Both the position numbers and the translations under genes were made by a program. From positions 124,001 to 188,000 of the forward strand of contig NZ_REGA01000003.1 of assembly GCF_003841505.1 (NCBI RefSeq): a DNA stretch of 64,000 nt, given 5' to 3'. Of this stretch, positions 1 through 64,000 are shown piece after piece; positions within the stretch are counted from its first letter, which is position 1; every line of letters begins with the position of its first letter. Source of the DNA: Natrarchaeobius chitinivorans. Lineage in GTDB: Archaea > Halobacteriota > Halobacteria > Halobacteriales > Natrialbaceae. Under the pieces are notes generated by a model. The model worked only from the letters and a program-made list of their open reading frames with translations. It did not search any database and had not been told where the DNA came from.

Positions 1-48
1 ACCCGTTCGCCAGCCGGCGCTGTACGATCGGTGTCTCAATCGTTTGCT

Positions 49-657
49 TCAATCGTCGTACTTCGGTTTTCGTTCCCTGGCGCGCTCGAGGGCCGTCTCG
101 ACGACGTCACGGACGTCACCGGAGAAGACGTCTCCGTGACCGGCGTACATCCGAGAGACGCCGTCGGGCAACCGCTCGAGTAGCGTCTCGATGCTGTCGA
201 TGAGCCGTTCGCGGGACTGGCCGGCCATGTCGGTGCGGCCGAAACTGCCGTAATCGAACGCCCCGTCGTCGTGGACCACGACGTCGCCGGAGAACAGCGA
301 CGACTCCGAGACGAACGAGAGGTGATCGTCCGCGTGGCCGGGCGTGTAGACCACGTCGAACGTCTCGTCGCCGATCGGCACCGTCTCCCCGTCCGAGAGT
401 GACTCCGTCCGCGCCGGGTGATGTGCGTAGGCGTAGACGTCCGGATCGAAGGCGTCGACGACGGCCTCGAGTTGCTCGACGTGATCGCCGTGTTGGTGAG
501 TCAGGACGATCGCGTCGACGCGGTCCGTATGCGATCGGATCTCGTCGACGACGCCGTCCCACGCGCCCGCGTCCACGAGCGTCGTCTGCTCGCCGATTGC
601 CAGAAACGCGTTGCAGGTGAACGTCTCCGCATCGTCGGTCACGTGGTGAACTTCCAT
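49..657 (-). CDS. MBL-fold metallo-hydrolase
   Basis: This is a 202-residue metallo-beta-lactamase-fold hydrolase of the glyoxalase II-like type. The zinc-binding motif THQHGDH is at about residues 53-59, followed by PGHADDH near 105, FSGD near 118 and AGHGD near 175, which together supply the usual ligands for two metals. It has no signal peptide or membrane segment, so it is cytoplasmic. The ATG at 657 gives a normal N-terminus (MEVHHV); an upstream in-frame ATG at 717 would add 20 residues unlike the family. The substrate cannot be told from the sequence; thioester or lactone hydrolysis is typical of relatives. It stands alone, read away from the small gene at 819. Confidence 0.85.
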   Translation of the reverse strand: MEVHHVTDDAETFTCNAFLAIGEQTTLVDAGAWDGVVDEIRSHTDRVDAIVLTHQHGDHVEQLEAVVDAFDPDVYAYAHHPARTESLSDGETVPIGDETFDVVYTPGHADDHLSFVSESSLFSGDVVVHDDGAFDYGSFGRTDMAGQSRERLIDSIETLLERLPDGVSRMYAGHGDVFSGDVRDVVETALERARERKPKYDD

Positions 658-818
658 AGTCGGACACTCGAGAGCGGACGCCAAAATGGTGCTGTTCGAA
701 GCGGACGGTGGTGGCAACGATTTCTCGACGCGTTCTCGACTCTCTTTTTTTTCACGAACGACGGCCCCACACCCATCACCGCGGAATTTTTCAACTGGAG
801 GCCCGTAGACAATCGTGT

Positions 819-995
819 ATGGGATTCGGGAGCTACGACGAATCCGAGCAACAGGAAGTGGACGCTGATTTTGACGAAGACGACGGAGTCAAATCCGGAG
901 AAAGCAGTCACGACGGAACGATCGAGTTCGAAAACGGAGCCTCGAGCGACGAACTACTCGACCGACTGAAAGAGATCAAAGACGACGACGGGTGA
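819..995 (+). CDS. Small acidic haloarchaeal protein, DUF5786-like
   Basis: This 58-residue, very acidic protein starts MGFGSYDESEQQ and ends with the helix-like segment DELLDRLKEIKDDDG. The opening resembles the DUF5786 family of small conserved haloarchaeal proteins; I rely on recall of that family. The ATG at 819 is chosen because conserved sequence begins there, although the frame stays open upstream. Its TGA stop overlaps the ATG of the next gene (TGATG), so the two are probably translationally coupled. The function is unknown. Confidence 0.75.
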   Translation: MGFGSYDESEQQEVDADFDEDDGVKSGESSHDGTIEFENGASSDELLDRLKEIKDDDG

Positions 996-1567
996 TGAAG
1001 TCCGGGGTGCGGGCGCTGGGCGTCGCCGAATCGTACCGGGGCGGTCGGGACCACAGCACGCTCGCCGGGGCGGTCGTGCGTGCCGATGGCGTGCTCGACG
1101 GACTCGCCTACGAACCCTGCACCGTCGGCGGCACAGACGCCACCGACGCCGTCGTCACGCTCGTCGCCGACCTCGAGCGACCCGACGCCCGGTACGTCCT
1201 GCTCGGCGCTATCGCCCCCGCATGGTACAACGTCGTCGACCTCTCGCGGGTCCGGGAGGCGTGCGAGCGCCCAGCGATCGCCGTGACGTTCGAAGCGAGC
1301 GACGGCCTCGAGTCCGGACTCCGGGAGGCGTTTTCCGGTCGGGAACTCGAGGCCCGCCTCGAGATCTACCGGAAACTTCCCGACCGTCGGCCGGTGTCGA
1401 TCGACGGTGAGACGGTCTACGTCCGGTGTGTCGGTTGCGAATTCGAAGAAGCTGAGGAGGTCGTGAGGGCGTTCACGTCGGCGGGCGGTCGGCCGGAGCC
1501 GATCCGCATCGCGCGACTGGCCGCACGCGCGGCGGATCGGTACGCGCCGTCGAACGATCGAGTGTAA
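995..1567 (+). CDS. DUF99 family protein (endonuclease dU-like)
   Basis: This 190-residue protein matches the archaeal DUF99 (UPF0215) family. It has the typical opening KSGVRALGVAES, a glycine-rich TVGGTDATDA segment, and a C-terminal half ending in IRIARLAARA. Some members are described as deoxyuridine endonucleases, so a role in DNA repair is possible; a uracil-DNA glycosylase lies 170 bp downstream on the same strand, which fits but does not prove it. The ATG at 995 overlaps the preceding TGA; a GTG at 992 is an alternative. No signal peptide is seen. Confidence 0.8.
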   Translation: MKSGVRALGVAESYRGGRDHSTLAGAVVRADGVLDGLAYEPCTVGGTDATDAVVTLVADLERPDARYVLLGAIAPAWYNVVDLSRVREACERPAIAVTFEASDGLESGLREAFSGRELEARLEIYRKLPDRRPVSIDGETVYVRCVGCEFEEAEEVVRAFTSAGGRPEPIRIARLAARAADRYAPSNDRV

Positions 1568-1734
1568 GACCGGCGGACAGCAGTCGGTGTGGCGGCGGTC
1601 TGGAACTCGCGATCTCGGATACCGACCGCACTCGAGGGACCGATCGTCACGACGGGTTGTCCGATCAGACCGATCCGTATCGGTCCGTCGTCGGGACCCG
1701 AAAGACGTAGTAGTCGGCCGTCTGTCCTACCGGT

Positions 1735-2334
1735 ATGGGATCGATGGAGGACCTCCGTGTCAGTGCGTGTACGCGCTGCCCGGAGCTGGTCGACTCTCGG
1801 AGTCAGATCGTCAACGGGGCGGGGCCTGAGGACGCCGATGTCCTGTTCGTCGGCGAGGGACCCGGCGCACAGGAAGACGAAGAGGGTGAACCGTTCGTCG
1901 GTCGCAGTGGCTCTGTACTCGACGAGCAACTCCGGATCGTCGGACTCGACCGCGACCGGATCCGGATCACGAACTGCGTCCGGTGTCGACCGCCGGAGAA
2001 CCGCGACCCGACCAAAGACGAACTCGAGAACTGTCGGGAGTACCTCGAGGCCGAAATCGATCGTCTCGATCCGGACGTGATCGTCACGCTGGGGAAAGTA
2101 CCCACCGAACACCTCCTGGACCGGTCGGTCGCCGTCACGAAGGAGGCGGGCTCGCTCGAGGACGTCCGTATCGAGGGGACGCCTCGACGACTCCTGATCT
2201 GTGTCCACCCGGCGGCGACGCTGTACGACCGAAGCCAGGAGGAGACGTTCGCGGCGGCGCTCGAGCGGGCGGCCGAGCTGGCGGACGTCGACGCGAGCAA
2301 CGGGAGCGGGCAGACGCGACTCGACGGATTCTGA
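1735..2334 (+). CDS. Uracil-DNA glycosylase, family 4 (Fe-S)
   Basis: This 199-residue enzyme removes uracil from DNA in base-excision repair. Motif A is GEGPGAQED (residues 40-48) and the second motif is HPAA near residue 160. Four cysteines (C12 and C15 near the N-terminus, C84 in VRCRPP, and C100) match the 4Fe-4S ligands of thermophile-type family 4 UDGs. Length is normal. An alternative start is the ATG at 1744. The stop codon TGA (2332-2334) is also the first three bases of a family-1 palindromic element, so the transcript runs straight into a hairpin. Confidence 0.92.
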   Translation: MGSMEDLRVSACTRCPELVDSRSQIVNGAGPEDADVLFVGEGPGAQEDEEGEPFVGRSGSVLDEQLRIVGLDRDRIRITNCVRCRPPENRDPTKDELENCREYLEAEIDRLDPDVIVTLGKVPTEHLLDRSVAVTKEAGSLEDVRIEGTPRRLLICVHPAATLYDRSQEETFAAALERAAELADVDASNGSGQTRLDGF

Positions 2335-2414
2335 TACGGATTACTATAACTGCGTACCGGAGCGACCGCGGAACAGCACCCGGTCGCTCCGGTAACGACT
2401 CCCAGTAAACCATG
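2332..2414. repeat. Family-1 palindromic element, copy A
   Basis: An imperfect 80-nt palindrome that begins TGATACGGATTACTATA and ends CAGTAAACCATG. The core is a GC-rich stem (ACCGGAGCGACC pairing with GGTCGCTCCGGT) around a short loop. The left end TGATACGG overlaps the TGA stop of the uracil-DNA glycosylase gene. The right end has drifted from the consensus AAACCGTATCA. Six further copies occur in the window. Confidence 0.8.
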
Positions 2415-2487
2415 GGGTTCTTCTCACTATCGTAGCCGACCGAAGCCAACAGTGGTCTTAACCTGACGGAGTTCGAACGTGGGCGTG

Positions 2488-2853
2488 ATGGACGGCGAAA
2501 TCTCGACAGACGAGGTCAACGAACTCCTCGAGGCGGATGCCGACGTACACGTCGTCGACATTCGCGACGAGCGAAGTTTCGAACACAGCCACATCCCCGG
2601 CAGCGAGAACGTCCCGTTTCACGAACTCACGGCGCGCATCGAGGAGTTCGAGGACGCGGATCGAATCGTGACCGTCTGCCCGCACGGCAAGGCAAGCGTC
2701 CAGGCAGCGAAACTTATCGGCTCCTACGAGGGGAGCGCAGACGCCACCGTCGAGAGCATGGCGGGCGGACTCGAGGAGTACGGCATGAAGTACGGACTCG
2801 CCCGCGAGGTCGAGACGGACGACTCGAGCGCAGAAACCGAATCACCGTTCTAG
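2488..2853 (+). CDS. Rhodanese-like domain protein
   Basis: This 121-residue single-domain rhodanese carries the motifs VVDIRDERSFEHSHIPGS (residues 22-39) and the active-site loop CPHGKAS, with the likely catalytic cysteine at C64. Such proteins move sulfane sulfur as a cysteine persulfide; the acceptor is unknown. It is cytoplasmic, with no signal sequence. The ATG at 2488 is preferred over the GTG codons at 2479 and 2485 because the domain begins at once after it. The last 20 residues are an acidic tail typical of halophiles. Confidence 0.87.
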   Translation: MDGEISTDEVNELLEADADVHVVDIRDERSFEHSHIPGSENVPFHELTARIEEFEDADRIVTVCPHGKASVQAAKLIGSYEGSADATVESMAGGLEEYGMKYGLAREVETDDSSAETESPF

Positions 2854-2993
2854 TCCGAACCCGAATACGGACAGTCTCGTGAGACGTCGAATCGGTAAGA
2901 CGCAGCTTTCGATCGGCTGCTGTCCGGAAAACGGGAGCGGTCAGACGTCGATGCGTGCGTTGGGATCGGAAGTCGTTTCAGATCATCGCGGGC

Positions 2994-3287
2994 TCATGCG
3001 ACGTTGAAGCCGCGATCCCGAAGGAAATCCTCGATGCGGCCGGAGTGGTTGCCCTGGAGTTCGATGTGGCTGTCTTCGACCGTGCCGCCACAGGCGAACT
3101 TGGACTTGAGATCCGACGAGAGACTGTCGAGGTCGACGTCCTTCGGATCGAATCCTTCGATGATCGTTACCTCTTTTCCGTATCTGCGCTCGTCAATGCG
3201 GATGGTGAGTTGCTGTTGTCCCTTGGCCACGTCTTCACAGACGCAGAGTTCCTCGGGCAGCCCGCACGTCGAGCAGACTTCCGACAT
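2994..3287 (-). CDS. Translation initiation factor eIF1 (SUI1)
   Basis: This 97-residue SUI1-domain protein is the archaeal eIF1 homologue that helps the small ribosomal subunit select the start codon. The N-terminus has a cysteine cluster ([13 protein letters not shown]), common in archaeal members. The core includes [12 protein letters not shown], a conserved [15 protein letters not shown] segment and the C-terminal [15 protein letters not shown] region. A TATA-like box (TTTAATATGG, minus strand, about 3310-3320) lies 27 nt before the ATG, so the mRNA is probably leaderless. Confidence 0.93.
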
Positions 3288-3464
3288 TACGTCCGTCAGT
3301 ACGAAATGGCCATATTAAACACTATCGGGACCTGCGCGCCGTCGTGCGGTTCTTTTTGAACCATCGAGGAGTGTACCGCCGACTGATACGGTAAACTGTC
3401 CCGATGAACCGTGAGAGGGCGACTCATCGCCGCTCGCACGACACCGGGGGCAAACGGTACGAAC

Positions 3465-3547
3465 GATACGGATTGCTGTATCTGTGTACCGGAGCAACCG
3501 AGTGCTGTTCCGCGGTCTTCGGTACTGGCGTACAGTAACCCGTATCA
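3465..3547. repeat. Family-1 palindromic element, copy B
   Basis: An 82-nt imperfect palindrome starting GATACGGATTGCTGTA and ending TACAGTAACCCGTATC. The inner stem pairs GTACCGGAG with CTTCGGTAC. Read on the minus strand its end is TGATACGG, and that TGA (3545-3547) is the stop codon of the transglutaminase gene, as in copies A, F and G. Confidence 0.8.
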
Positions 3548-5836
3548 GTCGCCGATCGACAGGCGTTGCCAGACCAGTTCGTCGACGGCTGCGATCGCCG
3601 CGTCTGCTTCATCGCGATCGACCCCACCGCCGTAGACCGCACGCTCGTAACACTCGAGAACCGTCTGTGCGCGCGGATCGGCCGCGAGCCCGCCGTCCCG
3701 TTTTTCTGCGAGGTCAGCGAGGTACTCCCGTGCCGACTCGTCGTGTCGGCGAGGGCGGTACTCGCGTGCGAGCAGTCCCTCGAGTCGACGGAAAGTGCGT
3801 TCGGCGTCACGGTCGGGATCGCGGCGCCGTCCGTGCCAGAACAACCCGATCGTCCGCCGGGCGTTCGCCGTCGCGCCCGTCCGGTGGACGCCGGCAACCA
3901 GCCCACCTGCGAGAACGAGGGCGATCGTCGCCATTTCGCGCGTGATCGTGACGTCGGGGAGGATCGACTCGCGTTCGTCTTCGTCGTCGCGTTCGGTCGA
4001 CGTGTCGATGAGCTCGGCGGGGGCCTCCGGCGGTGACTCCGGATCGCCCTCGTCGCCGTCGGTGGTGTCGTTGTCCGGTGGCTGGTCGGATTCGTCCTCG
4101 TCCGGTTCGGGGTCGGTCGGTTCGTCCCCGTCCTCGTCTTCGTCTGTCGAAGCGTCGGGCTCGTCGGCGTCGTCTTCGACCTCCTCGTCTTCGTCTTCAG
4201 CGCCGTCGAGGGCCTGCTCGAGGTACTCGTCGTGGACCGAATCGCGCTCGCTGCTCGGCGTCGGTTCGAACGCGACCCATCCCTTCTCGGGGAAGTAGAC
4301 TTCGACCCACGCGTGAGCGTCGAGCCCGCGGACGGCATACTCGTCGTTGTCGACCGGTTCGCCGCTCGTGTATCCCGTCACGTACCTGGCCGGGACGTCT
4401 TCAGCTCGCAACATCTGGACCATCGTCGTCGCGAAGTAGACGCAGTAGCCCTCGTCCATCTCGAGGAGGAACTCCTCGGCGACGTTGCCGTCCGGCTTCT
4501 CGACGTCGAGCGAGTACTCGTAGGACGAGCGCATGTATCCCTCGATCATGGCTGCTTTTTCGTACGGTGTCTCGGCGTCGGCCGTGATTTCGGCCGTCCG
4601 TTCCTCGAACTCGCTCGAGGTTCCTTCCGGCGTCTGGAGGTAGTATTCTCGAACCTCCGGTGGATAGTCGGTTCCGGCCCGCTGCAGTTGGTCGGGGTTG
4701 CGATCGACGGCTGCACTCTCGACGACGTAGCTGTCGCCTTCGATCAACGTCGTCGTGGGGTGAACCTGACCGTGTCTGGATACCTCGGTGTAGTCGGTGA
4801 CGTCTCCCTCGATCGAAACCGGGTGCGGTGCCGTTGGCATGACCCCTAGTTCGGTCTCCGCGGTGACGACGTGCTGGTGGCGATCGGTCGCTCCTGGCGG
4901 CGACGCGAGTTCACCTGCGTACGGTCGCTCGATCCCCGTTCGGACCCACTCGTCGCCGGTAAACCGATCGTACACTCCCGTCCGCCAGTAAGACGGCCGT
5001 TCCGACTCGACCGTGAACCTGACTTCCGGAGAGAGATCGACCTGACCGGCGATCGCCGATCGCTCCGAGGCCGAGTCGACCGTCCCCTCGAGGGTTCCGT
5101 CCGTCGTTCCACCCGCCGTCGACGGCGTCGCCGGTCCGGCCGGGACGAACGTCACCGAAAGCGAGAGCGCGACGGTGAGCGCAAAGAGGACCGCGATCAG
5201 ATCGGCCTGGGCGACGGAGCCACCGCGACGCTCGAGTTCGCCGAAGCCGACGGCACCGATCGCGCCGAGCGTGCCGAGTAACGTGACTCCCGTCCCCGCG
5301 TCGCCCGTCAGGACGAGAAACAGTAACGCGGCGCCGCCGGGGATCACGCTCGCCCCGTACCGCCCGCGCAAGACGAGATACCACGAGAGAAAGACCGGGG
5401 CGGGGACGAACGCGAGCGACCAGACGCCCGCGTCGATCATTCGGAGCACGGGGAGACCGGTCGCGATCTGTAACGCGTCTTCGACGACTGCGCCCGCTTG
5501 CGAAACCATGGTCACAGCGCCGACGCCGCTCGTTTCGAAGTAGTAGGCGAATCCGACCACGGCGGCGACGGCAGCGGCGATCGTCGCAGTTCGTGGCCGA
5601 ATCGCCCGCGCCAGAACCGTCGCCCCGACGAGCACGGTCGCGACGAGAGCGAGCAATGATCGCGAGCCGCCGACGACGCGCGTCACGTCGAGGAGGACGC
5701 TTACGTACGACGCCGTCAGGACCAACACGCACCCGAGCGCGAGCAGTCGGAAGACACTGGGACCGACCGTTCCGTCGGCATCGACCCGCACCGTCGACCC
5801 GCGGGTTCCCGGATCGGATCCGTGACCGGAACTCAC
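3545..5836 (-). CDS. Transglutaminase-like membrane protein (TgpA type)
   Basis: This 763-residue protein has an N-terminal block of about six hydrophobic helices (DUF3488-like, roughly residues 20-220). An extracytoplasmic transglutaminase-like domain follows, with a catalytic Cys in DEGYCVYFATTMVQ, His in GLDAHAWVEVY and a downstream acidic residue. Then come a long Asp/Glu-rich linker, one more membrane helix (MATIALVLAGGLVAG) and a C-terminal DUF4129-like domain. This is the TgpA/YebA layout. It is the last gene of a MoxR-DUF58-transglutaminase operon. The GTG at 5836 is chosen because it overlaps the upstream TGA (GTGA) and the hydrophobic region begins soon after; the open frame up to 5962 is Arg/Ser-rich shadow sequence. 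The target is unknown; archaea lack murein, so a surface-protein role is inference. Confidence 0.85.
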   Translation of the reverse strand: MSSGHGSDPGTRGSTVRVDADGTVGPSVFRLLALGCVLVLTASYVSVLLDVTRVVGGSRSLLALVATVLVGATVLARAIRPRTATIAAAVAAVVGFAYYFETSGVGAVTMVSQAGAVVEDALQIATGLPVLRMIDAGVWSLAFVPAPVFLSWYLVLRGRYGASVIPGGAALLFLVLTGDAGTGVTLLGTLGAIGAVGFGELERRGGSVAQADLIAVLFALTVALSLSVTFVPAGPATPSTAGGTTDGTLEGTVDSASERSAIAGQVDLSPEVRFTVESERPSYWRTGVYDRFTGDEWVRTGIERPYAGELASPPGATDRHQHVVTAETELGVMPTAPHPVSIEGDVTDYTEVSRHGQVHPTTTLIEGDSYVVESAAVDRNPDQLQRAGTDYPPEVREYYLQTPEGTSSEFEERTAEITADAETPYEKAAMIEGYMRSSYEYSLDVEKPDGNVAEEFLLEMDEGYCVYFATTMVQMLRAEDVPARYVTGYTSGEPVDNDEYAVRGLDAHAWVEVYFPEKGWVAFEPTPSSERDSVHDEYLEQALDGAEDEDEEVEDDADEPDASTDEDEDGDEPTDPEPDEDESDQPPDNDTTDGDEGDPESPPEAPAELIDTSTERDDEDERESILPDVTITREMATIALVLAGGLVAGVHRTGATANARRTIGLFWHGRRRDPDRDAERTFRRLEGLLAREYRPRRHDESAREYLADLAEKRDGGLAADPRAQTVLECYERAVYGGGVDRDEADAAIAAVDELVWQRLSIGD

Positions 5837-6936
5837 GCCAGTGCCCCCCGTCGATCGTCGTCGGCTCGTTCGCTGTCTCCGGACGTTTCGTGATCGTCTT
5901 CCGCGAGATGTGCTGGACGACGGTCGGCGTCCTCGGGGCTCCCCCTCTCCGGGTCGGCGCACAGCCGATCGAACGGAATCTCCTCGCCGTCGACGACGAC
6001 CGTCGTTCCTCCGACGTCGGCCTCGACGAGAACGTCGGCGTCGGCCCGAGTCCGGTCGTCGAGTTCGCCGGCCTCGACGACGGCGAGCATCTCCAGCAGG
6101 GTCCGCCGGTGTTTCCGCCCCGACCCCGCCGGCTGGTCGTCACCCGGAAGCGCGAGGCCGACCTCGGCTCCCGCCTCGAGCAGGTGGTCTACGACGCTGG
6201 CGGCGGCGGTCGCCAGTTCCTCTTCGTGACCCGACGCGGCCGTGGCGGCGACCGTGACCGCTTCCTCGTGTGTCTGGTCTGCGTACTCCGTGACGAGCAG
6301 TCCGCCGTCGGGTCGCTTGGCAGCGGACTTCCAGTGAACGTCCCGAAGGGGGTCCCCGCGGCGGTACTCGCGGAGCCGGTCGAACTCCCCCCGATGGCCG
6401 CGAGCCGCCGTCGCGGATCGCGCCATCAATCGATCGACGCCGCCTCCACGGAGGTCGCGAACGCGTGGATAGACGACGACCGACGCAGCCGACCGGTAGT
6501 CGAATCGGCGCTCGACCAGGCCGAGAACGTCCGTCACGGTGATCGACACCCCGCCGACGTACTGTTTCCCCCGCTTCTCGAGCGTCAGATCGTACGCCAG
6601 TCGCGTCTCCTCGCCCGCTTCGAGCGTCGTCTCGAGTCGGGTGGTCTCGGGGGTCGAGAGCCCGTCGCCGACGTCGACCTCGATCGTCGCCGACATCGTC
6701 TCGTCGGCTTCGACCCGTCGTTGCACCGTCCGCACGTCGCCGACGAATCCGTCGTCGACGCCGGGTTTTCCGACGGTCGGAGCGCCGATTCGGCCGATCG
6801 CGAGCAGTCCCGCGACCACTGCGATCGAGGTCGGGACGACCACGGCGTTCAGTGACCGCGGGCCGTACTGCCAGCTCATTACGAGCGCGAAGCCGACGAC
6901 GGTGACGGCGGTCCAGCCTCGTCTCGTCAGTCGCAT
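5833..6936 (-). CDS. DUF58 domain-containing membrane protein
   Basis: This 367-residue protein has two N-terminal membrane helices (residues about 10-50), an immunoglobulin-like middle region and the DUF58 motif REYRRGDPLRDVHWKSAAKR near residue 200. A vWA-like C-terminal part ends in an acidic tail. DUF58 proteins regularly sit between a MoxR AAA+ ATPase and a transglutaminase-like protein, as here, and are thought to be clients of the ATPase. It overlaps MoxR by 10 nt and the transglutaminase start by 4 nt, so the three are co-translated. Confidence 0.88.
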   Translation of the reverse strand: MRLTRRGWTAVTVVGFALVMSWQYGPRSLNAVVVPTSIAVVAGLLAIGRIGAPTVGKPGVDDGFVGDVRTVQRRVEADETMSATIEVDVGDGLSTPETTRLETTLEAGEETRLAYDLTLEKRGKQYVGGVSITVTDVLGLVERRFDYRSAASVVVYPRVRDLRGGGVDRLMARSATAARGHRGEFDRLREYRRGDPLRDVHWKSAAKRPDGGLLVTEYADQTHEEAVTVAATAASGHEEELATAAASVVDHLLEAGAEVGLALPGDDQPAGSGRKHRRTLLEMLAVVEAGELDDRTRADADVLVEADVGGTTVVVDGEEIPFDRLCADPERGSPEDADRRPAHLAEDDHETSGDSERADDDRRGALA

Positions 6937-7925
6937 CCCTCAGTTACCTCCTCGACCGGAACGCGTTCCAGACCCTCCCTGACGACGTCACGGCCATCAC
7001 GGCCGCGATCCGTCGTCTGGATTCGGTGGGAAAGCACCACCGGTGCCTCGCGCTTGACGTCGTCGGGGATAACGTACTCCCTGCCGTCGGTGACCGCTCG
7101 CGCCTGGGCCGCCCGAAGCAACGAGATCGTCCCGCGGGGGCTGACGCCGAACTCCGCGTTCTCTCGGGTGTACCCGGCCAGGCGGGTGGCGTAGGCCCGA
7201 ACTGGTTTCTCAATACGGATTCCCGTGACCGTTTCGCGGGCACGGACGACCGTCTCGCGATCGGTGACCGGTTCGAGCGACTCGATCGGGTGATGACCGA
7301 CCGTCCGCTCGAGCATCTCGGTTTCCTCGTCCGGATCGGGGTAGCCGAGCCGGAGTTTCTTCATGAACCGGTCGAGTTCGGCGAACGGAAGATCGTACGT
7401 TCGATTCGGCTCGACGGCGTTCTGGGTCGCGATGACGGTAAAGGGATTCGGCAGCGTCCGGGTTTCGCCGTCGACCGTGACCTGCCCCTCTTCCATCGCC
7501 TCGAGCAGCGCGGTTTGTGTCTTCGGCGGCGCGCGGTTTATCTCGTCGCCGAGTACGATGTTTCCGAAGACGGGGCCGGCCTGAAACTCGAATTCGCGGG
7601 TTCGCTGATTGAAGACGTTGACGCCGGTTACGTCCGACGGGAGGAGATCCGGGGTAAACTGAACGCGACGGAACGAACAGTCGATCGACGTCGCGATCGA
7701 GCGGGCGAGCATCGTCTTACCGACGCCGGGAACGTCCTCGAGCAGCACGTGGCCGCGTCCGAGGATGGCGGTGATGACGTGCTCGATCACGTCGTCGTGA
7801 CCGACGATAACCCGGGAGACGTTCGCCTCGAGGTCGCGACAGAGGCTCGCGGCGCTCGAGACAGAGAGTGGGTCGTCGGTGGGCGATTCGGCGGTCATGT
7901 CGTGAGTCGGGTCGACGTCAGTCAT
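6927..7925 (-). CDS. MoxR family AAA+ ATPase
   Basis: This 332-residue AAA+ ATPase has Walker A GVGKT in LLEDVPGVGKTMLARS (about residue 65), a Walker B-like segment GNIVLGDEINRAPPKTQTAL and the MoxR sensor segment ATQNAVEPNRTYDLPFAELDRF. MoxR proteins act as chaperones for the maturation of vWA/DUF58 proteins. It is the first gene of the operon with DUF58 and the transglutaminase. The start could instead be the ATG ten codons later (7898); both precede the ATPase core. Confidence 0.92.
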   Translation of the reverse strand: MTDVDPTHDMTAESPTDDPLSVSSAASLCRDLEANVSRVIVGHDDVIEHVITAILGRGHVLLEDVPGVGKTMLARSIATSIDCSFRRVQFTPDLLPSDVTGVNVFNQRTREFEFQAGPVFGNIVLGDEINRAPPKTQTALLEAMEEGQVTVDGETRTLPNPFTVIATQNAVEPNRTYDLPFAELDRFMKKLRLGYPDPDEETEMLERTVGHHPIESLEPVTDRETVVRARETVTGIRIEKPVRAYATRLAGYTRENAEFGVSPRGTISLLRAAQARAVTDGREYVIPDDVKREAPVVLSHRIQTTDRGRDGRDVVREGLERVPVEEVTEGCD

Positions 7926-8248
7926 CGATTGCGTGGAGGGCGTTTCCGGACGGCGATTCGATTCGCGTTCGTCCGTGTTCGGTGATTGCGTACCATATGC
8001 GTTGTGCCACCGAAACGGCTGCCGGTGGAAACACGGGTACGTACGTTCGGTGTGGCTACGGCACTGACGGTGAAAAGAATACCCCCTCGTTCGAGCCGAA
8101 AAACGCAGTCGCTACCGATACCGGTGAGAGAGCCGAAAGCCGGTACTCTCTCGTTCGCCCGGACCGACTCGTCCCGTTCCAGACGTCGACTATCCGGACG
8201 AACTCGAGGTGGGTATCGGTTCGCCCGGAAGTTCAGTCTGGACGGATA
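7926..8248. other. Intergenic region, nothing recognised
   Basis: This 323-bp stretch separates the 5' end of the MoxR operon from the 3' end of the cold shock gene. Open frames here are short and have the Arg/Ser-rich composition of non-coding high-GC sequence. It should hold the MoxR promoter, but no convincing TATA box is visible close to 7925. Confidence 0.5.
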
Positions 8249-8443
8249 CTACAGTCGTTCTACGTTCGTTGCGCGCGGGCCCTTATCGGCCTGCTCGATG
8301 TCGAACTCGACTTCCTGTCCCTCTTCCAGATCGGGACCGCCGACGTCTTCCATGTGGAAGAACACGTCCTCGTCCGAATCCTCGCTCTCGATGAACCCGT
8401 AACCGCCAGTGTCGTTGAAGAATGCGACCGTACCTTTCGCCAT
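8249..8443 (-). CDS. Cold shock domain protein (CspA-like)
   Basis: This 64-residue protein is a single cold-shock domain with both RNA-binding motifs: GGYGFIES (RNP1-like) and DVFFHMED (RNP2-like). It binds single-stranded nucleic acid and acts as an RNA chaperone. Length is normal for the family and charge is strongly negative, as expected in a halophile. A clear TATA box lies about 30 nt upstream, so the mRNA has only a few bases of leader. Confidence 0.95.
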   Translation of the reverse strand: MAKGTVAFFNDTGGYGFIESEDSDEDVFFHMEDVGGPDLEEGQEVEFDIEQADKGPRATNVERL

Positions 8444-8468
8444 TGCACCTTTACAGAACCACGACTGA

Positions 8469-8480
8469 GATATAAATGTT
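8469..8480 (-). promoter_or_regulatory. TATA box of the cold shock gene
   Basis: On the minus strand the sequence AACATTTATATC is centred about 31 nt before the ATG at 8443. It fits the archaeal box A, which sits about 26 nt before the transcription start. Transcription should begin within a few bases of the start codon. Confidence 0.65.
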
Positions 8481-8539
8481 CGGGGGAGACGAACGACAGC
8501 GTCCGGAACGTGGGGATGTGAACCCGAACCGACCGATGG

Positions 8540-8815
8540 CTACCACTCCTTGCAGGCCGAACAGACGAATCCGCCGTCCTCGCGCCAGACACGGTCGGTT
8601 TCGTCCTGGCAGTTCCCACAGGTGTACGTCCCCCAGGCGTACGTCGAACGCGACGTTTCCGGTCGGCTATCGCTCGTATCGTCGCCATCGGATTCGACGT
8701 CTCTCGAGTTCTCACCGTCTCCCCCGGCACACGAGCCGTCGTCTTCGGCACACAAGCTGTCGTCCTCGTCGCTCGAGTCGATGCCGAACTCGGAGAGCGT
8801 CGCGTCCTCGGTCAC
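8540..8815 (-). CDS. Small zinc-ribbon protein, DUF7573-like
   Basis: This 91-residue protein begins VTEDATLSEFGI, has an acidic, low-complexity middle, and ends in a zinc ribbon: CGNC near residue 71 and CSAC near residue 86, finishing CKEW. The layout resembles a small haloarchaeal family I recall as DUF7573; the function is unknown. The GTG at 8815 is preferred to longer starts: a TATA-like GTATAAG lies about 30 nt upstream, and the longer frame would overlap the divergent gene at 8991. Confidence 0.7.
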   Translation of the reverse strand: MTEDATLSEFGIDSSDEDDSLCAEDDGSCAGGDGENSRDVESDGDDTSDSRPETSRSTYAWGTYTCGNCQDETDRVWREDGGFVCSACKEW

Positions 8816-8990
8816 GCGCCGACGTACGGACGGGGCCGGCTTATACGGTTCGACCGACGGCCAGGTCTGACGGAGTCGCGCTCGGACGGCAGTGACGGAC
8901 AACAGACCGTCTGACGTCGGATCACAGTGACACCGTCCGTCGCGAAGCTGGACCGGCACGGCCAAGTACCACCGACGACAATCCCCGCAC

Positions 8991-9185
8991 ATGGAATCCG
9001 CCGTAGCGTTGAACGTCATCGTGGACAACATCGTCGAGATGAACGAACTCTTCAGCGACGTCGCGATGGGTGATGGGCTCGCGCCGCTGCTCGTCCTGGC
9101 TGGGACGCTCATTATCGTCTTCTCGCTCGGCGTCTTCGGCGCACTGACGCTCGGGGCCGTCGGCAGCCTCCTCACCCCGAACTGA
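8991..9185 (+). CDS. Small conserved membrane protein
   Basis: This 64-residue protein has one strong hydrophobic stretch in its second half (PLLVLAGTLIIVFSLGVFGA and the residues after it). The N-terminal part is amphipathic (VIVDNIVEMNELFSDVAMGD). I recognise similar short proteins in haloarchaeal genomes but no function. It is divergent from the zinc-ribbon gene, with 175 bp between their starts. Confidence 0.65.
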   Translation: MESAVALNVIVDNIVEMNELFSDVAMGDGLAPLLVLAGTLIIVFSLGVFGALTLGAVGSLLTPN

Positions 9186-9288
9186 GACGGATCGCTGCCC
9201 CTGTTTCCGGCTGAGTCGGTAGACTTGTCGTTGTTTCACCGGTAGAGACGAAAGCGGTCCGTATAAATCGAATTCTCCGGCGTTTGGG

Positions 9289-10308
9289 TCAGGTCGCTCG
9301 CTCGAGCGCCTCGCTCGCGCGGGAGACGGCGTCCTCGAGGTCGGGGCCTAACGGCGATCCCACGACGATTCCGTCGACGTACTCGAGGGCCGCTTCGAAC
9401 CGTTCAGCGACGGTTTCCGTCGTTCCCGCGATACAGAAGGCGTCGATCATCGGGGGCGTCACCCGGTCGAACGCCGCTCCGAGGTCCCCCTGCTCTAAGG
9501 CTTCGCTCACCGCGCTCACCGCGTCGGGGTCGACGTCGTGGCGTTCGACGACAGGGTCGGCCGCACCGCCGGCGATGAACGCGACCGGGGGGCGTGCCGC
9601 CTCGCGGGCGTCGGCTTCGTCCGCGGCGACGCTGACGCTCGCGAACGCCAGCGCCTCGAACTCGCCGTGCTCGGCGGGTCGATCCGCTTTTCCCTGGGCG
9701 ATCTGATCTGCCGCCCACTCGAGGTCCCGCGGATGAGCGGCGTTGATCAGGACGCCGTCGGCGTGCTTTGCGCTCATCCGGAGCATGTGCGGTCCCTGCG
9801 CGCCGACGTAGACGGGGATCTCCGCGGGCTCGAGGTTGAGCGAGGCGTCCCGTGCGGTAAACGTCCCCTCGTGGGTGACGGTGTCGCCGGCCCAGAGATC
9901 ACGAGCGACGTCGAACGTCTCGAGGACCCGGCGCAGCGGTCGGTCCCGGTCGATTCCGAGGTTCGAGAGGGTGGACCGGTCGCCGGCCCCGACGCCGAAG
10001 ACGGCCCGCCCGTCGCTCACCTCGTCGATCGTCGCCGCCTGCCCGGCGAGTTTCACCGGGTGGCACTCGTAGGGGTTGACGACGCCCGGCCCGAGTCGGA
10101 TCTCCTCGGTCGCGCCGGCCATCCGCGAGAGCGCCACGAACGGATCGCGATTGAAGTAGTGACAACTCGAGAAGGCGACGTCGAACCCCTCCGATTCGGC
10201 GTGGGCCGCGATTTCGGCCACCCGGTCCGGCGGGTGTTCGGGCGTGAGTTCGATACCCCACGTGGGCGCGTCGGTCGAACCGATCTCGGTCCCGTCGGGT
10301 TCGGTCAT
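9289..10308 (-). CDS. mer: F420-dependent methylenetetrahydromethanopterin reductase-like (Mer)
   Basis: This 339-residue protein is a bacterial luciferase-fold, F420-dependent oxidoreductase of the Mer type. Visible features are WGIELTPEHPP at the N-terminus, SSCHYFNRDPFVALSRMAG, LGPGVVNPYECHPVKLAG and PVYVGAQGPHMLRMSAKHADG. In haloarchaea it probably reduces a methylene-tetrahydrofolate-type C1 carrier, since methanopterin itself is absent from this group (family knowledge). The ATG at 10308 overlaps the stop of cofE (ATGA), so the enzyme is co-translated with a gene for making its cofactor. A start five codons earlier (10323) is less likely. Confidence 0.85.
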   Translation of the reverse strand: MTEPDGTEIGSTDAPTWGIELTPEHPPDRVAEIAAHAESEGFDVAFSSCHYFNRDPFVALSRMAGATEEIRLGPGVVNPYECHPVKLAGQAATIDEVSDGRAVFGVGAGDRSTLSNLGIDRDRPLRRVLETFDVARDLWAGDTVTHEGTFTARDASLNLEPAEIPVYVGAQGPHMLRMSAKHADGVLINAAHPRDLEWAADQIAQGKADRPAEHGEFEALAFASVSVAADEADAREAARPPVAFIAGGAADPVVERHDVDPDAVSAVSEALEQGDLGAAFDRVTPPMIDAFCIAGTTETVAERFEAALEYVDGIVVGSPLGPDLEDAVSRASEALERAT

Positions 10309-11081
10309 TCGTCTCCCCTCCACTCCCAGCGGCGAAGTGCCTGTCGGACGAGATCGTCGTCGACCGACCTGAACAGTTCGTCGCTTCCCTCGAGGTCGCC
10401 GAACTCCCAGTCCCGGACGACGACGGCGGGCGTGCCCCCGGCTCCTTCACCGGCGACGAGGTTGGCCGCCGCCGAGAGTTCGTCGACCACCGACTGGACG
10501 GTGACGCCGAGTTCGCGTCCGTCGCGGTCGCGTTCGCCGCGCCAGTCCCGGCTCGCGGGCATCCCCGCCCAGCCGAGGGCGACGCCGCGCTGGCCGTGGC
10601 GAAACGGCCGGCCGCAGGTGTCGGTGACGATCACCGCGACGTCGTCGATTCCGCGCTCCGTGAGCCCGTTTCTGATCCGTTCGGCGCTGTGGGTCGGTCG
10701 CTTCGGCAACAGGAGGAGATCGTGATCCGGCACGTTCGATCGGTCGATCCCCGCGTTGACGCAGATGTGACCGAAGCGCGTCTCGGTGAGCAAGAACGGT
10801 GCGTCGATCAGTAGCTCCGTACTCTCCTCGAGGACCGCCTGTGCAAAGCGCGGATCTTTCTCTTCGCCCGTGATCGCTTCGATCCGATCCGCGAGTTCCC
10901 GTGCGCGACCGCTTTCGGGGTAGTCGTCGAGGTCCGCGGTTCGTCCCTCCGCTTTCGAGACGATCGTACTCGCGACGGTGAGTACGTCGGCCGACTCGAG
11001 GGTAGCCCGATCCGCGATCAGATCGGCGAGGTCGTCACCGTTTCTGATCTCGGGGAGATCCCTCACTGGCTCGAGGTGCAT
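10305..11081 (-). CDS. cofE: Coenzyme F420-0:L-glutamate ligase
   Basis: This 258-residue enzyme adds gamma-linked glutamates to F420-0 using GTP. Family features include VLTVASTIVSKAEGR, FGHICVNAGIDRSN, LLLLPKRP and VIVTDTCGRPFRHGQRGVAL, which carry the metal and nucleotide contacts. It is the single-domain archaeal form (no C-terminal FMN domain), with the expected length. It is followed directly by mer with a 4-nt overlap, linking cofactor synthesis and use in one transcript. Confidence 0.93.
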   Translation of the reverse strand: MHLEPVRDLPEIRNGDDLADLIADRATLESADVLTVASTIVSKAEGRTADLDDYPESGRARELADRIEAITGEEKDPRFAQAVLEESTELLIDAPFLLTETRFGHICVNAGIDRSNVPDHDLLLLPKRPTHSAERIRNGLTERGIDDVAVIVTDTCGRPFRHGQRGVALGWAGMPASRDWRGERDRDGRELGVTVQSVVDELSAAANLVAGEGAGGTPAVVVRDWEFGDLEGSDELFRSVDDDLVRQALRRWEWRGDE

Positions 11082-11139
11082 ATCGGAGGGTGGGCGAGCG
11101 GCGTGAAAAACGCACCGTCACCGGCCAATGGTGGCGGTG

Positions 11140-11221
11140 TGATACGGATTGCTGTCCCCGGTTACCGGAGCACCGCGGTGGCGCGCCCGGTCTCCGGTAC
11201 CGACGTACAGTAAACCGTATG
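11140..11221. repeat. Family-1 palindromic element, copy C
   Basis: It begins TGATACGGATTGCTGT and ends GTACAGTAAACCGTAT, a near-perfect consensus terminus. The inner arms are TTACCGGAGC and TCTCCGGTAC around a GC-rich centre. It lies between the cofE start and the 3' end of the ccdA gene, and here does not touch a recognised stop codon. Confidence 0.8.
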
Positions 11222-11241
11222 AGAGCTGGAGCCGGTGGTGA

Positions 11242-11922
11242 TCAGCCCACCTGCGGGATGACCTCGAAGACGAACCCGAGGTAGTAGCCGGCGACTACGA
11301 GCAGTATTCCGCCGGTAGCGCGGTTGATCGGGCCGCTATACTGGGCGAGCGTCCTCGTTACCCGCCGGCCGAACGGTTCGGAAAGGAGCGCGAACGCGAG
11401 AAGCGGCGCACCGATGCCGAGCCCGAACGCCAGAAATCCGAGCACGCTCTCGAGGTGGGTGTCGTACAGCACCGGCGAGCGGGCGAAAAACAGCGAGATG
11501 GTCGCCGGATTACAGGGGAGTACGATCGCGCCGAAGAAGAATCCGTAGCTGAACGCCGACGCTGCGGGATAGCGCGACTGTGGCGGCTCGAACGACGGCA
11601 GCCTCGAGAATCGCGTGGGATCGACGAGCAAGACCCCCCCGACGACCGCGAGGACGGCAAACGCGACGGGCGAGACGTCCGCGACGACCCGGTTGACCGA
11701 CTCCTGAAGGACGTACGTGAACACGACGCCGACGGCCGCCATAAACGCGAGTACGCCGGCGACGACGAGGAGACCGAGAAGCGCCACCGACCGACTGCGC
11801 TCGCCGCCGTCGGTGCTCGCGAGGTAGGCGATAAACGCGGGATAGAGCGGGATCACACAGGCCGCGGTAAGCGGCGTCGCGACGCCGAGCAGGAAGTGCT
11901 CGACGAACCCGGCGAGCGTCAT
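11242..11922 (-). CDS. ccdA: Cytochrome c biogenesis/thiol-disulfide membrane protein (CcdA/DsbD family)
   Basis: This 226-residue membrane protein has six hydrophobic helices. The cysteines expected to carry electrons across the membrane are in TAACVIPLYPAF (helix 1) and VLPCNPATISLFF (helix 4). CcdA passes reducing power from cytoplasmic thioredoxin to outward-facing thiol proteins. Its ATG overlaps the stop of the TlpA-like lipoprotein gene (ATGA), its likely partner. The 3' end lies 20 bp from palindrome copy C. Confidence 0.9.
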   Translation of the reverse strand: MTLAGFVEHFLLGVATPLTAACVIPLYPAFIAYLASTDGGERSRSVALLGLLVVAGVLAFMAAVGVVFTYVLQESVNRVVADVSPVAFAVLAVVGGVLLVDPTRFSRLPSFEPPQSRYPAASAFSYGFFFGAIVLPCNPATISLFFARSPVLYDTHLESVLGFLAFGLGIGAPLLAFALLSEPFGRRVTRTLAQYSGPINRATGGILLVVAGYYLGFVFEVIPQVG

Positions 11923-12494
11923 GGACAGGTGTCGTCGATCCCGTTCCGTATCTCGCTTGCGGACGCGACTTTTTCGACCGTCCCGGTCGTTCCGTCCGGA
12001 CAGACGACGACCAGCGGCGACTGGGCGTGGACCGAAATCTCCCGTCCGAACTCGTCGACGAGCGCCTCCGTGAACGGCTCGGGAGCGGCTCCGAAGGTCC
12101 ACTCGTACCCGTTCTCCTCGGCGTGAGTTCTGATATCCGCTGGATCGTCGTTGCCGTCGATCACGAGGTCGACGAACCGGACCTCGTCGCCGACCGCCGC
12201 GTGGCTCTCGGCGATCTCCTCCTGTTGGCTGTTGCAGGTCGGACAGAACGGTGCGAACGTGTGGACCACGACCGGCTGATCGATGCCCGCGATCGTGAAC
12301 GACGCGCCGGTCGTCACGTCCTCGAGGGTCGTTTCCCGCCAGTCCACCGCCTCCGCCGAGTCGTCACCGTCCGCGTCCGCGTCTGCGGACTCGGATTCGG
12401 ACTCGGATCCGGATTCGGCCTCGAGACAACCTCCGAGAGCGACGGCGGCCCCTGCGGTGACGACGAGAGCGCGACGAGTGATCGGCGGGACCAT
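11919..12494 (-). CDS. TlpA-like thioredoxin-fold lipoprotein
   Basis: This 191-residue protein has an N-terminal signal with an LGGC lipobox (Cys about 23), an Asp/Glu/Ser-rich linker, and a thioredoxin-fold domain with the redox motif FCPTC at about residue 84. It is anchored outside the membrane and probably receives electrons from CcdA, encoded next with a 4-nt overlap. A TATA-like GTATTTTATCC (minus strand, 12515-12525) is 26 nt before the ATG at 12494, which supports this start over the longer frame to 12659. The thiol target is unknown. Confidence 0.88.
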   Translation of the reverse strand: MVPPITRRALVVTAGAAVALGGCLEAESGSESESESADADADGDDSAEAVDWRETTLEDVTTGASFTIAGIDQPVVVHTFAPFCPTCNSQQEEIAESHAAVGDEVRFVDLVIDGNDDPADIRTHAEENGYEWTFGAAPEPFTEALVDEFGREISVHAQSPLVVVCPDGTTGTVEKVASASEIRNGIDDTCP

Positions 12495-12579
12495 GTCTGA
12501 AACGTGTAGCCGAAGGATAAAATACGTGTTCGAATGTGCGTGACGCACGCACACCCGATTTGGTGTCGACTCGCGACCG

Positions 12580-14322
12580 TCACTCCTCGCGGTCGGCCGG
12601 ATCCCCGTGACCGCCGCCGCCCGGCGTCCGGACGGTGACGGTCGTTCCCGCGTCGACATCGACCGTCGTCTTCGCCGGCACCGACTCGCCGTCGATCAGG
12701 TTCTCGCCGGGCGCGCCGTCCTCGCCGCCCGCGACGCCTTTCGGCCCGTATCGTCGCCGCTCGGTGAGCAGCGACACCGTCGCGTCCGTCTCGACGGTGA
12801 CCGAGCGCTCGAGGCCGAGTCCCCCTCGATACGTTCCGTTGCCTCCGCTGTCGGGCCGGAGCGCGTACCGATCGACCCGGAGCGGGTACTCCGTCTCGAG
12901 TGACTCGACCGGCGTGTTGAGCGTGTTGGTCATGCCGACCTGCACGCCGTCCATCCCGTCGCGGTCGGCGCGAGCACCGAAGCCGCCTCCGATCGTTTCG
13001 TAGTAGGTAAACGAGTCGTCGCGCCCGCCGATCGTCAGGTTGTTCATCGTCCCCTGTCCCTGTGCGGGGACGCGATCGGGTGCGGCCTCGGCGAACGCGG
13101 CGAAGACGACGTCGGTCACCCGCTGGCTGGTCTCGACGTTGCCGCCGACGACCGCCGCTGGCGGCTGCGGATCGAGCAACGACCTCTTCGGCACGCTCAC
13201 CCGTATCGGCTCGTAACAGCCCTGGTTCGGCGGAATATCCGGATCGGTGAGACATCGGACGACGAAGTACACCGCGCTCTTTGCGACCGAAAGCGGCGCG
13301 TTGAGATTCCCCTCGAGTTGATCTGCGGTTCCCTCGAAGTCGACGTCGATCGTCGCCCCGTCGATGGTCACCGCGACCTCGAGTTCGATATCTTCGTCGG
13401 TCACCCCGTCGCCCTCGAGGACGTCGGTCGCCTCGTAGGTGCCGTCCGGAAGCGCCTCGATTTCGGATTCGATCCGCTCGCGCGAGTACTCGATCACTGC
13501 GTCGAAGCCGTCCCGGACGGTTTCTCGGCCGTGTTCGTCGAACAGCGCGGCGAGTCTGGTCTCTGCGCGGTCGTTCGCCGCGAGTTGGGCCCGAAGATCT
13601 GCACGTCGCTCCCGCGGATTCCGAACGTTCGCCAGCACCAGCGATCGGACGTCCTCGCGGACCTCGCCGTCGGCGACGAGGCGGATCGGCGGGATTCGAA
13701 TCCCTTCCTGGTAGATCTCCCGCGAGTCCGCGGGCATGCTCCCCGGCGTCGCCCCGCCGACGTCCGCGTGGTGTGCTCGAGAGACGGCGTAACCGACGAT
13801 ATCGGGCACGCTATCGTCGTCTTCGGTGTCCTCCTCGTCTCCGTCCGTCTCGTCACCGTCCATCCGGTCTCCACCTGTCCCATCTGCAGTGCCGTTTTCG
13901 CCGCGGGTCCCGCCACCCTCCGTGTCGGGCCGCCCGCCCGCCGGCGCGAGCGGCGAGACCATCGTCACGTCCGGTAAGTGAGTGCCGCCGGTGAACGGAT
14001 CGTTGAGGACGAAGACGTCCCCCGGGCTGGGATCGCACTCGCGGACCGCGTCGACGGCGGCGGGCATCGCGCCCAGGTGAACCGGAATGTGTTCGGCCTG
14101 TGCGATCATCCGCCCGTCGGCGTCGAACAGCGCCGTCGAGCAGTCTCGGCGCTCTTTGATGTTCGGCGAGTACGCACCGCGAATGAGCGTTCGTCCCATC
14201 TCCTCGGCGATCCCCTCGAGCTGGTTGCGAAGCACCTCGAGCGTGACCGGATCGAGGTCGCCGCTCGTGTCGGAACCCGGCGTCTCCGTCCCCGTCCGGT
14301 CTTCCGGATCCGGTCCCGTCAT
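12580..14322 (-). CDS. hyuB: Hydantoinase B / oxoprolinase beta-type subunit
   Basis: This 580-residue protein matches the HyuB family. Features are LDPVTLEVLRNQLEGIAEEMG, NIKERRDCSTALFD, AEHIPVHLGAMP, the loop FTGGTHLPD and a C-terminal GGGGHGDP. With HyuA it forms an ATP-dependent enzyme that opens hydantoin or 5-oxoproline-type rings. Around residues 128-172 it carries a Gly/Asp/Glu-rich insertion (rich in GDE, ending DDDS) that splits a normally continuous segment before DIVGYAVSRAHHADVGG. The start overlaps the hyuA stop by 4 nt. The substrate is not known; pyrrolidone carboxylate is as plausible as hydantoin. Confidence 0.9.
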   Translation of the reverse strand: MTGPDPEDRTGTETPGSDTSGDLDPVTLEVLRNQLEGIAEEMGRTLIRGAYSPNIKERRDCSTALFDADGRMIAQAEHIPVHLGAMPAAVDAVRECDPSPGDVFVLNDPFTGGTHLPDVTMVSPLAPAGGRPDTEGGGTRGENGTADGTGGDRMDGDETDGDEEDTEDDDSVPDIVGYAVSRAHHADVGGATPGSMPADSREIYQEGIRIPPIRLVADGEVREDVRSLVLANVRNPRERRADLRAQLAANDRAETRLAALFDEHGRETVRDGFDAVIEYSRERIESEIEALPDGTYEATDVLEGDGVTDEDIELEVAVTIDGATIDVDFEGTADQLEGNLNAPLSVAKSAVYFVVRCLTDPDIPPNQGCYEPIRVSVPKRSLLDPQPPAAVVGGNVETSQRVTDVVFAAFAEAAPDRVPAQGQGTMNNLTIGGRDDSFTYYETIGGGFGARADRDGMDGVQVGMTNTLNTPVESLETEYPLRVDRYALRPDSGGNGTYRGGLGLERSVTVETDATVSLLTERRRYGPKGVAGGEDGAPGENLIDGESVPAKTTVDVDAGTTVTVRTPGGGGHGDPADREE

Positions 14323-16460
14323 CGGTCGGCCACCTCCCCTCGCGTCATAAAGAGCGCTCCGTCCGCGTCGATCTCACCCGACCACTGCGGCGGGACGACG
14401 GTCGTGCTCTCTGCCTGCTCGAGGATCGCGGGTCCCGATACCGTCGTTCCCGCCTCGAGCCCGTCGCGATCGTAGACGGTCGTCTCCCACGCGCCGGTCT
14501 CCGAGAAGTGCACCTGCCGGGTGCCGACGAGCGCGCCGCCGTCGCCGTCGTGGGCGACGGCCGGTTCCGTCCCGGGGACGGTCGCCGTTGCCCGGAGGGT
14601 GACGAGTTCGATCGATTCGTCCATCGCGTAGCCGTACGTCCGCTCGTGGGCCTCGTGAAAGCGGTCTGCGACCGCGTCGGCGTCGAAGGGGTCGCCGACG
14701 GGGACGGTCAACTCGAAACTCTGACCGGCGTACCGGCAGTCGGCCGCTCGCTCGAGGCGTGCCCGGCCGGGGTCCGAGGCGTTCGCGAGAACCTCTGCGA
14801 CGAGGTCGTCGTAGACGGGCTCGACGGCGTCCCGCTCGGCTCTCTCCGGACCCGCGTCGGTCTCCGCTCGCGGGCTCGAGGTGTCGGCTGCTTTGTCCCC
14901 CGACCGCTCACTCGCAGTCCCGTCGAGAGCGAGACCTACCGTTCGGGCGGCGTCGTAGCTCTCGTCGGCCGCGAGGAGGCCGAACGCCGAGAGCACGCCG
15001 CTCGGCCGCGGGACGACGACGCGGTCGATCTCGAGGGCGTCGGCCAGCGCCGCGGCGTGCATCGGCCCCGCGCCGCCGAACGCGACGAGCGCGAACTCGC
15101 GGGGGTCGTGGCCGCGCTCGACGGTTACGCTCCGGATCGTCCTCGTCATCGTCGCGTTCGCCACGCGGTAGACGCCGTGGGCCGCTTCGAGCGCGCTCTC
15201 GAGGCCCGCCTCGTCGGCCAGCCCCTCGAGGGCGGCGTGAGCGGCTTCGACGTCGAGGGTCATCTCGCCGCCCAGCGCGGTGTCGGGACCGATGTACCCG
15301 AGAACCACGTTCGCGTCGGTCACGGTCGCCTCGGTTCCGCCGCGGCCGTAGCATGCGGGCCCGGGCTCGGCACCCGCAGACCGTGGCCCGACGCGGAGCG
15401 CACCGCCGTCGTCGACCCACGCGATCGAGCCGCCGCCCGCGCCGACGGTGTTGACGTCGACCATCGGCGTTCTGATCGGGAGACCGTCTATCTCGGCCTC
15501 GGTCGTCCGTTCGGCCCGCCCCTCCCGGACGAGACTGACGTCGCTCGAGGTGCCGCCCATGTCGAACGTGACGAGTCCCTCGACCGCGGTCTCGTCGACC
15601 GTCGCCGCCGCGCCGACGACTCCCGCCGCAGGTCCCGACAGCGTCGTCGTAACGGCGCGTTCGCGGACCGTCTCGGGATCGGCGATGCCGCCGTTTGCCT
15701 GCATGATCCACGGGGCCGGAAGGCCGAATTCGGCGGCCTCCTCGACCAGCCGTCCGACGTAGCCGTCGATCGCCGGCCGGAGGTAAGCGTCGACGGTTGT
15801 CGTCGACGTGCGTTCGTACTCGCGGAACTCGGAGAGGACCTCGTGGGAGGCCGACACCGGAACTGCGAGCCGATCGCGGAGAACGTTCGCGACGGTCCGC
15901 TCGTTCGTCGGATCCGCGTAGGCGTGGAGGAGACAGACCGCGACGGCTTCGACGTCCCGTTCGCGAAGCGTCTCTGCGAGTTCCCGGACGTCACCCTCGT
16001 CGACCGGTTTCTCGACGCCCGCCGGCGTCGTCCGTTCGTCGATCTCGAACCGACGCTCGCGGGGGACCAACGGCTCGGGCTTCTCGGCCTCGAGGTCGTA
16101 GAGGCTCGGCCGATCCTGGCGGCCGATCTCGAGGACGTCGCGAAAGCCGGCGGTGGTGACGAGCGCCGTCTTCGCCCCGTCGCGCTCGAGGAGGGCGTTG
16201 ACCGAGACGGTCATCGCGTGGGCGAAGTCCTCGACGTCGCCCGGATCGATCCCCGCGTCGTCGCAGGCTTTCGAGACGCCCTCGAGGACGCCGACGTGCT
16301 GGTCGTCGGTCGTCGCCACCTTGGCGGTGACGAGGCGATCGTCGATCGAGAGCGCCACGTCGGTGAACGTCCCGCCGACGTCGACGCCGACCCGGACCGC
16401 ATTGTCGCTGCGCTTCGATCGGGGCGTGGCCCCGTCGTCTGTCAGTTCCTCGCTTGCCAT
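14319..16460 (-). CDS. hyuA: Hydantoinase A / oxoprolinase alpha-type subunit
   Basis: This 713-residue protein has the actin-fold nucleotide-binding motifs of HyuA: VGVDVGGTFTDVAL at about residue 23 and VTFDMGGTSSDVSLV near 290. It also has the conserved GAGGGSIAWVD, GPGPACYG-like and FGGAGPMHA segments. It supplies ATP-dependent activation for ring opening by the HyuAB complex. A short charged insert, rich in Ser, Asp and Glu, sits near residue 525. It is first in the hyuA-hyuB operon; the promoter should lie in the 219 bp shared with the divergent Nudix-like gene, which also contains palindrome copy D. Confidence 0.92.
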   Translation of the reverse strand: MASEELTDDGATPRSKRSDNAVRVGVDVGGTFTDVALSIDDRLVTAKVATTDDQHVGVLEGVSKACDDAGIDPGDVEDFAHAMTVSVNALLERDGAKTALVTTAGFRDVLEIGRQDRPSLYDLEAEKPEPLVPRERRFEIDERTTPAGVEKPVDEGDVRELAETLRERDVEAVAVCLLHAYADPTNERTVANVLRDRLAVPVSASHEVLSEFREYERTSTTTVDAYLRPAIDGYVGRLVEEAAEFGLPAPWIMQANGGIADPETVRERAVTTTLSGPAAGVVGAAATVDETAVEGLVTFDMGGTSSDVSLVREGRAERTTEAEIDGLPIRTPMVDVNTVGAGGGSIAWVDDGGALRVGPRSAGAEPGPACYGRGGTEATVTDANVVLGYIGPDTALGGEMTLDVEAAHAALEGLADEAGLESALEAAHGVYRVANATMTRTIRSVTVERGHDPREFALVAFGGAGPMHAAALADALEIDRVVVPRPSGVLSAFGLLAADESYDAARTVGLALDGTASERSGDKAADTSSPRAETDAGPERAERDAVEPVYDDLVAEVLANASDPGRARLERAADCRYAGQSFELTVPVGDPFDADAVADRFHEAHERTYGYAMDESIELVTLRATATVPGTEPAVAHDGDGGALVGTRQVHFSETGAWETTVYDRDGLEAGTTVSGPAILEQAESTTVVPPQWSGEIDADGALFMTRGEVADR

Positions 16461-16570
16461 CGATACGTCCGCTTTCGAGCCGAGACGCTTAAAGCGTCCC
16501 CGTCACCGGCCGGAGATCGTTCGAGGCGCGCTCGGCCCGGGGTTGCGACAGTCCGCCTCCGAAAGCGATT

Positions 16571-16655
16571 CAAACGGATTACTGTACCTGTGTCCCGGCG
16601 CACCCGCCGCCCGGGTCGCGGGTTCGCCGGCAATGACGTACAGTAAACCGTATCA
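16571..16655. repeat. Family-1 palindromic element, copy D
   Basis: It begins CAAACGGATTACTGTACC and ends GTACAGTAAACCGTATCA, with a GC-rich core (CCGGCGCACCCG... CGGGTTCGCCGG). It is almost identical to copy G at 58330, differing at a handful of positions, which suggests recent dispersal. Unlike most copies it lies between two divergent starts (hyuA and the Nudix-like gene), where it could affect transcription. Confidence 0.85.
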
Positions 16656-16679
16656 GCGAGCGCACTCGTGTGGTGGCAC

Positions 16680-18107
16680 ATGAACGATCTAGCGGGTGAA
16701 GACGGCGACGATGGACCGACGCACGTCGTCACCGCGTTCCTCCGCAACGACGGCGACGTGCTGTTGATGCGTCGCAGCGACGCGGTCGGAACCTACGCCG
16801 GCCGGTGGGGCGGCGTCTCCGGATACGCCGAGGGAGATCCCGACGAACAGGTTCGCGTCGAAATCGCCGAGGAGACCGGCCTCGAGGACGACGTTTCGTT
16901 CGTCAGGTCTGGTCGGCCGGTCTCGGTCGAGGATCCGGCACTCGAGCGCGAGTGGGTCGTCCACCCCTCTCTGTTCGATTGCACCTCACGAGCGGTCGAA
17001 CTGAGCGAGGAACACGACGCGTTCGAGTGGATTCAACCGACGGAGATGCTCGTAGACGATCTTGGAAGTGGGGATCACGGCGGCGACCGCGAGACTGTCC
17101 CTCGACTGTGGACGGCCTACGAACGGGTCGCACCGACGGTTCGATCGATCGCGGCCGACGACGACCACGGTGCGGCGTCGCTCTCGATCCGAGCGCTCGA
17201 GGTCCTTCGGGACAGGGCGGGGTTGCTCGTCTCGGAACGAACGACGGACGACGCGAACCCGACGAACGCGAATCGGTCGGACGCGAACCCGACGAACGTC
17301 GATCCGGCCGGCGAGTGGGAGGAACTCGCCGCACTCGCGGCCCGACTGCTCGAGGCGCGGCCCTCGATGGCGGTCCTCCGGAACAGGGTGAGCCGTGCGA
17401 TGGCCGAAGCGGACGAAGCCGACGGCAGGGACGAGCAGGGTGCGCCGGCCGTCCTCGCGTCGACGGTCGACGGAATCGACCGAGCGCTCGCGGCGGACGC
17501 CGACGCCGCGGCGAACGCGGCGGATCGCGTCGACGGCCGTATCGCGACCCTCTCGCGGTCGGGAACGGTCAGTGCGGCGATCCGGAAGGGAACCCCGTCT
17601 CGGCTGTTCGTCGCCGAATCGCGGCCGGCACGCGAGGGCGTCGACGTCGCCGAGGAACTGGCGAGCGATCCGGCCGTCGACGCGTCCGTGACGGTACACA
17701 CCGACGCGGCCGCCGCTCACGTCCTCGCGGACGAGGAAATCGACCGTGTCGTCGTCGGCGCGGACACCGTCCTCCCCGACGGCTCCGTCGTGAACAAGAC
17801 CGGTACCCGAACGCTCGCTGTCGCGGCCGCTCGAGAGGGCGTCCCGGTGACGGCCGTCGCCGCGACGGACAAGGTCTCGACGCGCGAGGGCGTGAACCTC
17901 GAGTCGGGCGATCAGACGGCGGTGTACGATGGGGACGCCGCCATCGACGTCCTGAACCCGACGTTCGACGTGACGCCAGCCGACTGCGTCGAGGAGGTCG
18001 TCACCGAGGACGGCCGCCTCGAGCCCGCGGCTATTCGCGCCGTCGCCGAGACGCTGGAGCGCCTCGAGTCCTGGCGGGACGGCGAGTCCACCGGGGGCGA
18101 GCCGTAA
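16680..18107 (+). CDS. Nudix-like / eIF2B-like (R15P isomerase-type) fusion
   Basis: This 475-residue protein joins two domains. Residues about 10-150 form a Nudix-like domain, but the Nudix box (GYAEGDPDEQVRVEIAEETG) is two residues short of GX5EX7REUXEEXGU and has Val for the usual Arg; the EIAEETG helix is kept. Residues about 170-470 form an eIF2B-alpha/ribose-1,5-bisphosphate isomerase-type domain, with RSGTVSAAIRKG, GADTVLPDGSVVNKTGT and NPTFDVTP. R15P isomerase acts in archaeal nucleoside/AMP degradation, so a role in nucleotide salvage or catabolism is likely but not shown. The linker has an ANPTNANRSDANPTN near-repeat. The last codons lie inside a 30-bp tandem repeat. Confidence 0.85.
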   Translation: MNDLAGEDGDDGPTHVVTAFLRNDGDVLLMRRSDAVGTYAGRWGGVSGYAEGDPDEQVRVEIAEETGLEDDVSFVRSGRPVSVEDPALEREWVVHPSLFDCTSRAVELSEEHDAFEWIQPTEMLVDDLGSGDHGGDRETVPRLWTAYERVAPTVRSIAADDDHGAASLSIRALEVLRDRAGLLVSERTTDDANPTNANRSDANPTNVDPAGEWEELAALAARLLEARPSMAVLRNRVSRAMAEADEADGRDEQGAPAVLASTVDGIDRALAADADAAANAADRVDGRIATLSRSGTVSAAIRKGTPSRLFVAESRPAREGVDVAEELASDPAVDASVTVHTDAAAAHVLADEEIDRVVVGADTVLPDGSVVNKTGTRTLAVAAAREGVPVTAVAATDKVSTREGVNLESGDQTAVYDGDAAIDVLNPTFDVTPADCVEEVVTEDGRLEPAAIRAVAETLERLESWRDGESTGGEP

Positions 18108-18188
18108 CGCCGAAGCGACGGTGCGGGTGAGCCACAACGCCGAAGCGACAGTGCGGGTGAGCCACAACGCCGAAGCGACAGAGCGAAA
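18099..18188. repeat. 30-bp tandem repeat anchored on a gene's 3' end
   Basis: Three copies of a 30-bp unit (GAGCCACAACGCCGAAGCGA plus CAGTGCGGGT) run from 18099. Unit 1 contains the last two codons and TAA stop of the Nudix-like gene; in units 2 and 3 the same codon is CAA. The period is ten codons, so a stop-to-Gln change in unit 1 would extend the protein by GEPQRRSD-type repeats. Confidence 0.85.
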
Positions 18189-18294
18189 CCCCTCGAGGGC
18201 CTCCGTCGAGACGGCGGCAGTGACGAGGAGTTACCCCCACCGAGCCCCGTGTGACGAGGGATTTTCCCGAGCCGCCGTTCTCGAGACGACTCGT

Positions 18295-18380
18295 CTACAG
18301 TAACAACTGCAACGATGTACACACCCATCGCCGATCAGTCTGGCGATCAGGTGTGGGATGACGCGCGGTGACAACTATAT
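18295..18380. repeat. Family-2 palindromic element, copy 1
   Basis: Sequence from CTACAGTAACAACTG through ACACACCCATCGCCGATCAG to GTGACAACTATAT. It aligns closely with the reverse complement of the copy at 38579 (shared blocks GTAACAACTG, CGCCGATC and CTGGCGATCAGGTGTG). It lies in the 420-bp gap between the Nudix-like gene and the AbrB-PhoU regulator, both reading toward it. The rest of that gap (18189-18294 and 18381-18527) shows nothing else. Confidence 0.7.
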
Positions 18381-18527
18381 TTCCTACCACCAAGATCCAC
18401 AGTCTCGACGATCGGAACCACACTGGGTCGGCGTCGAGTCGGCGCAATCGAGCGGGACGACGAATCGTGCCTCGACTTCGATCGCCCGACTGACTCACGC
18501 CTTCGGTTCCAGTCGAGGACACGGAAA

Positions 18528-19523
18528 CTACGGACGTGGTGCGGCTTTCTGGAGCGCCGTCTCGGCGACGTTGCCGCCGTAGTCGGCGCTCCGAGAGAGC
18601 GAATCGAGGATGAGCCCGAGCGATTGCGCCTGAATCGGATCCAGTTCGCGTAACAGATCGTCGATGTGTCTGGTGTGTTCGTCGATCTCGAGGACGGACT
18701 CGAGGGCGTCGTGGCCGAGATCGTTCGCCTGGTCGGCTTCCTCGGCGAACAGCGCGTCCATCGATTTCTCGATTACGTCGGCGACGTCCGCGTGGAGGTC
18801 GAGCAACGCGTCGGCGACGTCTTCCGGGATCTCCTCGAGTTTGAGCGCGAGCTGGGCGATCTTGACGGCGTGGTCGGCGATCCGTTCGAGCTGGCGGGCG
18901 CTCGAGTGGTAGTCGAAACAGTCCTCGCGGTGGACGCCGAGTTCTTCGGCTGCGCGGGGAGAACGCAGCGTCGCACGGAAGATCCGGGAGACGACCAGCC
19001 AGAGCCGATCGACGTCGTCGTCGCGCTCGATGACGTCGCGGGCGACGTCGTCGTCGTTCTCGACGAGCGCGGTCACCGCGTCCCCGAGCATCGACGCCGC
19101 GATGAGTCGCATCCGGGTGACGCTGTTGACGATCGACAGCTCCGAGGAGTCGAGCAAATCCTGAACGACCACCCGGTCCGAGCCTTCCTCGACGATTTCG
19201 ACGCCGATCAGCCCCTGGATCGCGCTCCGGATCGCCCGGCGCTGGTCGGTCGTGATACGGCCCGCCTCGAGCGTGATAACGTCGAATCCACCGACGTACA
19301 TCGTCATCACGGCCCGGATCAGCTGTTCGTCCTCGAGACTCGAGACGTCGAGGGTTCCTTCCTGATGGGTTTCGTCGCTCTGTGGCGTCACCAGCAACGT
19401 ATCCTCCTCCGAGTAGATTTCGACGGTGGTTCCGCTGCTGACGTCGTTTTCCGTCGCCCACGTCTTCGGGAGCGAAACGGTGTACGTCGATCCGCCGGTC
19501 ACCTGGACCTTTCGGGTCTCCAT
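18528..19523 (-). CDS. AbrB-PhoU phosphate uptake regulator
   Basis: This 331-residue protein begins with a SpoVT/AbrB-type DNA-binding domain (ETRKVQVTGGSTYTVSLPKTWA) and ends with PhoU-like helical repeats (QLERIADHAVKIAQLALKLEEI). This haloarchaeal architecture is linked to phosphate control. It is divergent from pstSCAB-phoU across a 392-bp region and is a good candidate regulator of that operon and itself. A TATA box (GCATATAAATTGT on the plus strand, 19545-19557) sits 28 nt before its ATG, predicting a leaderless transcript. Confidence 0.88.
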   Translation of the reverse strand: METRKVQVTGGSTYTVSLPKTWATENDVSSGTTVEIYSEEDTLLVTPQSDETHQEGTLDVSSLEDEQLIRAVMTMYVGGFDVITLEAGRITTDQRRAIRSAIQGLIGVEIVEEGSDRVVVQDLLDSSELSIVNSVTRMRLIAASMLGDAVTALVENDDDVARDVIERDDDVDRLWLVVSRIFRATLRSPRAAEELGVHREDCFDYHSSARQLERIADHAVKIAQLALKLEEIPEDVADALLDLHADVADVIEKSMDALFAEEADQANDLGHDALESVLEIDEHTRHIDDLLRELDPIQAQSLGLILDSLSRSADYGGNVAETALQKAAPRP

Positions 19524-19915
19524 ACGGCGCGCTTACTACGGATTGCATATAAATTGTCTTAATCTATAGAGTCGTCCGGTTACGGCCTCGGCTCCCGACC
19601 TCGAAACAGTGTGCTATCGTGCAGTAGGACCATCAGAAACGGATTCTGTGGGAGGGCTTCTCGCAAACGTATGAATATATAGGAATCAATAGTGTGGGGG
19701 TGGCCTCGACCGAGGGGGTATTTCGATATCGTTTCGTCGTTACCAATTCTCATCGCGAAACTCTCCAATAGTCCCGTTAAATGCTTCTGTGGGCATTCTG
19801 GATTCGATCAGTAATGGCAGATATACTGTCCGGTACATAGCTCCATATCGTGCGCAGTATCCGGATATATAGATATTAGAAGCCTACTTGTTCGCGTTCG
19901 ATCGTCGTCTATTCG
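19524..19915. promoter_or_regulatory. Divergent promoter region of the pst locus
   Basis: This 392-bp region is markedly AT-rich. The leftward TATA (19545-19557) serves the AbrB-PhoU gene. A rightward GATATATAGATATTA (about 19864-19878) lies roughly 45 nt before pstS. Further AT tracts (GTATGAATATATAGG at about 19670-19684) may be phosphate-responsive sites; I cannot assign a defined Pho box. No credible gene lies inside. Confidence 0.6.
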
Positions 19916-21004
19916 ATGACGGACAACCAGTCCGGTCGAACCGGTTTCAGTGGGGTATCGCGGCGTAACTTCGTGGCTATCGGCGCGACGGCGGGGATCA
20001 TCGGCCTCGCTGGCTGTAGTAGTGACGACGGCGGAAGCGGCGGCAACGGCGGTGGAAACGGCGGCGGCAGTGGTGGCGGAAACGGGGGTGGTGATCTCTC
20101 GGGTACCATCGACGCGTCCGGATCCAACACCGTCGCCCCGATCACCTCGTGGGCCGGCGAGAACTTCTCGAACGAGTTCCCGGACGTCCTCGTCGACGTC
20201 GCGCCGGAGGGTACTGGCGCGGGCTTTCAGGAGTTCTGCCGGGCTAACTCCGACGTCCAGAGTGCGAGCCGAGCGATTACCGAAGAGGAGATCGATCTCT
20301 GTGAGGAAAACGACGTCAACTACGGCTTCCTCGAGGTCGGCCTCGACGGCCTCTCGGTCGTCAAGAACTCCGCGAACGACTGGGTCGACAATATCACGCT
20401 CGACGAACTCCAGTTGATCTGGGAGTTCGAAGCGACCGACGAAATCACTCACTGGAGCGACGTTCGCGACGAGTGGCCCGACGAGGAGATGCAACTGCAC
20501 GCCCGCGACAGCGCGTCCGGGACGTTCGACTACTTCACTCGCGAGATCAACGGCGAGATGGGGAACGTTCGCGACGACTACTCCGCGACGAGCCAGACCA
20601 ACGAGATCATGGCCGCGGTCGCGGACAACGAACATGGCTTTGGCTGGGGTGGACTGGGATACCTCCGAGAGATCGAGGATGACCAGCCGATCGAAGCTGT
20701 TCCGGTAGAGAGCGACGCCGACGGCGAGTTCTACCTTCCGACGCAGGAAAACATCGAAGAAGGGCTGTACTCGCCGCTCGCCCGGCCACTGTTTGCGTTC
20801 GTTAACGTCGCGAGCCTCGAAGAACGAACGGATCTTATTGGCTCGTTCGCCCGGTTCTACACCAACGGCCAACACGATTTCGCTCGCGACGAAGGCTTCT
20901 ACGCGACGACGGACGAGGCGCAGGCGGAAAACCACGACAAGATCGACGACTGGCTCGACCAGGTCGGCGCATCGCCGGACGACCTCACCGTCCAACGCGA
21001 CTAG
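19916..21004 (+). CDS. pstS: Phosphate ABC transporter substrate-binding lipoprotein
   Basis: This 362-residue lipoprotein captures phosphate outside the cell. It has a Tat signal (SRRNF), a lipobox LAGC (Cys about 40), a Gly/Asn-rich linker (GGNGGGNGGGSGGGNGGG), then a PBP fold with the phosphate-binding segments ASGSNTVAPIT and APEGTGAGFQEF, and ARDSASGTFDYFT. It opens the pstSCAB-phoU operon, 12 bp before pstC. Phosphate starvation control is inferred from the neighbours. Confidence 0.95.
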   Translation: MTDNQSGRTGFSGVSRRNFVAIGATAGIIGLAGCSSDDGGSGGNGGGNGGGSGGGNGGGDLSGTIDASGSNTVAPITSWAGENFSNEFPDVLVDVAPEGTGAGFQEFCRANSDVQSASRAITEEEIDLCEENDVNYGFLEVGLDGLSVVKNSANDWVDNITLDELQLIWEFEATDEITHWSDVRDEWPDEEMQLHARDSASGTFDYFTREINGEMGNVRDDYSATSQTNEIMAAVADNEHGFGWGGLGYLREIEDDQPIEAVPVESDADGEFYLPTQENIEEGLYSPLARPLFAFVNVASLEERTDLIGSFARFYTNGQHDFARDEGFYATTDEAQAENHDKIDDWLDQVGASPDDLTVQRD

Positions 21005-21016
21005 CTTCCCAACCCA

Positions 21017-22018
21017 ATGAGTACGGACGTAACCGACGGATCAGGGCCGGGGATACGCGGCGACGGGGCGGTCGGTGCAGATAATGCGACCGACCGGCGA
21101 GTCCGCCGACTCCTCTTTGGCTGTGCCGTGATCACGGTCCTGACCACGCTTGCGATTTTTTTCGTGTTGATCGACAACGCGGCGAGTTACTTCTTCGGCG
21201 CGAAACTCACCGAGATGCTACTCGGAGCGAGCGTCGAGCGAACGGTGAAGTTCACCGAGTTCTTCACCGGAACGCGGTGGGCTCCAGACCACGCGACGCC
21301 GGGTCACGGCGTGTTACCGATCGTCTTCGGGACGCTCGCGATCACCGTCGGCGCGGCGTTCGTCTCGATCCCGATCGGGACGGCGACGGCGATCTATCTC
21401 TCGGAGTACTCCTCGAAGGGCGTTCGCTCGAAGCTCAAGCCGACCCTCGAGATCCTCGCCGGGATTCCGACGATCGTCTACGGCTACTTCGCGATCGCGT
21501 TCATCAATCCGATGATCGTCGCACCGATCGCCGAGACGGTGTTCGACATCAACATGGGCCGGTACAGCCTGCTCTCGGGAATGCTCGTCGTGGGTATCAT
21601 GACGATTCCGATGGTGTCCTCGATCAGCGAGGACGCCATGTCGGCCGTGCCGGACGATCTCAGAAACGGTGCGTACGCCCTCGGCGCGACGAAGTTCGAC
21701 GTCTCGACGAGAATCGTTCTCCCGGCATCGATTTCGGGGGTCTTCGCGTCGTACATCCTCGCCGTCTCCCGGGCGATCGGTGAGACGATGGCGGTCACGC
21801 TCGCCGCCGGGATGCAACCTCAGATCACGGCCAACCCCTTCGCCGAGATCATGACGATGACGGCGTACATGGTGAAGATGGCGCGCGGAACGACCGCCGT
21901 CGGAACCGTCGAGTACCAGTCGCTGTTCGCCGTCGGCCTGTTGTTGTTCGTCATGACGTTGAGTATGAACCTACTAAACGACTGGTTCAAACGCCGATTC
22001 CAGGAGGAGTACCGATGA
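21017..22018 (+). CDS. pstC: Phosphate ABC transporter permease
   Basis: This 333-residue membrane protein has six or more hydrophobic helices and the permease coupling motif (residues about 223-240, NGAYALGATKFDVSTR followed by ASISG). It pairs with PstA to form the phosphate channel. The N-terminus has a short hydrophilic Gly/Asp-rich tail before the first helix. Its stop overlaps the pstA start by 4 nt (ATGA). Confidence 0.94.
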   Translation: MSTDVTDGSGPGIRGDGAVGADNATDRRVRRLLFGCAVITVLTTLAIFFVLIDNAASYFFGAKLTEMLLGASVERTVKFTEFFTGTRWAPDHATPGHGVLPIVFGTLAITVGAAFVSIPIGTATAIYLSEYSSKGVRSKLKPTLEILAGIPTIVYGYFAIAFINPMIVAPIAETVFDINMGRYSLLSGMLVVGIMTIPMVSSISEDAMSAVPDDLRNGAYALGATKFDVSTRIVLPASISGVFASYILAVSRAIGETMAVTLAAGMQPQITANPFAEIMTMTAYMVKMARGTTAVGTVEYQSLFAVGLLLFVMTLSMNLLNDWFKRRFQEEYR

Positions 22019-22914
22019 GTTCCGAAACGGACCACGACCTGTTCGCCGACGTCGACCTCGGCTGGGAGCACCGGAAAAACCGGATCTTCCTCGGGATAAT
22101 CTTCGCGGCGTCGATGTTCGGCGTCGTCATGCTCGCGTTGCTATTGTTCGACGTCGCCACCGACCTTTACGTCGGGCTGACCGAGTACAACATCAACCTC
22201 GTCGACTTCCTCACCCGAGACGGCTCCCGCCGCGAGGAACTGTCCGGGTTCAGGGGCGCGATCGTCGCGTCGATCATGTTGATGGTCCTGGTCACATTCC
22301 TGGCGTTTTTCGTCGGCGTCGGCTCCGCGATCTACCTCGAGGAGTACGCGCCGGACAATCGTATCACGCGACTCATCGAGGCGAACCTGGCGAACCTCGC
22401 GGGAGTCCCCTCGATCGTCTACGGACTGCTCGGGCTGGCGGCGTTCGTCAACGGGGTCGGTATGGGACCGATCCTGCTGGCCGGGGCGATCGCGCTCGGC
22501 TTGCTCGTCATGCCGATCATCATCGTCTCCGCACAGGAGGCGCTGCGGGCGGTCCCCGACGGCGTCAGAAACGGCTCGCTGGCGACTGGTGCGACCCAGT
22601 GGCAGACGATCCGGAACGTCGTGCTCCCGGCGGCGATGCCCGGCATCATGACTGGAACCATCCTCGCTCTCGCACGCGCGATCGGCGAAACTGCTCCGCT
22701 GATCATGGTCGGCGCGATCTTCATCAACCGGATGCCCAGGGGACCGTTCGACCGATTCAGCGCTATGCCGACCCAGATCTACAACTGGGCGAACGAACCG
22801 AGCCAGCACTTCATCCACCTCGCCGCGACCGGGATCGTGGTGCTGCTTTCGTTCCTGTTCGTCATGAACCTGATCGCGATCTACATCCGCCACCGGTACG
22901 AGACGGAGATTTAA
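22015..22914 (+). CDS. pstA: Phosphate ABC transporter permease
   Basis: This 299-residue membrane protein is the second phosphate permease. It has six helices and the coupling loop [20 protein letters not shown] (about residues 185-204). The segment [12 protein letters not shown] matches the equivalent AVPDDLRNG in PstC, as expected for paralogous subunits. It overlaps pstC by 4 nt and ends 1 bp before pstB. Confidence 0.94.
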
Positions 22915-22915
22915 C

Positions 22916-23746
22916 ATGTCGACCGAAGAACAATCGCTGATTACGACCGAGGTACAGACCGAGAACACGACGCGTACCGATCGACCCGACGAGACCGTCC
23001 TCGAGTCCCGGGGTCTCGACGTCCACTACGGTGACGAACGGGCGCTTTCGGACGTCTCGATCGAAATCCCCGAACACAAGGTCACCGCGATCATCGGTCC
23101 GTCGGGCTGTGGGAAGTCGACGTTCTTGCGTTCGATCAATCGCATGAACGACCAGATCGACGCCTGTCGTGTCGATGGCGAACTGTACTTCCACGGGAAG
23201 AACGTCTACGACGACGACGTCGACCCGGTCGCGCTGCGGCGCAAAATCGGTCAGGTGTTCCAGAAACCGAACCCGTTCCCCAAGTCGGTCTACGACAACG
23301 TCGCCTACGGGCTTCGTGTTCAGGGGCTTGACGACAAACTCGACCTCGACGACGCCGTCGAACGCGCACTCCGCGGCGCAGCGCTGTGGGACGAAGTGGA
23401 GGGCAAACTCGACTCGAGCGGACTCGACCTCTCGGGCGGACAACAACAGCGTCTCTGTATCGCGCGGGCGATCGCGACCGATCCGGAAGTAATCCTGATG
23501 GACGAGCCGACGAGCGCGCTCGACCCCGTCGCGGCGTCGAAGATCGAGGACCTGATCGACGAACTCGTCGAGGAGTACACGGTCGTCATCGTCACCCACA
23601 ACATGCAACAGGCCGCTCGCATCTCCGATAAGACGGCGGTGTTTCTCACCGGCGGCGAACTCGTCGAGTTCGACGACACCGCGACGATCTTCGAGGACCC
23701 AGCCGACGACCGCGTCGAAGACTACATCACCGGCAAGTTCGGCTGA
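22916..23746 (+). CDS. pstB: Phosphate ABC transporter ATP-binding protein
   Basis: This 276-residue ATPase drives phosphate import. It has Walker [11 protein letters not shown]-loop [20 protein letters not shown], the signature LSGGQQQR, Walker [13 protein letters not shown] and the switch His in [12 protein letters not shown]. The N-terminal 25 residues are hydrophilic and variable. Length and motif order are normal for PstB. Confidence 0.96.
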
Positions 23747-23749
23747 TCC

Positions 23750-24409
23750 ATGGCGCGAATCGAGTACCAAGAACAGCTCGAGGCCCTCCGAGAGGACGTC
23801 CTCGAGATGAGCGACGTCGTCTGTCAGCGCCTGCGCCGGGCGCTCGAGGCCTACGAGACGGCCGACGCCGCGCTCGCGGATCGCGTGATCGCGGGCGATC
23901 ACGGGATCAACGAACTGTACCTCGACCTCGAGAGCGACTGTATCGACCTCTTTGCGCTCCAGCAGCCGGTCGCGGGCGACCTCCGATTCGTCGCCGCCTC
24001 GTTCAAGATCATCACCGACCTCGAGCGGATCGCCGACCTCGCGGTCAACTTAGCCGAGTACGCGAAGCGAGGCGATCGGGATCGCTACCCCGAGATCGAC
24101 GTCGTCCACATCGGCACCGAAACCGTGATGCTGGTCGAAGACGCCATGCGGGCGTACGCGACGGACGATGCCGACGCGACGTACGAGATCGCCGCAACCG
24201 ACGACGAGATCGACGAACTCTGTGGCCGTGCGAGTCGCATCGTCGCTCGCGACCTCGTCCGGATCGACGCTGTCGACGACGATCTCCTCGAGGAAGTTTC
24301 GCGAATGCTGTTGACGATTCGCGATCTCGAACGGGTGGGCGATCACGCGGTGAATATCGCCGCTCGAACGCTGTACGTGGTCGAGAACGACGACGAGCTG
24401 ATCTACTGA
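23750..24409 (+). CDS. phoU: Phosphate transport system regulator PhoU
   Basis: This 219-residue helical protein has the two PhoU repeats, with the metal-binding type motif in FKIITDLERIADLAVNLAEYA and again in LLTIRDLERVGDHAVNIAART. PhoU restrains phosphate import and signals phosphate status through PstB. It follows pstB by 3 bp and its TGA overlaps the ATG of a further, broken regulator gene (TGATG). Confidence 0.94.
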   Translation: MARIEYQEQLEALREDVLEMSDVVCQRLRRALEAYETADAALADRVIAGDHGINELYLDLESDCIDLFALQQPVAGDLRFVAASFKIITDLERIADLAVNLAEYAKRGDRDRYPEIDVVHIGTETVMLVEDAMRAYATDDADATYEIAATDDEIDELCGRASRIVARDLVRIDAVDDDLLEEVSRMLLTIRDLERVGDHAVNIAARTLYVVENDDELIY

Positions 24410-24865
24410 TGAGTCAGGGACGACTCTCGAACGAGTTCGAACCGGTCGAACGGAAGGTTCAACTCGCCGGCAACTCGACGTTCGTCGTTTCGCTCCCGAA
24501 GGAGTGGGCCAGATCACAGGACCTCGAGTCGGGACACTCGATGTATCTCTACCCGCACGACGATTGGCTGATCGCCGCCACGGGAACGGTCTCGGACCGG
24601 ACCCGTTCGGTTACCGTGGATGCGACGTTGACGGGCCTCGAGGTCACGAAACGACGGATCGAATCGGCCGTACGTCGCGGGATACGACCGGATCGCGATC
24701 GCCGGAACTGACGCGCTCGACGACGTCTCCTTCGAGATTTCCGACGGCGAGTTCGTGATCGTTCTTGGCGTCTCAGGATCGGGCAAGTCGACGCTGTTGC
24801 GGTGTCTGAACGGACTGACGGAGCCGATCGATTGCACCGTTCGCCTCGACGTCGAACTCAATGCA
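24409..24865 (+). pseudogene. Decayed AbrB-PhoU regulator joined to an ABC ATPase fragment
   Basis: An intact start (MSQGRLSNEFEPVERKVQL) leads into an AbrB-type domain (LAGNSTFVVSLPKEWARSQD) paralogous to the gene at 18528, but the frame stops at 24711 after 100 residues. Near 24670 a one-base change shifts the frame: the next frame reads [16 protein letters not shown], the natural continuation. From about 24710 that same frame becomes the N-terminus of an ABC ATPase ([21 protein letters not shown], then [11 protein letters not shown]), most like the phosphonate type PhnC, and loses similarity by about 24865. The PhoU domain and most of the ATPase are missing, so this is the scar of a deletion fusing two genes. 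Confidence 0.75.
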
Positions 24866-24914
24866 CGAACAGGTGAAGACGAACGGGTTTGGTTCCAGCG
24901 CGGAGCGAACCCGT

Positions 24915-25820
24915 ATGGACCGTCACGCGATCGCCGACCGACGAACGATCGCCCGATTCGATACCCCACGAACGGATAGATCGACTCGAATCGCCGTCGT
25001 CAGCGACGTTCACCTCACGCTCGACTCGCCCGAAACGAGTTCGTCGTCGGGACGCGAAGCGGTCTTGCGACGGACCGTCCGTGATATTCGCCGGCTGGCA
25101 CCCGACGGCGTCGTCTTCCTCGGCGATCTCACGGACGGATCGGCGGCTGCGGCGACGGCGTTCGATCGCGCCGCGGGGCGACTCGAGGGGAGCGTCGTCG
25201 GCGTGCCGGGGAACCACGACCCTTCCCCCATTTCCCCGCGACTCGAGCCGTACGCAGAAGCTGGGCCCTCCCCGGTCGTAGAACGGATCGGGGGCGTGAC
25301 GGTCGTCGGAATCGACAGCCGTGGGGGAGTGACCGACCGACAGCTTCGGCGATTGGATCGGGCGCTCGCGTCCGCGTCGAGCCCGTCGATCGTTGCGCTC
25401 CACCACGCGCTTCCGGGCCCCGTCGCGAACCTTCGGGGCGCGGCCGACGGTGCGCCAGCGGAGACGCGGATCACCGATCCGGTCACCAACCACGGGGGGC
25501 TGCTGGCGATCTGTCGTCGTCGAAACGTCGCGGTGGCGCTGTGCGGACACGTCCACACGCTCGATGCGGTCCGATCCGGTGGCATCCGGCAGGTCGTCGC
25601 CCCGCCGTTGTGTACGCCACCGGGCGGGTATCTCCTGCTCGATGTAACCCCGTCCGGAACCGCGGTTACGTTCGTTCCCGTCGACGGCCTTCCCACCCTC
25701 GAGACGCCACCGAACGCGGATCCGGTGGAGCGGTGGCTGTGCCGACTCTCGGCGAGCCGCCTCCGGGACGCGCCGATTGTGACCGAGTCGACGGCTCGAG
25801 TCAAAGGGAGTCGACCGTAG
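24915..25820 (+). CDS. Calcineurin-like metallophosphoesterase
   Basis: This 301-residue enzyme has the five metal-binding blocks of the family: SDVHLT, GDLTD, GNHD, ALHHALP and CGHVHT. It hydrolyses phosphate mono- or diesters with two metal ions; no signal peptide is seen, so it is cytoplasmic. The ATG at 24915 is chosen; an ATG at 24861 would place the N-terminus in the decayed ABC sequence. Its position at the end of the pst locus suggests a phosphate-scavenging role (inference). Confidence 0.87.
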
Positions 25821-26127
25821 ACGGTGTCGGTCCGATGATCTGGAGTGACACAGCACGCGATTACGACGACCGCAGCGGCGGGAACGTCTGGAGACGGCGA
25901 CGGCGTACTCCCGACCGTCGACCGACCTCGAGGTCGATCGTCGTCCGTACGACGACCGAACCGACCGGTGGACGGTTGTCCCGCGAGAGTGTACCGCGGA
26001 GAAGTGACTAACGGTCTGGCCGTCGGTCGACCCGCAGTCGTTCGTCGAACTCGACGAAGCGCGCTAGCGGGGCACGAAGCCGACCTGATGCGACAAGGGG
26101 CCGGATCGATTCGGCCCCCTCATCCGG
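25821..26127. other. Intergenic region, nothing recognised
   Basis: This 307-bp stretch lies between two convergent genes (metallophosphoesterase and uvrB). It is rich in CGACCG-type repeats of ordinary high-GC sequence. I see no gene, element of families 1-3 or clear terminator. Confidence 0.5.
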
Positions 26128-28185
26128 TCAGAATTCCTCGGCTGGCGGGGCGATTCCCTCGTCCTCGTCGCTTGCGAGGTCGAACTCTTCGCGCACCTCC
26201 CGGATCCGATCCCGAATGTCCGCGGCCAGTTCGAACTCGAGGTTGCTCGCGGCCTCCTCCATCCGCTCTTCGAGGTCCGCCACGTAGCGGGCGGCCTCGT
26301 CCTCGTCGGCGAGGTCCTGGCCGGAGACGCTCGAGGTGTCGGTCTTCGATCCGGGAAGGTTCGTCTCGCCGACTTCCTTCTCGATCGTCGTCGGTTCGTT
26401 GCCGTGTTCGGCGTTGTACTCCTGCTGGATCCGGCGGCGACGCTGGGTCTCCTCGATCGCCGACTCCATCGCGTTCGAGGGATCGTCGGCGTAGAGGACG
26501 ACCTCGCCGTTGACGTTTCGGGCGGCCCGCCCCATCGTCTGGACGAGCGTCGTCTCGCTTCGGAGAAAGCCCTCCTGATCGGCGTCCAGAATCGCAACGA
26601 GGCTCACTTCGGGAATGTCAAGCCCCTCCCGCAGGAGGTTGATCCCGACGAGAACGTCGATCTCGCCGAGTCGCAGCGAGCGGATGATCTCGTGGCGCTC
26701 TAGCGTGTCGGTCTCGTCGTGCATGTACTCGACGTCGACGCCGGACTCCTCTAGGTACTCGGTGAGATCCTCGGCCATCCGCTTGGTCAGCGTGGTCACC
26801 AGCGTCCGCTCGTCCCGTTCGATCCGCCCGTCGATCCGGTCCAGAAGGTCGTCGATCTGCCCGCTCGCCGGCGAGACCTCGACTGCAGGATCGACTAGAT
26901 GTGTCGGCCGAACGATCTGTTCGACGATTTTATCCGATTCCTCGCGCTCGTGGTCGCTGGGGGTCGCCGAGACGTACAGCATCTGGTTCGTCTTCTCTTC
27001 GAACTCCTCGAACGTCAGCGGTCGGTTATCGTACGCCGTCGGCAACCGGAACCCGTTTTCGACTAGCGAATCCTTTCGTGACTTATCGCCGGCGTACTGG
27101 CCGCGAACCTGGGGAAGGGTGACGTGAGATTCGTCGACGACGGTCAGGAAGTCCTCCGGGAAGTAATCGAGCAACGTGTACGGAGCCTCGCCCGACTCCC
27201 GATCCGAGAGATACACCGAGTAGTTCTCGATTCCAGAACAGTAGCCCGTTTCGGCCATCATCTCGAGGTCGAACGTCGTCCGTTCCTCGATGCGCTGGGC
27301 CGCGATCATATCGCCCTTGCGTTCGAAATACGAGATGCGAGAGTCGAGGTCCTCGCGGATCTCGTCCATCGCGCGCTCGAGTTTCGACTCCGGAATGGAG
27401 TAGTGCTCGGCCGGGTGGACGAGGACGGCCCGCTGTTCGCCTTTGGCTTCGCCCTCGAGGGGATCGACCTTGATCATGCGATCGATCTCGTCACCCCAGA
27501 GCTCGACGCGGACGGCGTACCGGCCGTACATCGGGTAGATCTCGATCGTATCGCCGCGAACGCGAAACGTCCCCTGCGTGAAGTCGACGTCGTTTCGTTC
27601 GTAGTTCAGGTCGACCAGCCGCTTCAACAACTCGTCGCGGCCGACCTCCTCGCCGACCTCGAGTCGCATCGCCATGTCGACGTAGTTACGCGGATCACCG
27701 AGGCCGTAGATCGCCGAGACCGACGCTACGACGATCACGTCTTCGCGGGTGAGCAGCGACCGGGTTGCGGAGTGACGGAGCCGGTCGATCTCGTCGTTGA
27801 TCGAAGCGTCCTTGTCGATGTACGTATCGGTCTGCTCGACGTAGGCCTCGGGCTGGTAGTAGTCGTAGTAGGAGACGAAGTACTCGACCGCGTTCTCCGG
27901 AAACAGGGACCGAAACTCCTCGTACAGCTGGGCCGCGAGCGTCTTGTTGTGTGCGATGACGAGCGTCGGCTTCTGTATCTCCTCGATCACCCACGAGACG
28001 GTGTTCGTCTTCCCCGATCCGGTCACTCCCAGCAGCGTCTGTTCGTCCAGTCCCGCACGGAACCCCTCCGCGAGTTCCGCGATCGCCTCCGGTTGATCCC
28101 CGGCGGGATCGAACGGTGCGTCGACCTCGAACGGGCGGTCGACGTCGGGGCGATCCGGTTGCAGCGGGCCTCGAGTGTCACTCAT
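26128..28185 (-). CDS. uvrB: Excinuclease ABC subunit B
   Basis: This 685-residue helicase-like protein is the damage-verifying subunit of bacterial-type nucleotide excision repair, which haloarchaea possess. Visible are Walker [11 protein letters not shown], the UvrB beta-hairpin region [20 protein letters not shown], the DEAD-like [11 protein letters not shown], helicase motif [28 protein letters not shown] and the C-terminal UVR domain ([24 protein letters not shown]). The ATG at 28185 gives the usual N-terminus; the frame to 28263 is non-coding. It stands alone; uvrA and uvrC are not in the window. Confidence 0.97.
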
Positions 28186-28298
28186 TATCGGCTTCACGGG
28201 GTCGAGACACTTTACCCGCTCGCATCTCGCGTGGCGGTCGCATACTTCCGAACTAACGACCACCGTGCACCAACCGAATCCACGCTATCAGTTGTTGC

Positions 28299-28382
28299 TA
28301 TAGTAGCCACCGGAAGTCAGTGCACACCCGATCGCCGATCCGTCCCGGACCCGGTGTGCAATGACGTTCAGTGGCTACTATA
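28299..28382. repeat. Family-2 palindromic element, copy 2
   Basis: An 84-bp element with perfect 12-bp inverted ends: TATAGTAGCCAC at 28299-28310 and GTGGCTACTATA at 28371-28382. The inner arms TGCACACC and GGTGTGCA are also complementary, so the RNA would fold into one long hairpin. It lies 114 bp before the uvrB start and marks the left edge of the AT-rich island. Confidence 0.88.
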
Positions 28383-28481
28383 ACTCTCTATACTTTCTCT
28401 GGTACTGATATGGGTGGCCGATCAAACCATCTGCAGTTCCACAGGATCTGCTGTAATCCATTTCCCTGGTCCGCAAGAGAA

Positions 28482-28491
28482 AAGTATATTA
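28482..28491 (+). promoter_or_regulatory. TATA box of the island IclR gene
   Basis: AAGTATATTA lies about 22-26 nt before the ATG at 28508 in an AT-rich stretch, predicting a leaderless or nearly leaderless transcript. Confidence 0.5.
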
Positions 28492-28507
28492 TTCCCGTTT
28501 AGAAGAT

Positions 28508-29284
28508 ATGGCCGGAAACGACACCGGAGATTCGGAGGGGGAGATAACTTCTGTTTTACGGGGGTTCGAAATTCTGGAACTTTTGAAGAATAGTGGCCCA
28601 ATGACCGTTTCAGAAGTATCAGAAGAATTGGATCTCCCGTGGAGCACGACACATATTTATTTACAAACTCTGGTCAAATCAAGTTCTGTTATCAGAACCG
28701 ATAACGAGTACGACTTGAGTTACATGTTCCTCCACTATGGGGGGGAGTACAGACAAAGATCAGCCATATTTGAGACAGCAAGAAAAAAGATTGACGAACT
28801 AGCTCAAGAGACTGGAGAAATTGTGGACCTGGGCGTAGAAGAAGACGGACAGCGAGTGTTAATCTACAAATCTGAAGGGAAAGAAGGGATATATGACAAT
28901 CCCCCAATCGGCGAATATACGAATATGCATTGGACTGCACTTGGGAAGGTTCTTCTTGCCCAACAGTCCGATGAGCGGGTGAAACAGATCGTCTCTCAGC
29001 ACGGTCTGCCACAGGCAACAGAATATACGATTACGAAAGAATCTACGCTATTTGATAGGTTGGATGAAATCCGTGAAAGGGGATTCGCCATCGAGGATGA
29101 GGAACGTCGATTGGGGGTAAAAGGGATAGCGGCGCCCATATTGGATCAATCGTCTGAGGAGGCGCCTGGTGCTCTGTCGATTTCGGGACCAAAGAATCGG
29201 TTCCACGACGATCGAATCAGTGAGTTGGCGGAATACTTAAACGAGTCGATAAATATAATCGAGTTAAAATACAATTATAATTGA
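28508..29284 (+). CDS. IclR family transcriptional regulator (island)
   Basis: This 258-residue regulator has an N-terminal winged helix-turn-helix (RGFEILELLKNSGPMTVSEVSEELDLPWSTTHIYLQTL, residues about 14-52) and a C-terminal ligand-binding domain (LGVEEDGQRVLIYKSEG, MHWTALGKVLLAQ, RRLGVKGIAAPILD). IclR proteins commonly control catabolic operons and sense their substrates. It is AT-rich, unlike uvrB next door, and probably controls the hydantoin-type genes that follow. It is related to, but clearly distinct from, the IclR at 44908. Confidence 0.92.
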   Translation: MAGNDTGDSEGEITSVLRGFEILELLKNSGPMTVSEVSEELDLPWSTTHIYLQTLVKSSSVIRTDNEYDLSYMFLHYGGEYRQRSAIFETARKKIDELAQETGEIVDLGVEEDGQRVLIYKSEGKEGIYDNPPIGEYTNMHWTALGKVLLAQQSDERVKQIVSQHGLPQATEYTITKESTLFDRLDEIRERGFAIEDEERRLGVKGIAAPILDQSSEEAPGALSISGPKNRFHDDRISELAEYLNESINIIELKYNYN

Positions 29285-29320
29285 TTCTGAGTAATGCCTG
29301 CGTTAGAGTGAGATATGCAA

Positions 29321-29622
29321 CTATAGTAGCCACAGGACGTCACCGCACACCTGATCGCACGACGAGCGCGCGGTTCGGAGCGTACGCGGTTCGGAGCGTA
29401 CGCGGTTCGGAGCGAACGAAGTGAGCGAGAACCGCGGAACAGCGAGCGGGGAGGGACGACTCGTGAGCGAACGAAGTGAGCGAGAACCGCGGACTGGCGA
29501 ACGGCTACCGACCGGAACCGTGAGCGAGTGGACACGGGCGAGAACCGCGATGATTCGAACGGGGAACGCAGTTACCCGTGAGCGGTGCGATCAGTGTGCA
29601 ATTAGTTCCAGTTGTTACTATA
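29321..29622. repeat. Family-2 element split by a generic repeat array
   Basis: The left end CTATAGTAGCCAC (29321-29333) plus GGACGTCACCGCACACCTGATCG and the right end GATCAGTGTGCAATTAGTTCC then GTTGTTACTATA (29611-29622) are the two halves of a family-2 element. About 200 bp of GC-rich repeats lie between: CGGTTCGGAGCGTACG three times, then GAGCGAACGAAGTGAGCGAG twice, with GAACCGCG blocks. Similar GAGCGAACGAAGTGAGCGAG strings are common in haloarchaeal genomes (recall). The element sits between the 3' ends of the IclR and racemase genes. Confidence 0.75.
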
Positions 29623-29637
29623 TTCTTGACTGAGTTA

Positions 29638-30381
29638 TTAGAATTGGTAGAGCTGTTCGTACCCCTCGATGCGCTTCGATTCTGGTTGTTTATATGTCAT
29701 CACTTTGCTTGTAGTCTTTCCTAACCGTACTAGTGATTCAGTAAGCACGGAGGCAGCAGCAGTACTGTCGATGACTGGAACTGGTAGTTCCGCTTCCAGC
29801 TCACGATCCAGGCCCCCCATTCCGGCACACCCCAGACAAATGACTTCTGCGTTGTCTTCGCGAATCGCGTCTTTGCTCGCTTCAAGGAGTGCCGAAACAG
29901 TAGCTTCTCGATCGTGTTCTGTTTCAACAACTGTTAAATCTGTGCATCTGACAGATTGACACTTATCTTCGAGTCCTGACTTCTTTACTGTTCCTTCGGT
30001 AAGATTTCGTGCTCGAGGAAGAACGGTAACTACAGAGAAGTTTGCCCCAAGCATGTTTGCGATATACATGGACGCCTCTCCAATCCCGACGACCGGTTTT
30101 GAGGTAATCTCGCGACAAGCATTGATACCGGGATCTCCCCAGCAAGCATTAATATATGCATCATATGCCGAATCCTCTTCCCGCTCTGATTTTAGAATTT
30201 CTTCTAGCACTCCAGGAATAGACAAATAATCGTCATAGTACGATTCAATACTCTCTGGGCCATGGTCAGGAGAGACGCCAACAACGTCTGTCTCTGGTGA
30301 AGTATATTTGTTGGCAACTTCTTGGATATTCTGCGTCATTTCTTCTGTCGTATTTGGGTTTATAGCTTTGATTTTTATCAT
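29638..30381 (-). CDS. Hydantoin/Asp-Glu racemase family protein
   Basis: This 247-residue protein belongs to the Asp/Glu/hydantoin racemase family. It has the INPNT opening, the first catalytic cysteine C80 in NACWGDPG and the second C185 in CLGCAGM, which fits a two-base racemase. It would interconvert D- and L-5-substituted hydantoins or a similar ureide. It follows the cyclic amidohydrolase by 41 bp on the same strand, so they form an operon, and the carbamoylase is divergent. Allantoin racemase is an equally possible identity. Confidence 0.88.
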   Translation of the reverse strand: MIKIKAINPNTTEEMTQNIQEVANKYTSPETDVVGVSPDHGPESIESYYDDYLSIPGVLEEILKSEREEDSAYDAYINACWGDPGINACREITSKPVVGIGEASMYIANMLGANFSVVTVLPRARNLTEGTVKKSGLEDKCQSVRCTDLTVVETEHDREATVSALLEASKDAIREDNAEVICLGCAGMGGLDRELEAELPVPVIDSTAAASVLTESLVRLGKTTSKVMTYKQPESKRIEGYEQLYQF

Positions 30382-30422
30382 TGTGATAAGTTATTACTGG
30401 ATACTGGTTGTTGATTGTGATG

Positions 30423-31820
30423 TTAGTTCTGCCAATCTGGGACTTCGCGAGCAACGTACTTTCCATGACCAGGGCTTCCGACGACGTGTTCATCACGGAC
30501 GACAAACTCTCCACGGACCATCGTATGAGTGACGCTACCCTGAATCGTTCTCCCGTCATAGATTGAATAATCCGATTTAGATGCATTATCTTCGGATGTG
30601 ATCGTATGACGCTTACTTGGATCGAAGAACACGAGGTCAGCATCAGTTCCCGGTTCGAGTGTACCCTTATTCGAGAAACCAAAGATCTGGGCTGGCTGTG
30701 TTGACATCACTTTGACGACAAAGGATGGCGAGTAGTTTCTGCGATTGACAGCTTCATCGTAAAATACGGGCAACGATCGTTGTAGGCTATTCGCACCGTA
30801 CGGACAATCCCACCAGTTTTCTACGGATTTCCTATCACGAGTATATGCAACGTGGTCGGTAGACACAACATCTAACGTCCCTTCCGATAGATACTCGAAC
30901 ATTGACTCCACGTCACTCGGCGATCTGATCGGAGGCGACAGTTGTGCGAGGGTTCCGATTTCGGAAAAGACCGAGTCATCAAGCGCGGCGTAATGCGTGC
31001 ACGTTTCACCACGAACAAGCTCGCTTCCGTATTCGCCCCGATACCGTTTGATCACCTCGCCAGCCTTCTGGCAACTCGTATGAATCCCGTAGTACTTGCA
31101 GTTGGCCTCCATGGCCATTCGGAGTGCGTCATCCGCAGCCATCGCTTCGGCATAGTCGGGTCGGGAATCAGGATAGTCTGTGGGATCACCTCGATCTTGT
31201 TCTTTGAGTATCTTCGTTTGCTCTTCGCAGACGGATTCATCTTCAGTATGTAGAACAGCAACAGCGTCTAAGTTAGAGAGATGATCGAATACTCGCCCCA
31301 TGAACCCGTTCGATACCCCCCAATCGTAAACCGAGAACATCTTGAACGACGTTACACCTTCATCAATAACCTCTGACAATTCTTCAAAAAGATCTGGGTC
31401 TTCTCGAATTATCGTCCCATGAAGGCCATAGTCGATCAGGGACTCGCCTGCTGTGCTTTTTTGATACTCAATCCCGTCTAACAACGTCCCCGTTTCAGGG
31501 TCGTCTGCCCCTTTTTCGGCCCCCTGCCATGCAAAATCGATAATTGTCGTTACTCCTCCGAGAGCGGCCGCAGCGCTACCAGTATCGTACGTTTCTAGGG
31601 GGTCATCGATGAACGGATTCGTCCCGTCAAAATGGACGTGTGGATCGACGATACCCGGTAGCACGAGATAACCGCTTGCATCTATTGTTTGCGACGAATT
31701 GGGAAGCGTTGATTCGTCACCGACCGCTACAATTTTTTCTCCGTCGATCGCTATTCCAGTTTCTAATATACTGTCTGCGGTAACTAGTGTTCCGTTTTTA
31801 ATAACCGTGTCTACCGGCAT
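30423..31820 (-). CDS. Cyclic amidohydrolase (hydantoinase/dihydropyrimidinase/allantoinase type)
   Basis: This 465-residue enzyme opens cyclic ureides at a two-metal centre. Likely ligands are H61 and H63 (DPHVHFD), the carboxylated K160 (TSFKMF), H191 (LHTED), H247 (IHTSC) and D322 (STDHVAY). The segment EIGTLAQLSPPIR is allantoinase-like, while the overall layout is hydantoinase-like. The ATG at 31820 is preferred to the GTG at 31829 because a TATA box (TTTATTATAC, minus strand, 31841-31850) predicts transcription starting at the ATG. It leads the operon with the racemase. The exact substrate is open. Confidence 0.9.
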   Translation of the reverse strand: MPVDTVIKNGTLVTADSILETGIAIDGEKIVAVGDESTLPNSSQTIDASGYLVLPGIVDPHVHFDGTNPFIDDPLETYDTGSAAAALGGVTTIIDFAWQGAEKGADDPETGTLLDGIEYQKSTAGESLIDYGLHGTIIREDPDLFEELSEVIDEGVTSFKMFSVYDWGVSNGFMGRVFDHLSNLDAVAVLHTEDESVCEEQTKILKEQDRGDPTDYPDSRPDYAEAMAADDALRMAMEANCKYYGIHTSCQKAGEVIKRYRGEYGSELVRGETCTHYAALDDSVFSEIGTLAQLSPPIRSPSDVESMFEYLSEGTLDVVSTDHVAYTRDRKSVENWWDCPYGANSLQRSLPVFYDEAVNRRNYSPSFVVKVMSTQPAQIFGFSNKGTLEPGTDADLVFFDPSKRHTITSEDNASKSDYSIYDGRTIQGSVTHTMVRGEFVVRDEHVVGSPGHGKYVAREVPDWQN

Positions 31821-31829
31821 ACCTGGCAC

Positions 31830-31974
31830 TTATCACCTATGTATAATAAAAATATCGCCCCCCGTTTATCATCATTAATGCACACAATGGGAAGACAGAA
31901 TCACCGAATAGGGGTAAGGCACATCGTTTTCCTTCTTCCACTACTTTTAATACGGGTGGAAATCGCCAATTGGT
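31830..31974. promoter_or_regulatory. Divergent promoter, amidohydrolase and carbamoylase
   Basis: Two TATA boxes face away from each other: TTTATTATAC on the minus strand (31841-31850) and CTTTTAATAC on the plus strand (31944-31953). Each lies 22-31 nt from its start codon. The 90 bp between them is the likely place for an IclR operator, but I see no clean inverted repeat there. Confidence 0.6.
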
Positions 31975-33204
31975 ATGGACATACAACTAGACGAGCATCG
32001 TCTCCGATCAACGTTCGAACGATACTCCGAAATTGGCGGAACTGAAGACGGAGGCCTCCACAGACTTGCACTTTCCGATGCTGATAAGAAGACTCGAGAT
32101 ACCTTGATTTCGGACCTGGAGGCAGTCAATGCATCAGTTCGGATCGATAGGGTCGGCAATATCTTCGGCCGGCGTGAAGGCACTGATCCCGATGCGGATC
32201 CGATCCTCATTGGGTCCCATCTCGATTCTCAACCGTATGGCGGTCGGTACGATGGCCAGTTAGGGGTTATAGCAGCGCTCGAAACGCTCCGTACATTTGA
32301 GGAGGAGGGAATCGAGACGCGACATCCCATTGAGTTGGTTAACTGGACGAACGAAGAAGGGGCGCGATTTGATCTCGCACCGCTGGGCGTTGGCGTTTTT
32401 ACCGGCAAGTACTCCTTAGACGAAGCACTGAGTTCCACTGATGACAATGGCACGACGGTCAAAGAAGAGTTAGAGCGGATCGAATATGACGGCACTGAAC
32501 CCTGTGAACCGTTCGATATTGATTCCTACCTCGAATTACACATCGAACAAGGACCCGAATTAGAACGCCGCGGAACAAATGTTGGAATTGTCACTGGAAT
32601 TGTCGGATTGTCGTGGCTGAACGCCACGTTCCAGGGTGAGGCAGATCATGCCGGAACCACTCCCATGTACGATCGGAAGGACGCCATGGTCGCTGCGAGT
32701 CGTGGGATCGGAAACGCAAATACTATTCCTGCAAAGCTCCCAAGCGACACGGTCATAACGGCAGGAGAAGTGACTGTCCAACCAAATTCGACCAATATCA
32801 TTCCTGGAGAGGTGGTGTGTAAGTTTGATATCCGAAGCTATGATGACGATGCTAGGAACGAAGCTGTCAGCAGGCTAAAAGAGGAATTAACGATAGCCGC
32901 TGACCGAGAGGACGTCGACGTGACGTTCGAAGAGGTGTATCATACGTCGTCCTCGACATTCAGTCCACGAATTAGAAAAGCAATCCAGCGCTCGGCCCAG
33001 GACAGAGAGTACAGTGCCACCGAAATGGTGAGTAAAGCGGGGCACGATGCAATGTATATGATCGATGTCACCGACGCAGGGATGGTTTTCGTTCCGAGTG
33101 TCGACGGGAAAAGCCACTCTGAAGACGAGTTCACTCGGTGGGAGGACGTTGTCGCAGGAACAGAGGTGTTCGCTCGTACGGTCCACGAACTCGCGACCAA
33201 GTAA
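31975..33204 (+). CDS. M20 N-carbamoyl-amino acid hydrolase / allantoate amidohydrolase
   Basis: This 409-residue binuclear metallohydrolase matches the hydantoinase/carbamoylase (HyuC, AllC) group of M20. Motifs are GSHLDSQPYGGRYDGQLGV, NWTNEEGARF, LELHIEQGPELE, GEADHAGTTPM, SKAGHDAMYM and the final SHSEDEF. It would remove the carbamoyl group from the ring-opened product, giving a free amino acid (if hydantoin-derived) with CO2 and ammonia. It is divergent from the amidohydrolase and convergent with the aminotransferase. An allantoate role is an alternative. Confidence 0.9.
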   Translation: MDIQLDEHRLRSTFERYSEIGGTEDGGLHRLALSDADKKTRDTLISDLEAVNASVRIDRVGNIFGRREGTDPDADPILIGSHLDSQPYGGRYDGQLGVIAALETLRTFEEEGIETRHPIELVNWTNEEGARFDLAPLGVGVFTGKYSLDEALSSTDDNGTTVKEELERIEYDGTEPCEPFDIDSYLELHIEQGPELERRGTNVGIVTGIVGLSWLNATFQGEADHAGTTPMYDRKDAMVAASRGIGNANTIPAKLPSDTVITAGEVTVQPNSTNIIPGEVVCKFDIRSYDDDARNEAVSRLKEELTIAADREDVDVTFEEVYHTSSSTFSPRIRKAIQRSAQDREYSATEMVSKAGHDAMYMIDVTDAGMVFVPSVDGKSHSEDEFTRWEDVVAGTEVFARTVHELATK

Positions 33205-33226
33205 TGATAATTAATCAGACTGGAGT

Positions 33227-34411
33227 TTAGAGCACTTCATTCAGGAACGCTTCGATACGATCAAGTCCTTCATTGACGCGGTTGATATTGTTCGCAAAAC
33301 TGATCCGAACGAACCCGTCACCAGCATCACCGAACCCGCTCCCTGGGGCAGTGACGACGCCGTGGTCTAACAGAAGCCGTTCGGATATTTCTTCGCTTGA
33401 CAGGCCTGTATCTCGCATATCAAGGAAGGCATAGAAGCTTCCCTCGGGAACGGGACATGAGACCCCTTGAAGTGAATCGACACGGTCGGCGACACGATCC
33501 CGGCGCTCACGATACTTCTCATTCATCCGACGGACTGGCTCTTTTGGCCCCTCTAGTGCCGCGATTGCAGCGTGCTGGGATACGTTCGACGCACAAGCAG
33601 TGGTGTTTTCGTGGAGTTTCGTAGCCTGTGAGATGACATCTTCGGGGCCTGCAAGCCAGCCAACTCGCCATCCAGTCATCGCAAATCGTTTGGAACAGGA
33701 ATTTACAATTAGGAGGTGATCGGCTTTGCCGATTGTATCGGCGATTGCGACCGACTCGTCGTCATATACGATGGTGTTGTAAACCTCGTCAACGAGGAGA
33801 TACGCATCGTGTTCTTCTGCAAGATCGGCGATCTGTTCTACCTTACTGGCATCATATATTCTACCTGTTGGATTCGACGGGCGGGTCAGAACGACGAGAC
33901 TTGTGTCATCCGAGATTGTCTCCTCAATTGTGTCAAGGTCGATCTCAAATGAACCACCGGATAGTGGGACTGTTTTCGGAACCCCGCCAACCATCTTCGT
34001 TTGTGCTTGGTAACTTGGCCAAGCAGGTGTTGGAATAATGACCTCATCTCCTGAATCAACAACAGTCAGCATCGCGAGGTACAACGCCTCCATACCGCCG
34101 TTCGTCACGACGATATCTGTGGCAGGGTTATAATCTGCTCCGAGTTTACCATGTCGAGCAATTGCCTCGCGGAGATTCAATAGACCCGCATTGGCGGTGT
34201 AATCCGTTTTACCCGCTTCAGCGGCTTGAGCTCCGGCTTGGACAATATGTTCTGGCGTATCGAAATCTGGTTCGCCGATTTCGAGGTGAACGAGATCCCC
34301 GTCATAATCAGCTGCTCGATCAAACATTATTCGAATACTTGATCGGTCAACACTCCGTGATCGAGCGGATACCCCTCTATATTGGGGCGGCTGCGGCTCA
34401 TCTGAAGCCAT
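33227..34411 (-). CDS. PLP-dependent aminotransferase, class I/II
   Basis: This 394-residue fold-type I aminotransferase has HLEIGEPDFDTP near residue 40, the Asn/Asp of SNPTGRIYD and LLVDEVYN, the PLP lysine in NSCSKRFAMTGWRVGWLAG, and the terminal Arg region GFVRISFAN. It would transaminate the amino acid released by the carbamoylase into a 2-oxo acid (inference from context). The ATG at 34411 is supported by a TATA-like GGTATAAATAC (minus strand, 34433-34443) 27 nt upstream; the longer frame to 34501 has no homologous look. Confidence 0.92.
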   Translation of the reverse strand: MASDEPQPPQYRGVSARSRSVDRSSIRIMFDRAADYDGDLVHLEIGEPDFDTPEHIVQAGAQAAEAGKTDYTANAGLLNLREAIARHGKLGADYNPATDIVVTNGGMEALYLAMLTVVDSGDEVIIPTPAWPSYQAQTKMVGGVPKTVPLSGGSFEIDLDTIEETISDDTSLVVLTRPSNPTGRIYDASKVEQIADLAEEHDAYLLVDEVYNTIVYDDESVAIADTIGKADHLLIVNSCSKRFAMTGWRVGWLAGPEDVISQATKLHENTTACASNVSQHAAIAALEGPKEPVRRMNEKYRERRDRVADRVDSLQGVSCPVPEGSFYAFLDMRDTGLSSEEISERLLLDHGVVTAPGSGFGDAGDGFVRISFANNINRVNEGLDRIEAFLNEVL

Positions 34412-34615
34412 AACTATACCGGCATGTTGCCAGTATTTATACCTTTCGGGTTGAGAGGGATTCCGGCTGGCACAGCAAACACCGAACCGACTCCAGATCA
34501 AAGGTGGTAAAACAAAAACACACAGAAGGCAATCTCAACTATATTGAGGGGTACTACAAATCAATTGCTTATATGTATGGCCTTCCTGGCCAGAATTTAC
34601 GAGTAACTCCTGGAA

Positions 34616-34637
34616 ATTACATATGTGCCCATGTAAT
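34616..34637. promoter_or_regulatory. 22-bp imperfect palindrome, operator-like copy 1
   Basis: ATTACATATGTG followed by CCCATGTAAT. The outer arms ATTACAT and ATGTAAT pair. It is matched by the perfect copy at 34791. Confidence 0.6.
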
Positions 34638-34790
34638 ACGGTGAGTGTCTACCGTATCAGGTATTTGGAATGCAATTTTGCTATAGAAGTAGGGATGCGT
34701 GTGACCACTCATCTCAACTATGTTGATATTACCGCTACTGGTCCGTGTAACCCTGATCGTTTATATTCTCGGTTCCAGGTCGACCCAGAA

Positions 34791-34812
34791 ATTACACATG
34801 TACATGTGTAAT
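34791..34812. promoter_or_regulatory. 22-bp perfect palindrome, operator-like copy 2
   Basis: ATTACACATGT followed by its exact complement ACATGTGTAAT. It starts about 26-31 nt after a TATA-like TTTATATT (34760-34767), that is, where transcription would start, which suits a repressor site. Confidence 0.65.
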
Positions 34813-35316
34813 TCGAGACCATCGAATCGTGCGATTCAGTTGGAAGCGACACACCTGAAAGAGGCCGACATCTCAATAATATTGAGGTGGGGTGGGAATA
34901 CTCGAAAGCACTTCTATCTACGAAGGACGGCTGATTCAGAATGGGCAACTCAGCCGACCTGGGAAGAATCAAAAACCACACGTCAGCATAACTTGCATCG
35001 ATGGCGCTTCCGGCGCGTAAACTAACTATGACAGCAAGACCCCGGTATTGCGCCATGTTGCAGGTAGGTTGTTCGGTCTGGTGGTTCGAGGAATATCTCC
35101 CGATGAAAACCACTGCAAAGTACTACTGATATTGGCAACGTAGTAGAGGAACTCAGTCGGCCGATGAACACCGTTAGATTGCCGAATTGATCAACTGACC
35201 ACAACGATGATCGAATTCTTTGAGTACTCAGTCTACTCCGTAGGCAAGTCAATACCGATGACAGCATTCGTCCAAATCAAAGATTATATATGTGTGGAAT
35301 GTATCTGGTGGTGTGT

Positions 35317-36447
35317 ATGGTGGTAGGCCCTAGCGATAATGATCACAAGTACCGACGACGCAAATTGTTAACACTCGGTTCGGCGGTGGCCCTTGGTGGT
35401 TTGGCCGGTTGTGTTGGTGATGACGACGAGGATAGTGATGGATCCCCAGTAAATGGGGATGAATCCTCAGGAAATGGCGGTGGATCCGATAACGGTGACG
35501 ATGATACGATGTTGATTGGATTTGCAAATAAAACGCTTGGAGTGCCGTTTTTTGCCCGTCAAGAGGATGGATTCCATCAGGCTGTCGAAACTGACCTGGC
35601 CGATCACCCGTCGCACTTGGAGGCCAGCGAGATCGAAGGGGCAGGCATTGAGGTTCCTTCATTAGACGGTTCGACGTTCAATGCAGAAATGTCCGAGTCT
35701 AGCCAGATAGATCAACTCGAAACCTTTCTCTCCCGTGATCCGGACGCCGTGATTATCAACCCAGTCAGTCCGACAGGGGCTAATCCCGCACTTGAAGAGT
35801 ACCGCGAAGAGGATATTCCAGTAATCAATATTGACACAGAAATAACCGAGTTTGAGCCCGATACATACATCGCGTCTCGGAACATCGAGCTAGGTCGACG
35901 GGCGGGTGAACTCCTGCTCGAATTCCTGGATGATGCTTACGATAAGTCCTCTTATAATGTGGTCGAGCTCCAGGGAGCCGCGGGTGACGTCGGTACAAGA
36001 GAACGACACTCCGGGTTTAGAGAAGCGCTGGAGGATTCCTCCGTTGACGTAATCGGTGACGAACATGCTGACTGGGCAGCACAGCAAGCGCTTGATGCAA
36101 TGGAAGATATGATCACTCGTCACGGAGAGGATATTGACGGTGTGTACGCACACAACGACTTTATGGCCGAAGGTGCATATCAAGCATTAGAAGGCAGCGA
36201 CATGGGACCACTTCCAACCACCAGCATCGATGGATCTGAACTCTGGGTCACCAAGTTTGATGAGTATGAGTACTATGGCAGTATCGCACAGCAGCCAGAG
36301 AACATGACCAGACTTGGCATCGAGAAGGCTCTCATGGTTGCAAATGATATCGACATTCAGGACTACTACCCGATCCCTGGAATCCGAGTGACCTCGGAAA
36401 ACGCCGAAGATTACCTCGCCGAATTCTTCCCTGACGCAGAAATGTAA
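35317..36447 (+). CDS. Ribose-type ABC transporter substrate-binding lipoprotein
   Basis: This 376-residue lipoprotein has a Tat signal (YRRRKLL), a lipobox LAGC, an acidic Gly-rich linker, and a Peripla_BP_4 domain of the RbsB type (LIGFANKTLGVPFF, DAVIINPVSPTG, VYAHNDFMAEGAY). The ATG at 35317 is preferred over the one at 35290 because the TATA box at 35283-35290 predicts transcription starting near 35312. It heads an importer with the ATPase and permease genes downstream. RbsB-type proteins bind sugars, but relatives bind other polar cargo; the neighbours suggest a ureide or hydantoin (inference). Confidence 0.87.
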   Translation: MVVGPSDNDHKYRRRKLLTLGSAVALGGLAGCVGDDDEDSDGSPVNGDESSGNGGGSDNGDDDTMLIGFANKTLGVPFFARQEDGFHQAVETDLADHPSHLEASEIEGAGIEVPSLDGSTFNAEMSESSQIDQLETFLSRDPDAVIINPVSPTGANPALEEYREEDIPVINIDTEITEFEPDTYIASRNIELGRRAGELLLEFLDDAYDKSSYNVVELQGAAGDVGTRERHSGFREALEDSSVDVIGDEHADWAAQQALDAMEDMITRHGEDIDGVYAHNDFMAEGAYQALEGSDMGPLPTTSIDGSELWVTKFDEYEYYGSIAQQPENMTRLGIEKALMVANDIDIQDYYPIPGIRVTSENAEDYLAEFFPDAEM

Positions 36448-36733
36448 ACGCTGAGCGCTGGGATGAGTTTAGTCGAGCTGTCTAGCTAGCCCCCTCTCTA
36501 AACGTGATTAAGGGTGTCCACAGAGCAGTCGTGTAGATTCACCACCTCCCAATAGCGTGCCATAGAATCTAACTCTTCGCTTGAGTTTCTCGCGTCCTAT
36601 AGGTTCGCTACATTACCCATACCGTTGTGACCATTGTGGGTATTTATTTCAATTGAGTGGGTGAGAATCCTTGGCAGATGCGTGGCAGAGAGTTATAGAA
36701 ACTATTTAATAGGATTACCCCGACGAAGAATAT

Positions 36734-37492
36734 ATGCCCGATAGAGAGGTACTGATAACGGCAGAAGACATCACAGTTACATACGGTGAAGTGACAGCTT
36801 TAGATGGAGTTGATTTTCGACTAAACAGTCAAGAGATTGTCGGACTTGTCGGAGATAATGGGGCTGGAAAGTCAACACTGATCAAGTGCTTGTCAGGGGT
36901 GACACAGCCTGATAGTGGCGAAATTCGGATCAAGGGTGAGGCAGCCAATCTATCAAACCCGCGTGATGCTAAAGATAAAGGGATCGAGACTGCATTTCAG
37001 GATCTAGCTCTCGCTGACAATATGACTGTGACCCAAAATATATTCCTCGGTAGAGAAGAAGTCCAACACGTCGGTGGTATCCTTCCATTCTTGGACAAAG
37101 GGAAGATGAAACAACGAACGGAAGAACTACTAGATCGTGTTAATATCGATATTTCTCCCGACGAGAAGGTAAAAAACCTGTCCGGAGGTGAACGACAGTT
37201 AGTAGCGATATCACGAACTCTCCTTTCTGATCCCGATATCGTAATTCTTGACGAGCCGACAAGTGCGCTGTCAGTTGAAGGTGCTGAACAGGTTATTGAC
37301 CTGATTGAAGGGCTACGTGAGCAGGGTATTTCTATAATCCTCATATCACATAATTTCGAAATTGTCAAGCGGGTGGTTGATCGGATGCAGATACTGTATC
37401 AAGGGACGAATGCTGGTGTGCTTCCATCTGATGCCGAACGTGACGAAATAGTCAGTCGTATGGTTGCAGGACAGCCTCAACAAACAGCTTAA
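36734..37492 (+). CDS. Ribose-type ABC transporter ATP-binding protein, single domain
   Basis: This 252-residue ATPase has Walker A GDNGAGKST, Q-loop FQDLALADNMTVTQNIFLGR, signature LSGGERQ, Walker B IVILDEPTSAL and switch His in ILISHNFE. It resembles one half of RbsA/MglA, which usually carries two ATPase domains; here only one is present, so it would work as a homodimer. A TATA-like CTATTTAATAG (about 36702-36712) precedes it, so it may have its own promoter in the 286-bp gap after the binding-protein gene. It is 17 bp before the permease. Confidence 0.92.
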   Translation: MPDREVLITAEDITVTYGEVTALDGVDFRLNSQEIVGLVGDNGAGKSTLIKCLSGVTQPDSGEIRIKGEAANLSNPRDAKDKGIETAFQDLALADNMTVTQNIFLGREEVQHVGGILPFLDKGKMKQRTEELLDRVNIDISPDEKVKNLSGGERQLVAISRTLLSDPDIVILDEPTSALSVEGAEQVIDLIEGLREQGISIILISHNFEIVKRVVDRMQILYQGTNAGVLPSDAERDEIVSRMVAGQPQQTA

Positions 37493-37509
37493 TCCATAGA
37501 AGGTAAACA

Positions 37510-38487
37510 ATGATAGAAGGAAATCAATCCATTGGTGAACGGTTCGCGAACATCGATTCAAGCTCGATCGGAAGACATGCGCCGATTGTTGGTCTTATTG
37601 GAATGTATGCCTTATTTGGGATATACACTGAAAACTTTTTGACAGTCTCTAACCAGATTAACGTACTGAATCAATCTGCGATAATCGGTGTTCTTGCGAT
37701 CGGGATGAGTTTCGCCATCTTCTGTGGCGAGATCGACCTGAGTGTGGCAGAAATCATGCAATTTGTCGGATTGTTAATAGCTGCGCTCGCAACGGGAATG
37801 CTCATGTGGCCACAATTGCCTCCACTCGTTGCAATCATAATTGGTCTACTCGTCGGTGTTGGCCTCGGCGGTGTTTCCGGTTACATTACGAGTCGATTTG
37901 ATGTGCCCTCATTTATGACAACACTTGCGATGCTCTTTCTCGCTAGTGGCTTTGGGCTTATAACTACGAACAGTAGGCCTGTTCTATCACTTCCTGGTGA
38001 ATTAGTGTTCTTCGGTGGAGAGTCAATATTATCCGTCCCGGTTCTTGTCATTGTTTTCATAGCATGTATTGTGTTGGGTCAGCTTATTCTCTCATATACT
38101 CGATTTGGACAGCATGTGTACGCAGTCGGAGGCAACAGGGAAGCAGCAGCGAGGATGGGTGTTAATGTAATGCGAATCAGGATGGGCGTCATCATGATAT
38201 CCGGTGGCTTTGCAGCGCTTGCTGGTTTGCTTATGCTCGGTCGCATTGGATCGGCCACTCCCACCATGGGAGTTGGATATCTTCTTCCACCCATTGCAGC
38301 CGTTGTTCTCGGAGGGGCTGACCTGTTTGGAGGCGAAGGACATATGTACGGCACACTGATTGGTGTACTTATTCTCGCTGTTCTGTCCAACGGTCTGAAT
38401 CTAATGGGCGTCAGTACCGAGGCGCAACTTGTTGCTCAGGGAATAATCTTGATGCTTGCTGTAATCGCGAACGTGATGTTCAGATAA
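37510..38487 (+). CDS. Ribose-type ABC transporter permease
   Basis: This 325-residue membrane protein of the BPD_transp_2 (RbsC) type has about eight to ten helices. Conserved parts are VLAIGMSFAIFCGEIDLSV, the motif YAVGGNREAAARMGVNVMRI (the coupling region) and AAVVLGGADLFGGEGHMYGT. It completes the island importer. Codon use remains AT-rich, as in the rest of the island. Confidence 0.93.
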   Translation: MIEGNQSIGERFANIDSSSIGRHAPIVGLIGMYALFGIYTENFLTVSNQINVLNQSAIIGVLAIGMSFAIFCGEIDLSVAEIMQFVGLLIAALATGMLMWPQLPPLVAIIIGLLVGVGLGGVSGYITSRFDVPSFMTTLAMLFLASGFGLITTNSRPVLSLPGELVFFGGESILSVPVLVIVFIACIVLGQLILSYTRFGQHVYAVGGNREAAARMGVNVMRIRMGVIMISGGFAALAGLLMLGRIGSATPTMGVGYLLPPIAAVVLGGADLFGGEGHMYGTLIGVLILAVLSNGLNLMGVSTEAQLVAQGIILMLAVIANVMFR

Positions 38488-39362
38488 AAGAATCCTCGAC
38501 TTTGATGTGCTTATTGACGAGTTCTTTCGCCAGTTGACTGGGTTTTGCTGTTTCTCGTAGAGTCGAAAGCACAGTGGATATAGTAGCCATTGAACGTCAC
38601 TGCACACCAATCACCAGACGGATCGGCGATCGGTGTGTGAATCGGTTCAGTTGTTACTATTGGTGGAGTTTTTCTCGATATAAACCGCGTAGGTTTCGTT
38701 AGTAATCTGGACTAGTTCGTTTTCTGTTGAAGCGTCCTTATCTCAGTCGTACTCCCTGAGGAACTTGTTAAGCACACGTCTCGTGCGTTCAAGTGACTAT
38801 TGAAATTTGATGAGCCTTATTGAATACAACTAGTGACATCCGATGTTAGAAATTAGCACACTCGGAGTGCTCGAGGACACGAAGTGTGACATAGAGTGTT
38901 CGCCATCCAATGTCTAAAGAATTATAATTCTACTTCGATTCGGAGATATACATGATAATTGGAATTTTCACACACTATCTACTGTGTACCGTATTCTCTT
39001 CCATGCGAATCGGAAAGTGTATCGACAATTTATCGATTTGATAGATAGAGTATAAGGGACTAAAAACCAATATAGTCCAAATACTCGTCGTTGTGGGGTT
39101 CTTTATTGCTCCAACACCTCTAACTGAGGTTCAAGATTGATGGAACTTCCGTATAATGTTCTGTGATAATACAAACTAATGACGAGAAGTCAAATCTGAC
39201 CTTCGATTCGAGTTTAAATCACTTATCGAAATCCAACTCCACCGGGTTTGCCCACAACCGAATTCTTAACCCGTCCTGACCGAGACTGTCACTCGAGTTG
39301 ATGGGAAGCGATACGCTCGAGTACCGAAACGACACCGGTCAGTCATTGATCTGGCGCAAACG
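38488..39362. other. 875-bp AT-rich intergenic stretch, right side of island
   Basis: Besides the family-2 element at 38579-38660 I see no complete gene. Small inverted repeats occur (AGCACACTCGGAGTGCT at about 38857-38873). A short minus-strand frame just after 38740 could be the tail of a lost gene, but it is too short to name. Composition returns to high GC at about 39240, which I take as the right edge of the island. Confidence 0.5.
38579..38660. repeat. Family-2 palindromic element, copy 4
   Basis: It begins TATAGTAGCCATTGAACGTC and ends CAGTTGTTACTAT, with complementary inner arms TGCACACC and GGTGTGTG and the shared block GATCGGCGATCGG. It lies 91 bp after the permease stop, at the right side of the AT-rich island, mirroring the copy at 28299 on the left. 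Confidence 0.85.
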
Positions 39363-40532
39363 ATGAACGAACAGCGCGGGTTCAAACTCCTGTATTTCCT
39401 GCTGTTCGCGTCCTACAGCGGCTACGTTATGTTCCGGAACGTCTTTCTCGAGGATATCGGAATGTCGGGAACGCAGATGGGTCTCGTCGGATTTCTCTTC
39501 CCGCTGTGTACGATACTGGCCCAGCCGGTGTGGAGTATTATCGCCGACTGGAAGGGTGTGAGCAAACTCATCCTCTACGTATCCTCGATCGTCGCGGGGA
39601 TATCGGTCCTTCTGTACCCGCTTGCTCCACTCGTCTCCGCGACGTTCGGCGTCATCGTAGTCGGGACGGTGCTGTTCGCGGCCTTTCGTGCGCCCGTGAC
39701 GCCGATCGCTAACGCGTTGGTGCTTTCGACGGGAATGTCCTACGAGGGGGTCCGTGCCTACGGTTCGATCGCCTTCGGTATCGTCGGCCTCGGGATCGGC
39801 TATCTCATCGGAATCTTCGAGACGGATCTCATCTTCTTCGCGTACAGCGCCGGAATGGCCCTCGTCGTCGGTCTGCTCGTTCTGTTACCGATCGACGAAC
39901 CGGACGCCCTCGGTAACGACCTCTCACTCGAGGCGATCCGACCGCTGTTGAACAGGCAGTTTCTGTTATTGCTCGGGGCGGCGTTCGCACTCGGGTTGAT
40001 GACGCCCGCCAGTTCCGCGTTCTTTTCGGTGTACGTTCGGTCGGTCGGGCACCCGGATTCGATCACGGGGGTCGCGTGGCTGATCAAGACGGTCGCAGAA
40101 GCGGCTGCGTTCATCTACATCGCGCGCCGAGGCGGATCTTACCGCCGACTGATGGTGATCGCGGGCGGCCTCTATACGACTACGTACGTCGTCCTCTGGA
40201 CGACCGGAAGCGTCACGCTGATCGTGTTCGCACAGGTGTTGCTTGGAGCGGGCTATGCGCTTTTCAATCTGGCGTCGGTGAACCTCGCCTATTCCCTCTC
40301 GCCGGCGGGGCTGAAATCGACCGCCCAGAGCCTGTTGATGGTCGGCGGTGTCAGTTCCGGTACGGCGATCGGCGAACTGCTCGCCGGCCGCCTCGTCGAC
40401 CTCGTCGGTCCGCAGGAGATGTACGGAGCGTTAGCTGGTCTCGGGATCGTCGTCGCGCTCGTCTCCCTCTGTATCTCCTCAAGTACGCGGGCACCGTCTC
40501 CAGGTACGCAGGTGAGCGCAGACGGCGATTGA
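39363..40532 (+). CDS. MFS transporter (LacY/NupG-like MFS_1)
   Basis: This 389-residue membrane protein has about twelve hydrophobic helices. Features are a LYFLLFASYSGYV first helix, the motif WSIIADWKGVSK in the helix 2-3 loop and a matching RRGGSYRR in the second half. The fold resembles the sugar/nucleoside proton symporter branch of MFS. The substrate is unknown. It lies just outside the AT-rich island, has normal GC, and is followed by half of a family-2 element. Confidence 0.87.
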   Translation: MNEQRGFKLLYFLLFASYSGYVMFRNVFLEDIGMSGTQMGLVGFLFPLCTILAQPVWSIIADWKGVSKLILYVSSIVAGISVLLYPLAPLVSATFGVIVVGTVLFAAFRAPVTPIANALVLSTGMSYEGVRAYGSIAFGIVGLGIGYLIGIFETDLIFFAYSAGMALVVGLLVLLPIDEPDALGNDLSLEAIRPLLNRQFLLLLGAAFALGLMTPASSAFFSVYVRSVGHPDSITGVAWLIKTVAEAAAFIYIARRGGSYRRLMVIAGGLYTTTYVVLWTTGSVTLIVFAQVLLGAGYALFNLASVNLAYSLSPAGLKSTAQSLLMVGGVSSGTAIGELLAGRLVDLVGPQEMYGALAGLGIVVALVSLCISSSTRAPSPGTQVSADGD

Positions 40533-40551
40533 ACTGCTTCACAGGTGAGAT

Positions 40552-40581
40552 CTGTGCAGTGACGTTCAACGGCCACTATAG
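40552..40581. repeat. Truncated family-2 element
   Basis: CTGTGCAGTGACGTTCAACG followed by GCCACTATAG matches the end of the family-2 elements (compare the reverse complement of 38579-38608). The other half is missing. It starts 20 bp after the MFS stop codon. Confidence 0.65.
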
Positions 40582-40740
40582 AAGGCGATCTCTCCTCGTC
40601 TGTGGTGGCTGTATCGACACTGCCAACGCAATCAAACACTGTGCAGCCGGTTCCTGTGCTCGAGATGTGAGCCGTCAGTAGCCAGTCACCGCTCGATCCA
40701 GTAGTAATCTGTGAATATATAACCATCTATCAGCAGTATT

Positions 40741-40748
40741 TTTAAATA
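40741..40748 (+). promoter_or_regulatory. TATA box of the MalE-type gene
   Basis: TTTAAATA lies about 30 nt before the ATG at 40775, predicting a leaderless transcript for the importer operon. Confidence 0.6.
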
Positions 40749-40774
40749 CTATTGGGTAAATTGTAGGGTGTGGT

Positions 40775-42100
40775 ATGACAGCCAACAACACAGTTAGACG
40801 ACGTCATTTTCTCAAAACCACCGCCGGGGGAACAGCTGCGTTCGGACTCGCCGGTTGTGTCGGCGACACCGGCGGTTCAGTGACGATCTCGGCGCGCTTT
40901 ATGGACGCACCGGGATTCGAGGACTTCTTCGACGAACACACGCAGGCGTTCGAAGAGGAAACCGGCGTCGAGGTCGAAGTCGAGTTGATCGGGTGGAACG
41001 GTGCGTTCTCCCAGCAACTCACGAGTATCACGAGTCGATCGGGGCCCGACGTGGAAGAGATAGCCTCGAGTTGGCTCCCACAGCAAGCCGAAGCGAACGG
41101 CTGGATGGACCTCCGGGAGATCGACGACATCGATGTCGGGACGGACACGTACTTCGAGCCGCCGGTGGAAATCGCGGAGTACGATGGGATGATCGTCGGT
41201 TCGCCGTGGTACTGGGGGCCGCGAGCACACATCCAGTACGAACCGATGATGGAGGAGGCCGGGCTGAGCGGCAGTCCCGAAACGTGGGACGAACTGATCG
41301 AGATGGGCGAGCAGTTCAACGAGGAAAACGACGACGACGATCAATACCTCTTCGGGCTCTCGACGCTCCAAAACGCCGGCAGCCAGTTCTTCTCGACGAT
41401 GCTCTGGCAAAACGGCGGCGACCTGCTCTCGGACGATTACTCCGAGCCGCTGTTTCACCACGAGGAGGGTATCGAGGCGGCGAACTTCTGGAAGGACCTG
41501 TTTTACGAACACGACGTGATGGAATCGAGCGCGTCCGAGTGGGGAACCGACGAAGCCCAGAGTGCGTTTATCGATCAGCGAATGGCGAGTACGTGGGGAA
41601 CGCTTCAGTTTATCTTCGAGTACGCCGATCAGGACGGCGTCTCGACCGACGATTTCACCGCGAATCCGCTCCCGGCCGGCCCCCGTGGCGAATCGGCCGT
41701 CTTCTACGGCCTGGAACTGGTCGGCATCCACCCCTGGACGGATCACCCGGAAGAGTCCGCACAGTGGGTCAACTACCTGGCACGACCCGAGGTTAACGCC
41801 GAACTCGCCGAGACGGTGTCGATGCTGCCTGCGGTCGAGGAATCGTTCGATTACGACGCCTTCCAGAGTCCGATCTTCCAGTCGTTCCGAGACGAGATTC
41901 TGCCGACGGGTCGGACGTTCCCGCAGTTTTACGGCTGGGGTGAGATCGAGAACGTGCTCAATTCGACGATGCAACAGATCATCACCGACGCGGCGACCGG
42001 CAACTGGGAGCCCGGTGACACCGAGGCCCAACTCGAGGAAGCGGCCGGGCAGGTGCAGTCGATCATCGACGACGCGGATCCGGAACTCGAGGAGGAATAG
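40775..42100 (+). CDS. MalE/UgpB-type ABC substrate-binding lipoprotein
   Basis: This 441-residue lipoprotein has a Tat signal (RRRHFLKT), lipobox LAGC and a cluster-B (sugar/oligosaccharide) binding fold: FEEETGVEVEVELIGWNG, LPQQAEANGWMDL, GMIVGSPWYWGPRAHIQYEP and TWDELIEMGEQFNEEN. It is first in an operon with two permease genes. Relatives bind sugars or glycerol-phosphate; the substrate here is unknown. Confidence 0.92.
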   Translation: MTANNTVRRRHFLKTTAGGTAAFGLAGCVGDTGGSVTISARFMDAPGFEDFFDEHTQAFEEETGVEVEVELIGWNGAFSQQLTSITSRSGPDVEEIASSWLPQQAEANGWMDLREIDDIDVGTDTYFEPPVEIAEYDGMIVGSPWYWGPRAHIQYEPMMEEAGLSGSPETWDELIEMGEQFNEENDDDDQYLFGLSTLQNAGSQFFSTMLWQNGGDLLSDDYSEPLFHHEEGIEAANFWKDLFYEHDVMESSASEWGTDEAQSAFIDQRMASTWGTLQFIFEYADQDGVSTDDFTANPLPAGPRGESAVFYGLELVGIHPWTDHPEESAQWVNYLARPEVNAELAETVSMLPAVEESFDYDAFQSPIFQSFRDEILPTGRTFPQFYGWGEIENVLNSTMQQIITDAATGNWEPGDTEAQLEEAAGQVQSIIDDADPELEEE

Positions 42101-42133
42101 TCCAACACTCCTCACGCATTCATTCGAACACTC

Positions 42134-43114
42134 ATGGATTCAGACACGACGATGAGAGCCCGAACCCGGGTTTTCGTACGGCGAATCACCGATCGTGTAT
42201 CGGAGGACGAGAAAACTCGATACGCGTACAAACTGCTGTTGCCGGCAGCGGTGATGATGGCTATCGTTCACTTCCTCCCGATCCTCTGGGGAGCTCTCAT
42301 CAGCATCATGCAGATCGACGCTGTTTACGTTTCACAGTGGTACAACGCCCCGTTTATCGGGCTCGAGAACTACGGACAGCTGTTCGACTTCGATACGACC
42401 GTCGGATCGCGATTCTGGTTCTCGATGCGCCAGACGGCGATATTCGCTCTCGGAACCGTTCTCGGGAGCTACTCTCTCGGGTTGCTCACAGCGATACTTC
42501 TGGATAGTGAGTTCAGAGGGAGCGGGGTCGCGCGGATCCTGGTCCTGTTGCCGTGGATCTGTCCGGCCGTCGTCGTGTTGCTCGTCTGGCGGATGATGTT
42601 GTTGTCGGACACCGGAATCATCAATCACGTGTTACTGTCGGCGGGTGTCATCAGTGATCCGCTCGTCTGGCTGATCGGCCCCAACGCCATCTACTCGATG
42701 ATTCTGGTAAACATCTGGATCAACTTCCCCTGGGCGACGATCATGCTGTACGCGGCGCTCAAGTCGATACCCGATCACCTCTACGAAGCCGCTCGGATCG
42801 ACGGTGCGGGCCGCTGGGGGCAGTTCCGATACGTCACGCTTCCACAGCTCAAACCGATCAGCGTCGTGATCTCGCTGCTGTTGATTCTGTGGTCGTTCAT
42901 CAACTTCACCGTTCCGTTCGTGTTGCTCGGCCAGAGTGCGACCCGATCCGGCGAGGTGTCGATGCTGTTTATCTACAACTACGCATTCCAGAACTACGCG
43001 TTCGGACTGGGTGGCGCCATGAGCGTCGTTCTCTTCCTGTTCGCGATGGGTATCGCCCTGATCTACTACAAGTACGCGGTCAGCGGAACGTTCGAGGGTG
43101 AAGGCGATGACTGA
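42134..43114 (+). CDS. MalF-type ABC permease
   Basis: This 326-residue membrane protein has six helices and the coupling motif YEAARIDGAGRWGQFRYVTLP (residues about 216-236). Its N-terminal tail is hydrophilic and Arg/Asp-rich. It overlaps the second permease gene by 8 nt. It resembles the sugar permease MalF/UgpA group. Confidence 0.92.
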   Translation: MDSDTTMRARTRVFVRRITDRVSEDEKTRYAYKLLLPAAVMMAIVHFLPILWGALISIMQIDAVYVSQWYNAPFIGLENYGQLFDFDTTVGSRFWFSMRQTAIFALGTVLGSYSLGLLTAILLDSEFRGSGVARILVLLPWICPAVVVLLVWRMMLLSDTGIINHVLLSAGVISDPLVWLIGPNAIYSMILVNIWINFPWATIMLYAALKSIPDHLYEAARIDGAGRWGQFRYVTLPQLKPISVVISLLLILWSFINFTVPFVLLGQSATRSGEVSMLFIYNYAFQNYAFGLGGAMSVVLFLFAMGIALIYYKYAVSGTFEGEGDD

Positions 43115-43979
43115 CTGGACGACGCTCGACCGCGACCTGGAGGACGTGCTGGTCGGACTAACGAAACGCTTCGCGATGGCGATGGTACTCATCTTTGCGC
43201 TCTTTCCGATCTACTGGATGTTCGTCGTCAGCATGCGCCCACGCGAGGAGGCGGTTTCGACGAATCCGAATCTGCTACTCGACTCGCTGTACCTCGAGAA
43301 CTACGTCCTGATGTGGCAGCGATTCCCGCTGGTCGATTACTTCATCAATAGCCTGATCATCGCGCTGACGACGACCGCGCTCGCGCTGTTCATCGCGAGC
43401 CTCGCGGCGTACTCGTTCACGCGCTTTTCGTTTCCGGGCAAAGCGACGTTCGGCGGTGCGATTCTCGGCACGCAGATGATCCCAGGCGTGCTCATCTTGC
43501 TCCCGATGTACCTGCTGTTCGTCAACGTACAGACGAACGTCGGACTCCCGATGACCAACACCTACCACGGCGTGATCTTCGTCTACACCACCTTCGCCAT
43601 CCCGTTTGCAATCTGGATGCTCCGTGGGTACTTCGCGAACATTCCTGCATCGCTCGAGGACGCAGCGCGCGTCGACGGCTGTACGCGTTTTCAGGCGTTG
43701 ATACGGATCGTCCTCCCGCTCGCCGCGCCAGGGATCGCCGCGACGGGGATGTTCGTGTTTCTCACCGCGTTCAACGAAGTCCTGTTCGCGTCCGTCCTCG
43801 CCTCGAGCGACGTGACGCCGTTTGCGATCGGAATTCAGCGGTTCGAAACCCAGACACAGACGTACTGGGGACAGATGATGGCCGCCTCCACGGTTGCGAC
43901 GATCCCGCTGGTGGTGATCTTCATCCTCTTCCAGAAGCCGATCGTCGACGGACTCACGTCCGGAAGTGTCAAGCAGTGA
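43107..43979 (+). CDS. MalG-type ABC permease
   Basis: This 290-residue membrane protein is the partner permease, with six helices and the coupling motif LEDAARVDGCTRFQALIRIV near residue 190. The ATG at 43107, inside the end of the preceding gene, is favoured over a GTG at 43098. No ATPase gene follows, so the importer must borrow a shared ATPase from elsewhere in the genome. Confidence 0.92.
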   Translation: MTDWTTLDRDLEDVLVGLTKRFAMAMVLIFALFPIYWMFVVSMRPREEAVSTNPNLLLDSLYLENYVLMWQRFPLVDYFINSLIIALTTTALALFIASLAAYSFTRFSFPGKATFGGAILGTQMIPGVLILLPMYLLFVNVQTNVGLPMTNTYHGVIFVYTTFAIPFAIWMLRGYFANIPASLEDAARVDGCTRFQALIRIVLPLAAPGIAATGMFVFLTAFNEVLFASVLASSDVTPFAIGIQRFETQTQTYWGQMMAASTVATIPLVVIFILFQKPIVDGLTSGSVKQ

Positions 43980-44907
43980 CCGCCACCGTCGGGCGTATTT
44001 TCACGCGCCCATCGGACCGACTGTTCGTCGTATTCGGGTGATCGGTGCGTTTCGAACCGATCCGGTACGCTCGGTCGAGCGTTCACTAACTGCGGTCGCG
44101 AACCGGTATCCGGACGCGACCAGTTCGCAAAACTGCCGACTCGGATCGGAATCGTCGATCCACAGAACAGTAATCGGAGTGATACTACTGGTGAGGCGTA
44201 CGCGGTTGGATAGAATCCAGTGATCGACGGTCACCCTGCTACCCTCGTCGTCTTCGGATACCCCTCACCCTCTCCCGATCGGACTTCTTCGCTACCTGCC
44301 CGCCGCTGAAAATCAGCGCATACGGACTTCTCGATGGTTCTTGCGTCCCACTGCTCTCGTTCGTCGAAGCGGCAACACAACGTTCGACCGATTTCACAGC
44401 GGGTGTCGTTCGTACGATCTTTCGACAGGAGAAATTCGAACGCAAGAGAAGGTCGAGGAGCGCATGGTGGCTATTTCCGATCTTTGAGATATTTATCCGG
44501 AAACAACCGCGAACTGGGTGTTTCGGAAGAGGAAATCACTGTCCGTCGACCGGTGGCGTTTTGACATATTGAACTCATGTACTTTATCCAGACGTATTCT
44601 ATTGTGGAACTGTGTACACTCCCCGTTCGTCCGGGTTTGTTCCCCTTATCAGTACGACTTCGTGATTCGGTCAGCAGAGAATCATCTGGTCCCGGCTCCG
44701 GCGATACGTGCCGACGGAACATTACACCCATACATTCGTAAACTAAGTGTTTCGGAACCGAGACCACCAGACAACTGAACCGGTCGTAGACCCATCGTCT
44801 ACCCGCCTGAGAGCAAGGAGTCACGGATCGTGCGCTGGCCGCTGGGGAACGTCGCCGGTAACGCGACCCCAGCCCCCACGTCCGGTGTTCAGCATCGTCG
44901 AACGGTA
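43980..44907. other. 928-bp intergenic stretch, nothing recognised
   Basis: It lies between the permease gene and the 3' end of the IclR gene. Open frames are short and lack any family resemblance. Its composition is more even than that of coding neighbours. I see no element of families 1-3, tRNA or insertion sequence. It may be decayed sequence. Confidence 0.5.
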
Positions 44908-45672
44908 CTACGCGTGCTGGATGTTGAGCTCGATGACGTTGGCGATGCCGAGTACCGTCTCGGGGAGTTCCGTCTCGAAGCGATTGCCCTGCATTCTGTG
45001 TGTGGGTCCGGCAACGCTGATGGAGCCGATCACCGAGTTCGATCCGTCGAGAATGGGGGCAGCGACGCTTCGCAACCCGTTCAACCGTTCTTCGTCGTCG
45101 TACGCGATCTTTCGTTCTCGAATGTCTTCGAGTTCCTCGGAGAGAACGTCGCGGTCGGTGATCGTGTTGTGGTTGACCGCCGTCAGGCCGTGTCGCTCGA
45201 CGATCTCGTTTCGACGGTCCGCCGGGAGAAATGCCAGGATGGCTTTCCCCAGTGCCGTGCAGTGAATGGGGACCCGGTCGCCGACGCACGTGTCGATACG
45301 GGCAGCTTCGGAGCCACGACTCCGATAGACGAAGACGCCCCGACCGTGCTCTTCGGTCATGAGCGCGGATATCTCGCCGGTTTTCTCGGCCAGATGATCG
45401 ACCTCGGACCGGGCGACCTGGTACAGTTCGTGTTGCTTGCGAGCGGTTTCGCTGATCCGAAGGAACTTCAGGCCCGCTCGATACTCGCCGTCCTCGTGGA
45501 CGACGTACTCGGTCTGCTCGAGCGTCCGAAGGTGGTTGTGTGCGGTGCTTTTGGGCAAGTCGACGTGTCTCGCGAGTTCCGAAACCCCAGCACCGTCGAG
45601 TTCGGTCAGGGCTTCCACGATGTCGAACGCCCGATCGACCGCCTGTATCCCGATCGACTCCTGTTTCGCCAT
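44908..45672 (-). CDS. IclR family transcriptional regulator
   Basis: This 254-residue regulator has a winged helix-turn-helix (ELARHVDLPKSTAHNHLRTLEQ, about residues 31-52) and the IclR effector domain (HCTALGKAILAFLP, NGLRSVAAPILDGSNSVIGSISVAGP). A TATA box (ATTTATATC, minus strand, about 45696-45704) lies about 28 nt before the ATG, so the mRNA is leaderless. A palindrome fills the space between, as an autorepressor site would. Neighbouring targets may be the importer at 40775 or the catabolic genes from 45875 on. Confidence 0.93.
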   Translation of the reverse strand: MAKQESIGIQAVDRAFDIVEALTELDGAGVSELARHVDLPKSTAHNHLRTLEQTEYVVHEDGEYRAGLKFLRISETARKQHELYQVARSEVDHLAEKTGEISALMTEEHGRGVFVYRSRGSEAARIDTCVGDRVPIHCTALGKAILAFLPADRRNEIVERHGLTAVNHNTITDRDVLSEELEDIRERKIAYDDEERLNGLRSVAAPILDGSNSVIGSISVAGPTHRMQGNRFETELPETVLGIANVIELNIQHA

Positions 45673-45674
45673 AC

Positions 45675-45689
45675 CATACCAATGGTATG
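45675..45689. promoter_or_regulatory. Operator-like palindrome at the IclR promoter
   Basis: CATACC-AAT-GGTATG sits between the TATA box and the start codon of the IclR gene, with an additional direct CATACC-like copy beside it. Binding here would block transcription, so autoregulation is likely. Confidence 0.65.
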
Positions 45690-45874
45690 CGCACCGATAT
45701 AAATGTTCAGTATCGAGGGACGGTATAGTCTCGAATGGACGACCGTGTCACCGGTCTGCTCTCGAATCGACCGGCGAATCTCGAGGAGAACGGATCACCG
45801 ACCAATTCGTGTCTGGGAGTCGATCGAGTCGTCCGGAGACAGCCGACAATCGCGTTCAGCATCGCCGAACGATA

Positions 45875-46495
45875 CTAGAAGGAGGGCGTCGAACCGTGAG
45901 TGTCGCCGTTACAGTCGAGCCGGTCGCGATCCGCAACCGTATCCACGTCGACGTGGATCCCAGCGTCCGCAACGTCGATGCGACGAACGTCTGCGTCGTC
46001 GAACAGAACCCGACCGCCGGTGTCGCCCGAGAGCTCGAGCAATTCGTCGAACATCGCGGAATCGAACAACACCGGATTCCCCCGCTGCCCATCGGTCGTC
46101 GGAAGGACGACGTCCGAATCGGTCTCGCGGTGTGTGGTGGCGATCCGATCGACGGTTGTTCGATCGACACAGGGCATATCTCCCGGGAGAAAGACCGCCG
46201 CATCCGCGCCGCGTTTGCGTGCCGTCCGAGCACCTGCTCGAACGGACGTGCTCTGTCCCTGCTCGTAGTCCGGATTGTACACTGTCTCGTCGACCGCACC
46301 CGTGATGGTACGTGCGACGGCATCGGACTCGTAGCCGAGCACCGCGACGGTGTAGTCGACGGCCGTCTCGAGCGAGCGCGCGGCGCGACGGACGATCGGT
46401 TCGTCGTCTCCCGGGACCGTCGCGAGCAGTTTGTTGCCCTCTTCGTACCTGGTCCCCATCCCGCCCGCGAGGAGGACGCCGACGAGCTCACCCAT
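45875..46495 (-). CDS. MobA/MocA-like nucleotidyltransferase
   Basis: This 206-residue protein has the NTP-transferase motif VLLAGGMGTRYEEGNKLL at the N-terminus, LGYESDAV and the metal-binding FLPGDMPCVD. The MocA group makes molybdopterin cytosine dinucleotide, the cofactor form used by many xanthine dehydrogenase-family enzymes. Such an enzyme is encoded just downstream at 48041-52653, which supports this reading. Its start overlaps the amidohydrolase stop by 8 nt, so the two form one operon. Confidence 0.85.
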   Translation of the reverse strand: MGELVGVLLAGGMGTRYEEGNKLLATVPGDDEPIVRRAARSLETAVDYTVAVLGYESDAVARTITGAVDETVYNPDYEQGQSTSVRAGARTARKRGADAAVFLPGDMPCVDRTTVDRIATTHRETDSDVVLPTTDGQRGNPVLFDSAMFDELLELSGDTGGRVLFDDADVRRIDVADAGIHVDVDTVADRDRLDCNGDTHGSTPSF

Positions 46496-47927
46496 CGTGC
46501 TCTAGCGTGACGCCCTCCGGGCCGCGAGAGAGGTACGTTCTGTCGCCGGGTTCGACGAGCAGTTCGCCGTCCTCGACGGCGACTTCGCCGCCAACGATGG
46601 TGTGGGTCGGGAGGCCGGTTAGCTCCTCGCCGTGGAACGTCGAGTAGCGGGGTTCCATGGTGTGATAGAAGTCGTCGTCGACGACCGCGCTCTTCTCGAG
46701 GTCGACGATCACCATGTCGGCGTCCGATCCCTCGGCGATCGCCCCCTTTCGCGGGTACAGCCCCCAGCGCTTTGCGTTGTTCGCCGCACAGACTTCGACG
46801 AGTCGCTCCATGCTGATGCGGTTCTCGTTGACGCCCTCGCTCATCATGACGGGCAGGAAGTACTCGATGCCGTTGTTGTCGCCCGGAATCGCCTCCCAGA
46901 TATCGCCGTGTTTGCCCTCGCCTTTCTCCTTGAACTCGATCTTGTGGGGGCAGTGGTCGGTGCCGAGGTAGTCGACGACGCCGGTCCGAAGGCCCTCCCA
47001 GAGGCGTTTCTTGCTCGCCTCGCCGCGAAGCGGCGGCGAGATTTTCCCCCAGACGCCGAGGTCTTCCTGTTCGTAGGTGTGTGAGAGAAACGCCGGCAAC
47101 GTCTCGGCGTGGAGGTTGACTCCCTTTTGCTGGTAGCGCTCGCAGATGTCGACGCCCTCGCCGGTACTCATGTGGACGACGTAGGCCCGCGAGTCGGTGT
47201 ACTCGGTGAGTTGGCCGATCTGTTCGATCTGCATCGCCTCGGCGACGTTCGGTGAGGCCTCCGTCCAGGCTGGCAGATCGTTTCGCCCCTCCTCCTGGAG
47301 GTCGTTCCGGCGTTCGATCGCGAGGTCCTCGTTTTCGGCGTGGAACATCACGACGCCGCCCGGAATATCGGACACCTCGTCGAGCACCCGAAAGACCCGC
47401 CCCGCATCGGAGTGGTCGATCCCGAGTTCGGGGGAGGCGTGTTTGTACCAGTTGAAAAACACCTTGTACGACCGGACGCCCGCCTCGGCCAGGTCGGGAA
47501 TCTCCTCGACGTGGTGGTCCTGGTGGACGATGGCGTGATACGCGAAGTCGATGTAGGAGTTTTCCTCGCCCGCCCGCCTGAAGAACTCCATATCGGGGAG
47601 ATACGGCTCCTTCTGTAAGAGGAAGTTGACGACGGTCGTGACGCCGCCGTGGATCGCCCCTCGCGTTTCGGTCTCGAAGTCGTGCTCTAACCCCTCGTGG
47701 TACTCGTACTCGTACCGGGAGAGTCCCCAGTGGACGTGGGGATCGATGAAGCCGGGGATCAGGTAGTTCCCGTCGGCATCGATCTCGTGCTCCGCATCGG
47801 GGAGGTTCGATTCGGTCCCGACGCCGACGACGATGCCGTCGTCCGCCGCGACGCCGCCGCTGATCGTCCCCTCCGGCGTGACAACTCGTGCGTTGACTAC
47901 TCGAAGGTCTACGGTCGATTCGACCAT
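46488..47927 (-). CDS. Dihydroorotase-family cyclic amidohydrolase
   Basis: This 479-residue amidohydrolase has the full two-metal set: H64 and H66 (DPHVHWG), likely carboxylated K155 (RSYKVFFNWY), H196 (FHAEN), H252 (VHMSTGEG) and D324 (GTDHCPHK). It is only distantly similar to the island enzyme at 30423. The unusual RYEYEYHEGLEHDFETETRG loop after the first metal motif suggests a different substrate pocket. It forms an operon with the MocA-like gene and lies divergent from the molybdenum hydroxylase genes, so it probably opens a ring after hydroxylation (inference). The annotation could be hydantoinase, dihydropyrimidinase or allantoinase. Confidence 0.88.
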   Translation of the reverse strand: MVESTVDLRVVNARVVTPEGTISGGVAADDGIVVGVGTESNLPDAEHEIDADGNYLIPGFIDPHVHWGLSRYEYEYHEGLEHDFETETRGAIHGGVTTVVNFLLQKEPYLPDMEFFRRAGEENSYIDFAYHAIVHQDHHVEEIPDLAEAGVRSYKVFFNWYKHASPELGIDHSDAGRVFRVLDEVSDIPGGVVMFHAENEDLAIERRNDLQEEGRNDLPAWTEASPNVAEAMQIEQIGQLTEYTDSRAYVVHMSTGEGVDICERYQQKGVNLHAETLPAFLSHTYEQEDLGVWGKISPPLRGEASKKRLWEGLRTGVVDYLGTDHCPHKIEFKEKGEGKHGDIWEAIPGDNNGIEYFLPVMMSEGVNENRISMERLVEVCAANNAKRWGLYPRKGAIAEGSDADMVIVDLEKSAVVDDDFYHTMEPRYSTFHGEELTGLPTHTIVGGEVAVEDGELLVEPGDRTYLSRGPEGVTLEHDG

Positions 47928-48040
47928 ATCCCCTCTCTCTCGGCGATCTACTTGAGTCTAGCCCGTCGTCGCGTCGAGACGTTTCCGCCGCTGTCTCGGC
48001 ACAACGTTTATGCCCCGCTCGAGAGACGTAGTACGTATCC

Positions 48041-48550
48041 ATGAGTACGGATAGCACAGGAGAGTACGACGCTCCCGAACCCAGGGAGATCACCGTCACC
48101 GTCAACGGGGAGTCCGTGACCGCCGCGGTCGAACCCCGATTGAAGCTCTCCGATTTTCTCCGGACCGAGTGTGGTCTCAACGGCGTCCGCGTCGGCTGCG
48201 AGCACGGCGTCTGCGGTGCCTGCACCGTCCAGCAGGACGGTCGGGCGGTAAAGAGCTGTCTCTCGTACGCGGTCCAGGCCGACGGCGCGGAGATCGAGAC
48301 GGTCGAGGGGCTGGCCGACGACGACGGCTCGCTTCACCCCATACAGGAGGCGTTTCACGAGACTCACGCGCTCCAGTGTGGGTTCTGTACGAGCGGCTTC
48401 GTCGTCGCGACGAAGGAACTGCTCGAGGAGAACCCCGATCCGACCCGCGAGGAGATCGAACGCGGGCTCGCGGACAACATCTGTCGGTGTACCGGCTACC
48501 AGAACATCTACGAGGCCGTCGAACGCGCGGCGGCGAAGATGAGGGAGTAA
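48041..48550 (+). CDS. Xanthine dehydrogenase-family 2Fe-2S subunit
   Basis: This 169-residue protein carries two 2Fe-2S clusters. The plant-ferredoxin type ligands are in GCEHGVCGACTV with a fourth Cys in KSCLSYA; the second cluster uses CGFCTSGF and CRCTGYQNI. It passes electrons from the molybdenum centre to FAD. A TATA-like CGTTTATGCC (about 48006-48015) is 27 nt before the ATG. It is followed after 2 bp by the large subunit. Confidence 0.95.
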   Translation: MSTDSTGEYDAPEPREITVTVNGESVTAAVEPRLKLSDFLRTECGLNGVRVGCEHGVCGACTVQQDGRAVKSCLSYAVQADGAEIETVEGLADDDGSLHPIQEAFHETHALQCGFCTSGFVVATKELLEENPDPTREEIERGLADNICRCTGYQNIYEAVERAAAKMRE

Positions 48551-48552
48551 TC

Positions 48553-51039
48553 GTGTCCCAGTCACAGCCGACCGAGGCCGACGCCGAACCGGAGTCGGAG
48601 CCCGAGTCGTTCACCGGCCAGGGGCTCCCCCGCGTCGAGGACCACCGCATCCTGACCGGCGAAGCCGAGTACATCCACGACGTGACGCCGGAGAACTGCC
48701 TGCACATGGCGCTCGTCCGGAGCATGCACGCCCACGCCGAAGTCGTCGACATCGACGCGAGCGAGGCCGAGGACCACCCCGACTGCGAACTGGTGCTCAC
48801 CGCCGAGGATCTCAAGGCGAACTACAATCCGATGCCGACCGGCGTCGGCCGCATCGAAATCGGAGCGAGCGGCGAAGCCGTCGAACTCCCCGAGTGGTCG
48901 CTGGCGGACGAAAAGGTGCGGTTCGTCGGCGAGCCAGTCGCGCTGGTCGTCGCCTCGAACCGGTACGCGGCCGAAGACGTCGCCGACCTCGTGACCGTCG
49001 AGTACGACACTCTCGAGGCCGTCGCGGACGGGATGGCCGCCCGCGAAGACGAGGTGGTCGTCCACGAGTCGATCGGGACGAACGTCGTCGACCACGAACG
49101 CATCGAGTTCGGCGACCCCGAGACGGCGTTCGAGGACGCCGATCACGTCGTCTCCGGCGAGTATTCGTGGGGGCGCATCTCCGGTGTCCCCCTCGAGACC
49201 GCAGGCGTCGTCGCGACGTACGACGAGGAGACGGACAGCTTCGACGTCGACTGCAACATCCAGTTGCACACGCTCGTCGACGACACGATCTACGAGACGC
49301 TCGGCTACGACGCCGACGACGTCCGGGTGAACGTACCCGCGGACGTCGGCGGGAGCTACGGGACGAAGATCGCCATCCACCGCTATTGCTGTCTGGCCGC
49401 GATGGCGAGCCAGCAGTTGAATCGCCCGGTCAAGTTCGAGGAGGACCGCATCGAGAACCTCCAGGGCGGCGACGTACACTCCTCGGACCGCGAGTACGAG
49501 ATCCGAATGGCCGTCGACGACGATGGAACGATGCGAGGGCTCGACGTCTGGTTCGTCGACGACTTCGGCGCGTTCCCCCGATATCCGATCAATCAGGTGC
49601 TGAAGCCGCTGTCCGTGGTGACGAACTCCTACGTGATCGACGACGTCGCCTACGAGTACGACCTCGTCCTCACCAACAAGACCTCACAGACCGCCTACCG
49701 CGGCTTCGGCGTCGATCCCCACATCTACGCCCTCGAGATGGTCGTCGATGCGGCGGCCAGGGAGATCGGGATGGACCCGACCGAGTTCCGCCGTCGAAAC
49801 CTGATCACGCCGGATCAGATGCCCTACACCCTCCCCTCGAAGAACGTCTACGACTCCGGGGACTACCCCGCGACGCTCGATCGAATCGAGGAGATCATCG
49901 AGGACGAACGCGACGGCGGGCTGCTCGATCCCGACGTCGTCGCCGAAAAGCGCGAGGAGGGCAAGTACCGCGGCGTCCAGACGAGCGTCATCATCGAACC
50001 CGGCGTCAGCGGCTCCGACTGGACCGACCGACAGCGGTCCAACCGCGAAGCGCTCGAGAGCAGGTCGCGCGAGGAGGTCGACGAACTGCCCGAACACCTG
50101 CGCGCCGAACTCCGCGAGGACGGCACCGTCCGCGCGTATCTGGCGACCGACTCGTCCGGGCAGGGCCACCAGACGCTCGTCTCACAGCTGCTCGCAGACG
50201 AACTCGAGATCCTGCCCAGCGAGATCGACGTCGACTACCTCGACAGCGTCGACGCCCCGACGGAGTACGGCAGCGCCGCCTCGCGAATGGCGGTCATGCT
50301 CTCGGGCGCGACGGTCGGTCTCGCGGAACGGCTCGTCGAACGCGCCGAGGAACTCGCGGCCGACCACTGGGACGTCCCGGCCGACGACGTCTCCTACCGG
50401 GACGGGACCGTCGAGTTGATCGACGGCAGCGATTCGCTCTCGCTCGCCGACCTCGCGGAACTCGACGCCGAGCGCGACGAGCGACTGACCCGCGTGAGCT
50501 ACAACTACGACCATCCGGCCCTCGAACACGAGGAGTTCGACGAGGCGTTCCGCCGGAAGTTCCCGGTCTACCCGACCGCCGCGTTCGGCGCGAACGCGCC
50601 TATCGTCGAGGTCGACGTCGGGACCGGCGAGGTCGAGATCCTTAAATTCCACACGGTCCGGGACTGTGGAACCATGCTCAACCCGACCATCGTCGAGGGG
50701 CAGGCCCACGGCGGCATCGCCCAGGGAGTCGGCGCGGCCCTGCTGGAGGAGTTCGGCTACGAGGCCGACGGCCAGCCCCAGGCGATCACGCTGTTCGATT
50801 ACCTCCTGCCCTCGATCGAGACCGTTCCCGAGATCGAGATGGAACACACCGAGACGCCGTCGCCGTACACCGAGACGGGCGCGAAAGGCGTCGGCGAGGG
50901 CGGGATGATCGACGCACCGGCGAGCATCGCCACGTCCATCAACGCCGCCCTCGAGCCGCTATCGCTCGACGAACCTGCGGACCGGATCCCGGTCGCGCCG
51001 GACCACCTGCGATCGAAGATCCGAGACGCCGAGGAGTAG
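48553..51039 (+). CDS. Xanthine dehydrogenase-family molybdopterin-binding subunit
   Basis: This 828-residue catalytic subunit binds the molybdenum cofactor. Visible features are GEAEYIHDV near the N-terminus, VRFVGEPVALVVA, the cofactor loop QTAYRGFGVDPH and the C-terminal GAKGVGEGGMID with the likely catalytic Glu. The loop reads AYRGFG, as in xanthine-type hydroxylases; the AYRCSF of true carbon monoxide dehydrogenase is absent. The start is the GTG at 48553, 2 bp after the small-subunit stop. It should hydroxylate an N-heterocycle or aldehyde; the substrate is unknown. The FAD subunit is encoded on the other strand at 51760. Confidence 0.92.
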   Translation: MSQSQPTEADAEPESEPESFTGQGLPRVEDHRILTGEAEYIHDVTPENCLHMALVRSMHAHAEVVDIDASEAEDHPDCELVLTAEDLKANYNPMPTGVGRIEIGASGEAVELPEWSLADEKVRFVGEPVALVVASNRYAAEDVADLVTVEYDTLEAVADGMAAREDEVVVHESIGTNVVDHERIEFGDPETAFEDADHVVSGEYSWGRISGVPLETAGVVATYDEETDSFDVDCNIQLHTLVDDTIYETLGYDADDVRVNVPADVGGSYGTKIAIHRYCCLAAMASQQLNRPVKFEEDRIENLQGGDVHSSDREYEIRMAVDDDGTMRGLDVWFVDDFGAFPRYPINQVLKPLSVVTNSYVIDDVAYEYDLVLTNKTSQTAYRGFGVDPHIYALEMVVDAAAREIGMDPTEFRRRNLITPDQMPYTLPSKNVYDSGDYPATLDRIEEIIEDERDGGLLDPDVVAEKREEGKYRGVQTSVIIEPGVSGSDWTDRQRSNREALESRSREEVDELPEHLRAELREDGTVRAYLATDSSGQGHQTLVSQLLADELEILPSEIDVDYLDSVDAPTEYGSAASRMAVMLSGATVGLAERLVERAEELAADHWDVPADDVSYRDGTVELIDGSDSLSLADLAELDAERDERLTRVSYNYDHPALEHEEFDEAFRRKFPVYPTAAFGANAPIVEVDVGTGEVEILKFHTVRDCGTMLNPTIVEGQAHGGIAQGVGAALLEEFGYEADGQPQAITLFDYLLPSIETVPEIEMEHTETPSPYTETGAKGVGEGGMIDAPASIATSINAALEPLSLDEPADRIPVAPDHLRSKIRDAEE

Positions 51040-51133
51040 CCCGGAGTCGAACGTCCGCCATCACCAATCTCGATCGGAGAGGTGCGACGGAAACGAACCT
51101 GTGAGAAAATTCGGCGTCGTTCTCGAGCGGGAC

Positions 51134-51249
51134 TTTAGCGTCCGAGCATCCCGTTTAGCCGTCGATTTCGAGCATCCGGTTCAGAGCCGTCCGAGCGTGA
51201 CGTTCAGCCGTTCGACCGGGGCGTTTAGCCGTCGTTCTCGAGCGTGACG
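51134..51249. repeat. Degenerate tandem copies of the coxG 3' end
   Basis: Five units of 20-26 bp, each starting TTTAG or TTCAG: 51134, 51154, 51180, 51203 and 51224. The last is the true end of the CoxG gene (TTTAGCCGTCGTTCTCGAGC then GTGACG). The others are diverged copies of it placed just beyond the stop codon. Confidence 0.7.
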
Positions 51250-51731
51250 TCCTCGGGTGCGGCCTCGAGTTCGGCGGTCGCCTCGACGCCCTCGTCCGCT
51301 TTCTCCTGTAGGTCCGCGAAGAACTTCTTTACGAGTCGGTTCGTGACGCTTTTGAGCGCGCGGCCACCGAGGCTCGCGATCGTCCCCGAGACGTCGGCAG
51401 TCGCCGACCAGACGACGGTCGTTCCGCCGTCGTCGGTCTCCCGTAACTCCATCTCGGCGGTCGTCTCGAACTCGTTTCGAGGGGCGTGACCGACGGCCTG
51501 CATCTCGAGGACGTCCGGCCGGTCGGCACGCGTGACGACGACGTCGACGTCGAACTCGGGTTTGACGCTCCCGACGCCGACGGCGAGTACCGCTTCGATC
51601 TCGTGAGGTGACTCGAGGGTCATCTCCTTACAGCCCGGTGCACACTCGGCAAGCACGTCAGTGTCCGTAAAGTACGGCCAGAGTTCGTCGGGCGACTGTT
51701 CCATCTCGTTTTCGCCGGTAAATTCTAACAT
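51225..51731 (-). CDS. coxG: CoxG-like SRPBCC protein
   Basis: This 168-residue SRPBCC-fold protein matches the CoxG (carbon monoxide dehydrogenase subunit G) family, with FTGENEMEQSPDELWPYFTD, AECAPGCKEM and the C-terminal GGRALKSVTNRLVKKFFADL. CoxG proteins accompany molybdenum hydroxylases and may help attach them to the membrane. The ATG at 51731 is chosen at the start of the domain. It lies 28 bp after the FAD subunit in the same operon. Confidence 0.88.
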   Translation of the reverse strand: MLEFTGENEMEQSPDELWPYFTDTDVLAECAPGCKEMTLESPHEIEAVLAVGVGSVKPEFDVDVVVTRADRPDVLEMQAVGHAPRNEFETTAEMELRETDDGGTTVVWSATADVSGTIASLGGRALKSVTNRLVKKFFADLQEKADEGVEATAELEAAPEDVTLENDG

Positions 51732-51759
51732 TGGATTTCGGGTTCGACGGCAGAGACCG

Positions 51760-52653
51760 TCATTGCGTCTCGATCGCGCGTTCGTAGGACGTTTCGAGCG
51801 AGCGTTTGGCGTACTCGCCGGCCACTTCCTCTTTGTACTCCCGATCCGCGTGCATCTCGCCTTCCGGCTTGACCGCGGCCGTGACGAGTGTTGTGGCTTC
51901 CTCGAGGCCCGCATCTGAGAGCGGTTCACCGACCAGGGCCTCCTCCGCGTCCGGCACGCGGAGGGGAACGTCGGCGGCGTTTGCCAGCGCGATCCGGACG
52001 TCTTCGAGGACGGGGTCGTCGGCGTCCGGATCGTCGACCCTGATCGCGGTCGCCGCGCTGACGGTCGGCCAGGTCTGTGCTGCACGCTTGAGTTCGAGAA
52101 ACGCCATGCCCGTTCGAGCGGGCGGGAACGGATCGGTCGGCACCGAGACGGACTCGATCAGTTCGTCCTCGCGGAGGTCCGTGAACATGTACGCGATGAA
52201 GTACTCGTCAGCGGGGACGTCTCGGCTGCCGTCGCCAGAGCGCAGGTGGAGGGTTCCCTCGAGGGCGACCAGCGCCGCGGGATAGTTTCCAGCAGGGTCC
52301 GCCTCACCGATACTGCCGCCGATCGTTCCCCGGTTTCGAACCGCGGGACCGGCGATCTGGGCCGCCGCTTCGGGGAGCATCGGCAGGCGTTCCGCGAGCA
52401 GGTCCGACCGCTCGAGGGTCCGGTGGCGGGTCATCGCGCCGATCCGAACCTCGTCGTCGGTCTCCTCGACGTACGCGAGGTCGTCGACGCCGTTCAGATC
52501 GACGAGATGGTCGGGCGTCGCCAGCCGGTTCGCCATCACGATACCGAGCGACTGGTTGCCGGCGAGGAGTTCGGCCTCCTCGAGTTCCACGAGCAACTCG
52601 AGGACCTCCTCGAGTGACTCCGGCCGGTGGTGGGTAAACGGCGCCGGTTTCAT
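51760..52653 (-). CDS. Xanthine dehydrogenase-family FAD subunit
   Basis: This 297-residue protein binds FAD and passes electrons onward from the 2Fe-2S subunit. Motifs are LLAGNQSLGIVMANRL (the first FAD loop), the RNRGTIGGSIGEADPAGNYPA signature at about residues 105-125 and a C-terminal CO_deh_flav_C domain. Unlike the usual M-S-L operon order, it is encoded convergently to the other two subunits, with coxG behind it. The start region faces the cyclase gene across two 13-bp palindromes. Confidence 0.92.
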   Translation of the reverse strand: MKPAPFTHHRPESLEEVLELLVELEEAELLAGNQSLGIVMANRLATPDHLVDLNGVDDLAYVEETDDEVRIGAMTRHRTLERSDLLAERLPMLPEAAAQIAGPAVRNRGTIGGSIGEADPAGNYPAALVALEGTLHLRSGDGSRDVPADEYFIAYMFTDLREDELIESVSVPTDPFPPARTGMAFLELKRAAQTWPTVSAATAIRVDDPDADDPVLEDVRIALANAADVPLRVPDAEEALVGEPLSDAGLEEATTLVTAAVKPEGEMHADREYKEEVAGEYAKRSLETSYERAIETQ

Positions 52654-52794
52654 GGACTCGGGGCGTGAGAGCGTGCGAATTCGAGAGGGGCCAGCCGACG
52701 GATGGCCCGGGAACGGTGCCGGTGATTGGTATGGAGAGTCATGGGTCGTTCACACAGACACCATATGAGTTTCCCAACCGTACTAATAAATGTT

Positions 52795-52829
52795 GGTCAC
52801 TGTGACCGGCGATCGTGGTCACCGTGACC
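52795..52829. promoter_or_regulatory. Twin 13-bp palindromes, operator pair
   Basis: GGTCACTGTGACC (52795-52807) and GGTCACCGTGACC (52817-52829). Each is a perfect palindrome around its central base and they are 22 bp apart, two DNA helix turns. They lie between the divergent FAD-subunit and cyclase genes, 78 bp before the cyclase start, so one protein could control both units. Confidence 0.75.
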
Positions 52830-52906
52830 GGGAATCGGTTCGATGGGGCGGCCGGTTCGACCGTCGCGCCACGTAGGTTTAAGTGAGCGGCCGAGAATTG
52901 ACGTTT

Positions 52907-53671
52907 ATGCTCGATGGCTACGAGATGTACGACCTGACACAGCCGTGGTCGCAGGATACGCCGGCGTGGCCGACCTACGATAATCCCAAGGTGTGGTACG
53001 AAAAGAGCCTCGACACCGAGAAGGTAAACGGACAGAAGATCGAGTTCATGAACCACACCGGCACCCACCTCGACGGCGAGAAACACTTCGTCGCCAGCGG
53101 ACGGGACATCGAATCCGTGGGGCTGGACGAACTCGTCGGGGACGCCGTCGTCGCGGACATCTCCGAGAAGGTCGGCGACTACGACGTCTACACGAGCGAC
53201 ATGATTGAGGACGTCTGTGACGTCCAGGAGGGAGACATCCTGTTCGTCCATACGGGCTATCAGGAGTACGCCTGGCACAGGGAGAACGCGGATCCACACC
53301 GGTTTTTCTGTAAACATCCCGGTCCGAACGCGGAGTTTGCAGAGTGGTGTAAAGAGATGGATCTCAACTACCTGATCCTCGACTGCGGGAGCGCGGATCA
53401 CCCGATGAACACTGTCGTCCGCGACATTCGACCGGAACTCGCGGCGGAGGCGAGAGACCATCTCGGCGTCGACGACCTGGACGAGATCTTCCCGCCGGAG
53501 GGGTACCAGCTGATGCACACCGAACTCTTCCCGGAGGGTATCATCCACGTCGAGAACGCCCAGGTTCCCGAGACACTGCTGAACGAGCGCGTCCAGATCG
53601 GCACCTTCCCGTGGCGATTCCGGGGCGGGGAATCGAGCGTCTGTCGGTGCGTCGCTTTCGAAAAGCAGTAA
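52907..53671 (+). CDS. Cyclase family protein (kynurenine formamidase-like)
   Basis: This 254-residue protein belongs to PF04199, metal-dependent amide hydrolases that include kynurenine formamidase and related ring or amide-opening enzymes. The signature HTGTHLDGEKH is at residues 50-60. The TATA-like GTTTAAGT (52876-52883) predicts transcription starting at about 52905, so the ATG at 52907 is preferred over a GTG at 52883. Its place beside the molybdenum hydroxylase suggests it cleaves an amide in the same pathway (inference). Confidence 0.88.
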   Translation: MLDGYEMYDLTQPWSQDTPAWPTYDNPKVWYEKSLDTEKVNGQKIEFMNHTGTHLDGEKHFVASGRDIESVGLDELVGDAVVADISEKVGDYDVYTSDMIEDVCDVQEGDILFVHTGYQEYAWHRENADPHRFFCKHPGPNAEFAEWCKEMDLNYLILDCGSADHPMNTVVRDIRPELAAEARDHLGVDDLDEIFPPEGYQLMHTELFPEGIIHVENAQVPETLLNERVQIGTFPWRFRGGESSVCRCVAFEKQ

Positions 53672-53711
53672 TCGACTCCCTCTTCGGCGTGCGACGATAT
53701 CTCGCCGGAAG

Positions 53712-54137
53712 TCAACGCACGACGAGCACAGGAATCGGCGATCGGCGTGCGACTTTTTCGGCGACGCTGCCCAGTAGCACCCGCGCGACACCGTCACGGC
53801 CGTGGCTACCGATGACGACCATATCGTAATCGCCATCCTCGGCACGGTTGACGATCAACCTGTCGGGCCGACCGCGTCCGCGTTCGGTCTCGATCGTGAC
53901 ACCCTGCTTTTTGGCGCGACGACGGGCCGCCTCGAGGAGGTCCTCCGAGTGTTCGAGTTCGGGTTCGTCGTCCGGGACGTCGCCGGTCATTCCGGAGAAC
54001 GTCCCGAGATCCCCCTGTCCCGCCTCGATCGCGTGAAACGCCGTGATCTGTGCGTCGGGGAACGTTTCAACCGCGTACTCGAGTGCGTCTTTGGACCGAT
54101 CCGAGCCGTCGACTGGTACCAGAACTCGTTCGACCAT
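53712..54137 (-). CDS. Universal stress protein (UspA family)
   Basis: This 141-residue single-domain UspA protein begins VERVLVPVDGSDRSKDALEY and ends with the ATP-binding type motif VVIGSHGRDGVARVLLGSVA, typical of nucleotide-binding members. A TATA-like AAAGTATATG (minus strand, 54161-54170) predicts transcription starting near 54138, supporting the ATG at 54137 over that at 54146. Palindrome copy E lies just upstream. Confidence 0.93.
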   Translation of the reverse strand: MVERVLVPVDGSDRSKDALEYAVETFPDAQITAFHAIEAGQGDLGTFSGMTGDVPDDEPELEHSEDLLEAARRRAKKQGVTIETERGRGRPDRLIVNRAEDGDYDMVVIGSHGRDGVARVLLGSVAEKVARRSPIPVLVVR

Positions 54138-54185
54138 AGCTGACATTTGACGTAGAGAAACATATACTTTGGCCAGCCGTTGGCG

Positions 54186-54270
54186 TGATACGGTTTACTG
54201 TAGCGATTTACCGGTGAGACCGCGACCCGGGCGGCGGTCTCACCGGAAACGATCTACAGTAAACCGTATG
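54186..54270. repeat. Family-1 palindromic element, copy E
   Basis: It begins TGATACGGTTTACTGTAG and ends CTACAGTAAACCGTATG, the cleanest inverted ends of the family (17 nt with one or two mismatches). The inner arms ACCGGTGAGACC and GGTCTCACCGG pair. It lies 16 bp beyond the TATA box of the uspA gene, on its upstream side. Confidence 0.88.
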
Positions 54271-54342
54271 AGTGACCGGTCGTCTCGAGTCGAGTTTTTC
54301 GCCGAGTCACCGCTCGATATCGCCGTTCGTCGATACCCGTTT

Positions 54343-54425
54343 CATACGGTTTGCTATGACTGATTGCCGGTCGATCACCCACCGTTGTACGATCGACCGG
54401 TAAAGACTCATAGCAGACCGTATCA
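54343..54425. repeat. Family-1 palindromic element, copy F
   Basis: It begins CATACGGTTTGCTATGA and ends TCATAGCAGACCGTATCA; inner arms TGCCGGTCGATC and GATCGACCGGTA pair. On the minus strand its end TGATACGG supplies the TGA stop (54423-54425) of the CocE-type gene. Copy E lies 72 bp away, giving a tandem pair of hairpins between this gene and uspA. Confidence 0.85.
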
Positions 54426-56315
54426 GCTTCTGGGCTGGACCGGCAACTCGACGTGGGTCGCGAACTCGGCGTCGTGGTAGACGGTGTTCGTCGCAGTCCG
54501 GTACTCGCGGTCGCCGTACAGCGGACCGCCGGTGTTGTGGTTGACGTCGTAGCGCGGGTAGTTCGACGAGGAGACGTCGAGGCGGATTCGATGCCCCGCT
54601 TTGAACACGTTCGCGGTTGGATACGGTTCCATCTCGAACTCGTACACCTCGCCCGGCTCGAGCAGGTCGGGTTCGTCGCGGTAGCCACGATAGCGCCCGC
54701 GACAGATCGAGTCACAGAGGTTGATCGCCGCGCCGTCGGGGTGTTCGTCGCTGGGCGGATGTTCGTCGATCAGCTTCGCCGTGAAGTCGGTGTCCGGGCC
54801 GTCGGTCGAGCCGTACACCCGAACCCGGATCGGCCCCGCAATTTCGAGGTCCTCCTCGAGCGGCTCCGTCCGATAGACGAGCACGTCGTTTCGCTCTTCG
54901 AGCGGACCGTAGGGCTCGTCGGCACCGAACGTGTCCGGGCGCGTCCGCTGGTCGAACCCGCCTCGGCCGGTGATATCCTGCATCTTGCGCTCGCTCAGGG
55001 GGTACTCGAGGATCGGTTCCTCGCGTGGCTCGTAGGTGATGTACGACGAGCAGTTGCCGCCGATGGTCGGCACGGGATCGTTGGGGTCGAACTCGTAGGT
55101 CGTCGAGGACTCCTCAGCGGTCGGTGCGTCCGTCGAGAGTCGCCCATCTCCGTGGACGTAGTAGGTCTCGAACTTGGTGTCCGGAAGGGGCCACTCCTCG
55201 CCAGAGCGCCACTCACCGCCGTGGAAGAGTCGGCCATCGCGGGTCTGCGAGCCGTCGCCGGTTCCCATCTGGAAGTACTGGACCGTCGGTTGGTCGCTCC
55301 AGGTATCTTTGCCCTTCAGGTAGTGATCGAAAAAGCGCAGCCGCGTCTCCTGGTACTCTCGCAGCGCCGCCTCGCCGAACTCGAGTTCGCCCGAGTAGGA
55401 CTTGTTCCACGAGGGAAGCGGATAGCTGTTCCAGCCGTGGGTCCACGGCCCCATCAACAGGTAGTGGTCGCTCTCCATGCGCTCGGCGAGGGCGACGAAG
55501 TTGTCGCAGGTCGCCTTCGTGTAGGAGTCGTACCACGCGCCGGCGTAGACCGTCGGCACGTCCGCCATCTCGTCGTAGTAGGCCTCGAAGTTGATCCCGG
55601 GCTCCTGCCACAGTTCGTCGCTCGCCGCCCCCTGAGTCATGATATCGAACGCCCACTCCTCGTAGTCGGGAATGTGTCGGAGCGCCGATTGACCCCGCTG
55701 GACAGGGCCGTTCGCCAGTACGTCTCGGACGTCGACGTTCGCCAGCCGCTGTTGGATCTCGGGGTTCTCGAGCGCGCCCTTTGCGAAGCCGCCGCCGAGC
55801 GTGTACGCCCAGCACAGCCAGCGGAGTTCGAACGCGCCGTTGTGTCGAAACGTCGCCTTCCGGCCGTTCGCCGCGCCCTGGTTGACGAACATCGCCTCGA
55901 GGTGGGGCGGATCCTGCGTTGCGAGCGCGGACTGGACCCACGCGCCGTAGGATGTGCCGAACGTTCCGACCTGACCGTCACAGTACTCTCGGTCGGCGAG
56001 CCACTCGACGGTGTCGTAGCCGTCTTCCGGTTCGTCGACGAAGATGTAGTAGTCGCCGCCACTTTCGAACCGGCCACGGCAGTCCTGGATCGCGACGAGG
56101 TAGCCGCGTTTCGCGTACCACTCGCCGTGACGTTCCATTCGCCCCCGCTTGCCGTACGGTGTCCGGTCCAGTAGCGCGGGTTTCGGCTCGTCGATCGGTT
56201 CGCCGGTGTCCGGATCCGCGGGCCGGTACACGTCGGTCGCCAGTTCGACGCCGTCGCGGGTTTCGACCATCACGTCTAGTTCAGCCGCGACTGCGTACTC
56301 AGGCTGAGAGACCAT
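54423..56315 (-). CDS. CocE/NonD family serine hydrolase
   Basis: This 630-residue alpha/beta hydrolase matches the X-Pro dipeptidyl-peptidase S15 / cocaine esterase group. The nucleophile is the Ser of GTSYG in FGTSYGAWVQ. The N-terminal block ELATDVYRPADPDTG and PYGKRGRM is typical, as is the C-terminal jelly-roll domain with GHRIRLDVSSSNYPRYDVN. It hydrolyses esters, amides or acylated amino acids; the substrate is unknown. A TATA-like AGTATATTA (minus strand, about 56341-56349) lies about 30 nt before the ATG at 56315. Confidence 0.92.
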   Translation of the reverse strand: MVSQPEYAVAAELDVMVETRDGVELATDVYRPADPDTGEPIDEPKPALLDRTPYGKRGRMERHGEWYAKRGYLVAIQDCRGRFESGGDYYIFVDEPEDGYDTVEWLADREYCDGQVGTFGTSYGAWVQSALATQDPPHLEAMFVNQGAANGRKATFRHNGAFELRWLCWAYTLGGGFAKGALENPEIQQRLANVDVRDVLANGPVQRGQSALRHIPDYEEWAFDIMTQGAASDELWQEPGINFEAYYDEMADVPTVYAGAWYDSYTKATCDNFVALAERMESDHYLLMGPWTHGWNSYPLPSWNKSYSGELEFGEAALREYQETRLRFFDHYLKGKDTWSDQPTVQYFQMGTGDGSQTRDGRLFHGGEWRSGEEWPLPDTKFETYYVHGDGRLSTDAPTAEESSTTYEFDPNDPVPTIGGNCSSYITYEPREEPILEYPLSERKMQDITGRGGFDQRTRPDTFGADEPYGPLEERNDVLVYRTEPLEEDLEIAGPIRVRVYGSTDGPDTDFTAKLIDEHPPSDEHPDGAAINLCDSICRGRYRGYRDEPDLLEPGEVYEFEMEPYPTANVFKAGHRIRLDVSSSNYPRYDVNHNTGGPLYGDREYRTATNTVYHDAEFATHVELPVQPRS

Positions 56316-56745
56316 CAGCCAAACGGACGTACTCGAACAGTAATATACTGTCGGACGAAACGACTCGTGTTCGCACGAACTGGCCGTATCAGCGCGAACT
56401 GGCCGCAACAGCACGAACTACCTGGCCACGTTAGCACGAACTGACCGCGGTCCCGGTGATCACACTCGAGTGAGTCGCCGTCTGAACGCTTGGAAAGTCA
56501 CCGTTTCCCGCCTGGTGAGCCGGTGATACGTCTCCTTGACGGGACGTTCTCTCCCGGTGTTACTCATTTGCCACTCTTTCCACCCGTGAAAGGTCACTGA
56601 TTATTTATATAATCGACGGTTGAACGGCGCCCGCACGCGGTTTACCGGCGGTATCTTTATATGTATACGCTTTGGTTTTACTTCGTAGACCTGTGCGGGT
56701 GTGAACACTCGACACAGTGTGCGAGCTAACTCAGGGAGCGAATCC
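56316..56745. promoter_or_regulatory. Intergenic region with short tandem repeat and two promoters
   Basis: From 56373 to 56446 the string GCACGAACTGGCC recurs four times in slightly changed form at a period of about 19-23 bp. The leftward promoter serves the CocE gene. A rightward TATA-like CTTTATATG (56655-56663) would start transcription near 56690 for the permease. A 12-nt half of the family-3 terminus (ATACTGTCGGAC) is at 56345. Confidence 0.55.
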
Positions 56746-58332
56746 ATGACAGACCAACGCGATACATCGGACGAACTCAGAACGGATGGCGGGGACGTCT
56801 CGCGGGAGGAGGCGTCGTTCGTCGAGTACGGTATCGAAGACAAGCCACCGCTCGGTGAATCGATTTTCCTCGGGGTACAGCACTATCTCACCATGATCGG
56901 TGCGACCGTCGCGATTCCGCTGATCCTGGCGGGACTCATGGAGATGCCGCCGGCGGAGACCGCCCGACTCGTCGGGACGTTCTTCGTCGTCTCCGGAGTC
57001 GCGACGCTCGCACAGACGACGATCGGAAACCGATACCCGATCGTCCAGGGGGGGACGTTCGCACTGCTCGCGCCGGCGATTGCGATCATCCTCGCACACG
57101 GCGGCCCGTGGGAGACGACGATCCTCCAGTTACAGGGAGCGATCATCGCAGCCGCGCTGATCCAGGTGGTTCTCGGCTACTCCGGCCTGCTGGGCAAGCT
57201 CAAGTACTACCTCTCGCCGGTCGTGATCGCACCGGTGATCGTCCTGATCGGTCTCTCGCTGGTCGACGTCGGTGACGTGACTCGAGTGGGCCAAAACTGG
57301 TGGCTGCTCGGGCTGACGCTGTTCCTGATCATCCTGTTCTCGCAGTACCTCGATCAGTACAGCCGGTACGCGAAACTGTTCCCGGTTTTACTCGGAATCG
57401 CGACTGCGTGGATACTCGCCGGGATTCTGACGGCAGCCGGGATCTACACCCAGGAGACACACGTCGCCGAGGACGGAAGCAGTCTCGGCTACATCGACAC
57501 CTCGCTGATCGCCGAAGCACCGCTGGTACAGCCGATCTATCCGCTCCAGTGGGGGATACCGGAGTTCACGCTCGCGTTCGCGATCGGGATATTCGCGGGC
57601 GTCGTCGCTTCGATGGTCGAGAGTATCGGGGACTACTACGCCGTCGCCCGCATCTCGGGACTCGGTGCGCCGAGCGAGAAGCGCATCAATCACGGGATCG
57701 GGATGGAAGGTCTCGGCAACATCTTCGCAGGCATCATGGGGACGGGTAACGGTTCGACTTCCTACGGGGAGAACATCGGCGCGATCGGTATCACCGGCGT
57801 CGCCTCGCGCTACGTCGTCCAAATCGGCGCGATCGTGATGCTCATCGTCGGCTTCCTCGGTCCGTTCGGCGCGCTCATCGTCTCGATCCCGAGTCCGATC
57901 GTCGGCGCGCTGTATATCGCCATGTTCGGCCAGATCGCCGCGGTCGGACTGTCGAACCTGAAGTTCGTCGATCTCGACGCCTCGAGAAACGTCTTCATTA
58001 TCGGTATCGCGCTATTCCTCGGACTCGCGTTACCGAATTACTTCGCGAACTTCGAGAGTCCCGGTGACTTCCAGGCCCTCGCAGAAGGTGCGGCGGTGAT
58101 CGGTCCCGTCCTCGGCCAACAGGTCGTCTCCGATACGATCTTCGTCATCGGCTCGACGACGATGGCCGTCGGTGGACTGATCGCCTTCATCCTCGACAAC
58201 ACCGTAAGCGGGTCGCGTGAAGAACGCGGACTGGCCCAGTGGGAAGACCTCTCCGAGGACGAATCGGAGTTCCAGACCGTCTTCGAACGGTTCCGCTCCG
58301 ACGAACCCGCGCCGGTCGACAGCGCCGACTGA
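56746..58332 (+). CDS. NCS2 nucleobase (xanthine/uracil) permease
   Basis: This 528-residue protein has 12-14 membrane helices and matches the nucleobase:cation symporter-2 family. The landmarks are FLGVQHYLTMIGATVAIPL, YPIVQGGTFALLAP, the substrate-region EGLGNIFAGIMGTGNGSTSYGEN and GLSNLKFVDLDASRN. It imports xanthine, urate or uracil by ion symport. The ATG at 56746 has a GGGAG sequence 11 nt upstream; a GTG at 56701 is possible. The TGA stop (58330-58332) is the start of palindrome copy G. Its neighbours (molybdenum hydroxylase, amidohydrolase) suit purine use. Confidence 0.94.
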   Translation: MTDQRDTSDELRTDGGDVSREEASFVEYGIEDKPPLGESIFLGVQHYLTMIGATVAIPLILAGLMEMPPAETARLVGTFFVVSGVATLAQTTIGNRYPIVQGGTFALLAPAIAIILAHGGPWETTILQLQGAIIAAALIQVVLGYSGLLGKLKYYLSPVVIAPVIVLIGLSLVDVGDVTRVGQNWWLLGLTLFLIILFSQYLDQYSRYAKLFPVLLGIATAWILAGILTAAGIYTQETHVAEDGSSLGYIDTSLIAEAPLVQPIYPLQWGIPEFTLAFAIGIFAGVVASMVESIGDYYAVARISGLGAPSEKRINHGIGMEGLGNIFAGIMGTGNGSTSYGENIGAIGITGVASRYVVQIGAIVMLIVGFLGPFGALIVSIPSPIVGALYIAMFGQIAAVGLSNLKFVDLDASRNVFIIGIALFLGLALPNYFANFESPGDFQALAEGAAVIGPVLGQQVVSDTIFVIGSTTMAVGGLIAFILDNTVSGSREERGLAQWEDLSEDESEFQTVFERFRSDEPAPVDSAD

Positions 58333-58415
58333 TACGGATTACTGTACCTGTGTACCGGCGCACCCGCCGCCCGGGTCGCGGGTGCGCCGGCAGTGACTTA
58401 CAGTAAACCGTATGA
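58330..58415. repeat. Family-1 palindromic element, copy G
   Basis: It begins TGATACGGATTACTGTACC and ends TTACAGTAAACCGTATGA, with core arms CCGGCGCACCCG and CGGGTGCGCCGG. The first TGA is the permease stop codon. Copy D at 16571 is nearly identical. Confidence 0.88.
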
Positions 58416-58612
58416 TACGGCCTGTGGCCCCATATTCCTGTGTGCCTGCGGACGGTTTGCGGGGCCACCGGTAGACAGACACCATCGCGACTGGCTCCAA
58501 CTGACGGGGTTTTCGGGTATCTTTTCCGAAGGGTTATTTCGATCGGGAGTTTTCGACCAGGAGTTTCGGCCACGGGGAAACGTTCAATAGTCGGCCGGAC
58601 GCAGTACCGCCA

Positions 58613-59107
58613 ATGTCGAGCAGACGAGGTCTCGAGCTCGAGCGTGGGGAACGGTTGCACTACCGCGGCACCCTTCGTGGCGGCGGCGAAATTGCCGTCA
58701 CTGAATCACGACTGCTGGTCACCTCGGCCGACGAACTGACGAGCGTTCCCTACACGAACGTCAGCGAGGTTTCGAACGAGACGTTCAACTGGTTTCTGGC
58801 TATCTTAAGCGGCGCGCTCGTTCTCTTCGGACTCTACTCGATTCCCCAAAATGCGATACTCGGGATCGCGTTCGCACTGTTCGGCCTCTGGAGTATCTAT
58901 CGGTCGTACCGCCACCGCGACCGCGTCCGGATTCACACGCACAGCCAGCCGAAACCGATCGAGGTCTTTCCCGAGGACGCAGCCGCCCTGTACGACGAAC
59001 TCGAGCCTGCGATCGAGACTGCCAGGGCCCAACGGGATCGAAACGGGGGCCAGGACGGTACCCAAACTCGCAGTCGGACGGCGGAGAAGGACGGCGACAG
59101 TTCGTGA
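58613..59107 (+). CDS. PH-like domain membrane protein
   Basis: This 164-residue protein has an N-terminal PH-like region (ERGERLHYRGTLRGGGEIAV and TESRLLVTSADELTSVPYTN), then two hydrophobic helices (FLAILSGALVLFGLYSI, AILGIAFALFGLWSIYRSY), and a charged Gln/Arg/Asp-rich tail. Similar small proteins are common in haloarchaea with no known role. It stands alone between the permease and the CoA-transferase. Confidence 0.75.
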   Translation: MSSRRGLELERGERLHYRGTLRGGGEIAVTESRLLVTSADELTSVPYTNVSEVSNETFNWFLAILSGALVLFGLYSIPQNAILGIAFALFGLWSIYRSYRHRDRVRIHTHSQPKPIEVFPEDAAALYDELEPAIETARAQRDRNGGQDGTQTRSRTAEKDGDSS

Positions 59108-59324
59108 GCCGCTTCGGGCCCACTACGTGGCTTGGGACGTGGTCACGAACGCTTTTGTCACCAGGTCGAATGTCGTTTCTCTGTCCGATCTAACAGTCGA
59201 CTCGAGAACGTGATCGATCGCGCAGCAACCTGTCGAAAGTTCGGCGAACGTCGTTTCGCAGAAGTCTCCGAACGACCGCGGACCGAAGGTTTTTCTCCCG
59301 ACGCGCCTATCACTGCGACAGCAC

Positions 59325-60530
59325 ATGGCAACCGACGATCGCATTTTCGAGGGCGTCAGCGTCGTCGATCTCACGACGTTCGTCACCGGCGGGTTCTGTT
59401 CTCTGATGCTTGCAAATCAGGGAGCGGACGTCGTGAAAATCGAACGGCCAGGCGTCGGCGACGACAACCGACACTCCGGACCGCCGTTTATCGACGGTGA
59501 ATCGCCGTACTTCTGGACGGTCAACTACGGCAAGCAAAGCGTCGAACTCGACCTCAAAAGCGAGGCCGGTCGCGAGGCACTCTACGATCTCGTCAGCGAG
59601 GCCGACGTCTTTCTACAGAACTATCGGCCCGGCACCGCCGAACGGCTCGACGTCGACGAGGAGACGATCCGGTCGCACAACGAGGAGATCGTCTACTGTG
59701 CGATTTCGGCGTTCGGTCAGACCGGCCCGTGGCGGGAACGGCCCGGGTACGACCTGATGATCCAAGGAATGAGCGGCGTCATGAGCGTCACCGGCGAGGC
59801 CGACGGCCGGCCGGTAAAAGTCGGCCTGCCGATGACCGACCTCATCACCGGAATGTGGGCCGCCTTCGGGATCTCCAACGCGCTGTATCGGCGCGAACGA
59901 ACCGGCGAAGGTGAGTACATCGATCTCGGGATGCTCGATGCGGTTCTCCCGTGGCTCACCAAACAGGCCGGGAAAGTGTTCGCCGACGAATCTCCCTCCC
60001 GAATGGGGACGAAAGATCCCGTTCTCGCACCCTACCAGACGTTCGAGACCGCCGACGGCTACCTCAACGTCGCCTGTCTCAACCAGAAACTCTGGCGAAC
60101 CCTCTGTGAGGCGATCGACCGACCGGAACTCGCGGACGACGATCGGTTCGAAACCAACGGCGACCGCGTCGAACACATGGACGAACTCGAGGCGGAACTC
60201 GAGGAAACGTTGCGCGAGCGGACGACCGACGAGTGGATGTCCATCCTCGTGGAGGACGCCGGCGTCCCGGCCGGTCCCGTCTTCGAGGTCGAAGACGCGC
60301 TGTACAACGAACAGACCGCTTCGCGTGAGGCGACGACGACACTCGAGGACCCGGACCGCGGCGAGATTCCGGTCGTCGAGCATCCGCTCAATTACGCTCG
60401 AGCCGACAGCGGCTTCGAATCACCGCCACCCCGACTGGGCGAACACAACCGGAGCGTCTTCGAGGAACTGGGCTACGACGACGCAGACATCGACGAACTC
60501 GAGGAACGCGGGGCGTTCGGCGAGGAGTAG
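59325..60530 (+). CDS. CaiB/BaiF family III CoA-transferase
   Basis: This 401-residue enzyme has the family N-terminus FEGVSVVDLTTFVTGGFCSLMLANQGADVVKIE. The likely catalytic Asp lies in the region FLQNYRPGTAERLDVD to GYDLMIQGMSGVMSVTGEADG, with the C-terminal PPPRLGEHNRSVFEELGY. It moves CoA between acids via a covalent aspartyl intermediate. It may activate the acid made by the neighbouring ring-opening pathway, but no operon link is visible (217 bp from the preceding gene). Confidence 0.93.
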   Translation: MATDDRIFEGVSVVDLTTFVTGGFCSLMLANQGADVVKIERPGVGDDNRHSGPPFIDGESPYFWTVNYGKQSVELDLKSEAGREALYDLVSEADVFLQNYRPGTAERLDVDEETIRSHNEEIVYCAISAFGQTGPWRERPGYDLMIQGMSGVMSVTGEADGRPVKVGLPMTDLITGMWAAFGISNALYRRERTGEGEYIDLGMLDAVLPWLTKQAGKVFADESPSRMGTKDPVLAPYQTFETADGYLNVACLNQKLWRTLCEAIDRPELADDDRFETNGDRVEHMDELEAELEETLRERTTDEWMSILVEDAGVPAGPVFEVEDALYNEQTASREATTTLEDPDRGEIPVVEHPLNYARADSGFESPPPRLGEHNRSVFEELGYDDADIDELEERGAFGEE

Positions 60531-61463
60531 TCCGCCGGCCGTTTCGACCGGAACTCGATAGCAGGCAATCGAATTCATGCCAATGGTCTATGGAGAAGGT
60601 ACAGGAGCAAGAATACAGTTGAGCTTCGGACTCGATCAACTGATTTCCCCCCGTATGCGGATTATGCGGGTCAGTGTACGTTCTCCCGTACCACTGTGCG
60701 GGTGTAGTCTTAGCACGGTTCGCAGTTTTACCTGGAATCACGTTCAGCAGTTTGCCCCTTCTTCTGATGTGCTAAAGCATGTCTTCACTGATACTTGGAC
60801 ATAACTAACAGATGGTGTATGTTTTGTTCTGGTCCGTCGAATGCCGTTCGTCACGCAGGTTGCACTCAGTGTGATCGGAGGGGCTGTACAGCAACTCCGC
60901 CTCGGTGGAACGGTATGGTTCGGGCTCCTGGCGCGATATTGGCATGGCTGTCGAGCCCAGATCCGCAACCCCACTCGTCTCGGTGTATCTCGATTTCCCG
61001 GCCGAGAGTTTTCACACCGTATCGTCCAGATTGGTGTGGTTCTCCATCCGACCTCGAGATCCGTACACCGCGTGGGCAGTTCTCGTCCAATTTCGTGGCG
61101 TGCTGGCGTGGCGTTCGAGTGACAGCGAGAGCGCCTCGCTCATACTGTCGGACAGAACTCAGTGAGAAGTCGATCGCGAATTCGCGGCCGTCTCCGATGG
61201 CGACGGCCGCAGGAAAGCGACCGATCTTCAAATAGTTCTGTCCGACGGTATCACTCGTGAGGCGAGTAAAGACGCGATCGATCGATTCGGTTGGGAAGGG
61301 GCAGCGTTTTACATCCCTCTGTTAGCTCTACTGGGACACGAGTCGAATACCCAACTATACTAATAACTAATTCAGATATCATAGCTGTGTATTTGATAGA
61401 TGTTTCTACGGAGTGTGTTCCAGGAATAATAAACTTTATTCTAAATCGTATAGTATTGTAAGT
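60531..61463. other. 933-bp intergenic stretch with one hairpin element
   Basis: No credible gene. Short open frames here are Cys/Arg/Ser-rich and overlap on both strands. The only structure is the family-3 hairpin at 61142-61251. The right end holds a TATA-like AACTTTATTCT (about 61431-61441), 27 nt before the next gene. Confidence 0.5.
61142..61251. repeat. Family-3 palindromic element
   Basis: A 110-bp element with 18-bp inverted ends (one mismatch): ATACTGTCGGACAGAACT at 61142-61159 and AGTTCTGTCCGACGGTAT at 61234-61251. The inner arms GCGGCCG and CGGCCGC also pair. It is like families 1 and 2 in build but not in sequence; it holds no gene. Confidence 0.8.
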
Positions 61464-62675
61464 ATGGGTAGGAGACGACACACGAACCGCCGAACGTGGC
61501 TCGGACTGTGTGCTGGCACCGCCGGAGCGACGATACTCGCCGGCTGCTCGAGCGACGAAGAAACAACCGACGATACCGACGACACCGGGACGTCCGACGA
61601 CGGACTCCTCGAGTTCGGATCGGATTCCGACGGCGACTGGCCGATGTTCGGCGCGGACCTCCAGAACACCGGCTACCAACCGGACGGCGACGGGCCAGTC
61701 GATGACGTGACGGTTCGCTGGCGACTCGAGGGTGGAGATCGGTTCGTCTCGAGTCCAGCGATTGTAGATGGAATCGTGTACGCTGGCTGTCGTGACGGAT
61801 ATCTCTATGCAGTCGATGCTGAGACGGGAGAAATCGAATGGGCTACCCAGTTGAATCAACGAGTGAGCTCTCCTCCAACAGTCATTGATGGAGTCGTCTA
61901 CGTCTCGAGCCATGGTGTTCCAGATAAAATTCATGCGCTTGAGGCTGATTCTGGCGAACAGTTGTGGGCGGAAGAACTCGGAAATTCGGCACACAGTCCG
62001 GCCCCATATGGTGATGTAATCTATACATATCACTCTGGTTGGCTCATCGAAACCGATCGCACTTCTGGAACATCTTCAGTTCTATTCGAGGGTTACAGCC
62101 AGACCCCAACAGCACCCGCGATCAAAGATGGAGTCCTGTTCGGTGGTGGACGACGTTCTATTGTCGCCCATGACCTCGAGCAGATGGAACGGAAATGGGA
62201 GTTTGAAAACGAAAACACCGAGCACATGTCGAACGGAACGCCTGCAGTGGTGGACGGAACGCTTTACACCGGGAGTACGGATTCAAAACTATATGCACTT
62301 GATGTAGAAAGTGGCGAAGAAAAATGGACTTTTGAAACTGATGATTCTATCTCTGCTGGACCGTCTGTGGCTGATGATACAATTTATTTGCCCTCGCGGG
62401 ATGGGCATGTCTACGCCATAGATGCTAATAGCCGCGAACAGAAGTGGTCTGTCGACTACGAATTCCAGTTACAACAGAAACCTGCTGTCACGGAGAGCAT
62501 GATCTATTTTATTGACGGCAAAACTCTACATGGACTCGATCGGTCCGATGGAGGGGTGCATTGGTCATTCACACCCGACAAAGACGAAACGATTGGTGGG
62601 ACTCTTTCCGTCGCAGATAGGGTTGCCTATCTTCCGTCTAGAGATCACCACCTATACGCTCTCGAAGAAGCTTGA
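61464..62675 (+). CDS. PQQ-repeat beta-propeller lipoprotein
   Basis: This 403-residue lipoprotein has a Tat signal (TNRRTWLGL), lipobox LAGC, an acidic linker, and about seven PQQ-like propeller blades with repeats such as GIVYAGCRDGYLYAVDAETG, GTLYTGSTDSKLYALDVESG and DTIYLPSRDGHVYAIDANSR. It lies outside the membrane; binding of PQQ is not implied, and some relatives are scaffolds. The first 110 codons are high-GC, while the rest is clearly AT-richer. The ATG at 61464 is supported by the TATA box and the signal peptide. Confidence 0.9.
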   Translation: MGRRRHTNRRTWLGLCAGTAGATILAGCSSDEETTDDTDDTGTSDDGLLEFGSDSDGDWPMFGADLQNTGYQPDGDGPVDDVTVRWRLEGGDRFVSSPAIVDGIVYAGCRDGYLYAVDAETGEIEWATQLNQRVSSPPTVIDGVVYVSSHGVPDKIHALEADSGEQLWAEELGNSAHSPAPYGDVIYTYHSGWLIETDRTSGTSSVLFEGYSQTPTAPAIKDGVLFGGGRRSIVAHDLEQMERKWEFENENTEHMSNGTPAVVDGTLYTGSTDSKLYALDVESGEEKWTFETDDSISAGPSVADDTIYLPSRDGHVYAIDANSREQKWSVDYEFQLQQKPAVTESMIYFIDGKTLHGLDRSDGGVHWSFTPDKDETIGGTLSVADRVAYLPSRDHHLYALEEA

Positions 62676-62719
62676 ATACCGCGGAAAGCACTACTATGGA
62701 GGAGTTTTGTCGTAGAAGA

Positions 62720-64000
62720 TCACCGATCTGAACCTGTTTCTGGCCATCCTTCGGACTCTTCAGCCCAGCCACCGGTCCGATCACCGACGCCGAGTCGTTG
62801 CGGTGGGACGACGACGATGACGATCGTTCGTGACTCGAAAGCGATCGGTCTCGTCGAACCGACGTGGTCGCCGCCAAGCGTCACCCGCCCCTCTTCGCGG
62901 ACGTAGTTTTCACCCTGTACCGTCGACGGTGTTCCCGTATTCGACTCGAGTTCGAATCTGGCGTACTCACCTTTGACCTCGACGTCCCAGACGTTCGTCG
63001 TCGCGACCCACCCTTTGGGCAACGGAACGATCGGTAACCCCGCCGGAACGCGGTTCGGCGAGAGGTTGAAATCGCCATCTTCGTCCAACAAGCCACTCTC
63101 GTTGTTTCGCAACCAGTCGTGCTCGAGGTCGGCTTCGTCGATCGTTTCGTTCATTCGCTGGGCGACCACTTCCTCGCTTCGTTCCTCGAGTTCGTCGCGA
63201 ACGCTCTCGTTTAGATAATCGACGTTAGTCGTTTCGAACCCATCAACAGTAGTCTGATTTACTGCCTCGGTTAACGCGTAGTTGACGCTCGCACCTGCGT
63301 GTTGTTTGAACACCTCGCCGTTGTCGTAGGGGTTTTCGCCGTGGTTGTCGACGTCGATCTCCTCCCTGACGTGTCGTTCGACGTAATCAACTCCCTCTCC
63401 GCTCCCGAGCATCGCTGCCTGTTGACCCGGTGTTCCATCCCCAATTTCGTCGATTCCCTCGTCTACAAGGTATTCGGTTCGATCCTCGTCCAGGTCGATT
63501 CCGTGTTCTAACTTATTGAGTTCGCGGGTCGTTTCCAGAGCAAGATCGTTAATTTCCTCATCGACAGCTTCCTCCAGGTCCTCGTAGGCCTGTTCGTTGT
63601 CGACGAGTTTCTCGTCTTCTTCCTCGAGCAAAACGTCTGCCAACCTCGCAGCCTCGAGAAGTTCACCTGCCATTCGAAGCGTCAAAGCTGAATCGTCAGA
63701 TTCGAACAACCAACTCAAGATGTCCCCGATAACGCCGAGTTCCATCTCGTTGTACGGAATCGCGAACCAGTTGTTGTTCCGGGCTGCAAGCGGCGTGTGC
63801 GTCGCGTTGCCGGTCGCCGGCACCTCTTCGGCCTCGACCTGCTCGAGCGAGAGGTACGTCGGCGAGCCGGCGGGCGTATACTCCATCTCGTCGCTGTAAG
63901 GCGAGTCGACGGTCGCAGGTTCGTACTCCGTGTCGCCGCCGGCCACTTCGCGGGAGAAATCGCTGAGTCCCTCGAGGACGTCGTCACCGGCATCGAGTTC
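62720..64000 (-). CDS. Large haloarchaeal protein, DUF7286-like, 5' end outside window
   Basis: The frame is open to the window edge, giving the last 426 residues. The protein is very acidic, with coiled-coil-like helices (DVLLEEEDEKLVDNEQAYED, VRDELEERSEEVVAQRMNET). The conserved C-terminal part contains NLSPNRVPAGLPIVPLPKGW, WDVEVKGEYARFELES and RTIVIVVVPPQRLGVGDR. I recall this as a haloarchaeal surface or secretion-locus family (DUF7286), with low certainty. A GTG at 63946 is in frame, but the sequence before it also reads as protein, so the gene begins beyond 64000. Its 3' end converges with the propeller gene 44 bp away. Confidence 0.65.
   Translation of the reverse strand, partial: ELDAGDDVLEGLSDFSREVAGGDTEYEPATVDSPYSDEMEYTPAGSPTYLSLEQVEAEEVPATGNATHTPLAARNNNWFAIPYNEMELGVIGDILSWLFESDDSALTLRMAGELLEAARLADVLLEEEDEKLVDNEQAYEDLEEAVDEEINDLALETTRELNKLEHGIDLDEDRTEYLVDEGIDEIGDGTPGQQAAMLGSGEGVDYVERHVREEIDVDNHGENPYDNGEVFKQHAGASVNYALTEAVNQTTVDGFETTNVDYLNESVRDELEERSEEVVAQRMNETIDEADLEHDWLRNNESGLLDEDGDFNLSPNRVPAGLPIVPLPKGWVATTNVWDVEVKGEYARFELESNTGTPSTVQGENYVREEGRVTLGGDHVGSTRPIAFESRTIVIVVVPPQRLGVGDRTGGWAEESEGWPETGSDR

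Follow-up and report, generated by a model that had tools for sequence, protein, structure and literature searches.

The window analyzed here is a 64,000-nucleotide stretch of the Natrarchaeobius chitinivorans genome. Its GC content is 57–72% over most of its length and falls to 45–53% between 28 and 39 kb. This low-GC island carries genes for an IclR-family regulator (IclR 28508), a racemase, hydantoinase-like and carbamoylase-like enzymes, an aminotransferase, and an importer of the RbsB/ATPase/RbsC type (Table 1). No regulator family other than IclR was identified in the island, and no Lrp gene is present there. Short, MITE-like elements with inverted ends (TATAGTAGCCA ... GTTACTATA) bracket the island at 28300–28387, 29322–29627, and 38581–38662, and at least 40 copies of them occur in the genome. 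A 16-bp unit, CGCGGTTCGGAGCGTA, is present in three tandem copies at 29369–29418. Molybdopterin dehydrogenase subunits and a xanthine/uracil permease are encoded near the hydantoinase cluster (48169–51039, 51760–52653, and 56701–58332), hinting at nucleobase metabolism. A pattern scan found no close relatives of the importer protein, and only two relatives, with 39% identity, were found among 125 genomes of the family. The low-GC stretch was likely acquired as a cargo island.

Table 1. Positions of genes, palindromes, and predicted promoter elements in the low-GC island
Feature	Position	Strand	Remarks
IclR-family regulator	28508..29284	+	candidate ligand of L1 and L2
Asp/Glu/hydantoin racemase family	29638..30381	-	
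Dihydropyrimidinase/hydantoinase-like amidohydrolase	30423..31829	-	
N-carbamoylase/allantoate amidohydrolase-like M20 enzyme	31975..33204	+	
Aminotransferase class I/II	33227..34411	-	ATG at 34411
BRE/TATA of aminotransferase gene	34435..34448	-	CGAAAGGTATAAAT; score 15.0; predicted start ~34414
Short box S1	34534..34548	.	CTCAACTATATTGAG; exact CTCAA-N5-TTGAG
Weaker promoter-like site, L1-S1 gap (leftward)	34567..34580	-	CCATACATATAAGC; score 10.5; predicted start ~34546, inside S1
Long palindrome L1	34616..34637	.	ATTACATATGTGCCCATGTAAT; inner imperfections; 1 mismatch to ATTACA-N3-GTAC-N3-TGTAAT
Short box S2	34713..34727	.	CTCAACTATGTTGAT; 1 mismatch to CTCAA-N5-TTGAG
Long palindrome L2	34790..34813 (22-bp core 34791-34812)	.	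AATTACACATGTACATGTGTAATT; perfect over 24 bp
Short box S3	34872..34886	.	CTCAATAATATTGAG; exact CTCAA-N5-TTGAG
BRE/TATA of importer gene	35278..35291	+	CAAAGATTATATAT; score 11.6; predicted start ~35312
RbsB-type substrate-binding lipoprotein, first importer gene	35317..36447	+	ORF listed from 35290; likely ATG 35317
Importer ATPase, single ABC domain	36734..37492	+	
Importer permease, BPD_transp_2 (RbsC-like)	37510..38487	+	

The leftward aminotransferase gene and the rightward RbsB-type importer gene bound a spacer of about 0.9 kb (869 bp), in which two kinds of palindrome, short (S) and long (L), alternate in the order S1-L1-S2-L2-S3. The S boxes are spaced by 179 and 159 bp and the L palindromes by 175 bp; the step from an S start to the next L start is 82 and then 78 bp, and neighboring starts across the array lie 78–97 bp apart. 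The preliminary description of this DNA had reported two 22-bp palindromes, one perfect, alternating at regular spacing with three CTCAA-N5-TTGAG repeats. Our measurements agree with the alternation and with the palindromes, the perfect one (L2) reaching 24 bp, but the count of repeats was slightly generous because only S1 and S3 are exact and the middle copy, S2, has one mismatch.

The spacer was compared with 300 dinucleotide shuffles of itself. A perfect 22-bp palindrome arose in none of the shuffles, and neither did an 18-mer found three times at an identity of at least 15/18. Short boxes with up to one mismatch, of which three are observed, averaged 0.03 per shuffle with a maximum of 1. 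The S and L motifs are therefore real and not chance occurrences. The array had also been read as a duplicated operator-promoter block, and this did not survive comparison of the two blocks, which show no similarity outside the motifs (local score 7 after masking, against a mean of 8.7 for shuffled unmasked blocks). Segmental duplication was rejected as the likeness stops at the motifs; the array is made of repeated sites rather than a duplicated segment.

A genome search with ATTACACATGTACATGTGTAAT, allowing up to three mismatches, returned one further site, located 1.1 kb from an IclR paralog that is 43% identical to IclR 28508. The IclR-associated motif ATTACA-N3-GTAC-N3-TGTAAT, to which L2 is an exact match, occurs at 28 genome sites with up to two mismatches, versus 0 for the reversed control pattern. 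Seventeen IclR genes were collected, first with a PF09339 scan and then with a two-sequence profile. Half of the L sites (14/28) lie within 2 kb of one of these genes, a zone that makes up 1.8% of the genome (binomial p 1.4e-17); an L site lies within 7 kb of 14 of the 17 genes. IclR 28508 is farther from its nearest L sites than most IclR genes, and no L site besides those of the array lies near it. Pairs of L sites 102–262 bp apart are found at four places in the genome, the window's included; another such pair, at L009:4536–4557 and L009:4798–4819, sits beside an IclR paralog with a separation of 262 bp. The window's second IclR gene (44908–45672, minus strand) has a weaker L-type palindrome of its own just past its 3′ end (44721–44742, 25.9 bits).

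The association of L with IclR genes extends to other species. Of 125 family genomes, 74 contain a related L pattern; the reversed control has almost no matches. Orthologs of IclR 28508 (approximately 50% identity) from 20 other haloarchaeal genomes formed an independent test set, with 13 hydantoinase loci for comparison, and both sets were searched for the class motif ATWAC-N4-GTAC-N4-GTWAT with up to two mismatches. Within 700 bp of the orthologous IclR genes there were 20 matches in 43 kb, compared with 4 in 339 kb elsewhere, a 39-fold higher density, although this count is not fully blind because the ATAAC variant was added after some of the IclR loci had been seen. Such a nearby match was found at 16 of the 20 orthologous loci, and a matrix built from sites of the window genome alone also gave matches beside most of the 20. 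The hydantoinase loci had 4 class-motif matches in 254 kb and no L site beyond one ATAAC variant and two at 25–28 bits, one of which lies 265 bp after an IclR gene. In the two family members with 39% identical importers, neither an IclR homolog (E 1e-15) nor an L site was found nearby. On a Haloferax larsenii plasmid stretch, both IclR genes are accompanied by sites no more than 200 bp away. In H. hispanica, the IclR gene that matches mscR by its cluster content is followed, 12 bp past the stop codon, by the ATAAC variant ATAACGGGCGTACTACTGTTAT; a scan of the gaps before the targets of this mscR-like gene found no L-type site. Growth on mannitol and sorbitol requires MscR, and the phenotype of its deletion is interpreted as that of an activator (PMC11519228). 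Because L clusters at IclR genes both in this genome and across species, it is most likely the operator of haloarchaeal IclR-family proteins, and the sequence evidence makes IclR 28508 a likely ligand.

S behaves differently from L. The pattern CTCAA-N2-AT-N-TTGAG with up to one mismatch picked up all three array copies; its other matches were weaker, scattered, and fewer than in the control. Exact CTCAA-N5-TTGAG occurs three times in the genome, and its sole copy outside the array, on contig C41, was rejected as a further S site; judged by eye, it sits in tRNA-like sequence. A search for S+L pairs in 84,980 genomes gave four bacterial, chance-like matches only. Among 392 genomes of the order, the sole match to the array DNA was the window itself, and the array is absent from the hydantoinase loci, including those of three genomes from the same genus; with the array in no sampled relative, S has no phylogenetic support. 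S is thus confined to the array. The genome searches for both palindromes support the earlier proposal that the array is regulatory and combines two different types of palindrome. Random scatter, which would have spoken against that proposal, was not seen: L gave 28 sites versus 0 for its control and S was essentially array-only. The earlier suggestion that the IclR protein from 28508 is involved gains support from the clustering of L at IclR genes, seen both throughout this genome and in other members of the order.

Promoters were predicted with a BRE/TATA matrix trained on 104 upstream regions of this genome. The predicted aminotransferase start falls just before its ATG, and the predictions for this gene and the importer gene suggest leaderless starts for both. 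A leftward promoter-like site that overlaps the importer promoter scored 12.7 and faces the array. By these scores, the strongest promoter-like sites appear to lie at the array edges and not at the TATA box at 34760. That TATA box had been expected to start transcription on the perfect palindrome, but it scored only 6.5 rightward (7.8 leftward, at 34772); the strong sites are those at 34448 and 35278. Between L1 and the aminotransferase TATA there are approximately 188 bp, and between L2 and the importer TATA approximately 480 bp. The L sites elsewhere in the genome showed no consistent offset from a TATA box, so geometry does not decide between an activator and a repressor role.

Taken together, the spacer looks like a two-input control region of a probably acquired catabolic gene cluster. 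We think it probable that an IclR protein, most likely IclR 28508, acts at L1 and L2 and that a second regulator acts at the S boxes, so that the two control the divergent aminotransferase and importer genes. L1 and L2 would be the operators of the IclR-family regulator encoded in the same low-GC cluster, with an IclR dimer on each 22-bp palindrome. IclR proteins are able to act as tetramers, and one tetramer may therefore bridge L1 and L2 across 175 bp. When the substrate of the cluster is present, the regulator would act as a switch on the promoters at either side, most likely an activating one; characterized haloarchaeal IclR proteins are known as activators, and we favor activation by analogy with them. 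From the enzymes encoded, the effector may be a hydantoin-, carbamoyl-, or nucleobase-type compound. The three S boxes would bind a second regulator of separate specificity that modulates the same region, which would serve both the leftward and the rightward gene. Against this model, IclR 28508 lies 5.3 kb from L1 and L2, and the 17 IclR paralogs could compete for them. Bacterial IclR sites are usually found at -20 to -80 (PMC8222616), a range outside which L1 and L2 fall.

A single IclR system might contact both S and L as a composite or three-box-like operator; the regular alternation at 78–97 bp start to start and an island with no other identified regulator family are consistent with this, and bacterial IclR proteins can employ extra boxes (PMC8222616). 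S and L have no half-site in common, however, and S is found neither at any of the 20 orthologous IclR loci nor beside L elsewhere in the genome, making a single regulator rather improbable. The S boxes could instead be bound by a regulator of the Lrp/AsnC family that controls the aminotransferase and importer genes. In layout they resemble archaeal Lrp boxes, being 15-bp, 5-N5-5 palindromes with an AT-rich center in multiple copies. There is a precedent in BarR of the Sulfolobales, which binds three Lrp boxes adjoining an aminotransferase gene (PMC10201364), and the genome has 7 AsnC-domain (Lrp/AsnC) loci. None of these loci has an S box within 1.5 kb, however, and the island lacks an Lrp gene. 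Lrp sites are normally two or three helical turns apart (PMC2995911), not 159 and 179 bp as for S, and we regard an Lrp/AsnC regulator as unlikely. A similarly low probability is given to L1 and L2 belonging to another IclR paralog such as 44908–45672. The L class motif is common to the 17 IclR proteins, the variable N3 may carry specificity, and this second gene is just 10 kb away; but it already has its own site at 44721, whereas IclR 28508 is otherwise without a nearby site and shares the low-GC island with the array.

We consider two further readings very improbable. The array might drive an unrecognized small RNA or a short leader, as the preliminary description had also suggested, and weak leftward promoter-like sites do occur between the boxes, at 34580 (score 10.5) and 34772 (score 7.8). 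No Rfam match was found in the region, a result that leaves room for an RNA of a new type; the 131-amino-acid ORF at 34718–35113 has no Pfam match, and the DNA is not conserved among the 392 genomes, so this suggestion is unsupported. Equally, the region might be decayed or accidental sequence that has no function and arrived along with the acquired cluster. That S is private to this array, and the array to this genome among the relatives sampled, would fit such an origin; but L2 perfectly matches a motif kept across the order, and the local motif density is far above that of the shuffles. Control of the divergent genes by an IclR protein at L and a second regulator at S remains our preferred reading.

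To our knowledge, binding sites have been assigned for few archaeal regulators. If the L assignment is true, a single operator shape would serve the haloarchaeal IclR proteins, and their regulons could be read from genome sequence. The 28 natural sites beside 17 paralogs in one genome would make a specificity code testable, and the array would offer a natural example in which the sites of two regulators alternate within one spacer.

XacR, RhcR, GacR, and MscR are haloarchaeal IclR-family activators whose clusters handle sugars or sugar alcohols. The locus described here resembles theirs in that its IclR gene belongs to a catabolic cluster that includes an ABC importer, and a related palindrome lies 12 bp after the mscR-matching gene of H. 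hispanica. It differs in its hydantoinase, carbamoylase, and aminotransferase genes, in its two candidate operators 175 bp apart, and in the added S boxes. No description of the haloarchaeal L motif class was found in the literature searched; the published XacR motif (Johnsen 2015) was outside the comparison. The S array recalls the Lrp boxes of BarR, several 15-bp semi-palindromes with AT-rich centers in a spacer beside an aminotransferase gene (PMC10201364), but it has no adjacent Lrp gene, far larger spacing, and a different half-site. IclR operators are already a known kind. In bacteria, they are palindromes bound by IclR dimers and often paired, as predicted for L, with the consensuses GKTYCRY-W3-4-RYGRAMC (group 1) and TGRAACA-N1-2-TGTTYCA (group 2) (PMC8222616). 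By eye, the haloarchaeal 22-mer ATWAC-N4-GTAC-N4-GTWAT, with its central GTAC, fits neither consensus, and the L pairs of this genome are 102–262 bp apart, compared with 18–22 nt for paired bacterial IclR sites. It is possible, though we put it forward only tentatively, that haloarchaeal IclR proteins share a family-wide operator grammar with specificity in the N positions, and that a private second operator for another regulator, alternating with it, makes this spacer a two-input, looped control element.
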